Positions 1-32,648 of a stretch of 32,648 bases of DNA are shown piece after piece. This DNA is from Mycobacteriales bacterium. GTDB taxonomy: Bacteria > Actinomycetota > Actinomycetes > JAFAQI01. How positions within the stretch are numbered: the first letter of the stretch is position 1; every line of letters starts with the position of its first letter. The notes below the pieces were generated by a model. That model was not told where the DNA came from. It worked only from the letters and a program-made list of their open reading frames with translations, and did no database searches. The stretch covers positions 1 through 32,648 of the forward strand of contig DATJSI010000032.1 in NCBI GenBank assembly GCA_035504215.1, read 5' to 3'. The translations under genes and the position numbers were made by a program.

Positions 1-1
1 C

Positions 2-2182
2 ACCTACACGCTGGTGGTCACGGCCACCGACCCGGCGGGCAACGCGACCTCCACCACCGTGACCTGGGTTCGCGACACGACGCCGCCGCCGGCACCGACG
101 GTGACCCTGACGGTTCCGGCATCGTCACCCGGCAACGACACGTCGCCGCAGTTCAGCGTTACCGACAGCGAGTCAGGCGACAGCTACTCGTGCTCGGTGA
201 CCGGACCGACGTCGGTGCCGAACGCGGCGATCACCTGTGGAGCCACGACGACGGTGGTCCTCAGTGGACCGGGTCGCGATGGTGTCTACACCTTGTCCGT
301 GACCGCGACCGACGCGGCCGGGAACGTCAGCCAGGCCGGCACCGCGACCTACACGCTGGACACGACGCCGCCGCCGGCCCCCACCGTAACGCTGTCGAAC
401 CCCGCATCCTCACCCGGAAATGTCACGTCGCCGCAGTTCTCGGTGTCGGACAGCGAGTCCGGGGTGAGCTTCACGTGCAGCGTGACCGGCGCGACCACGG
501 TTCCGAGCTCGGCGATCAGCTGCGGTGCTACGACTACCGTCAACCTGTCGGGCAGCGGTCGAGACGGCACCTACATCCTGTCCGTGACTGCAACAGATGT
601 GGCCGGCAACACCAGCGTCGCCGCAGGCACAGCCACCTACATCCTGGACACCACCCCGCCGCCGGTTCCCGTCGTTCTCCTCGCGACACCCACCTCGTCA
701 CCAGGAAACGTCGTAACTCCGCAGTTCCTCGTCACGGACACCGAGCCGGGCGTGAAGCTGAGCTGTTCGATGACCGGCGCGACGACCGTGCCGCAGTCGG
801 CCATCGCCTGTGGCGCGACGACTGCGGTCGACCTGTCGGGCACTGGTCGAGACGGCACCTACACGTTGTCGGTCACCGCTACGGACGAGGCCGGCAACAC
901 GAGCCAGGCGGGCACCGCGACGTACGTCCTCGACACGACGCCTCCCGAGCCGCCGATGGTGGGGCTGGCGAGCGCGACCCGGTCGAGCAGCAAGACGCCG
1001 TTGTGGACCTGGCAGTTCGGCTTCAACGACCTCGCGACCAACCTCGACACCGCGACCTGCACCGTGACCGGACCACGGCTGTGGTCGAGCACGACGACGG
1101 ACTGCGGGCATCACTTCTCGACCCTGCTGGACGGCGGTGACGGTCCCTATGTCCTGACCGTCACGTTGACCGACGAGGCGGGAAACTCGGCGAGTGCGGT
1201 GTCACCGACGTACACCCTTGACAGCACCGCGCCGGCCGGGCCGACCGTCTTCCTGCTGCACCCGTCGAGCGGCGCCGGGCTGAGCCGGCACCCGGTGTGG
1301 TCGGTCTCCGGCCCGTCCGGCGTCACGTTCATGTGCACCTTGCGTGAGGGCGGCGACCACGGCACGGTCGTCTCGCCCGAGGCGGTCTGCCCGAACCCGA
1401 CGACGTACAGCCTCACCGGGATGTCGGACGGGCTGTTCACCCTCGAGGTCGTCGCGGTCGACGCGGCTCAGAACGTCAGCTTCCCGGCCTGGTCGTCCTA
1501 CGCGCTGGTCCCGAGCGCGCCACGGGTAAGCGCTCCGAGCGGGGAGAGCGTCACCGCAGTCTGGAGCGTCGCCGGCAACCCGAGCGACTCGTTCCTCTGC
1601 ACCTTGCTGCACGACGGCCGCGTGGTCTCGGCACAGCGCGGCTGCGGTGCGCATCCGACGTACGACATGACCCACCTCGCACCGGGTGACTACACGCTGT
1701 CCGTCGTCCAGGTTGGCGCCGAACACGTCCAGAGCGCACCGGGAACGGCGAACTGGTTCTGGGCCGGCGTTCCGCCGCACGGTCCGGGTGGCACACCGGG
1801 CGGCAACCAGAACAACGGCCATCACCCGACGGGCACCAAGACCCCCGGCGGTGGCAACCCGCTGACCAAGCTCCCTGGGGTCGTGCGCAAGCAGCTGCAG
1901 AAGCTGCGCAAGGACGTGACCTCGGTCCCGTTCGTCCACCCCTTGGTCCACCCGAACCGGATCACCGATGACATCGTCGGCGCGGTCCACGGCGCCCTCC
2001 GCTCGATCAGCTCCGCCGGCGGGGGCACCGGTTTCCCGCTCCTGCTCATCGCGGTCGTCCTGGTCTTCCTGGTGGTCCAGAACCGGATCGACCGCCGGGA
2101 TCCAAAACTTGCCCTGGCGTCGGTTGCTGCCGATGACACGGTGGAGTTCCAACCACCGCCGAGCCGAAGGGACCGGCCATGA
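2..2182 (+). CDS. Ig-repeat cell-surface protein, C-terminal membrane anchor (5' partial)
   Basis: The reading frame is open to the left edge, so the N-terminus and any signal peptide lie outside the window. About 480 residues consist of bacterial Ig-like modules of about 95 residues. Each typical module opens with Asp-Thr-Thr-Pro-Pro and carries a Cys pair (SCSV...ITCG) that could form a disulfide, then ends in a GxYTLxVTATDxAGN strand. The first modules are near-identical and the later ones diverge. A Gly/Pro/Asn/His-rich linker (about 1765-1855) and a basic stretch lead to one hydrophobic helix (about 2030-2085, FPLLLIAVVLVFLVV), followed by a short tail of about 30 residues. This suggests an exported, membrane-anchored surface or adhesin-like protein with the tail in the cytoplasm. 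The stop overlaps the start of the diguanylate cyclase gene (ATGA), indicating translational coupling. The ligand is unknown. Confidence 0.85.
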   Translation, partial: TYTLVVTATDPAGNATSTTVTWVRDTTPPPAPTVTLTVPASSPGNDTSPQFSVTDSESGDSYSCSVTGPTSVPNAAITCGATTTVVLSGPGRDGVYTLSVTATDAAGNVSQAGTATYTLDTTPPPAPTVTLSNPASSPGNVTSPQFSVSDSESGVSFTCSVTGATTVPSSAISCGATTTVNLSGSGRDGTYILSVTATDVAGNTSVAAGTATYILDTTPPPVPVVLLATPTSSPGNVVTPQFLVTDTEPGVKLSCSMTGATTVPQSAIACGATTAVDLSGTGRDGTYTLSVTATDEAGNTSQAGTATYVLDTTPPEPPMVGLASATRSSSKTPLWTWQFGFNDLATNLDTATCTVTGPRLWSSTTTDCGHHFSTLLDGGDGPYVLTVTLTDEAGNSASAVSPTYTLDSTAPAGPTVFLLHPSSGAGLSRHPVWSVSGPSGVTFMCTLREGGDHGTVVSPEAVCPNPTTYSLTGMSDGLFTLEVVAVDAAQNVSFPAWSSYALVPSAPRVSAPSGESVTAVWSVAGNPSDSFLCTLLHDGRVVSAQRGCGAHPTYDMTHLAPGDYTLSVVQVGAEHVQSAPGTANWFWAGVPPHGPGGTPGGNQNNGHHPTGTKTPGGGNPLTKLPGVVRKQLQKLRKDVTSVPFVHPLVHPNRITDDIVGAVHGALRSISSAGGGTGFPLLLIAVVLVFLVVQNRIDRRDPKLALASVAADDTVEFQPPPSRRDRP
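74..1219 (+). repeat. Tandem 285-288 bp coding repeats (Ig-like modules)
   Basis: Four consecutive units start with the Asp-Thr-Thr-Pro-Pro-type codons at 74, 359, 647 and 932, giving periods of 285, 288 and 285 bp. The next, diverged unit starts at 1220. The period is a multiple of three and keeps the frame. The first three units are most alike, which suggests recent duplication or homogenisation. The fourth keeps the frame pattern but has a different interior. Confidence 0.85.
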
Positions 2183-3759
2183 TGGCCGCCGCGCAGCGCT
2201 CCAGCGACCTCGTGCCGCTCCGGGAGCGTCTGCTCTACCTGCGCGTGCTGCGCGCCGTCCTCGCGGCGATGACCGTGCTGGATGCCGCGCTCATCCCGCA
2301 GCCGCTCCAGCGGTCCTTCATGTTCATTGCGAGCGTCGCACTCGGCTATCTCCTGCTTTCCTGGCTGATCGAGGGCCTGTGGCGGCTGCTCGACAGCCCG
2401 GGCCTGTGGCTGTTCGGAGTGCTGCTCATCATCGACGGCATCTACCTGGCCTCGGCGACCTACTTCACCGGTGGGACCGACGGCCCGGTGCGCTATCTGG
2501 TGCTCGTCTACCTCGCTGCCGTCACCCTCCTCGCGTCGTACCGCACCGGCCTGAAGGTCGCGCTTTGGCAGTCGCTGATGCTGCTGTCGGTCTTCTATGC
2601 CCAGAAGGACGGCATTCTCGCGAGCATCGGCAACACGGCGGCGACGAACGCCGCGTGGTACCGCATGGTGGCCTTCATCTTCGCCCTGTGGACGCTGACG
2701 TTGACGACCGCGACGCTGGCCGCAGTCAACGAACGCGAGCTGCGCCGCCGTCGCTTCGAGCTCGAGCAGCTGGCCCAGATGGGTCGCGACCTCGAAGAGG
2801 CGAACGACCCCTTGTCCATCGGCGACGTGCTGATCGATGCCCTCGCCGACACCTTCGGGTTCCGCCGGATGGCGTTGTTCGAGGTCACCGATCACGGCCC
2901 GCGGATGCTGACCGCGCACGGCCTGGTCGACGCGGTCGTCGCGGACTTCAGCCTCGGTGACAACTCGGTCCTGCGCCTGGTGAACGACCGCCGGCAGACG
3001 ATGCTCGTCTCGAACGTCGACGAGACCGTTGACCCCTGGCTCGCGGCAGTGATGCCGGACGCGCGGAACCTCGCGATCGTTCCGCTGGTCGCCGACGGGG
3101 TGGTCGCCGTACTCGTCGCGGAGACCGGCGACCGGTCGGGCGCGCGGATCGAGCGGCGCATCATCGCAACGACCGAGCGGTACGCGGGTCACGCCGCGCT
3201 CGCGATCCGCAACGCGAACCTGCTCGCTCGGGTGCAGCAGATGGCGGTGACCGACGGGCTCACCGAGCTTGCGAACCGCCGGGCATTCGACCGCTCGCTG
3301 GATCGCGAGCTCAACCGCGCGGCACGTACCGACGGCCGGCTCTCGGTCGTCCTGCTCGACATCGACCACTTCAAGCTGCTCAACGACAACCACGGCCATG
3401 TCGTCGGTGACTCGGTGCTGCGCCAGATCGCGCGCTCGCTCGAGCTGTGCGGACGCGAGTACGACACCATCGCCCGTTACGGCGGCGAGGAGTTCGCGGC
3501 CGTGTTGCCGGGCTGCTCGTCCGGGCTCGCGCTGCAGGTCGCCGAGCGGCTGCGGCTCGCGGTCCAGGACGCGCCGACGGACGTCAAGGTGACGGCCAGC
3601 GCAGGCGTTGCCACCTACCCGTACGACGGGATCGACGCGTCCGGCCTGCTGAGCGCGGCCGACCGGGCGCTCTACGCCTCGAAGCGGTCCGGGCGCAACC
3701 GGGTTCACTCCGCCGAGCAGGCTCGGGCCGCCGAGGTCCGGGTGCCCGCCGCCGGCTGA
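2179..3759 (+). CDS. Membrane diguanylate cyclase (GAF-GGDEF)
   Basis: Synthesises cyclic di-GMP from two GTP. Residues 20-185 hold about six hydrophobic segments forming an N-terminal membrane domain. A charged, probably helical linker (185-210) follows, then a GAF-like sensor domain (about 210-345) and a GGDEF domain (about 353-512). The active-site motif is GGEEF (435-439), preceded by the conserved LLDIDHFK segment. An intact product-inhibition site RxxD (Arg426, Asp429) has the standard spacing. No EAL domain is present, so it should make but not degrade c-di-GMP. Tandem ATGs occur at 2179 and 2182, with an AAGGGA ribosome site 6 nt before the first. The start overlaps the stop of the upstream surface-protein gene, so both are likely made from one message. 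Its last 55 bases overlap the 3' end of the convergent ATPase gene. Confidence 0.93.
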   Translation: MMAAAQRSSDLVPLRERLLYLRVLRAVLAAMTVLDAALIPQPLQRSFMFIASVALGYLLLSWLIEGLWRLLDSPGLWLFGVLLIIDGIYLASATYFTGGTDGPVRYLVLVYLAAVTLLASYRTGLKVALWQSLMLLSVFYAQKDGILASIGNTAATNAAWYRMVAFIFALWTLTLTTATLAAVNERELRRRRFELEQLAQMGRDLEEANDPLSIGDVLIDALADTFGFRRMALFEVTDHGPRMLTAHGLVDAVVADFSLGDNSVLRLVNDRRQTMLVSNVDETVDPWLAAVMPDARNLAIVPLVADGVVAVLVAETGDRSGARIERRIIATTERYAGHAALAIRNANLLARVQQMAVTDGLTELANRRAFDRSLDRELNRAARTDGRLSVVLLDIDHFKLLNDNHGHVVGDSVLRQIARSLELCGREYDTIARYGGEEFAAVLPGCSSGLALQVAERLRLAVQDAPTDVKVTASAGVATYPYDGIDASGLLSAADRALYASKRSGRNRVHSAEQARAAEVRVPAAG

Positions 3760-6700
3760 TCGGGCCGCGGGTCGAGGGCGGCCAGCTGGAGGCCGACTGC
3801 CCGGCCCCGCTGGAGCAGCCACCCTCGCCCGGGCGGGTCGTCCCCGCCTGATGCCGGTGGCAGCCGGGCGCCGAACAGGTCGGCGTCGTGCGGGCCCATC
3901 GGGCAGAGCAGCAGGCCGCACCGGCGTCGCCTGGCCTGGGCGACCGGCCCGCGGAAGGCCACTGCCATCGCCTCGGTGATCCCGGCAAGGACGATCACCT
4001 GCTCAGGGTCGGCGGCTGAGGAGATCCATCGCTCGATGTGGGCTCGCAACGCTTCGTTCTCGAGTCGGTCGACATCGTCGACCAGGAGGTGTGGACGCCG
4101 GCCGGAGCCGGTCGCGGCATCGATGCGTGCAATCGGGTCCGGGTCGTCCATCGGGAGCGGGATCACCTCGGGCCGGTCGAGCACCGGCGAGCCGGCGGGT
4201 GCACACACGATCACCGGACGGTCCGGCAGCTGCGCCGCGATCAGCGCGAGTGCGCTGCTGCGCCCGGCGCCGGGCGGCCCGGCGACCAGGAAGCCCGCGC
4301 CGAGCTCGGCGGGCCGCAGGCAGACCGCTGCGAGGTCACCGGCGCGCACGCCGAGGCCGACCGCCCCGACCGGCGATTGCACGACGGCGAGGGGAAGCCG
4401 GTCGGGCAGCGGGTCGAACCGTCGAGCTCCGGATCGCGGCCGAGGCCAGTCGGCGGCCCGGGCGAGGTCGGCGTCGTCGGGTCGCGCGACCTGGATCAGC
4501 GCCAGGTCGCTTGCTCGGTAGCCGCGTCCGGGCGGCAGCTCGCGGGGCATGTCGCGCGAGTGCAGTCCGACCAGCGCAAGGTCGCTCGGGTCGGCCGGGC
4601 GCAACACGATCCGTTCGGCGCCCGCCGCTGCAAGCCGCCCGGTGAGCCCGGCGCGCTCCGTGGTGGTCACCAGGTGCAGGCCGGCGGCCGGCCCGTCCGC
4701 CGCCAGCCTGAGCAGCCGATCGGCGATCCGGCCGGGGTCCCGGCGGTCCGCCGCTGCGCAGACGCTCTCCCACGAGTCGATGAGGAGCATGAGCACCGGC
4801 TGGTCCGGGCGCCCGGTGCGGCGCCGCTCCGCGACCGCTGCGCTCAGGTGATCGAGCAGGAGCTCCAGCCGGTCGTGCTCGCGCCCGCTGAGGACGGCGC
4901 CGCAGTGCGGCAGAAGGGCGAGATCCGCGAGGTCGCCGGTGGCATCGACCGCCCACAGGTGCAGCTGCTCGGGGGAGCGCCGACCAGTAGCGGCAAGAGC
5001 GATCGCCCTGGCCGCCGTGGTCCGCCCGCTGCGCGCGGTGCCGGCGATCACGAGGTTCGACCCGCGGCCCAGGTCGAAGGTGAGGGCTCGCTGCTGGCCC
5101 TCGGCGGGTAGGTCGACCAGTCCCCATCGCACCTGCTCCGTGTCGCCCTCGTCGGCATCACCAGCAGCAGCGGAGCCGAGGCTCGCGAGCGGGAGCACCG
5201 GCGGCAGAGGCGGGCGCCAAGGCGGCGTCGGCGTACGCAGGTCGAGCTCGGTTGCCAGCTCAGCCGCCGCCGCGACCAGGACGTCGAGGTCGGTGCGGCC
5301 GCCTCCTCCTGGCATCGGCACATCCGGTGGGTCTCCGAGCGCGCTTGCCGGCGACAGTGCAACCCGTACGCCGACCGGCTCGCTGCGCACTCCCACCCGA
5401 GCGGTGTGCAGCTCTACCGGGGCAGCCGCGCCGACCTTCGCGAACGCGCGACCCGGCGTCGTGGCGCTGATCGCGGCGGCGGCCGGCGAGTCGATGACGT
5501 CGCGCGACTCGTTCTCGCCCGCCACCGCGAGACACACCCGGATCCGGGTGTTGGCGCGGATGTCGGCCGAGAGCACTCCCTCGGGTCGTTGAGTGGCCAG
5601 GACGAGGTGGACGCCGAGCGACCGGCCCCGCCGCGCGATCCCGATCAGGCCATCGACGAAATCGGGCTGCTCGCCGGCGAGCGTCGCGAACTCGTCGATG
5701 ACGATCACCAAACGGGTCAGCGGCTCGGCTGCCGAGCCCGTGTCGGCGTACGACGCATAGTCGGTCACGCCGGCGGCAGCCAAGCGTGTTTCGCGCCGGC
5801 GCAGCTCCGCGGTCAGGGACAGCAGAGCCCGCCGGGTCGAGTCGGGTTGGAGGTCGGTGATGACGCCGACGGTGTGGGGCAGTTCCGCACACCGACCGAA
5901 CGTGGCGCCGCCCTTGTGGTCGAGGAGAAGCAGGGAGAGCCGGTCCGGGCCGTTGCGCGCCACCAGGCCGGCGACCAGGGTCAGCAGCAGCTCGCTCTTG
6001 CCGGAGCCGGTGGTGCCGGCGATGAGCGCGTGCGGTCCGTCCGCGCACAGGTCGAGGGTGAACGGCCCCGTCGCGGTTCGCCCGAGCGCGACCTGCGTGC
6101 TTGCCGGTCGGGCCCACGTGCGGCGCAGGGCGTCGATTGCCGCCCGATGGTCGGAGAGGTTCACCTGGTCCAAATCCGCCCACCGCAGCGAGCTGGGTAG
6201 CGAGGTCGACACCGGTGCCGAACCGTCGGACAACGGGGCGAGCAGGCGGGCGATCCGCTCCGCGACATCGGGGCTCACCAGATCGGCGCGGATGTCCGCG
6301 ACCGTCGTACCGTCCGGTCGTCGCAACGCGGCTCGGCACCGGTCCTGGCTCACCGTCACCACCGTCGCGGTCCGGGCCGGAAGCCAGCCCGGGTCGGCGG
6401 CCGACCAGACCAGGCTGGTCCGGTCGCCGCCGAGCTGCTCCAGCACGATTCGGGCCGCCGGGGTCAGGCGGGCCACGCACTCGTCGACGACGACCAGCGT
6501 GTGCGGCCGATCCGGTTCGAGGTCGGCAGCGCCGGCGAGCTCTCGCACCCGGGCCGCGATCTGGACGTCGTCGAACCCGACCAGTGCCCGGCTCGCCATG
6601 ACCGACCTCGTGTGGGGCAGCCACCCGGCCCAGGCCCAGCTCGGCGCGCCGCCGGGCGCGAGGATCACGATCCGTAGGGCGCCCGGCGCGTGCAAGGTGG

Positions 6701-7895
6701 CGGCTTGCACGACCAAGGAGCGGACCAGACCCCCCGCGGCGCTCGCGCCACATACTCCCAGCGGACCGTCGGCGGCGAGGCGAACGGTCACCGGTACGTC
6801 GGTCACTGCCGGCGGCGCCGCACCGGCGACTGTGACCGCGCTGGGCAGCTCGCCGCAGCCGAGCCGCAGGCTCAACGTGTCCTCGTCGTCCATCCCACGG
6901 CTCCACAGGAGTGGGCCGCGGCTGGCCGCTACTCGCGCCAGTGTCGCGAGGTCGGGCGCGGCCTCATGCCGCCGTCGACGTTCGGCCTCGATCAGCGCGC
7001 CGAGCGTGGCTTTCGCAGCCGCGGTGGTCTCGGCATGCCGGTCGTTGGCTGCCCGGATGGCCCGCTTGCGGTCGCGATGGTCGCTCGCGGCCTGGGCGAG
7101 CATCATCACCGGCGACAGCGCGGTGAAGGCCAGGAACTGCCACTGGCGCAATGCCGCGGCGAGCGCGACGCCGCCGGCCAACGGCACCATGGTCGCGAGC
7201 CAAGGCACCCGGATGCGCGCGGGTGCGCTCGGCGGGCCGGGGAACTCGATCCGGCCGGGTGCCGGCGGGCGTCGGGGCCGCGGCGCCCGATGCAGGACGG
7301 CGGGTCCCTCGCCGGCTCGTGGCCACGACGCGACCCGGAGCCGGGACGTGCCGACATCGACCCAGGCCCCGACGGATAGGTCGACCGACCGGCCGGCGGG
7401 AATCGCTACGCCGTCCACCGCCGTGCCGTTCGCCGAGCCGAGCTCCATCAGCGTCGCGGTCACAGCCGGAGACGACCCCGAGACCGTGATCGCCGCGTGG
7501 GCTCGGCTGATCGCGGGGTCGGCGATGCCGGCTCGCGCCGGATCGCTGCGGCCGGTCATGCTCCGGCCGATCACCGTTCGTCCGTCAGACAAGGCGATGA
7601 TGCGACCGGCGTCCGGGCCGCTCGCCACCTCGAGAGCAAGCGCCGCACCGTCGACCACGTTGTCTGGCTGGCCGCCGACGACCGCGACGGTGCCCTCCCA
7701 CAACCCGCAGTCGATCGCCGCCGCGTCGGGGTCCGGTCGCCGCTCGCCGACCGCGATGGGGGCGCCGGGGTCGGCGCCCACCGCGCGACGCAGCGCCATG
7801 AGGACGCCGGCGGCGCAGGTGCCGTCCGGCGCGTCGAGCTCGACGTCGGCACACGCGCCGGTTCGAGCCTCGAGGACGGTTAGCCGCGCGCGCAT
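3705..7895 (-). CDS. EccC/EssC-like FtsK/SpoIIIE ATPase with FHA domain
   Basis: A 1396-residue protein with the layout of type VII secretion motor ATPases. It has a small N-terminal domain, an FHA phosphothreonine-binding domain (about 86-190, with GRS 110-112, SRAH 130-133 and NG 156-157), two membrane helices (about 229-270), and three FtsK/SpoIIIE ATPase modules. Module 1 is intact: Walker A GTTGSGKS (627-634) and Walker B LVIVIDEF (729-736). Modules 2 and 3 have Arg in place of the Walker A Lys: GTARSGRT (952-959) and GPPGAGRS (1206-1213), although acidic Walker B-like strands remain (VLMLLIDS, HLLVDDV). Only module 1 is therefore expected to hydrolyse ATP normally. An in-frame GTG at 7970 would add 25 residues. 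The ATG at 7895 is preferred because a TAnnnT box sits 7 nt upstream. No WXG100 substrate, EccB/D/E or mycosin gene is in the window, so its secretion partners are unknown. Confidence 0.85.
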   Translation of the reverse strand: MRARLTVLEARTGACADVELDAPDGTCAAGVLMALRRAVGADPGAPIAVGERRPDPDAAAIDCGLWEGTVAVVGGQPDNVVDGAALALEVASGPDAGRIIALSDGRTVIGRSMTGRSDPARAGIADPAISRAHAAITVSGSSPAVTATLMELGSANGTAVDGVAIPAGRSVDLSVGAWVDVGTSRLRVASWPRAGEGPAVLHRAPRPRRPPAPGRIEFPGPPSAPARIRVPWLATMVPLAGGVALAAALRQWQFLAFTALSPVMMLAQAASDHRDRKRAIRAANDRHAETTAAAKATLGALIEAERRRRHEAAPDLATLARVAASRGPLLWSRGMDDEDTLSLRLGCGELPSAVTVAGAAPPAVTDVPVTVRLAADGPLGVCGASAAGGLVRSLVVQAATLHAPGALRIVILAPGGAPSWAWAGWLPHTRSVMASRALVGFDDVQIAARVRELAGAADLEPDRPHTLVVVDECVARLTPAARIVLEQLGGDRTSLVWSAADPGWLPARTATVVTVSQDRCRAALRRPDGTTVADIRADLVSPDVAERIARLLAPLSDGSAPVSTSLPSSLRWADLDQVNLSDHRAAIDALRRTWARPASTQVALGRTATGPFTLDLCADGPHALIAGTTGSGKSELLLTLVAGLVARNGPDRLSLLLLDHKGGATFGRCAELPHTVGVITDLQPDSTRRALLSLTAELRRRETRLAAAGVTDYASYADTGSAAEPLTRLVIVIDEFATLAGEQPDFVDGLIGIARRGRSLGVHLVLATQRPEGVLSADIRANTRIRVCLAVAGENESRDVIDSPAAAAISATTPGRAFAKVGAAAPVELHTARVGVRSEPVGVRVALSPASALGDPPDVPMPGGGGRTDLDVLVAAAAELATELDLRTPTPPWRPPLPPVLPLASLGSAAAGDADEGDTEQVRWGLVDLPAEGQQRALTFDLGRGSNLVIAGTARSGRTTAARAIALAATGRRSPEQLHLWAVDATGDLADLALLPHCGAVLSGREHDRLELLLDHLSAAVAERRRTGRPDQPVLMLLIDSWESVCAAADRRDPGRIADRLLRLAADGPAAGLHLVTTTERAGLTGRLAAAGAERIVLRPADPSDLALVGLHSRDMPRELPPGRGYRASDLALIQVARPDDADLARAADWPRPRSGARRFDPLPDRLPLAVVQSPVGAVGLGVRAGDLAAVCLRPAELGAGFLVAGPPGAGRSSALALIAAQLPDRPVIVCAPAGSPVLDRPEVIPLPMDDPDPIARIDAATGSGRRPHLLVDDVDRLENEALRAHIERWISSAADPEQVIVLAGITEAMAVAFRGPVAQARRRRCGLLLCPMGPHDADLFGARLPPASGGDDPPGRGWLLQRGRAVGLQLAALDPRPDQPAAGTRTSAARACSAE

Positions 7896-7902
7896 CCCGG
7901 AA

Positions 7903-7908
7903 ACGGTA
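7903..7908 (-). promoter_or_regulatory. Candidate leaderless -10 box of the EccC-like gene
   Basis: On the minus strand TACCGT is followed by 7 nt and then the ATG at 7895. This fits the actinobacterial TAnnnT -10 element with transcription starting at or next to the start codon. No Shine-Dalgarno sequence precedes the ATG. Inference from pattern only. Confidence 0.4.
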
Positions 7909-8067
7909 GGGACGATCGCGGCCGTTCCTCGCCCGCCGTCCACAGGGGGGCGCCATCGAGCGGGACGCACGGTCCTGCCGTCCCGTTTCGTCCGATTGCC
8001 CTCTTCAGGACCAAGGACCTGCGACCGAATATGGGGTTAGACGACCGACTATGAGAAGGATCGGCTG

Positions 8068-9711
8068 ATGCGCGTCGTTCGTACTCGTACTGCTGTCCTC
8101 GTGCTGGCCCTTGCGCTGGGCACGGCCCCGCTGCTGCCGGCCGGGACCGCCGTCGCCACCACGCCGAACGCGCAGCCCTATCCGATGACCAGCCCGATCA
8201 CCGGCCTGTCCAGCGCGGCTCAGATGGTGCAGGCGCACGGCCGGCTGTTCGTCTCCAGCGGGCCGAACGGATCTCGGATCGAGGTGCTGTCCGCCGCGGG
8301 CACGCGGATCGGGGAGCTCGTGGGTGAGGCCGGTGCCGACGGCATGGTGGCCTCCGCCGACGGCAGCACGCTCTACGTCGCGCTGAACGGCGCGAGCGCG
8401 ATCGCCGTGATCGACACCGCGACGATGAAGGAGACCGCGCGGTACTCCGTCGACGCGTGCCCGGCCAGCCTGGCGCTGGCCGGCGGCCGGCTCTTCTACT
8501 CGTACGGCTGTGACTCCAGCGGTGGGGTGTCGAGCGTCGACCCCGCCACCGGCGGCACGCCGTTCCCAGCTCTGACCGGCAACTACGGTGGCCTGCTGGT
8601 CCGTGGAAGCGGCTCGACGCTTGCCGTCGTCGACGCGGTCAACGCGGTGACGACATACACCGCGGCGGCTGACGGCTCGGTGAGCGAGCTGGCGAGTGCG
8701 TCCATCGAGACGGCTCCCCGCGACCTTGCGTTTACCGCCGACGGGGACGACGTACTCGTGACGTCGGCGGCGCCGTACCAGATCACCGCGTACGACGCGA
8801 CCACCATGAACCAGACGGCGACCTACACCGGCGTCGCCTACCCGGAGGCGGTCGCCACCGATCCGAACGGCAACTACGTCGCCGGCGGTTTCGACTCGGG
8901 CGCCGCCGCTGCCATCCTCTACGGCGCCACCAGCAAGTCCGTGCTGTGGGAGCGCTACACGACCTCGCCGTTCCCGGAGACCTGGACACCGAACGCGAGC
9001 GACGATCACGTGATCCCGCAGACGCTGACCTTCTCGTCAGACGGTTCTCATGTCTACGGCCTCGTGGTCCGTCAGGGCCTGCCGGGCATCTACTTCTTCT
9101 CGAGCACGATCGCGCCGAAGAAGACGGCCGTCTCGATCGAGATTCCTGCTGTGCACAGCTACCGCAAGGATCGCACCGTCGTTGCGCTGGTCCCGGGGTC
9201 GAACGGCGTACCGGTGAACTTCACGATGACCGAGGCCGGTCAGCTCGTGTCGGCCGGAGTCGTCGACACGAGGTCGGGCGTCGCCCGGCTCACGTTCCAG
9301 CCGTTCTACAGCGGCAGCGTGACGGCCATCGTGCCGGGTACGGCGTCGACCTACCCGTCGTCGGTGTCGGCGAAGTACGTCGTGTACTCGAAGACCGTGG
9401 TGCGCTTTACCGGCAAGCACACGATGCACCACGGGATCGCGGTCTACCGGAAGTTCCGGCAGATCGGGGTGGAGTTCACCACCCTTCCGCTGCTCGGTGG
9501 CCGACCGGCGAGCTACAAGGTCCAGGCCTGGCACAAGGGTCGCTGGTACACCGTCGCTGTCGGCACCGCGTCGGAGCCGCTGGGCGGGCTGAACATCTAT
9601 CCCTCCGCCCGGCCACCCAAGCACCTGTTGTTGCGCATCCACCTGGTGGCCAAGTCCACGAGCTACAGCCGGGGATCGTCGGCGACCAGCAAGCGGTTCG
9701 AGCTGGTCTGA
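8068..9711 (+). CDS. Secreted beta-propeller repeat protein
   Basis: A 547-residue exported protein. The N-terminus is a Sec signal peptide: basic MRVVRTRT, a hydrophobic Leu/Ala core, and an AVA-type cleavage site near residue 30. The next 330 residues or so resemble YVTN/NHL-type beta-propeller blades, with recurring phrases such as 'ADGSTLYVALNGASAIAVID', 'DLAFTADGDDVLVTS' and 'TLTFSSDGSHVYGLV'. The C-terminal 200 residues or so are a beta-rich region (SVTAIVPGT..., then a basic KxxWHKGRWYTV segment) like the trailing domains of other actinobacterial exported proteins. There is no membrane anchor or sortase motif. The ribosome site GAGAAGGA (8053-8060) is 7 nt before the ATG. It is divergent from the ATPase gene and convergent with the DUF1707 gene, with only 13 bp between stops. 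Substrate and function are unknown. Confidence 0.8.
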   Translation: MRVVRTRTAVLVLALALGTAPLLPAGTAVATTPNAQPYPMTSPITGLSSAAQMVQAHGRLFVSSGPNGSRIEVLSAAGTRIGELVGEAGADGMVASADGSTLYVALNGASAIAVIDTATMKETARYSVDACPASLALAGGRLFYSYGCDSSGGVSSVDPATGGTPFPALTGNYGGLLVRGSGSTLAVVDAVNAVTTYTAAADGSVSELASASIETAPRDLAFTADGDDVLVTSAAPYQITAYDATTMNQTATYTGVAYPEAVATDPNGNYVAGGFDSGAAAAILYGATSKSVLWERYTTSPFPETWTPNASDDHVIPQTLTFSSDGSHVYGLVVRQGLPGIYFFSSTIAPKKTAVSIEIPAVHSYRKDRTVVALVPGSNGVPVNFTMTEAGQLVSAGVVDTRSGVARLTFQPFYSGSVTAIVPGTASTYPSSVSAKYVVYSKTVVRFTGKHTMHHGIAVYRKFRQIGVEFTTLPLLGGRPASYKVQAWHKGRWYTVAVGTASEPLGGLNIYPSARPPKHLLLRIHLVAKSTSYSRGSSATSKRFELV

Positions 9712-9724
9712 TCCGCCGGCTGCA

Positions 9725-10174
9725 TCACCAGTGGCGCCGGCGCCGGAGGTCGTGGCGCAGGAGCAGCACCGCGACGATGACCGCGATCAGCAGCAGACCG
9801 TGGTGGAAGGGCCAGAACACCAGGTGGATGACGAGGCTCACGAGCACGACGAGGAGCAGCGCGAACAGCACGTAGTGCACGAGCGGGTGCGAGCGGCGGG
9901 GCGGCCGCGCTGACACGGTCTTGCCGGACTCGTCGACCGGAGGCAGATCGAAGAACAGCCCGCCCAGGTCGGACTGCGTCTTGGCCGACATCGCCTGCTC
10001 GAGCCGCTCGTTGAACTCCGCCTGGTCGAGCCGGCCGTCGGCGTAGTGCCGCGAGAGCCGGTCGGCGACCTCGGTCCGCTCGGCGTCGGAGACTCTCAGG
10101 TCGCCGGCGCTGGTGCGGTAGCCGCGCCGGCCGGCCGGCCCGCGCATCCAGGGTGGCCCGCTTGTCGGGGTCAT
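9725..10174 (-). CDS. DUF1707 membrane protein
   Basis: A 149-residue protein. Residues 24-77 match the actinobacterial DUF1707 domain (LRVSDAERTEVADRLSRHYA, then GRLDQAEFNERLEQAMSAKT), a short SHOCT-like helical domain often found at the N-terminus of small membrane proteins. Two hydrophobic helices follow (about 99-118 and 123-140), separated by a His/Phe-rich turn, and the end is Arg-rich. The start has a GAGGAG ribosome site 4 nt upstream. It lies 14 bp downstream of the pspC-like gene on the same strand, so the two are probably one transcript. Its partner and function are not established. The neighbourhood suggests a role in envelope-stress signalling. Confidence 0.85.
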   Translation of the reverse strand: MTPTSGPPWMRGPAGRRGYRTSAGDLRVSDAERTEVADRLSRHYADGRLDQAEFNERLEQAMSAKTQSDLGGLFFDLPPVDESGKTVSARPPRRSHPLVHYVLFALLLVVLVSLVIHLVFWPFHHGLLLIAVIVAVLLLRHDLRRRRHW

Positions 10175-10188
10175 CGGTCTCCTCGCTT

Positions 10189-10470
10189 TCAGCTCGTCGT
10201 CGTAGGGCGCGGCGGGCGGCCGAAGAAGTCGGCCGCGATCGAGCGGTCGGTTCCCTCCTCGGGGATCAGCAGCCAGCCGGCGACGTACAGCGGGATTCCG
10301 GCGCCACCGACGAAGGTCAGGGCGACGAGGGCGATGCGGACCAACGTGACGTCGACCTCGAGGTAGTCGGCGACGCCGACCGCGACGCCGGCGAGCATCC
10401 GGTCCATCACCGGGCGCTGGAGCACCCGAGCACGCCAGCCGTCCTGGGGGTTGGGGGTTGTCGTATCCAT
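10189..10470 (-). CDS. PspC-domain membrane protein
   Basis: A 93-residue protein that is essentially one PspC domain. It has the family phrase DRMLAGVAVGVADYLEVDVT (22-41), then a hydrophobic stretch with the small-residue turn GGAGIPLYVAGWLLIPEE (55-72), forming a re-entrant or two-helix membrane unit. PspC proteins sense or transmit membrane stress in the phage-shock response. It resembles the N-terminal domain of the kinase encoded divergently next door (both contain DRML-GVA-G and LYVAGWLLIP or VYVVGWLVLP). It is first in a two-gene unit with the DUF1707 gene and faces a palindrome-rich control region. The ribosome site before the ATG is weak. Confidence 0.9.
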   Translation of the reverse strand: MDTTTPNPQDGWRARVLQRPVMDRMLAGVAVGVADYLEVDVTLVRIALVALTFVGGAGIPLYVAGWLLIPEEGTDRSIAADFFGRPPRPTTTS

Positions 10471-10515
10471 GGCCCCAGCGTCGGGTGGCGCGAGCCGGCT
10501 GCCAATCGGGATCAG

Positions 10516-10560
10516 CCCGGAACGATCCCTGATCCTTCCGGGTCGGATCGGGGTTGATCC
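10516..10560. promoter_or_regulatory. Palindrome cluster between pspC and kinase gene (candidate operator)
   Basis: The divergent gap contains nested inverted repeats. CCCGGAA (10516-10522) pairs with TTCCGGG (10536-10542) across 13 nt. CCCTGATCC (10527-10535) pairs with GGATCGGGG (10545-10553) across 9 nt with one mismatch. GGATC (10545-10549) pairs with GATCC (10556-10560). Their position suggests a binding site for a dimeric regulator controlling both transcripts, most simply the adjacent LuxR-type response regulator. This is inferred from symmetry and location only. Confidence 0.45.
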
Positions 10561-10598
10561 GGATGCGGCCCGAGCCGGATCACGGGCATCATCGAGGA

Positions 10599-11918
10599 GT
10601 GAGCACGGACCATCGCCCGGCGCCGCCCCAGTGGGAGCACTGGCGCGGCCGGCGCCGACACGGCCGCTGGCGGGGTCCCGCCCGCAAGGGGCCGCCGCGC
10701 CGCTCGACCGACGATCGCATGCTCGGCGGCGTCGCGGCCGGGCTCTCGGCCTGGACCGGCGTCGACGTGACGATCGTCCGGCTTGCGTTCGTGCTGACGG
10801 CGCTCCTGAGCGGCTTCGGTCTGGTGGTCTACGTGGTGGGCTGGCTCGTGCTACCGGCCGGTGACGCCCCGCGGCCGATCGCGCCGGCCGCCCTCGCGGA
10901 CCGCCGCGGTATCGCTTACGCCGCCGCGCTGTGCTCAGCGCTGCTGGTGGTGCTGTTCACGGCGTCGGCGCTCGGCGTGCACTGGCTGGGCGCCCTGGCC
11001 GTGCCCATCGTGATCAGTGCCGGCGGCCTGGTGCTGATCGCCCGGAACAGTACGCCGGAGGAGCAGGCGGGCCTGCGCGTGATCGCGGGTGCAGTCTTCG
11101 GCACCGGCCGGCGCCGCGGTCGTTGGGTGCGCGTGATCCGGGTCGTGGCCGCGGTGATCCTGCTCATCAGCGGTCTCGCCACCGTGCTGCACGGCCGTGA
11201 GAGCGTGGCCTTGCTGCGCCCGCTCAGCGGGCTGGTCCTGATCCTTGCGGCGGTTCTCGTTCTGCTCGGACCGTGGTGGCTGCGCATCGCTCGCGACCTC
11301 GTCCTCGAGCGGCAGGCACGAGCGCGTGCCGAGGAGCGTGCCGACATTGCCGCGCGGGTGCACGACTCCGTGCTCCAGACCCTCGCACTGATCCAGCTGC
11401 ACTCCGACGACCCGCACCGCGTGATCCAGCTGGCGCGCGCCCAGGAGCGCGAGCTGCGGGCCTGGCTGTTCGACGGCCGTGCCCCGGGCACGATCCCGGA
11501 CGATGCCCTCACCGTCGCCGCCGGGGTCCGGCTGATCCAGCAGGACGTAGAGGCCGCGCACGGCGTCACGGTGGAGGCGATCACGGTCGGTGACTGCCCG
11601 CTCGACGACGGACTGGCTGCGCTGCTTGCTGCGGCCCGCGAGGCGACCGTCAATGCCGCGAAGTGGTCGGGCTGTCCGGCAGTGTCGGTCTTCGCCGAGG
11701 TCGAGGCGACGACCGTGTCTGTGTTCGTCCGCGACCGTGGTGCCGGCTTCGATCCCGAAGCGGTGCCCGGTGACCGGAAGGGGGTTGCCGAGTCGATTCG
11801 CGGCCGGGTCACCAGGCGCGGCGGTACGGCGATCGTGCGCAGCACGCTCGGCGAGGGCACCGAGGTTTCGCTCGCGATGCCGCGCGCCGCGCGTGATCGC
11901 GAGCAGAGCCGGTCGTGA
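10599..11918 (+). CDS. PspC-domain sensor histidine kinase (NarL/DesK type)
   Basis: A 439-residue membrane kinase. An N-terminal PspC domain (about 34-88) is followed by further hydrophobic helices (about 105-150 and 178-226). Next come a HisKA_3 dimerisation helix with phospho-acceptor His255 in ARVHDSVLQTL and a HATPase domain (about 335-430) with N-box Asn352 (REATVNAAKWSG) and G1 box DRGAGFDP (379-386). It should phosphorylate the response regulator encoded next, whose GTG overlaps its stop (GTGA). Start choice: in-frame starts exist at 10554 (TTG) and 10563 (ATG). However, the codons just before 10599 are unusually A/T-ending (GAT, CAT, CAT, CGA, GGA), while those after it have the genome's G/C-ending style, so GTG 10599 is preferred. 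The PspC domain suggests it senses membrane stress. Confidence 0.88.
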   Translation: MSTDHRPAPPQWEHWRGRRRHGRWRGPARKGPPRRSTDDRMLGGVAAGLSAWTGVDVTIVRLAFVLTALLSGFGLVVYVVGWLVLPAGDAPRPIAPAALADRRGIAYAAALCSALLVVLFTASALGVHWLGALAVPIVISAGGLVLIARNSTPEEQAGLRVIAGAVFGTGRRRGRWVRVIRVVAAVILLISGLATVLHGRESVALLRPLSGLVLILAAVLVLLGPWWLRIARDLVLERQARARAEERADIAARVHDSVLQTLALIQLHSDDPHRVIQLARAQERELRAWLFDGRAPGTIPDDALTVAAGVRLIQQDVEAAHGVTVEAITVGDCPLDDGLAALLAAAREATVNAAKWSGCPAVSVFAEVEATTVSVFVRDRGAGFDPEAVPGDRKGVAESIRGRVTRRGGTAIVRSTLGEGTEVSLAMPRAARDREQSRS

Positions 11919-12583
11919 CCTCCGGGCCGCCGGCCCGCCGGCGGGTGGTGATCGTCGACGATCATGGCCTGTTCCGCTCCGGCGTGCGGTCGGAGCTCGG
12001 CGACCGGGTCGAGGTGGTGGGTGAGGCCGACGACGTCGCCGCGGCGGTCGCGGTGATCGACTCGGCAACGCCGGACGTCGTACTTCTTGATGTCCATCTG
12101 CCCTCCGGTGGCGGGCAGGATGTCGTCACCGCTGTGAAGGCGAGGCACCCCGACGTGCGTTTCCTCGCGCTCTCGGCCTCGGATGCACCGGAGGACGTGA
12201 TCGCGGTCGTGCGAGCAGGAGCCAGGGGCTACGTCACGAAGACGATCTCGGCCGACGACCTGGTCGACGCGATCGAGCGGGTCGCGGCGGGGGAGGCCGT
12301 CATCCTGCCGCGGCTCGCGGGCTTCGTGCTCGATGCGTTCGCCGCGGCCCCGACCGAGATCCCGGACCGGGCGGCGTCCGATCCGGAGCTCGACCAGATC
12401 ACCGCCCGCGAGCGCGAGGTCCTGCGGTTGATCGCCCGCGGCTACACCTACAAGGAGATCGCCCGCGAGCTGTTCATCTCCACCAAGACGGTCGAGAGCC
12501 ACGTCTCGTCGGTGCTGCGTAAGCTGCAGCTTTCGACCCGCCACCAGCTCACCCGCTGGGCTACCGAGCGCCGTCTGACCTGA
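11915..12583 (+). CDS. LuxR/NarL-family response regulator
   Basis: A 222-residue two-component regulator. The receiver domain (about 10-125) has the acidic pair Asp15/Asp16, phospho-acceptor Asp59 in LLDVHLP, and Lys109 in GYVTKTI. A linker leads to a LuxR-type helix-turn-helix (about 160-220) with the hallmark ITAREREVLRLIARGYTYKEI and KTVESHVSSVLRKL. It is translationally coupled to the kinase gene by a GTGA overlap and ends before a strong hairpin. The palindrome cluster in the pspC/kinase gap is the obvious candidate target, which would make the unit autoregulated and let it also control the divergent pspC-DUF1707 pair. Confidence 0.95.
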   Translation: MTSGPPARRRVVIVDDHGLFRSGVRSELGDRVEVVGEADDVAAAVAVIDSATPDVVLLDVHLPSGGGQDVVTAVKARHPDVRFLALSASDAPEDVIAVVRAGARGYVTKTISADDLVDAIERVAAGEAVILPRLAGFVLDAFAAAPTEIPDRAASDPELDQITAREREVLRLIARGYTYKEIARELFISTKTVESHVSSVLRKLQLSTRHQLTRWATERRLT

Positions 12584-12625
12584 TCCGACCGGACCGCGGC
12601 CGCCGGCCCCGGCGACGGAAAGGGT

Positions 12626-12661
12626 CGAGGGCGGGCACTGCTTGCGCAGTGCCCGCCCTCG
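12626..12661. terminator. Strong bidirectional hairpin terminator
   Basis: A perfect 16-bp GC-rich stem (CGAGGGCGGGCACTGC at 12626-12641, complement at 12646-12661) closes on a TTGC loop. It lies between convergent genes, 42 nt past the response-regulator stop and 21 nt past the protease stop. There is no T-run on the plus side and a short CCCTTTCC on the minus side, so it probably works as a stable-stem terminator for both. Confidence 0.85.
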
Positions 12662-12682
12662 CCTACTTCGAGCGGATCTCTT

Positions 12683-14770
12683 CTAGAACTTGGAGATCTC
12701 CTGGACGAACGATGGTCCAGCCGTTCCCAGACCGGTCAGGCTGTCGAAGCCCGGGGCCGTGGAGAGGGTGACGGGCCGCGTCGCGCAGTTGCCGGTCGCG
12801 TCGCAGTACGTCTCGGAACCCTCATAGTCCAGAACTCGGAGGCTGACCACGTAGCCATCCTCGGAGTTCATTGTGTTGGCGTAGTCAACCCGGATGACAG
12901 ACGCAGCGTCGGCGTTGGCCGGAGGCACGATATCGTTGAATGCGCTCTCGGTCTCGCCGTACGCCTTGTACAGCGTCGGGTTCATGAAGCCCTCGGACAC
13001 GCCGGATGCCTGGTCGGTGTCAGCGATGACGCCGGCAAGCAGCGGCGAGGCGAGGCTGGTGCCGCCTTCCTTGAACTGGCCGTAGTGTACGCCGTCCCCA
13101 AAGGTTTGGGTCAGACCGATGAGCATGCCAGTCTGGGCGTCGCCGTCCATCGAGATATCCGGCTCCACCCGCAGCGGCTGCGGACCGAAGATGTTCTCGT
13201 TCCGCAAGGCAAGTGCCGCCGGCACCACGCCAGCCTGGTAATACGGCTGGGTGTAGTAGTAGCTGGTGCCACCGCCACCGCCGGCCTGGAAGGCCAGTGC
13301 GCCGGCCGGCGAGGTCGCCGACCCGCAGTTGGTGGTGGAGCTCACGCACAGCGTCTGCTTCGCGGTCGACCAGCCGTATTCGGCCATCCGGGAGTCGTTC
13401 GCCCCGACTTCCAGCGACGTCCCACCCACGGCGGTCACGTAGGGGCTGGTCGGCGGGTAGTCCGGAACATTGAGGCCGAAGTCGGCGAAGTTGTCGCCGT
13501 CGTCGCCTGACGAGAACAGCACGCTGACGCCGGTCGCTTCGGCCATGACGAACGCGTTGTCGAACGCGGTCTTGGCGTCTGCATCCTCGAGCAGGTCGCC
13601 CAGGGTGTCGCCCCAGGAGTCGCTGACCACCGACGCGCCACTGGTGATGGCGGTCGTCAGCGCGGCCAGCAGGCTGCTGTCGAAGCAGTCGTCGGCTCCG
13701 ACGTACTCGATGTTGGCACCGGGTGCCATCGCGTGCGAGGACTCGACATCGAGCGACTGCTCGTCGTACCAACCGCTCGCCGCGCACTCGTCCTCGTTGC
13801 CGACGCTTGCGGGCTCGATGTTGGTGAACTGGCTGGACTTGATCTGGTGAGCCGCGTCGTTCAGCGAGTAGTAGTGCTGAGCGTCCGCGAGCAGCGTCGG
13901 CGAGTCGTACGCGTCAACGATCGCGATCGTGACGCCGGAGCCGTCGATGCCGTTCTTGAGATCCTTCTGGATCCCGTAGCCACCCCGCAGCTGGTACGGG
14001 CTGTAGCCACAGATGTCGTAAGCGTGGCCGGTGTACGGCGCATACAGCGAGGAGGAGTCAGCCGTGTCCGTCTGCTGCCCCCAGTATGCCGAGCACGGCT
14101 TGGGGTTGCGGAAGCCGGTCGGCGGAGCCGGTTCGGAGTCGCTCGACTTCGCGTTGCCGTGTGCGGTCGCCTTGGATACGCGAGAGAGGTCCGGCGTGTT
14201 GCGGTACTGGTTCACGCCGACGACACCCGCGACCGTGCCGGACAGCGAGGTCGGGATCGACAGGGTCTTGGTCGCGAGGCGCACCTTGTGCCCCTGCACT
14301 TTGTACAGCCCCAGGCCGGTGGCAAATGCCTTCTCGACCTGCTTCGCGGTACCCGAAGCGGGGATGAACAATCGCGTGTTCGCGACCTTGCCCACTGTGA
14401 AGCCCTGCTTGCGTAGCCAGCTCTCCGCACGGCTGACCGCAGCGGTGGTCGGGCCGAAGCGGCTCAGCCACTGCGCGTCAGTGATGTAGTGGTGGTACTG
14501 CTTGTTGCCAGGGCTCGAGACGGCGCGCGCCAGTGCCCGCTCGGCGGCTGCGTGGCGAACCTGCAGTGTCAGGTCGAACTTGACCCGGCTGCTCGCCGCG
14601 ATCTTGCCCGCTGGCTTGCTGCGAGCGACCGCCGAACTCATCGAGCCGCGCAAGTCGGCGCGATGCACCGCGCCTGCCGCGGACGCAGTGGGGATGCCCA
14701 CTGCTGCCACGCTGGCAGACATGGCGAGCCCCGCTGCTCCCAGCGTGACCCATGATCGGGCAGATCTCAT
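12683..14770 (-). CDS. Secreted S53 family peptidase (sedolisin/kumamolisin type)
   Basis: A 695-residue serine-carboxyl protease precursor. It has a signal peptide (1-32, ending in ASA-A) and a pro-kumamolisin activation domain (about 55-190, with QYHHYITDAQWLSRFGPT). The catalytic domain runs from about 225 to the end. Family residues visible are Glu337 and Asp341 in DEQSLDVESSHAMAPGA, a probable oxyanion Asp423 in FSSGDDGDN, and nucleophile Ser572 in GGTSLASPLLAG. The C-terminal GFDSLTGLG resembles the calcium-site region. Such enzymes are exported as zymogens and usually cleave proteins at acidic pH. Several Cys pairs (for example 475/482 and 656/662) suggest disulfides. The ATG has a GGGAGAGG ribosome site 5 nt upstream. 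It is divergent from the decarboxylase gene and convergent with the two-component genes. Confidence 0.92.
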   Translation of the reverse strand: MRSARSWVTLGAAGLAMSASVAAVGIPTASAAGAVHRADLRGSMSSAVARSKPAGKIAASSRVKFDLTLQVRHAAAERALARAVSSPGNKQYHHYITDAQWLSRFGPTTAAVSRAESWLRKQGFTVGKVANTRLFIPASGTAKQVEKAFATGLGLYKVQGHKVRLATKTLSIPTSLSGTVAGVVGVNQYRNTPDLSRVSKATAHGNAKSSDSEPAPPTGFRNPKPCSAYWGQQTDTADSSSLYAPYTGHAYDICGYSPYQLRGGYGIQKDLKNGIDGSGVTIAIVDAYDSPTLLADAQHYYSLNDAAHQIKSSQFTNIEPASVGNEDECAASGWYDEQSLDVESSHAMAPGANIEYVGADDCFDSSLLAALTTAITSGASVVSDSWGDTLGDLLEDADAKTAFDNAFVMAEATGVSVLFSSGDDGDNFADFGLNVPDYPPTSPYVTAVGGTSLEVGANDSRMAEYGWSTAKQTLCVSSTTNCGSATSPAGALAFQAGGGGGTSYYYTQPYYQAGVVPAALALRNENIFGPQPLRVEPDISMDGDAQTGMLIGLTQTFGDGVHYGQFKEGGTSLASPLLAGVIADTDQASGVSEGFMNPTLYKAYGETESAFNDIVPPANADAASVIRVDYANTMNSEDGYVVSLRVLDYEGSETYCDATGNCATRPVTLSTAPGFDSLTGLGTAGPSFVQEISKF

Positions 14771-14872
14771 GGATGCCTCTCCCTCTCCGGCGCTTGACGA
14801 TGCCGGACGCCGTCCCTTCGCCCGGTTAGCGGGGACCAGGGAAAAATAGACCCCCGGACGTTAGAGGACAAT

Positions 14873-14888
14873 CACCGCTATACGGGTG
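14873..14888. promoter_or_regulatory. Near-palindrome in protease/decarboxylase gap
   Basis: CACCGCTATACGGGTG is symmetric except at two internal positions (CACC-nn-TATA-nn-GGTG). It lies about 100 bp upstream of both divergent starts, in the most A/T-rich part of the gap. It is a possible operator. Nothing else in the 227-bp gap is recognisable apart from the TAGATT box. Confidence 0.25.
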
Positions 14889-14986
14889 TTACCGGCGTGG
14901 CAGATGAACACATATGTGGCGGCTTATCGGCCGTTGGGGTGAGGGTGCGCGGGTTCCCGCCACAACCGCGGATAACGCTCGGCGGC

Positions 14987-14992
14987 TAGATT
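14987..14992 (+). promoter_or_regulatory. Candidate leaderless -10 box of the decarboxylase gene
   Basis: TAGATT followed by CCGGG and the ATG at 14998. The spacing (5 nt) places transcription initiation at or near the start codon, and no clear ribosome site is present. Pattern-based inference. Confidence 0.35.
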
Positions 14993-14997
14993 CCGGG

Positions 14998-16413
14998 ATG
15001 CCGCCGCGGTGCGCAGCGGCTCCCGAACGAACGGATCCGTTGGTGCACGCCGACTCCGACGACGCCACAGCGGCCGCCCGCGCGCTCGCCGAGTACTGCC
15101 TGCACCGGTTGATGATGCGGGCACCGCTGGACCGCCCGCGAACGCCCGAGGAGCTCGCCGACCTGGTCGGACCGACCATCACGCCGGGCGGGATCGGCGC
15201 CGGCGAAGCGCTGCGGCTGTGGTCGGACGTCCTTGCGAAGGCCTGCCTTTCGGTCGACCACCCGCGCTACCTGTCCTTCATCCCGAGCGCGCCCACGAAG
15301 GCCGCGGCGGGGTTCGACATGCTGGTCGGCGCCTCGAGCGTGTACGGCGGCTCCTGGCTGGAGGGGTCGGGCGCGGTCTACGCCGAGAACCAGGCGCTGC
15401 GGTGGCTCGCCGACCTCGCCGGCCTGCCGGCGACGGCCGGCGGCGTCTTCGTCCAGGGCGGCACGGTCGGCAACCTCTCGGCCCTCGTTGCCGCCCGCGA
15501 ACACGCGTTACGGACGCGCGGCGGGCGGCCGCGACGTTGGGCCGTGTGTGTCACCGCCGAAACGCACTCGTCCGTGCGGCACGAGCTCGAGGTCGTCATG
15601 GACGTCGATGTCGTCGACGTGCCCGGCGACGATCGAGGGCGTCTCGTGGGCGCCGCTCTGGCGCAGACCGTGCGGGGCCTGCGCCCAGAGGTCCGCGACG
15701 GGATCTTTGCGGTTGTGGCGACCGCAGGCTCGACCAACCTCGGCATCGTCGACGACATCGCCGGCATCGCGGACGTCGCGCGCGACCACCAGTGGTGGCT
15801 GCACGTCGACGGCGCGTACGGCGGCGCCGGGCTGGCCGCGCCCAGCATCCGCGACCTCTACGCCGGCATCGAGCACGCCGACTCGTTCATCGTCGACCCG
15901 CACAAGTGGCTGTTCGCGCCGTTCGACTCGTGCGCACTGCTCTACCGCGATCCGGCGATCGCACGGGCGGCGCACACCCAGCACGCGGGTTACCTCGACC
16001 CGATCACGGTCGAGGGCGAATGGAACCCATCTGACTACGCGGTCCAGCTCACCCGCCGCGCACGCGGCCTGCCATTCTGGTACTCCCTCGCCACCCATGG
16101 CACCGATGCCTACCGCGACGCGGTGGAGCGCACGCTTGCGGTCACGAGAGCGGGAGCGGAGCTGATCCGTGCCGCCGACCATCTCCGGCTGCTCGTCGAG
16201 CCGCAGCTGACCGTGCTCGTGTTCGAACGGGTCGGCTGGCAGCCGGCCGACTACTCGGCCTGGAGCGCCCGGCTGCTCGACGAGCAGGTCGGTTTCGTCG
16301 TACCGACGCGGCATGCCGGCCGGACCTGCACCCGGCTCGCGATCGTCAACCCGCTCACGACCGAGGCCGACATCGCGACCGTCGTCGACTCGATGGCGCC
16401 CGCGCCCGCCTAG
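14998..16413 (+). CDS. PLP-dependent amino-acid decarboxylase (group II)
   Basis: A 471-residue enzyme of the aromatic-amino-acid/glutamate decarboxylase superfamily, which removes the alpha-carboxylate of an amino acid to give an amine. Motifs: the PLP-lysine in VDPHKWLF (Lys303), HVDGAYGG (Asp271 binds the pyridine nitrogen), the cofactor-stacking His190 in TAETHSSV, and GGTVGNLSAL (154-163) in the phosphate-binding region. An upstream in-frame GTG at 14914 is possible. The ATG at 14998 is preferred because it directly follows a TAGATT box and precedes family-like sequence. Substrate cannot be read from the sequence. The convergent neighbour 7 bp away is a succinate-semialdehyde-type dehydrogenase, which would fit a glutamate/GABA or amine route, but the two are not co-transcribed. 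Confidence 0.88.
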   Translation: MPPRCAAAPERTDPLVHADSDDATAAARALAEYCLHRLMMRAPLDRPRTPEELADLVGPTITPGGIGAGEALRLWSDVLAKACLSVDHPRYLSFIPSAPTKAAAGFDMLVGASSVYGGSWLEGSGAVYAENQALRWLADLAGLPATAGGVFVQGGTVGNLSALVAAREHALRTRGGRPRRWAVCVTAETHSSVRHELEVVMDVDVVDVPGDDRGRLVGAALAQTVRGLRPEVRDGIFAVVATAGSTNLGIVDDIAGIADVARDHQWWLHVDGAYGGAGLAAPSIRDLYAGIEHADSFIVDPHKWLFAPFDSCALLYRDPAIARAAHTQHAGYLDPITVEGEWNPSDYAVQLTRRARGLPFWYSLATHGTDAYRDAVERTLAVTRAGAELIRAADHLRLLVEPQLTVLVFERVGWQPADYSAWSARLLDEQVGFVVPTRHAGRTCTRLAIVNPLTTEADIATVVDSMAPAPA

Positions 16414-16420
16414 TGGGCGC

Positions 16421-17812
16421 CTACGCCTCCTGGGCGGGGGCGTGGATCAGCTTCTTGTTGACGAACTCGTCGATGCCGAGCGGGCCGAGCTCCCGGCCGA
16501 CGCCGGAGCGCTTCGTCCCTCCGAACGGCAGGTCGGCGCCGCCGCCCTCGGGCTCGTTGATCCAGACCATGCCCGTGTCGAGCCGGTCGGCGAGCTCGAT
16601 GGCGGCCGGGATGTCGGTGCTGTAGATCGCGCCGCCCAACCCGTACGACGAGGAGTTCGAGAGCGCGACCGCCTCGTCCGCACTGGACACCTTGTAGACG
16701 ACGGCCGCCGGACCGAACAGCTCTTCGTGGTAGGCGCGCATGTCCGGGGTGACATCGGTGAGCACGGTTGCCTCGACGAAGGCACCGGGACCGTCGGGAC
16801 GGCGGCCGCCGGTGCGCACCGTGGCGCCCTTGCTCACCGCGTCCTCGATCTGCGCCATCAGGTTCTTGGCCGCCTGCTCGGACGAGAGCGGCCCGAAGTT
16901 GGTATTCGGGTCGGTCGGGTCACCGGTCTTGAGCTCGGACATCGCTTGGGTGAACAGGTCGACGAACTCGTCGTAGATGTCGTCCATCACGATCATCCGC
17001 TTGGCTGCGTTGCAGGATTGGCCCGCGTTCTCCATGCGGGCGGCGACCGCGTCCTGCACGGCCTGCTTGATGTCGTTGGTGCTGAGGAAGATGTAGGCAT
17101 CAGAGCCGCCGAGCTCGAGGACGACCTTCTTCAGGTTCTGCCCGGCAACTGCGGCAACCGCGGTGCCGGCGCGCTCGCTGCCGGTCACTGACACACCGGC
17201 AATTCGCGGGTCGCTGATCATCCGCGCGGCCTGCTCGTTGGAGAGGAAGACGTTGATGTAGGCGTCTGCCGGCAGCCCTGCATCGTGGAAGACCTGCTCC
17301 ATCGCGAGCGCCGACTCCGGGCACTGCGGCGCATGCTTGAGCACGACCGTGTTCCCGATCATGAGGTTCGGAGCGGCGAAGCGGGCGACCTGGTAGTAGG
17401 GGAAGTTCCACGGCATGATGCCGAGGATCGGCCCGATCGGCGACTTGCGGACCCACGCCTCGCCCGGCGTCTCCGAAGGCAGCGGCTCGTCCTTCAGGAG
17501 GTCGGCGGCGTTGTTCGCGTAGTAGCGGTAGATCTCGGCGACGAAGTCCACCTCGCCGAGCGCGTCCGCGGTCGTCTTGCCCATCTCCCGCGTGATGAGC
17601 AGCGCGAGCGCTTCGCGACGCTCCTCGTAGAGGTCGGCGACCCGGTTCACGATCGCGGCGCGGTCAGCCATGGCACTGGTCCGCCACGATCCGAACGCGC
17701 TGTGCGCGCGTGCGAGTACGTCGTCGACCTCTGCGTCGGTCGCGGTCGGGAACTCGCTCTCCGTCTCGCCCGTCGCCGGGTTGACGACCTTGTACTCCAC
17801 TGTTGCGGTCAT
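16421..17812 (-). CDS. gabD: NAD(P)-dependent aldehyde dehydrogenase, succinate-semialdehyde type
   Basis: A 463-residue aldehyde dehydrogenase close to the actinobacterial GabD1 subgroup, which oxidises succinate semialdehyde to succinate. Visible residues: PWNFP (134-138, Asn136 in the oxyanion hole), general base Glu233 in VLELGGSD, nucleophile Cys267 in ENAGQSCNAAKR, and LFGPAA plus LPFGGTKRSGVGREL near the C-terminus. Start: a GTG lies two codons upstream (17818), but the AAGGGGG ribosome site is 8 nt from the ATG at 17812 and only 2 nt from the GTG, so ATG is chosen. It is divergent from a GNAT gene. The symbol reflects family resemblance, and related aldehydes are possible substrates. 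Confidence 0.85.
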   Translation of the reverse strand: MTATVEYKVVNPATGETESEFPTATDAEVDDVLARAHSAFGSWRTSAMADRAAIVNRVADLYEERREALALLITREMGKTTADALGEVDFVAEIYRYYANNAADLLKDEPLPSETPGEAWVRKSPIGPILGIMPWNFPYYQVARFAAPNLMIGNTVVLKHAPQCPESALAMEQVFHDAGLPADAYINVFLSNEQAARMISDPRIAGVSVTGSERAGTAVAAVAGQNLKKVVLELGGSDAYIFLSTNDIKQAVQDAVAARMENAGQSCNAAKRMIVMDDIYDEFVDLFTQAMSELKTGDPTDPNTNFGPLSSEQAAKNLMAQIEDAVSKGATVRTGGRRPDGPGAFVEATVLTDVTPDMRAYHEELFGPAAVVYKVSSADEAVALSNSSSYGLGGAIYSTDIPAAIELADRLDTGMVWINEPEGGGADLPFGGTKRSGVGRELGPLGIDEFVNKKLIHAPAQEA

Positions 17813-17899
17813 AGCCACAACCCCCTTGTCACCGTGCCGTCGTTCCGGCTGCCAACACTTGCCGTCGCCCTTCGGGCGTACCCCTCACAACGCTACCCA

Positions 17900-17921
17900 C
17901 CATGATCAACCCTCATCATGG
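17900..17921. promoter_or_regulatory. 22-bp inverted repeat upstream of the GNAT gene
   Basis: CCATGAT and ATCATGG flank 8 nt (CAACCCTC). Imperfect extension follows outward (ACCCA before, ACGGGT after). It sits in the gap between the divergent aldehyde dehydrogenase and GNAT genes and covers the first possible GNAT start codon. It is shaped like an operator for a dimeric repressor. If it is an operator, the true GNAT start is more likely the GTG at 17926. Confidence 0.4.
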
Positions 17922-18570
17922 ACGGGTGCTGAGCCCGATCACCTTGTCCGGTTCTGTCGTGACGCTCGAACCCCTCGACCTGAGTCATGTCGAGGGGTTG
18001 GCCGCTGCCGCCGCCCAGGACCGGGCGGCCTACGGCTTCACCTGGGTGCCGACTGGCCCGGCGGACACGCGCGGATACGTCGAGGCGGCACTGATCGGGC
18101 AGGCGACCGGGACGTCCGTGCCGTTCGCCGTTCGCCGGTGCTCCGACGGTGCGCTGGTCGGCTCGACCCGGTTCCTCGACCTCGCCGTGTTCGCCTCGAC
18201 CGGGGCCTGGGTGCCCGGGCTGCCGGGGCCGGAGCCGTCCGACCAGAGCCCACCGACGGTCGCGGAGATCGGAAGCACGTGGTACTCCGCCGACGCGCAA
18301 CGTACCGGCGTCAACACCGACTGCAAGCTCCTGATGTTGACCCACGCCTTCGAGGTCTGGTGCTGCAAGCGGGTGACGCTCAAGACCGACGCGCGAAATG
18401 CACGCTCGCGCGCCGCGATCGAGCGGCTGGGCGCCTGCTTCGACGGTGTCCTGCGCGCGCACTCCCCGGCAAGCGACGGTGGCCTGAGGGATACGGCTTA
18501 CTACTCGATCCTCGACGCGGAGTGGGGGTCGGTCCGAGCCCGGCTCGCCGCTCGTGCTCAGCTGCGATAG
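17902..18570 (+). CDS. GNAT acetyltransferase, RimJ/RimL-like
   Basis: A 222-residue N-acetyltransferase of the RimJ/RimL type. It opens with ITLSGSVVTLEPLDLSHVEGLAAAA, has a central beta region (GSTRFLDL..., AEIGSTWYS) and ends with the family phrase TLKTDARNARSRAAIERLGACFDGVLRAHS, which forms the acetyl-CoA and acceptor region. The substrate may be a protein N-terminus, antibiotic or small amine and cannot be told. The first codons (ATC AAC CCT CAT CAT GGA) lie inside an inverted repeat and use A/T-ending codons, so GTG 17926 (214 residues) is a good alternative start. The 3' end overlaps the convergent acetamidase gene by 13 bp. Confidence 0.85.
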   Translation: MINPHHGRVLSPITLSGSVVTLEPLDLSHVEGLAAAAAQDRAAYGFTWVPTGPADTRGYVEAALIGQATGTSVPFAVRRCSDGALVGSTRFLDLAVFASTGAWVPGLPGPEPSDQSPPTVAEIGSTWYSADAQRTGVNTDCKLLMLTHAFEVWCCKRVTLKTDARNARSRAAIERLGACFDGVLRAHSPASDGGLRDTAYYSILDAEWGSVRARLAARAQLR

Positions 18571-19571
18571 GTCGCGGCCATCGCGCGCATTCGTTGATGC
18601 GCGTCGTCGAACACCGGACGCGGAGGGAGGTAGCGCTTCGCCACCTTTGCCACCGACGTGTAGTTGGTGTCGACGACGTTGGCGAGCGGTGACTCGACGA
18701 CCTGTGAAAGCAGCTGGTAGGCGTCCATCTGGTGCAGGCCGAACGCGGAACAGGCCCACGAGACGAGATCGGCCTGCGCGATGCGGAACGCGTCCTCGAG
18801 CGGTCGGGCCGATCCGACGCTCATCAGATGCGTGTCGGACTCGATCCGCGGGGTGGGGCACGGCCGGCCCTTGATGAGGTCGACTACGACGACCGTGTCC
18901 ATCGCGCACTCGGCGGCGACTCCGCAGGTCTCGCCCTCGCCCTGTCGGGCGTGGCCGTCCCCGAGGGAGAACAGCGCGCCTTCGACATTGACGCCGAGAT
19001 AGCAGGTCACGCCCTCGGTCATCTCGGGCGTGTCCATGTTGCCGCCGAAGACGTCGGGCACCAACGCCGATCGGGCCTCGAGGTTGGGCGGCGCGACGCC
19101 GACCGTTCCGTGCATGACGGACATCGGTACGTCGACCGTCCAGTCACCGAAGCGCGACTCGAACCGGCAGAGGTTGCGGCTCCGATCCAGCTGCCAGATC
19201 CAGACGATCTCCGGCAGCGCTTCCTGCAGGGTCGCGGTCGCGTGGGTGCTCGTGAGCGCGCCGAACAGCGGAACCGTCGTGGATGCGGCCCAGTCGCGAG
19301 CCGGCCGGATGGAGACGAAGTGGACTGCCAGCGTATCGCCCGGCTCGGCGCCCTCGATGTAGAACGGACCGGTCTGCGGGTTGATGAACGGGAACTCGCA
19401 GACCTCCGACACCAGGTCGCCCTCGCTGCGCACCCGACCGGCGAAGCAGTCCTCGGTGAACAGCTCGAGGATCGTGCCCGGAGCCACCCTCGCGACCGGC
19501 GCCACCCCGCCGAAGGTCCAGGCGTACTCGCCCTCGGCCGGGCGGTAGGACAACACTCTCGGGTCACTCAT
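18558..19571 (-). CDS. Acetamidase/formamidase family amidohydrolase
   Basis: A 337-residue member of the FmdA/AmdA family, which hydrolyses short amides such as formamide or acetamide to ammonia and the acid. Family features: NPQTGPFYIEGAEPGDTLAV (64-83), GGNMD (176-180), and GDGHARQGEGE (204-214) followed by Glu221, the segments expected to carry metal or catalytic residues. The frame extends upstream to 19739 in non-family sequence. The ATG at 19571 begins the conserved region and has AAGG 7-8 nt upstream. A GNAT gene lies 73 bp upstream on the same strand, so co-transcription is possible. The enzyme could release ammonia and acetate for nitrogen and carbon use. Confidence 0.9.
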   Translation of the reverse strand: MSDPRVLSYRPAEGEYAWTFGGVAPVARVAPGTILELFTEDCFAGRVRSEGDLVSEVCEFPFINPQTGPFYIEGAEPGDTLAVHFVSIRPARDWAASTTVPLFGALTSTHATATLQEALPEIVWIWQLDRSRNLCRFESRFGDWTVDVPMSVMHGTVGVAPPNLEARSALVPDVFGGNMDTPEMTEGVTCYLGVNVEGALFSLGDGHARQGEGETCGVAAECAMDTVVVVDLIKGRPCPTPRIESDTHLMSVGSARPLEDAFRIAQADLVSWACSAFGLHQMDAYQLLSQVVESPLANVVDTNYTSVAKVAKRYLPPRPVFDDAHQRMRAMAATYRS

Positions 19572-19644
19572 CGAGCGGCCTTGGCGGGCGCGGCTGTCCG
19601 CGCCGGTCGGTTTCTCAATCTGAGGCCTCCCCGAGCGCTGCGGT

Positions 19645-20226
19645 TCACCACAGCTTGTCGACGTCGCCAGGATGCAGGGCGATCCGCGCGTTGTCGAAGT
19701 CCGTCGCGTGCGCGAGAGCACGAGCGGAGAACAACGCACCCATCGTCACCTTGTCGAACCCGGCCTGGTCACTGGGGAACGGAGCTTCCGGCGTGCCGCC
19801 GATGACGACGGTGCCCGGCAGCACCCGCCACCCGGCTCGCTCGTAGAACGCCTGCAGCGGACGGTCACAGGTGAAGATGCCGAGATCGATGCCTCCGGCC
19901 GCCAGGGCGTCGTGCGCCGCGGTCACGAGGCGCTCGCCGTAGCCCCGGTGCCGGAACCGAGTCGGTGTCACCACCGCGCTGAGCCCGGAAGCGGCGTAGC
20001 GCCGGCCGAGATGCTCGATGCCCTTCGACAGCACCGTCAGGGCCGAGACCACGACGTCCCCGTCGAGCAGCAGCATCGCCAGGGGAGACAGCTGCGGGTC
20101 GTGCCCGGCCTCGACGGCCGAGCCGGCATCGGCAGGGTCGGCCGGCCAGGCCTCGCGGCTGGCGGCCACCACCTGTGCCCTAAACGCAGCAGGCAGCTCG
20201 GCCTCGTTGATCGAGAGCACCCGCAT
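19645..20226 (-). CDS. GNAT-family acetyltransferase
   Basis: A 193-residue protein with the GNAT fold order: LAMLLLDGDVVVSAL (strands), then RYAASGLSAVVTPTRFRHRG and YGERLVTAAHDALAAGGIDL, matching the V-x-P-x-x-R-x-x-G-x-G acetyl-CoA pyrophosphate loop, then FYERAGWRVLPG. It resembles Eis/aminoglycoside-2'-N-acetyltransferase-like or general GNATs, but the substrate cannot be assigned. The start at 20226 is the first ATG before family sequence, and an upstream in-frame start at 20304 encodes atypical residues. No ribosome site is visible. It is divergent from the RTX gene (167-bp gap without a clear motif) and 73 bp upstream of the acetamidase gene. Confidence 0.85.
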   Translation of the reverse strand: MRVLSINEAELPAAFRAQVVAASREAWPADPADAGSAVEAGHDPQLSPLAMLLLDGDVVVSALTVLSKGIEHLGRRYAASGLSAVVTPTRFRHRGYGERLVTAAHDALAAGGIDLGIFTCDRPLQAFYERAGWRVLPGTVVIGGTPEAPFPSDQAGFDKVTMGALFSARALAHATDFDNARIALHPGDVDKLW

Positions 20227-20393
20227 CGTTGCAGTACAGCAGTGACCGTCGTGTTGGCCGCCTGGTGCACCCGCTGCGACCAACCGGCGCAAGCCTCTGG
20301 GCATCCGGGGGGTCTGCGGGACGATCGCTCGATGTCAACCTCGGCCGGCTGCCCGGCGTTGAGGTGGCAAAGGATCGTTCGAAGGGGTGTCCG

Positions 20394-23024
20394 ATGTCTG
20401 CATGGTCCCGCCGGCGCAGCGCGCGCCGAGTTCTCGCCGTAGCCGCAAGCGCCGGGCTGGTGATCGGCGTGTGGGTCGCGCCACCGGCGAGCGCTGCGTC
20501 CGCGGGCGCCCGCTCCGGCTCGCTGTTCTGCTTCGGCCACAAGGCGACGATCGTCGGCACCGCGAAGGATGACGACATCCTGGGTACGCCGGGCAACGAC
20601 GTCATCGTCGGGCTCGGCGGCAACGACACCATCAACGGCGGCGGCGGCAACGACCTCATCTGCGGCGGGCCCGGCGACGACGTGATCCTGGGTGGCCGCG
20701 GCAACGACAAGATCAGCGGCGGCCCGGGCAACGACCAGCTCAACGGCCAAGGTGGCAACGACACCCTGGTCGGCGGCGCGGGCAACGACAGCCTGATCGG
20801 TGGGCGCGGCCGAGACGTGCTCAACGGTGGTGACGGTGACGACAACATCTCCGGTGGCAACGCCCGCGACGTCATCGACGGCGGAGCGGGCAACGACTAC
20901 ATCCAGGGTGGTGCCGGTCCCGACACGATCAACGGAGGCGACGGCAACGACGTCATCAACGGGGACACCGGCGCGGATCAGCTCCTCGGCGGCAACGGCA
21001 ACGACAACATCGCCGGCGGATCGGGCGACGACATCCTGCATGGCGGGGCGGGCAACGACCGCTTGAGCGGCGGCACGGGGAGCGATCAGCTCTTCGGCGA
21101 AGCGGGCAACGACGTTCTCTTCGGTGGCGGAGGGTCCGATCACCTCTCGGGTGGCGATGGGAACGACGTACTCGCGGGTGGATCCCCATTCCGCTTCCGG
21201 AATGCCGTGCCGAAGGGCACGGACGTGCTCGACGGCGGTGCGGGCACGGACAAGATCACGTTGTACCGGCCGTTCATGAAGGACCGCTCGGGCATCACCG
21301 TGAACCTCTCGACCGGGATCGAGAAGGGCGACGGCTCGGAGACGTTCACGAACATCGAGTCGGCGGTCGTCTTCAGCAACAACGACAACGTCTTGGTCGG
21401 AAACGACGCGGACAACATGTTCTTCTCGCCGTTCGGCACCAACATCGAACAGGGTGGCGGGGGCAATGACAGGTTCGACACCGAGGACGGGAAGTACGCG
21501 ATCGATGGCGGTACGGGCGAGAACACGATCAGCTTCGCGCGCGCATTCGGCCGCAACGGTGGGGTCACGGTGGACCTCCGGCTCGGCATCGCCCACTCGG
21601 TCCACTACGACATGTTCACCAACATCCAGAACGTGGTCGGCTCCCAGGGCAACGACATCATCACCGGCGACGACGCCGACAACGTCCTTCGCGGTCTCGG
21701 TGGCAACGACATCATCGATGGCCAAGGCGGCAACGACCGGATCTACGGCGGCTATGGAAACGACACGCTGACCGGTGGTGCCGGCGACGACCTGATCGAC
21801 GGCGCCGACCCGACCGAACCACGCTCGAACATCGGGTACGAGGACCAGGTCACCTACGAGGACGCCCCGGGGCCGGTCACGATCGACCTGATGACCGGCA
21901 CCGCGACCGGATGGGGCAACGACACGATCGAGAACGTCCTCGACGCCTCCGGGTCGCTGTACGACGACACGATCATCGGCAACAACGACAACAACGACCT
22001 GTCCGGCAGCCTCGGCAACGACACCATCGACGGCATGGGCGGCAACGACATCATCGTGGGCGGCCCCGCCGACGACACGCTCGACGGCGGCGATGGCATT
22101 GACGAGGTCAGCTACAAGAGCTCGGCGTCGCCGGTCAACGTGGACCTCGAGACCGGGGTGGCGACCGGGCAGGGCAACGACACGCTGGCGAACTTCGAGG
22201 ACATCCGCGGCTCGATCTTCGACGACACCCTGACCGGCAACGACGAGGACAACCGGATCCACGGCGGCCCCGGCGACGACACGATCAACGGGCTCGGCGG
22301 CGATGACCTCATCACTGACATCTCGGGGAACGACACGATCGACGGCGGAGACGGCAACGACGTCATCTACTCCGGTCCGGGCGACGACACGGTCACCGGT
22401 GGCGAGGGCGACGACACGTTCTACGACGGTCCCGGAGCCGACTCCTACGACGGCGGCGATGGATCCGACACGATCGTCGACTCCTCGTCGCCCGTTGCGA
22501 TCAACGCGAACCTCGAGACCGGCGTAATCGTCGGGCAGGACACGGACACGGTGGCCAACGTCGAGAACGTCATCGGCACCGAGTTCAACGACGTCATCAC
22601 GGGCAACGACAGCGACAACCTGCTGAACGGCGGCGCCGGTCGAGACGAGCTGTTCGGCAACGGCGGGGACGACATGCTGATCGGCGGCCCGGGCGCCGAC
22701 ATCATGGACGGCGGCGATGGGACGGACACCGTCAGCTTCGCCGACTCGCCGAGAGCCGTGAGTGTCGACCTGCGTGATGGCTTCGCCAGGTACGACGGCG
22801 GCGACCGGATCGAGAACGTCGAGAACGTGATCGGCTCGTCGTACAACGACGTGATCAACGGTGACGACAACGACAACGTGATCGACGGTGGCCCGGGCGA
22901 CGACACGCTCTACGGCAACGGCGGCAACGACACGATCAACGGCGGGCCCGGGGTGGACATCATCGATGGCGGTCCCGGCACCGACACGTGCGTCGGCGAG
23001 CATGTCGTGAACTGCGAGAGCTGA
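20394..23024 (+). CDS. Sec-exported RTX-type calcium-binding repeat protein
   Basis: An 876-residue protein. An N-terminal Sec signal peptide (1-34: SRRRSARR, a hydrophobic core, then PASA-A) is followed by an uninterrupted block of about 20 nonapeptides of the hemolysin/RTX form GGxGxDxxx (about 55-263). These fold into a calcium-filled parallel beta-roll. After that, shorter RTX blocks alternate with a longer recurring unit of the form VNVDLETGxATGxGNDTxxNFExxxGSxxDDxxxGND, about five to six times. A Cys pair (DTCVGEHVVNC) closes the protein. The ribosome site GAAGGGG (20381-20387) is 6 nt before the ATG. There is no C-terminal type I secretion signal region and no type I transporter nearby, so export should be by Sec. 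No enzymatic domain is seen. A structural or adhesive surface role is inferred. Confidence 0.88.
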   Translation: MSAWSRRRSARRVLAVAASAGLVIGVWVAPPASAASAGARSGSLFCFGHKATIVGTAKDDDILGTPGNDVIVGLGGNDTINGGGGNDLICGGPGDDVILGGRGNDKISGGPGNDQLNGQGGNDTLVGGAGNDSLIGGRGRDVLNGGDGDDNISGGNARDVIDGGAGNDYIQGGAGPDTINGGDGNDVINGDTGADQLLGGNGNDNIAGGSGDDILHGGAGNDRLSGGTGSDQLFGEAGNDVLFGGGGSDHLSGGDGNDVLAGGSPFRFRNAVPKGTDVLDGGAGTDKITLYRPFMKDRSGITVNLSTGIEKGDGSETFTNIESAVVFSNNDNVLVGNDADNMFFSPFGTNIEQGGGGNDRFDTEDGKYAIDGGTGENTISFARAFGRNGGVTVDLRLGIAHSVHYDMFTNIQNVVGSQGNDIITGDDADNVLRGLGGNDIIDGQGGNDRIYGGYGNDTLTGGAGDDLIDGADPTEPRSNIGYEDQVTYEDAPGPVTIDLMTGTATGWGNDTIENVLDASGSLYDDTIIGNNDNNDLSGSLGNDTIDGMGGNDIIVGGPADDTLDGGDGIDEVSYKSSASPVNVDLETGVATGQGNDTLANFEDIRGSIFDDTLTGNDEDNRIHGGPGDDTINGLGGDDLITDISGNDTIDGGDGNDVIYSGPGDDTVTGGEGDDTFYDGPGADSYDGGDGSDTIVDSSSPVAINANLETGVIVGQDTDTVANVENVIGTEFNDVITGNDSDNLLNGGAGRDELFGNGGDDMLIGGPGADIMDGGDGTDTVSFADSPRAVSVDLRDGFARYDGGDRIENVENVIGSSYNDVINGDDNDNVIDGGPGDDTLYGNGGNDTINGGPGVDIIDGGPGTDTCVGEHVVNCES
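20556..21182 (+). repeat. RTX nonapeptide array (about 27-bp coding period)
   Basis: Roughly 20 consecutive 9-codon units encode GGxGxDxxx. The coding sequence repeats as GGC-GGC-n-GGC-AAC-GAC-like blocks. The period is kept in frame and substitutions are mainly at x positions. Confidence 0.85.
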
Positions 23025-23111
23025 GCGGCACGGTCTGGTCGTGGACCCGACGCTCCGACGGATAGCGGCGCTCCTCGTGCCCGGTTTGTCGTGGCTTGCG
23101 TGTGTAGGCTC

Positions 23112-23240
23112 CCGGATCCGTGGAACATCGACACGACGACCGGATCCGGCGACAAGCTGCCGCTGTCCGTCTACAGCACGAACACGATCGCGGGCGGCGC
23201 AAGCTTCGAGGTCGACGACTGCAACCTGACCCAGGGCTGA
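23112..23240 (+). pseudogene. Remnant of the 3' end of an unknown (probably exported) protein gene
   Basis: The 382-bp gap between the RTX gene and cpaF holds a frame ending at a TGA (23238-23240). It encodes DPWNIDTTTGSGDKLPLSVY followed by STNTIAGGASFEVDDCNLTQ-Gly. Nearly all of these 40 or so codons end in G or C, with ordinary amino-acid composition, as in genuine genes of this window. Upstream the frame stays open but loses that signature, and no good start or ribosome site exists. It therefore looks like the tail of a deleted gene. The rest of the gap (23025-23110 and 23241-23406) shows nothing recognisable. A very short functional gene is the alternative. Confidence 0.45.
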
Positions 23241-23406
23241 GCCACTGGTCGTTCGGCGCGGTGCGGAGCCTGCCGCTTCCCGCACCGGCCGCGTTATCCA
23301 CAACCGTCGAGATTCGGGATTGGCGTGAGGCCGCACTGCCTCGTAGCGTTCGCGGCCTCGGGGGGTAGGGGCCGCCCGGGACGTGCTCGGGGGGAGTGCA
23401 GGGGTC

Positions 23407-24636
23407 GTGGACGCGACGGGGGTGGTCGAGCAGGAGGTCCGTGAGCTGGTTCGCCGGCGCGGGCTCGATCCCGCCGCCGACGTCGCCGCGGTCCGGGCCC
23501 TGGTCGACGACGTGGTTGCCGACTACGACGATCGCTCGCTGACCGGCGTACTTCCGGCACCTGGCGATCCCCGGCTGCTGGCCAGGCAGGTGTTCGATGC
23601 GGTTGCCGGCTTCGGGCCATTGCAGCCCTACCTCGATGACGAGACCATCGAGGAGATCTGGATCAACGAGCCGGGTCGGGTGTTCGTTGCGCGGAGGGGA
23701 CGCAGCGAGCTGACGACCACCATGCTGCTCGCCGATGAGGTGCGCGACCTGGTCGAGCGAATGCTGAAGTCATCCGGTCGTCGGGTCGACCTGTCAACGC
23801 CGTTCGTCGACGCGTCGCTTCCCGACGGCAGCCGACTGCACGTGGTGATTCCGGACATCACGCGCCGGGACTGGGCGGTCAACATCCGCAAGTTCGTCGT
23901 CGGTGCCACGTCGCTCGACGAGCTGGTCGCGCTCGCCACGCTTACCCCGGGAGCGGCGCGGTTCCTCGATGCGTCGGTGTGCGCGGGTCTCAACATCATC
24001 GTGGCCGGCGGAACCCAGGCCGGGAAGACCACTTTGCTCAACTGCCTGGCTGCCTCGATTCCGGCACGTGAGCGGGTCATCACCTGCGAAGAGGTGTTCG
24101 AGGTCCGACTGCTGTTGCCCGATGTCGTTTCGATGCAGACCCGGCAGTCGAATCTCGAAGGCACCGGTGAGATCCCGTTGCGGCGGCTCGTCAAAGAGGC
24201 ACTGCGGATGCGGCCGGACCGCATCCTGGTCGGTGAGGTACGGCAGGAGGAGTGCCTGGACCTGCTGATCGCGTTGAACTCAGGCCTGCCGGGGATGTGC
24301 ACGATCCATGCGAACTCGGCGCGGGAGGCGATCACCAAGCTCTGCACCCTGCCGTTGCTGGCAGGAGAGAACGTGAGCCACGCCTTCGTCGTACCGACGG
24401 TCGCCGCCAGCGTCGACCTCGTCGTACACATTGCGCGCGACGGTCACGGACACCGGCAGGTGCGCGAGATCGCTGCCGTTCCTGGCCGGGTCGAAGGCGA
24501 CGTGATCGAGCTCGCAGACGTATTCGTCACGCGGCGCGACCGCTTGGTACGGGCGGAAGGCTGGCCTCCGCATGCCGAACGTTTCGCGAGCGCAGGCATC
24601 GACCTTGCAGCACTGCTCACCGTGGAGTCGATCTGA
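23407..24636 (+). CDS. cpaF: Tad pilus assembly ATPase CpaF/TadA
   Basis: A 409-residue secretion ATPase of the CpaF/TadA branch of type II/IV secretion motors, which powers Tad pilus extension (and in some systems retraction) at the inner face of the membrane. It has an N-terminal domain (about 1-170: GFGPLQPYLDDETIEEIWIN) and a C-terminal RecA-like core with Walker A GGTQAGKTT (201-209), where Gln replaces the more usual Gly. The Asp/Glu box region is ITCEEVFE (225-232), with Walker B-like RILVGEVR (272-279) and His301 in CTIHANS. Start: GTG 23407 is favoured over GTG 23383. Both have G-rich upstream sequence, so this is uncertain. The stop overlaps the tadB start (TGATG). First gene of a seven-gene Tad unit. 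Confidence 0.93.
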   Translation: MDATGVVEQEVRELVRRRGLDPAADVAAVRALVDDVVADYDDRSLTGVLPAPGDPRLLARQVFDAVAGFGPLQPYLDDETIEEIWINEPGRVFVARRGRSELTTTMLLADEVRDLVERMLKSSGRRVDLSTPFVDASLPDGSRLHVVIPDITRRDWAVNIRKFVVGATSLDELVALATLTPGAARFLDASVCAGLNIIVAGGTQAGKTTLLNCLAASIPARERVITCEEVFEVRLLLPDVVSMQTRQSNLEGTGEIPLRRLVKEALRMRPDRILVGEVRQEECLDLLIALNSGLPGMCTIHANSAREAITKLCTLPLLAGENVSHAFVVPTVAASVDLVVHIARDGHGHRQVREIAAVPGRVEGDVIELADVFVTRRDRLVRAEGWPPHAERFASAGIDLAALLTVESI

Positions 24637-25496
24637 TGGGGTCGCTCATCGGCCTGGTCCTCGGGATCGGCGTGCTCTTGATCTGGCGCAGCGGACCGCG
24701 GGCTCCCCAGCGCCGACCGCGGACCACGCCGAGCCTTAACGATCGCGTAGCCGACCTGTTGCTCCAGGCGGGCTACGCGTCGGTCCGGCCCGAGCAGCTG
24801 TACGCCGTCTGCGTCGGGCTCGCCGTGCTGACGTTCATCGTGGTTGCAGGGGTGAGTCGCGCGGCGACGATCGGGGTCGCCTTCGCCGGCTTCGCCGCGT
24901 ACTCGCCGATCGCGCTGGTCCGTCATCGTCGTCGTCAACGCGCTGGCGAGCTGCGCGAGCTGTGGCCGGGTGTCGTCGACAACCTCGCTTCCGCGGTTCG
25001 TGCGGGGCTGTCCCTTCCCGAGGCAGTCGCCCAACTGGCCGGCCGCGGGCCGGCCGTCCTGCGGCCGGCGTTCGAGGACTTCGCGGCGGACTACGCGGCG
25101 ACCGGCCGCTTCGGCGACTGCCTCGACCGGCTGAAGGCCGCGCTCGCGGACCCGGTTGCCGACCGGATCGTCGAGTCCATGCGCCTCGCCCGCGAGGTCG
25201 GCGGCAGCGATCTCGGGCGGTTGTTGCGCACGTTGTCGGGCTTCCTTCGTGAGGACGCCCGAACGCGGGCGGAGCTCGAAACCCGCCAGGGCTGGACGGT
25301 CTCGGCGGCGCGGCTCGCGCTCGCAGCGCCCTGGGTGATCCTGGGCATGCTCGCGCTGCGACCCGAAACCGTTGCTGCGTATGACACCAGCGCGGGTATC
25401 GCGGTGCTCGCCGGTGGCGCGATCGTGTCGGTGGCGGCGTACCGGGTCATGCTGCGGGTGGCGCAGCTTCCGGCCGACGAGCGGGTGCTGAGGTGA
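24636..25496 (+). CDS. tadB: Tad pilus inner-membrane platform protein TadB
   Basis: A 286-residue type II secretion F-like (T2SSF) membrane protein. One N-terminal helix (about 3-17) is followed by further helices around residues 50-95, a cytoplasmic T2SSF helical domain (about 105-215, with LWPGVVDNLASAVRAGLSLPEA and MRLAREVGGSDLGRLLRTLSGFLREDARTRAE-type segments) and two C-terminal helices (about 228-275). TadB with TadC forms the platform on which CpaF acts. The ATG at 24636 overlaps the cpaF stop, and the stop overlaps the tadC GTG (GTGA), so translation of all three is coupled. Confidence 0.92.
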   Translation: MGSLIGLVLGIGVLLIWRSGPRAPQRRPRTTPSLNDRVADLLLQAGYASVRPEQLYAVCVGLAVLTFIVVAGVSRAATIGVAFAGFAAYSPIALVRHRRRQRAGELRELWPGVVDNLASAVRAGLSLPEAVAQLAGRGPAVLRPAFEDFAADYAATGRFGDCLDRLKAALADPVADRIVESMRLAREVGGSDLGRLLRTLSGFLREDARTRAELETRQGWTVSAARLALAAPWVILGMLALRPETVAAYDTSAGIAVLAGGAIVSVAAYRVMLRVAQLPADERVLR

Positions 25497-26434
25497 CGCC
25501 CGCGCTGACCGGCGCCGGTCTCGGGTTGCTCGGGGCGGGTGGGTTGTGCGCGGCGATTGCCGCCAGTCCGCCGATGCGTCGGGTGCGCCTCGACGACCGC
25601 CTGGCGCCGTACCTCAGGGACACTCCTCGACCGTCGCGGTTGCTGCGGAACGAACGAACCGTCACGCCGTTCTCGACGGTCGAGCGGCTGCTCGGACCGG
25701 TGCTTCGCGATCTTGCAGTACGGATCGATCGCGCGATCGGTGGCGCGTCCTCGGTGCGCCGCCGCCTCGAGCAAGCCGGACGGGACATGACCGTCGAGGA
25801 GTTCCGGATCGAGCAGGTCGTCTGGGGTGCCGGCGGGCTGCTCGCGGGTCTCGCCGTCGCTGTGTTGGCTTCAGCCGCCGGGTCGCGGGTGAACCCGATC
25901 GGGTTCCTGGTGCTCGCGGCGGTTCTGGCGTTGGGCGGCGTGCTGCTGCGCGATCGCGCACTTACCAGTGAGGTACGCCGGCGGGAGGCGACGATGATCC
26001 GCGAGTTCCCGACCGTCGCCGAGCTGCTGGCGCTCGCGGTCGGTGCCGGCGAAGGGCCGGTCGCGGCCCTCGAGCGAGTCGCGCGGCTGGCCCACGGCGA
26101 GCTGCCTCGCGAGCTGGCCCGGGCGCTCGCGGACGCCCGCGCGGGTCGCTCCGTGACGAGCGCCCTGGAGGCGATGGCGGCGCGGACATCGCTTCCGGTG
26201 CTCGCAAGATTCGTCGACGGCATGGCCGTCGCGGTCGAGCGCGGGACGCCGCTCGCGGAGGTCCTGCGGGCGCAGGCGACCGACGTGCGCGAGATGGGTC
26301 GCCGCGCCTTGCTCGAGGCAGGTGGTCGCAAGGAGATCACGATGCTCGTGCCGGTCGTGTTCCTGGTCCTGCCGGTGACGGTGATTTTTGCTTTGTTCCC
26401 AGGCTTTTACAGCCTCCAGCTGTCCGTGCCCTGA
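25493..26434 (+). CDS. tadC: Tad pilus inner-membrane platform protein TadC
   Basis: A 313-residue T2SSF-type membrane protein. The N-terminal helix (about 5-25) is followed by a basic cytoplasmic segment, two helices (about 105-150), the T2SSF cytoplasmic domain (about 160-270: REFPTVAELLALAVGAGEGP and VDGMAVAVERGTPLAEVLRAQA) and a strongly hydrophobic C-terminal helix (ITMLVPVVFLVLPVTVIFALFPG). It pairs with TadB. The GTG start lies inside the tadB stop. Confidence 0.92.
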   Translation: MTPALTGAGLGLLGAGGLCAAIAASPPMRRVRLDDRLAPYLRDTPRPSRLLRNERTVTPFSTVERLLGPVLRDLAVRIDRAIGGASSVRRRLEQAGRDMTVEEFRIEQVVWGAGGLLAGLAVAVLASAAGSRVNPIGFLVLAAVLALGGVLLRDRALTSEVRRREATMIREFPTVAELLALAVGAGEGPVAALERVARLAHGELPRELARALADARAGRSVTSALEAMAARTSLPVLARFVDGMAVAVERGTPLAEVLRAQATDVREMGRRALLEAGGRKEITMLVPVVFLVLPVTVIFALFPGFYSLQLSVP

Positions 26435-26460
26435 GGGATCGAGAGGATCGGAGTCGGCGC

Positions 26461-26664
26461 ATGTATTTCGGGTTGTTGTTCGTCTGGGCGGAGCTGCGGC
26501 GGCGGTTCGGTGGCGCCGACCGGGAGCGCGGCGATGTGCCGGGCTGGGTGCTGATCACGTTGATGACGGCGGGCATCGTCACCGCGCTCTGGGTCGTGGC
26601 CGAGCCGACGCTGCGCAGCCTGTTGACCAACGCGCTGAACATCTCCGGCGATCCGAGCAAGTGA
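26461..26664 (+). CDS. Small single-helix Tad-locus protein (possible non-canonical pilin)
   Basis: A 67-residue protein with a short N-terminal region ending ERG, then one hydrophobic helix (DVPGWVLITLMTAGIVTALWVV) and a polar C-terminus. Its size and position after tadC are those of the Flp pilin or DUF4244-type protein of actinobacterial Tad loci. However, the canonical prepilin Glu at +5 after Gly is replaced by Trp (G-DVPGW). It could be a non-canonical pilin or a minor component. A GGAG ribosome site is about 9 nt upstream. The stop overlaps the GTG of the next gene. Confidence 0.7.
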   Translation: MYFGLLFVWAELRRRFGGADRERGDVPGWVLITLMTAGIVTALWVVAEPTLRSLLTNALNISGDPSK

Positions 26665-27062
26665 GCGGAGCCGGCGCGCCGCGTGACGGCGGCTCGGCGG
26701 CGGTCGACTTCGTCCTGGTCGGCGTTCTCGTCACATTCCTGTTTCTCGCGGTGCTTCAGGTCGGCATCGATTTCTACGTCCGGGACGTGCTGGAAGCGTG
26801 TGCCGCGGACGGCGCCCGGTACGCCGCAAATGCTGATGTCGCCGATCCCGCGGCAGGAGCCGAGCAGGCGAATGAGGAGATCACTCGCGCGCTCGGCGCG
26901 GCATACGCGACGGCGTACGCTCCCGCCGCCCAGGCGCAGGTGGATGGCGCTGCGGTCGTCACCGTTCGCGTCGATGCGCGGCTGCCGCTGCTTGCCTGGT
27001 TCCTGCCGGTCGGTCCGGCGGTTCACGCGACCGGCCACGCCTTGCTGGAGCCGAGACCGTGA
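26661..27062 (+). CDS. TadE-like minor pilin
   Basis: A 133-residue TadE-family pseudopilin. The acidic-Gly boundary RDGG-SAAVDF is followed by a helix VLVGVLVTFLFLAVLQVGI, then FYVRDVLEACAADGARYAA, typical of TadE proteins, and an exported C-terminal domain. An Asp takes the place of the usual +5 Glu of the prepilin site. The GTG start at 26661 overlaps the preceding stop, and its own stop overlaps the next GTG. Role: minor subunit or assembly factor of the Tad pilus. Confidence 0.85.
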   Translation: MSGAGAPRDGGSAAVDFVLVGVLVTFLFLAVLQVGIDFYVRDVLEACAADGARYAANADVADPAAGAEQANEEITRALGAAYATAYAPAAQAQVDGAAVVTVRVDARLPLLAWFLPVGPAVHATGHALLEPRP

Positions 27063-27523
27063 CCTGCTCCCGTCCGGCTGACGAGGGCAGCGCGATCGTG
27101 GAGTTCGTCTGGCTGGCGGTCCTCCTGATGATCCCGTTGGCCTACGTCGTGATGAGCGCGGTCGCCGTGCAGCGCGCGGCGTTCGCGGTAACCGCCGCCG
27201 CACGGGAAGGCGCGAGGGCCTATGCCACCGCGGGTTCGGATGCCCTGGGGGAGCGGCGGGCCGAGCAGGCCGTCGCGCTCGTCATGGCCGACCAGGGCGT
27301 GTCGTGGAAGCCGTCGGGTCGCGTCGTTGACTGCGGGCCGTGCGACTACGCGCCCGGATCGACCTTCACCGTGGTCCTGTCCCAGCACGTTGCGCTTCCG
27401 TTCGTACCAGGCTGGCTGTGCGGGCGCCGCTGCGTCGCCGGGATTACCGTTCGCGCCCGCCATGCCGAGCGGCTCAGCTGCTACTCGGGCACCGGCACAC
27501 CCGACCCCGCGGCCGGATGCTGA
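27059..27523 (+). CDS. TadE/TadF-like minor pilin with canonical prepilin motif
   Basis: A 154-residue protein with EG-SAIVEFVWLAVLLMIPLAYVV near the N-terminus: Gly, then Glu at +5, then the hydrophobic helix, the standard type IV prepilin/pseudopilin pattern. The region AVQRAAFAVTAAAREGARAYA is typical of TadE relatives. The C-terminal domain has several Cys (VDCGPC, WLCGRRC, LSCYS, final Cys), suggesting disulfides outside the membrane. GTG start within the preceding stop; the end overlaps the next gene by 7 bp. Confidence 0.87.
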   Translation: MTCSRPADEGSAIVEFVWLAVLLMIPLAYVVMSAVAVQRAAFAVTAAAREGARAYATAGSDALGERRAEQAVALVMADQGVSWKPSGRVVDCGPCDYAPGSTFTVVLSQHVALPFVPGWLCGRRCVAGITVRARHAERLSCYSGTGTPDPAAGC

Positions 27524-28014
27524 GCATGCCGATGCGCGCGCGAGGCACCGACGACGGCTCGGTGCTCGTTCTGGTGATCGGCTACGTCGCCATTGCCGCG
27601 GTGCTGATCACCGTCGGCGTCGACGTGTCGAAGGTGTTCCTGGCCCGGCGGGCCCTGGCTTCGGCCGCGGACTCCGCCGTTCTCGCCGCCGCCCAAGGGA
27701 TTGACACCGCGGCGATCTACCGCGGCGGCGCGCTTCGCTGCGGCGAGCCGCTGCCGCTCGATCCGCAACACGCGGCGGACCTCGCCCAGCGCTCACTCTC
27801 CGATGACGCCGCCGACCTGCGGCATGTCTTCGCGTCGCTCGGTCCGCCGGCCACCACGGTCGACGGCGGCACGGTGACGGTCGTGTTGCGTGGCCGGGTC
27901 GACGTACCGTTCGGCCGGGTGGTCGGCTGGCTCGACGGCTCGGCGTCCGGCGGGCGGATCGGGGTCAGCGAGACCTCGCACGCCCGGTCGCCGGTCGCCG
28001 GCGGGCTGTGTTGA
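27517..28014 (+). CDS. TadG-like (Rv3654c-type) pilus-associated protein
   Basis: A 165-residue protein. An N-terminal stretch ending TDDG is followed by the hydrophobic helix SVLVLVIGYVAIAAVLITVGVDVSKVFLARRALASAADSAVLAAAQG, the phrase typical of the pilus-assembly TadE/G-like family with the 'helicase/secretion neighbourhood' naming. The exported remainder is beta-rich (TVTVVLRGRVDVPFGRVVGW). A Leu stands at +5 in place of Glu. ATG 27517 overlaps the preceding gene by 7 bp, and ATG 27526 is an alternative. Last gene of the Tad unit; a palindromic element follows immediately. Confidence 0.82.
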   Translation: MLSMPMRARGTDDGSVLVLVIGYVAIAAVLITVGVDVSKVFLARRALASAADSAVLAAAQGIDTAAIYRGGALRCGEPLPLDPQHAADLAQRSLSDDAADLRHVFASLGPPATTVDGGTVTVVLRGRVDVPFGRVVGWLDGSASGGRIGVSETSHARSPVAGGLC

Positions 28015-28015
28015 C

Positions 28016-28107
28016 CGCTTCAGCACACAACCCCGCCCGGAGTCGACCCTGTTGCGGCGCGTGCCCGGTTTTCGCGGCGCCGATGGCGAGCGTTGTGTGC
28101 TGAAACG
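28016..28107. repeat. Palindromic element copy 1 (92 bp)
   Basis: The left arm CGCTTCAGCACACAAC (28016-28031) and right arm GTTGTGTGCTGAAACG (28092-28107) are inverted repeats with one mismatch around a 60-nt centre. Additional outer pairing GACCGC/GCGGTC extends the stem past a 4-nt bulge. It starts 2 nt after the tadG-like stop and ends 16 nt before the stop of the convergent surface-protein gene. A second copy with the same arms lies at 29912-30004. The centres differ apart from short shared pieces such as GTGCCCGGTT. Confidence 0.85.
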
Positions 28108-28123
28108 CGCGGTCGAACGCGCC

Positions 28124-29815
28124 TCAGGAGCCGGTGACGTCCGCGGCGTATCCGCCCCAGTCCAGCGGGTTGCCGGCGCCGTCGGTGAGCTGCGGCGCGG
28201 TGATGTCCTGGTTGGCGAACACCTCGAACCGATCGCCGGCCGCCACCGCCGGAACGTCGAGAACGGCTGACGTCACGAGCCCGCCGCTACCGGCGCAGTC
28301 GATCGTCGCCGAGCCGTTCGAGCACGTGATCGAGCTCACCGATGCGCTCGACTGGAACCGCTTCGCCTTGGGCTTCATCGCGTAGACGGAGAGCGTGGAC
28401 GGGTTGACGTTCTTCACGCCTTCGCTGAAGTCGAGCGTGATCGTGTGCGCCTGCCCGGAGGCGACGGCCCCCCTCACGTAGGGCGGCACGACGTCCCCGT
28501 GCTTGGACGTCACGCTGAGCGTGCCGGGCAGCTCGTCGCGGATCAGCTTCTTCGACGAGTTGTAGGCCGCGTTGTGCGCGCCATCCTCGACGTAAGCGCT
28601 CACCTGCCAGCTCCCGCTCGGCACGCACTTGCGGAACCTCGCCGTGCCGACCCACTGGCCGTCCTCGAGCTGAAGCTTCGCGTGCACATAGCCGTAGGTC
28701 TCGTAGCCGATGCCCGGGAACGGATAGAGCCCGCTTGCCGCTCCGCCGATCCCGTGGTGGGTCGAGAAGTCGACGTCGACCCGGTGGACGCCGGACAACG
28801 TGTCGGTTGCGGTCGCTGTCACCGTCATCGACGCCGTACCCGACGTGCTGTTCACCGTGGGCGGCGAGAAGGTCAGGCTGGTCAGCACCGGCTTGGTCCT
28901 GTCGGTGTTGCTGGTGACCTTCAGGTACGACGAGAAGTGCCGAGCGTGCAGGGTGCTCGCGGTGATCAGACGGAACTGCGGCTTGTCCTTCGCGGGATAC
29001 TCGACGAATAGCCGCGGCCGGCTCGTGGCGTCGCCGAGCCACTCCGGCACGGTCATCGTGCCGGTCCACGTGTTGGTTGCGTGCTTGGTCAGCTCAAGGC
29101 CCTTGTTGAGCCCTCGGCCATGGCCCTTGCTCCGCGAGAAGATGACCGAGACGTTCCTCGGAGCGGGCGAGCTGAAGGATGCCGTGACGTGCAACTTGCG
29201 AGCCGCCTTCGTCGTATTGACCGCGCTCGGGTTGAAGCCGAACGACGTCAGAGCACCTGCCTTGACCTTCTTCGGCGGTGGCGCGCCGTGGCCGGTCAGC
29301 GTGACCGTCGTGTCCCATCCGCTCTGCAGCCGGATGTCGGTCGGCCCCTGCGGGTAGGTGCCGAAGTCCGGGTAGAAGCCCTGGTTGCCCGCGGCGTCAT
29401 CAGCCTGGACGTAGCGCAGCGTCCAGGTGCCCGGCCGCGCTCGCTTCGGGATCGTGAGAGTGCCGGTCCACACGCCGTCGTCGGCAGTGCCGCCGGTCAG
29501 CTTCAGCGAAGTGCCCACGCCGCCGCCCGGCCCGGAGAGGAGGAGCCCGACGCCCGCGACGCCGCTGGCCGCGCCGTTCTGCGACGTGTCGGTCGCGTCG
29601 ACGGTCACCGGGACCGTGTACGGGCCGGTGCTGAGGTCGACGGTCGAGACGCCGAACTGCACGCTCTGCACCTGCGGTGGCACCGTGTCCGAGGGCGGTG
29701 CGCACAGGCTGGCCGCCGCGGCAGGGGTCGCCGCCCAGATCGGCACGACGATGGCGGCTGCGGCGAACATCCCCCCGGCCGCGGTGCGACGTACGAACGT
29801 GCTCCGAGCGTTCAT
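28124..29815 (-). CDS. Secreted Ig-like repeat protein
   Basis: A 563-residue exported protein. The signal peptide (about 1-35: STFVRRTAAGGMFAAAAIVV, then PAAAA) is followed by beta-sandwich-like repeats, each opening with a phrase such as DTVPPQVQSVQF (near residue 43) or DRTKPVLTSLTFSPPTVN (near 305) and containing 'VTVDATDTxSGV' and 'WTGTLTIP' or 'WVGTARF' signatures. The C-terminal part (about 440-560: PPYVRGAVASGQAHTITLDF) resembles SbsA-type Ig-like domains. No membrane anchor or sortase motif is visible, so it may be released or held non-covalently. A GAGAGG ribosome site is 7 nt before the ATG. The gene is isolated, opposite in strand to both neighbours, and flanked by the two palindromic elements. 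Confidence 0.82.
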   Translation of the reverse strand: MNARSTFVRRTAAGGMFAAAAIVVPIWAATPAAAASLCAPPSDTVPPQVQSVQFGVSTVDLSTGPYTVPVTVDATDTSQNGAASGVAGVGLLLSGPGGGVGTSLKLTGGTADDGVWTGTLTIPKRARPGTWTLRYVQADDAAGNQGFYPDFGTYPQGPTDIRLQSGWDTTVTLTGHGAPPPKKVKAGALTSFGFNPSAVNTTKAARKLHVTASFSSPAPRNVSVIFSRSKGHGRGLNKGLELTKHATNTWTGTMTVPEWLGDATSRPRLFVEYPAKDKPQFRLITASTLHARHFSSYLKVTSNTDRTKPVLTSLTFSPPTVNSTSGTASMTVTATATDTLSGVHRVDVDFSTHHGIGGAASGLYPFPGIGYETYGYVHAKLQLEDGQWVGTARFRKCVPSGSWQVSAYVEDGAHNAAYNSSKKLIRDELPGTLSVTSKHGDVVPPYVRGAVASGQAHTITLDFSEGVKNVNPSTLSVYAMKPKAKRFQSSASVSSITCSNGSATIDCAGSGGLVTSAVLDVPAVAAGDRFEVFANQDITAPQLTDGAGNPLDWGGYAADVTGS

Positions 29816-29911
29816 CGCGATCCCTCTCGCCGTGGGCCAGCATGGCGCGCGCGGACGCCGCCGTCAGTTCGACAGACGCAGGCGGGAGGCGGTTGGTTCC
29901 CATCGCCGCGG

Positions 29912-30004
29912 ACGTTTCAGCACACAACGGTGCCCGGTTCGCCCTGATGAGTACGCCGATGCCCGGCTATGCGCCGTCGATCGGGGCCGGTTGTGTGCTG
30001 AAAC
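29912..30004. repeat. Palindromic element copy 2 (93 bp)
   Basis: Perfect 16-bp inverted arms, CGTTTCAGCACACAAC (29912-29927) and GTTGTGTGCTGAAACG (29989-30004), surround a 61-nt centre. It lies in the 264-bp gap between the divergent surface-protein gene and prfB. Its right arm is identical to that of copy 1, and the left arms differ at one base. Confidence 0.88.
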
Positions 30005-30065
30005 GGGCGGGGCGAGGCGAGCCGGACCCGCACCCGCACCCCCGACGCCGGTCGCGCAACGCCGG

Positions 30066-30071
30066 TAACCT
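30066..30071 (+). promoter_or_regulatory. Candidate leaderless -10 box of prfB
   Basis: TAACCT lies within CGCCGGTAACCT, 8 nt before the GTG at 30080. The same CGCCGGTA context and identical spacing occur before ftsE. There is no convincing ribosome site. Confidence 0.45.
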
Positions 30072-30079
30072 CGCTAGGC

Positions 30080-31189
30080 GTGTCCGATCTCGACCCCGCC
30101 GACGTGCTCAAAGGGCTGGTTGCCACTCTCGGCTCGATCGAAGCGGTGCTCGACCCGGACGCGATGCGCACCCAGCTGAAGGACCTCGAGGACGAGGCCG
30201 CCGACCCGGATCTGTGGAACGACCAGGACCGGGCCCAGCGAGTCACCCGGAAGATGGCGTCGCTTCGCGCCGACCTCGCCCGGCTCGACACGTTGCACGC
30301 CCGGCTCGACGACCAGCTCGCCGCGATCGAGCTCGACGACGCCGACCTGATCGCGGAGGCACAGGCCGGCCTGCCGCAGCTCAAGGCCGACATCGAGTCA
30401 CTCGAGGTTCGGACCTTGCTCTCGGGCGAGTACGACGAGCGCGATGCCCTGGTGACGATCAACTCCGGCACGGGTGGCACGGACGCCGCCGACTGGGCCG
30501 AAATGCTGATGCGCATGTACCTGCGCTGGGCGGAGCGTCACGACTACCCGACCGAGGTCTTCGACACGTCGTACGCCGAAGAGGCCGGCATCAAGTCGGG
30601 GACGTTCGTCGTGAAGGCGCCGTACGGCTACGGCACGCTCGCCGGCGAGCACGGCGTGCACCGGCTGGTCCGGATCTCGCCGTTCGACAACCAGTCGCGC
30701 CGGCAGACGTCGTTCGCGAGCGTCGACATCACGCCCGTGGTCGAGGAGACCGACCACGTCGAGATCCCCGACGAGGACATCCGGGTCGACGTCTACCGCT
30801 CCTCGGGTCCCGGTGGCCAGGGCGTCAACACGACCGACTCCGCGGTACGCATCACCCACCTGCCGACCGGCATCGTCGTGACCTGCCAGAACGAGCGGAG
30901 CCAGATCCAGAACCGGGCCAGGGCGATGGAGGTGCTCGCCGCAAAGCTGCTCGAGGTACGCCGCCAGGAGGAGGCCGACGAGATGGGCCGGCTGAAGGGC
31001 TCCCGCAACACGGTGGGCTTCGGCAGCGACGACAAGGTGCGCGACTACGTGCTGCACCCCTACCAGATGGTCAAGGACGCCCGCACCGGCGTGGAGGTCG
31101 GCAACACGAGCGCGGTCCTCGATGGCGATATCGACGAGTTCATCGACGCGGAGGTGCGCTGGCGTCGCACTCAGGGGGAGGACGGCTAA
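30080..31189 (+). CDS. prfB: Peptide chain release factor 2
   Basis: A 369-residue class I release factor reading UGA and UAA. The stop-codon recognition tripeptide of RF2, Ser-Pro-Phe (200-202, RISPFDNQ), distinguishes it from RF1. The catalytic GGQ (245-247, [20 protein letters not shown]) triggers peptide release. The helical N-terminal domain and full length match the family. The reading frame is continuous: the programmed +1 frameshift used by many bacteria around codon 25 is absent. It starts at a GTG with a TAACCT box 8 nt upstream. prfB followed by ftsE and ftsX is the usual actinobacterial order. Confidence 0.97.
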
Positions 31190-31196
31190 CCGCCGG

Positions 31197-31202
31197 TAGA
31201 CT
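31197..31202 (+). promoter_or_regulatory. Candidate leaderless -10 box of ftsE
   Basis: TAGACT lies within CGCCGGTAGACT, 8 nt before the GTG at 31211. It matches the arrangement upstream of prfB. ftsE could therefore be transcribed separately from, as well as with, prfB. Confidence 0.45.
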
Positions 31203-31210
31203 TCCTCGTT

Positions 31211-31900
<690 letters not shown>

Positions 31901-31918
31901 CCGCTCGGAGACCTTTAC

Positions 31919-32648
31919 ATGCGCTTTCAGTTCGTCGTGTCGGAGCTTGCCCTTGGCCTGCGCCGCAACGTCACGATGACCGTCGCGGCGATGGTGACGA
32001 TCACCATCTCGCTCACGCTGCTCGGCGGTGCGCTGATGATCCGCACCGGTGCGAGCCGACTCGAGCACGATCTGCTCAACGAGATCGAGGTGTCGGTCTA
32101 TCTCCAGCCGAACTGCGGTACGCCGAACGCGCCGGCGAACTGCCTGACGCTGAACGACCAGACCCAGATCTACAAGACCCTGAAGCAGTTGCCGCAGGTC
32201 AAGAGCGTGCAGTACGTCTCGCAGGCGGAGGCCTACCAGCACTTCAAGGACGAGTTCGCGAACGACCCCGACCTGACCAAGGAGGCCGGCCCGAACACCC
32301 TGCCGGCGTCGTTCGCGGTCGGGCTCAAGGACCCGCACCAGTTCGCAGTGATCAACAGTGCGGTCAGCCAGGCCCCCGGGGTGCAGTCCGTGACGAACGC
32401 CTCGCAGGATCTGAAGACACTGTTCGCGTTCTTCCACCGGGTGACGCTCGGCGTGTTGCTGATCGCTGTTGTGCTGCTCGCGGCGACCTGCTTGCTGATC
32501 TACAACACGATGCTGGTCGCAGCGTTCACCCGCCGCCGGGAGACCGGGATCATGCGGTTGGTCGGCGCCTCAGACTTCTACATCCAGGCGCCGTTCATCC
32601 TCGAGGGCACGGTGATCGGCATCATCGGCTCGGGCTTTGCCCTTGCGT
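31919..32648 (+). CDS. ftsX: Cell division protein FtsX (3' partial)
   Basis: The frame begins MRFQFVVSELALGLRRNVTM and stays open to the window edge (243 codons). The first membrane helix (about 18-42) is followed by a large extracellular domain (about 45-170), with a Cys pair in NCGTPNAPANC that may form a disulfide. Two further helices follow (about 175-203 and from 228), separated by FTRRRETGIMRLVGAS, the FtsX/MacB-type cytoplasmic loop that couples to the ATPase. The ribosome site GGAG is 8 nt before the ATG. The rest of the gene lies beyond the window. Confidence 0.95.
   Translation, partial: MRFQFVVSELALGLRRNVTMTVAAMVTITISLTLLGGALMIRTGASRLEHDLLNEIEVSVYLQPNCGTPNAPANCLTLNDQTQIYKTLKQLPQVKSVQYVSQAEAYQHFKDEFANDPDLTKEAGPNTLPASFAVGLKDPHQFAVINSAVSQAPGVQSVTNASQDLKTLFAFFHRVTLGVLLIAVVLLAATCLLIYNTMLVAAFTRRRETGIMRLVGASDFYIQAPFILEGTVIGIIGSGFALA

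What the first reader, a model, noticed from the sequence alone, without database searches (positions are those of the whole stretch)
2..3759. Surface Ig-repeat protein translationally coupled to a diguanylate cyclase
An ATGA overlap ties an anchored, repeat-rich surface protein to a membrane GAF-GGDEF cyclase that keeps both GGEEF and the RxxD inhibitory site. Stoichiometric production suggests the surface protein may signal to, or be controlled with, local c-di-GMP synthesis. The anchor's short cytoplasmic tail and the cyclase's multi-helix membrane domain would lie in the same membrane.
Basis: partly seen in the sequence, partly recalled or inferred. Interest (0 to 1): 0.5.

Follow-up and report, generated by a model that had tools for sequence, protein, structure and literature searches.

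The report
Split surface sensor with cyclase output
In these bacteria a cell-surface protein ends in a short, strongly conserved tail inside the cell and its gene overlaps that of a membrane-embedded signalling enzyme; the two look like halves of one split receptor whose outer part and signalling part have both been exchanged during evolution.

Summary
ORF1 (2-2182, cut by the contig edge) has Ig-like repeats, one membrane helix and a cytoplasmic tail; it overlaps by ATGA an intact membrane-GAF-GGDEF enzyme (2179-3759; RxxD and GGEEF present).

The pair is not local. Nine of 12 genomes searched in its family keep it, and searches across its phylum found 34 tail-enzyme pairs, 28 with a 4-base overlap. 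Of the surface protein only the membrane helix and tail (QNRIDRRDPKLA...) are conserved; ectodomains range from Ig and NHL repeats to short low-complexity stretches. The tail is constrained as protein (98% residue identity, 54% at third codon positions). In these pairs the enzyme carries a six-helix, PilS-like domain plus GAF; its output is GGDEF (27) or histidine kinase (7). Three cyclases that lost the surface gene keep all 40 GGDEF invariants but have lost membrane or GAF residues kept in nearly all pairs.

Best reading: a split receptor in which a 6TM PilS-like sensor detects its dedicated single-pass surface protein through the tail, as PilS senses pilin PilA. Contact, direction and stimulus are inferred. 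Ten searches of one open-access library showed no description; intramembrane sensing of a surface protein is itself known.

The parts
2..2182 (+). 3' part of a surface-protein gene (726 codons, 5' end cut by the contig edge): Ig-like repeats, linker, one TM helix, cytoplasmic tail
   Evidence: N-terminal part with signal peptide on contig C73 by synteny
55..911 (+). three Ig-like repeat units of 284 nt in register
   Evidence: Pfam Big_13 with 4 stretches passing
2033..2080 (+). membrane-spanning helix FPLLLIAVVLVFLVVQ (by reading)
   Evidence: sequence; alignment A1
2081..2179 (+). cytoplasmic tail NRIDRRDPKLALASVAADDTVEFQPPPSRRDRP, the conserved signature of the partner protein
   Evidence: profile A1 found in 16 of 393 class genomes (one of them judged false) and 19 of 396 phylum genomes
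2179..2182 (+). ATGA stop/start overlap of the two genes
   Evidence: 4-base overlap possible in 28 of 34 pairs
2179..3759 (+). membrane diguanylate cyclase, 526 aa
2209..2793 (+). six-helix PilS-like membrane domain (residues 11-205); K126 (2554-2556) and E185-R186 (2731-2736), invariant in pairs, at the predicted cytoplasmic face
   Evidence: six long helices in a low-confidence model
2794..3213 (+). GAF-like domain (residues 206-345) with RIERR motif; R326 at 3154-3156
3244..3702 (+). GGDEF domain; I-site REYD 3454-3465, active site GGEEF 3481-3495

Best explanation
The two genes make a split membrane receptor. The upstream protein is exported (signal peptide), displays an ectodomain outside, crosses the membrane once and leaves a short tail (QNRIDRRDPKLA...) at the cytoplasmic membrane face. 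The downstream enzyme has a six-helix PilS-like sensor domain and a GAF domain that bind this helix and tail, much as PilS binds the pilin PilA. The presence, amount or load state of the surface protein would set the activity of the output domain: here c-di-GMP synthesis with a product-inhibition site, elsewhere a histidine kinase. Shown: gene order and overlap, co-occurrence, protein-level conservation of the tail, exchange of ectodomain and of output, change of specific sensor residues where the canonical tail is missing. Inferred: physical contact, direction of the signal (surface to cytoplasm), and the stimulus (surface attachment or simple inventory of the surface protein).
For: Tail profile and 6TM domain co-occur: 18 shared genomes of 19 with the tail and 20 with the domain, among 396 drawn across the phylum; 15 shared of 16 and 18 among 393 in the class. 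34 of 43 tail places have the enzyme as the next gene. Tail core IDRRDPKLALAS in 11 Frankiales-type proteins: 98% residue identity against 54% at third codon positions; ectodomain near the membrane 42%/53%. Same sensor domain with GGDEF (27 pairs) or histidine-kinase output (7 pairs; one confirmed by Pfam, six by motif and reading). PF25323 6TM_PilS: 25 of 30 sensor domains match at E<=1, best 4.8e-9. Tail-less G004 and G008 lost K126, E185 and R186 (3 of 12 membrane residues invariant in 24 paired cyclases) but 0 of 40 GGDEF invariants. With all 34 pairs aligned, K126 is kept in 33 of 33 readable, E185 and R186 in 34 of 34, R326 in 33 of 34 (exception L133); R326 is changed in all five enzymes whose genome gave no credible canonical tail match (G001, G004, G008, G656, G618), and K126/E185/R186 in three of those five. 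PilS-PilA precedent: passage in PMC6058289.
Against: No direct evidence of contact or of altered c-di-GMP. Cyclases persist without the surface gene in 3 of 12 family-f1 genomes, so the enzyme has some use alone. Losses by count do not separate tail-less from paired enzymes: in leave-one-out, paired L133 and L135 lose 8/34 and 7/33 membrane positions and paired L101 and L050 lose 7/20 and 5/18 GAF positions, against 1-7/31 and 4-5/16 in G001, G004 and G008. G001 (recent loss) keeps all 12 membrane invariants; G656 keeps K126, E185 and R186 but loses 4 of the other membrane invariants and 3 of 40 in GGDEF; G586, whose tail gene lies elsewhere, keeps R326, E185 and R186 but has lost K126 and 1 of 40 in GGDEF. 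G656 and G618 are distant, so drift alone may explain them. Positions were chosen after inspection and the losses come from about four lineages. The window's own domain scores only 16.2 bits on PF25323, under the cut-off of 27. Profile A2 was built from tail-paired enzymes, which favours finding pairs. Three tail proteins have neither this enzyme nor a c-di-GMP gene next to them (G586:C117, G705, G435 second copy).
Confidence: 0.6

Rival explanations
1. Co-expression only: the two proteins are needed at the same time (for attachment), and the overlap gives coordinated translation without physical contact. The tail is conserved for another cytoplasmic partner or for membrane insertion.
For: Gene overlaps are common in bacteria (general knowledge). 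In G001 only the last ~20 codons of the tail, next to the cyclase start, survive, as if kept for translation initiation. Three tail proteins have no 6TM enzyme or c-di-GMP gene beside them.
Against: The tail is kept with kinases as well as cyclases while ectodomains change beyond recognition; co-expression does not call for a constant tail. R326, and in three genomes K126, E185 and R186, change where the canonical tail is missing. Third codon positions in the tail core are as free as in the ectodomain, so it is not a conserved DNA/RNA element.
Confidence: 0.22
2. Inside-out control: c-di-GMP made by the enzyme controls retention, clustering or release of the surface protein (LapD-like direction).
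For: Large Ig-repeat ectodomain like an adhesin; product-inhibition residues conserved in all 24 aligned paired cyclases (R426, D429). One tail protein is followed by REC-EAL.
Against: Seven pairs have a histidine kinase in place of the cyclase. Many partners have short low-complexity ectodomains. The common element is the sensor, not the output.
Confidence: 0.1
3. The 6TM domain senses something else (quinone, lipid, small molecule); the single-pass protein is only an obligatory assembly subunit.
For: A GG-xxx-P-(L/V)-R-like stretch between helices 3 and 4, predicted outside, is found in most members and is kept in tail-less G001, G004 and G008.
Against: Large ectodomains (open frame of 2892 codons in G023; NHL plus Ig in G393) would be superfluous for assembly alone.
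Confidence: 0.08

Closest known systems
PilS-PilA (P. aeruginosa type IV pilin autoregulation)
   Same: Six-helix membrane sensor with a Pfam-detectable PilS-like domain; the sensed partner is a single-TM surface protein; direct interaction through the TM segments (PMC6058289 passage; Kilmury and Burrows 2016 known only from its citation there and from recall, not held).
   Different: Here the partner is a dedicated, C-terminally anchored protein with exchangeable ectodomain and conserved cytoplasmic tail, encoded in overlap with the sensor; the sensor carries GAF and mostly a GGDEF output. None of the 10 partners scanned matched a pilin family.
SadC-PilO-PilY1 (P. aeruginosa)
   Same: A cyclase activated through membrane proteins of the surface machinery (passage in PMC11139211).
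   Different: Partners there are pilus alignment and surface-associated proteins, not a gene-overlapping dedicated subunit; no conserved tail known to me (recall).
Co-component systems such as VtrA/VtrC and ToxR/ToxS (PMC9214523, start of abstract in a search listing only)
   Same: Two genes in one operon for membrane proteins that form one receptor, described as fast-evolving cassettes.
   Different: Those pair through periplasmic domains and signal through a DNA-binding domain (recall); here the constant part is cytoplasmic tail plus 6TM domain with an enzyme as output.
LapD-LapG / LapA adhesin control and YfiBNR
   Same: Surface or periplasmic protein linked to c-di-GMP at the membrane.
   Different: Different sensor architecture (HAMP and periplasmic domain; recalled). 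NCBIfam models for DgcN/YfiN and LapD matched only at the GGDEF region and far under cut-off (116.9 of 325 and 53.7 of 1020 bits).

Membership tests
Diguanylate cyclase (GGDEF, PF00990 / TIGR00254) | GGDEF domain above cut-off with GG(D/E)EF active site | tested here: met
   151.8 bits against 23.8; 160.4 against 37.4; GGEEF at 3481-3495
Diguanylate cyclase (GGDEF, PF00990 / TIGR00254) | cyclase activity in vitro or in vivo | not testable with these tools
   needs enzyme assay
PF25323 6TM_PilS sensor domain | Pfam gathering score | tested here: inconclusive
   window member 16.2 bits (cut-off 27, not met); homologous domain of L126 33.4 bits (met); 25 of 30 homologues match at E<=1
PF25323 6TM_PilS sensor domain | six transmembrane helices | tested here: inconclusive
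   helices 14-38, 44-71, 76-96, 104-119, 125-143, 156-207 in a model of mean pLDDT 61
PilS-PilA type autoregulatory system | sensed partner is a type IV pilin and the sensor's output is a PilS-type kinase | tested here: not met
   no pilin family match in the 10 partners scanned; output of the window's enzyme is GGDEF
PilS-PilA type autoregulatory system | direct intramembrane contact between sensor and surface protein | not testable with these tools
   works-like claim only; inferred from co-occurrence and residue changes
LapD-type c-di-GMP receptor | degenerate GGDEF-EAL receptor with HAMP and periplasmic domain (recalled) | tested here: not met
   intact GGEEF, no EAL match; LapD model 53.7 bits against 1020, GGDEF region only
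Bacterial Ig-like surface protein (Big_13) | Pfam gathering score | tested here: met
   113.8 bits against 27, 4 stretches

The most novel reading that the evidence does not exclude
A phylum-wide family of plug-in receptors: a constant transmembrane-plus-tail plug (QNRIDRRDPKLA) carries interchangeable ectodomains into a constant 6TM-GAF socket with interchangeable outputs (cyclase, histidine kinase; possibly also EAL enzymes in trans), so that the cell turns the presence or load of one particular surface protein into a second messenger or phosphorylation.
Probability: 0.45. Interest if true: 0.78.

Novelty: new variant of a known kind. Interest (0 to 1): 0.62.

Why it matters
How 6TM sensor domains of kinases and cyclases are switched is mostly unknown (my recall of the field). 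This gives a naturally co-inherited partner for one such domain, with a short tail and a handful of residues to mutate, and it would tie surface display directly to c-di-GMP in actinobacteria, where inputs to c-di-GMP are little studied.

Tried and rejected
A DNA/RNA element as reason for the conserved tail core: rejected, since its third codon positions vary as in the ectodomain; the 12 codons after the core are less clear (72% residues, 70% third positions). A window-specific or chance overlap: rejected. A general sorting signal: unlikely, since 34 of 43 tail places have the 6TM enzyme as the next gene. Two tail matches were taken as false by reading: G176:C65 (E 6e-5, followed by a ferredoxin-like NADH-dehydrogenase subunit) and G004:C78 (E 0.008). 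A simple count of lost conserved residues does not separate tail-less from distant paired enzymes, so only the identity of the residues is used. The AlphaFold2 model had mean pLDDT 61 and was used only for helix positions; no fold search was run. Solved structures: the only listed match to the 6TM profile was an unrelated enzyme at E 0.96. Literature: ten searches; none of the four tail-motif strings occurs in the held full texts, and no title or abstract start shown in the listings described such a pair; listings were capped, and papers outside that library were not searched. Passages only were seen of PMC6058289 and PMC11139211; nothing of Kilmury and Burrows 2016.
Full report
What is there. 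The window is a complete contig (G000:C32) of a draft genome in 150 contigs; its nearest named relatives are Frankiaceae/Frankiales MAGs. ORF1 (2-2182) runs in from the contig edge: Ig-like repeats (Big_13), a linker, a TM helix and a 33-residue tail. ORF2 (2179-3759) begins within ORF1's stop (ATGA) and is a 526-aa protein with six predicted long helices, a GAF-like region and an intact GGDEF domain with REYD and GGEEF.

Where the rest of ORF1 is. The minus strand of contig C73 carries, in order, an aldehyde dehydrogenase gene and then an open frame with a signal peptide (by reading) and Ig-like repeats that runs to the contig end. The order dehydrogenase, surface gene, cyclase is found in G002 and G023. 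The two contig ends share no exact overlap, so the link rests on synteny.

The pair in close relatives. Cyclase orthologues were found in all 12 family-f1 genomes (G000-G011). In nine the surface gene sits directly upstream. In G001, G004 and G008 it is gone. In G001 and G008 the dehydrogenase gene precedes the cyclase; in G004 it is the gene that lies before the dehydrogenase in C73. In G001 a scar of the last ~20 tail codons with a GTGA overlap remains.

The constant part. Among 11 Frankiales-type proteins the tail block DRRDPKLALASVAADDTVEF averages 0.88 pairwise identity, the TM blocks 0.62-0.71, the linker 0.21-0.35 and the Ig part 0.39-0.70. For IDRRDPKLALAS residue identity is 98% while third codon positions agree in 54%, as in the ectodomain (53%): selection is on the protein.

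Tail survey. Profile A1 (58 columns) matched 13 of 60 relatives (E<=0.01), 16 of 393 class genomes and 19 of 396 phylum genomes, overlapping samples; together 43 places. 34 have an enzyme with the 6TM domain as the next gene; in 28 of the 34 a start codon gives an overlap of exactly 4 bases (the start nearest to the overlap was taken). G050's enzyme is frame-broken and G010's is split by a contig end. One further place (G470:C97, minus strand) is followed, with overlap, by a REC-EAL protein; three (G006, G009, G011) are small tail proteins convergent with a GGDEF-EAL or EAL gene, two of the three also downstream of a GGDEF gene. Three have no such neighbour (G586:C117 beside convergent 5S and 23S rRNA; G705; G435 second copy). 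Two were judged false. In the two large searches only up to 16 candidates per genome were scored, so misses are possible.

Reverse survey. Profile A2 of the membrane domain matched 20 of 396 phylum genomes and 18 of 393 class genomes at E<=1e-15 (up to 7 candidates scored per genome), which I count as 40 enzymes. 34 have the canonical tail gene upstream. G656 and G618 have diverged single-pass proteins there (fibronectin-repeat protein; 129-codon frame; by reading, fn3), G586 a short frame without TM or tail, and G001, G004 and G008 nothing. Co-occurrence by Fisher test is 6e-28 (phylum) and 3e-23 (class), but genomes are related and A2 was built from paired enzymes, so these figures overstate independence.

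Exchange on both sides. Ectodomains: Ig repeats (window by Pfam; G023 by NCBIfam; other f1 proteins and G032 by reading), NHL plus Ig (G393), fibronectin III (G656), and no family match in six partners scanned (L137, L102, L101, L052, L135, L130). Outputs: GGDEF in 27 of 34 pairs (one with GGEEL, G011:C193; the G050 and G010 enzymes incomplete as above) and a histidine kinase in 7 (G664, G637, G530, G427, G449, G500, G470; only G664 scanned with Pfam, HisKA_3). On a tree of 30 membrane domains the six kinase rows included form one side of a branch, with modest support (70/90; 71% of bootstrap trees), so one exchange suffices.

The sensor domain. PF25323 (6TM_PilS) matches 25 of 30 members at E<=1, the best at 4.8e-9, the window's own at 0.0087 and below cut-off; L126 in full length passes the cut-off. 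PilS has six TM segments that allow it to interact directly with the pilin PilA (PMC6058289, passage). This is the nearest precedent I know for a 6TM sensor reading a single-TM surface protein.

What changes when the tail is lost. In 24 aligned paired cyclases 12 membrane-domain, 2 GAF and 40 GGDEF residues are invariant. G004 and G008 lost K126, E185 and R186 but none of the 40; G001 lost none of the 12 and none of the 40; G586 lost K126 and one of the 40; G656 lost four others of the 12 and three of the 40. With all 34 pairs aligned (kinases and partial enzymes included): K126 kept in 33 of 33 readable, E185 and R186 in 34 of 34, R326 of the GAF RIERR motif in 33 of 34 (exception L133). Among enzymes without an adjacent canonical tail, R326 is changed in G001, G004, G008, G656 and G618 and kept in G586; K126 is changed in G004, G008, G618 and G586; E185 and R186 in G004, G008 and G618. 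By the six-helix topology with cytoplasmic ends, K126 and E185/R186 lie at the cytoplasmic face, where the tail emerges. Against this: counts of lost positions overlap with distant paired enzymes (membrane: L133 8/34, L135 7/33; GAF: L101 7/20, L050 5/18), G656 and G618 are distant, the losses come from about four lineages (G004 and G008 are one genus), and the positions were chosen after inspection.

Mechanism. The simplest account is a split receptor. The part shared by cyclase- and kinase-bearing partners is the sensor, so the tail most likely informs the sensor (outside-in), rather than c-di-GMP acting on the surface protein. What the ectodomain reports (attachment, load, or just its own abundance) is open. 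In five other genomes (G005, G006, G009, G011, G023) a Tad-type ATPase gene begins 0.2-3.9 kb downstream of the cyclase, and 19.6 kb downstream in the window, which fits a role in attachment; none was seen in the 23 locus records of more distant tail places (L101-L103, L126-L145) searched, whose flanks are short.

Novelty. No Pfam or NCBIfam match was listed in the tail region of the partners scanned, and the tail strings occur in no held full text. Intramembrane sensing of a surface protein by a 6TM domain is known, so I class this as a new variant of a known kind.

Noticed in passing
window 23383-26434: Tad/Flp pilus-type genes (T2SSE ATPase, two T2SSF proteins) on the cyclase's strand; a TadA homologue begins 0.2-3.9 kb after the orthologous cyclase in G005, G006, G009, G011 and G023.
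   Followed up: partly
window 20229-23024: 931-aa protein with 16 RTX calcium-binding repeat stretches just upstream of the Tad genes.
   Followed up: no
window 3705-7970 (-): FHA plus FtsK/SpoIIIE protein (EccC-like by my reading) convergent with the cyclase; a relative lies downstream of the cyclase in G002 too.
   Followed up: partly
L093, L094, L095 (G009, G011, G006): Second, ~217-aa tail protein (tail VQHRLDRRDVKLS.. or near) convergent with a GGDEF-EAL or EAL gene and, in L094 and L095, downstream of a GGDEF gene; no 6TM enzyme next to it.
   Followed up: partly
L145:2-1113 (-) (G470): Tail protein overlapping a REC-EAL gene, on the same contig as a canonical tail-kinase pair on the other strand.
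   Followed up: partly
L039:2520-2882 (+): Small divergent gene (helix-turn-helix-like by reading) between the dehydrogenase and surface genes, with relatives in G001, G002 and G023.
   Followed up: no
L139 (G586:C117): Tail gene ending about 40 bases from a convergent 5S-23S rRNA operon, with its genome's cyclase on another contig behind a short secreted-looking frame; looks like a rearrangement or assembly break.
   Followed up: partly
L139:6695-7093 (-) (G586:C117): Group I intron match (57 bits, cut-off 50) inside the stretch matched to 23S rRNA.
   Followed up: no
window 12683-14770 (-): Pro-kumamolisin activation domain in a 695-aa protein with no peptidase domain match.
   Followed up: no
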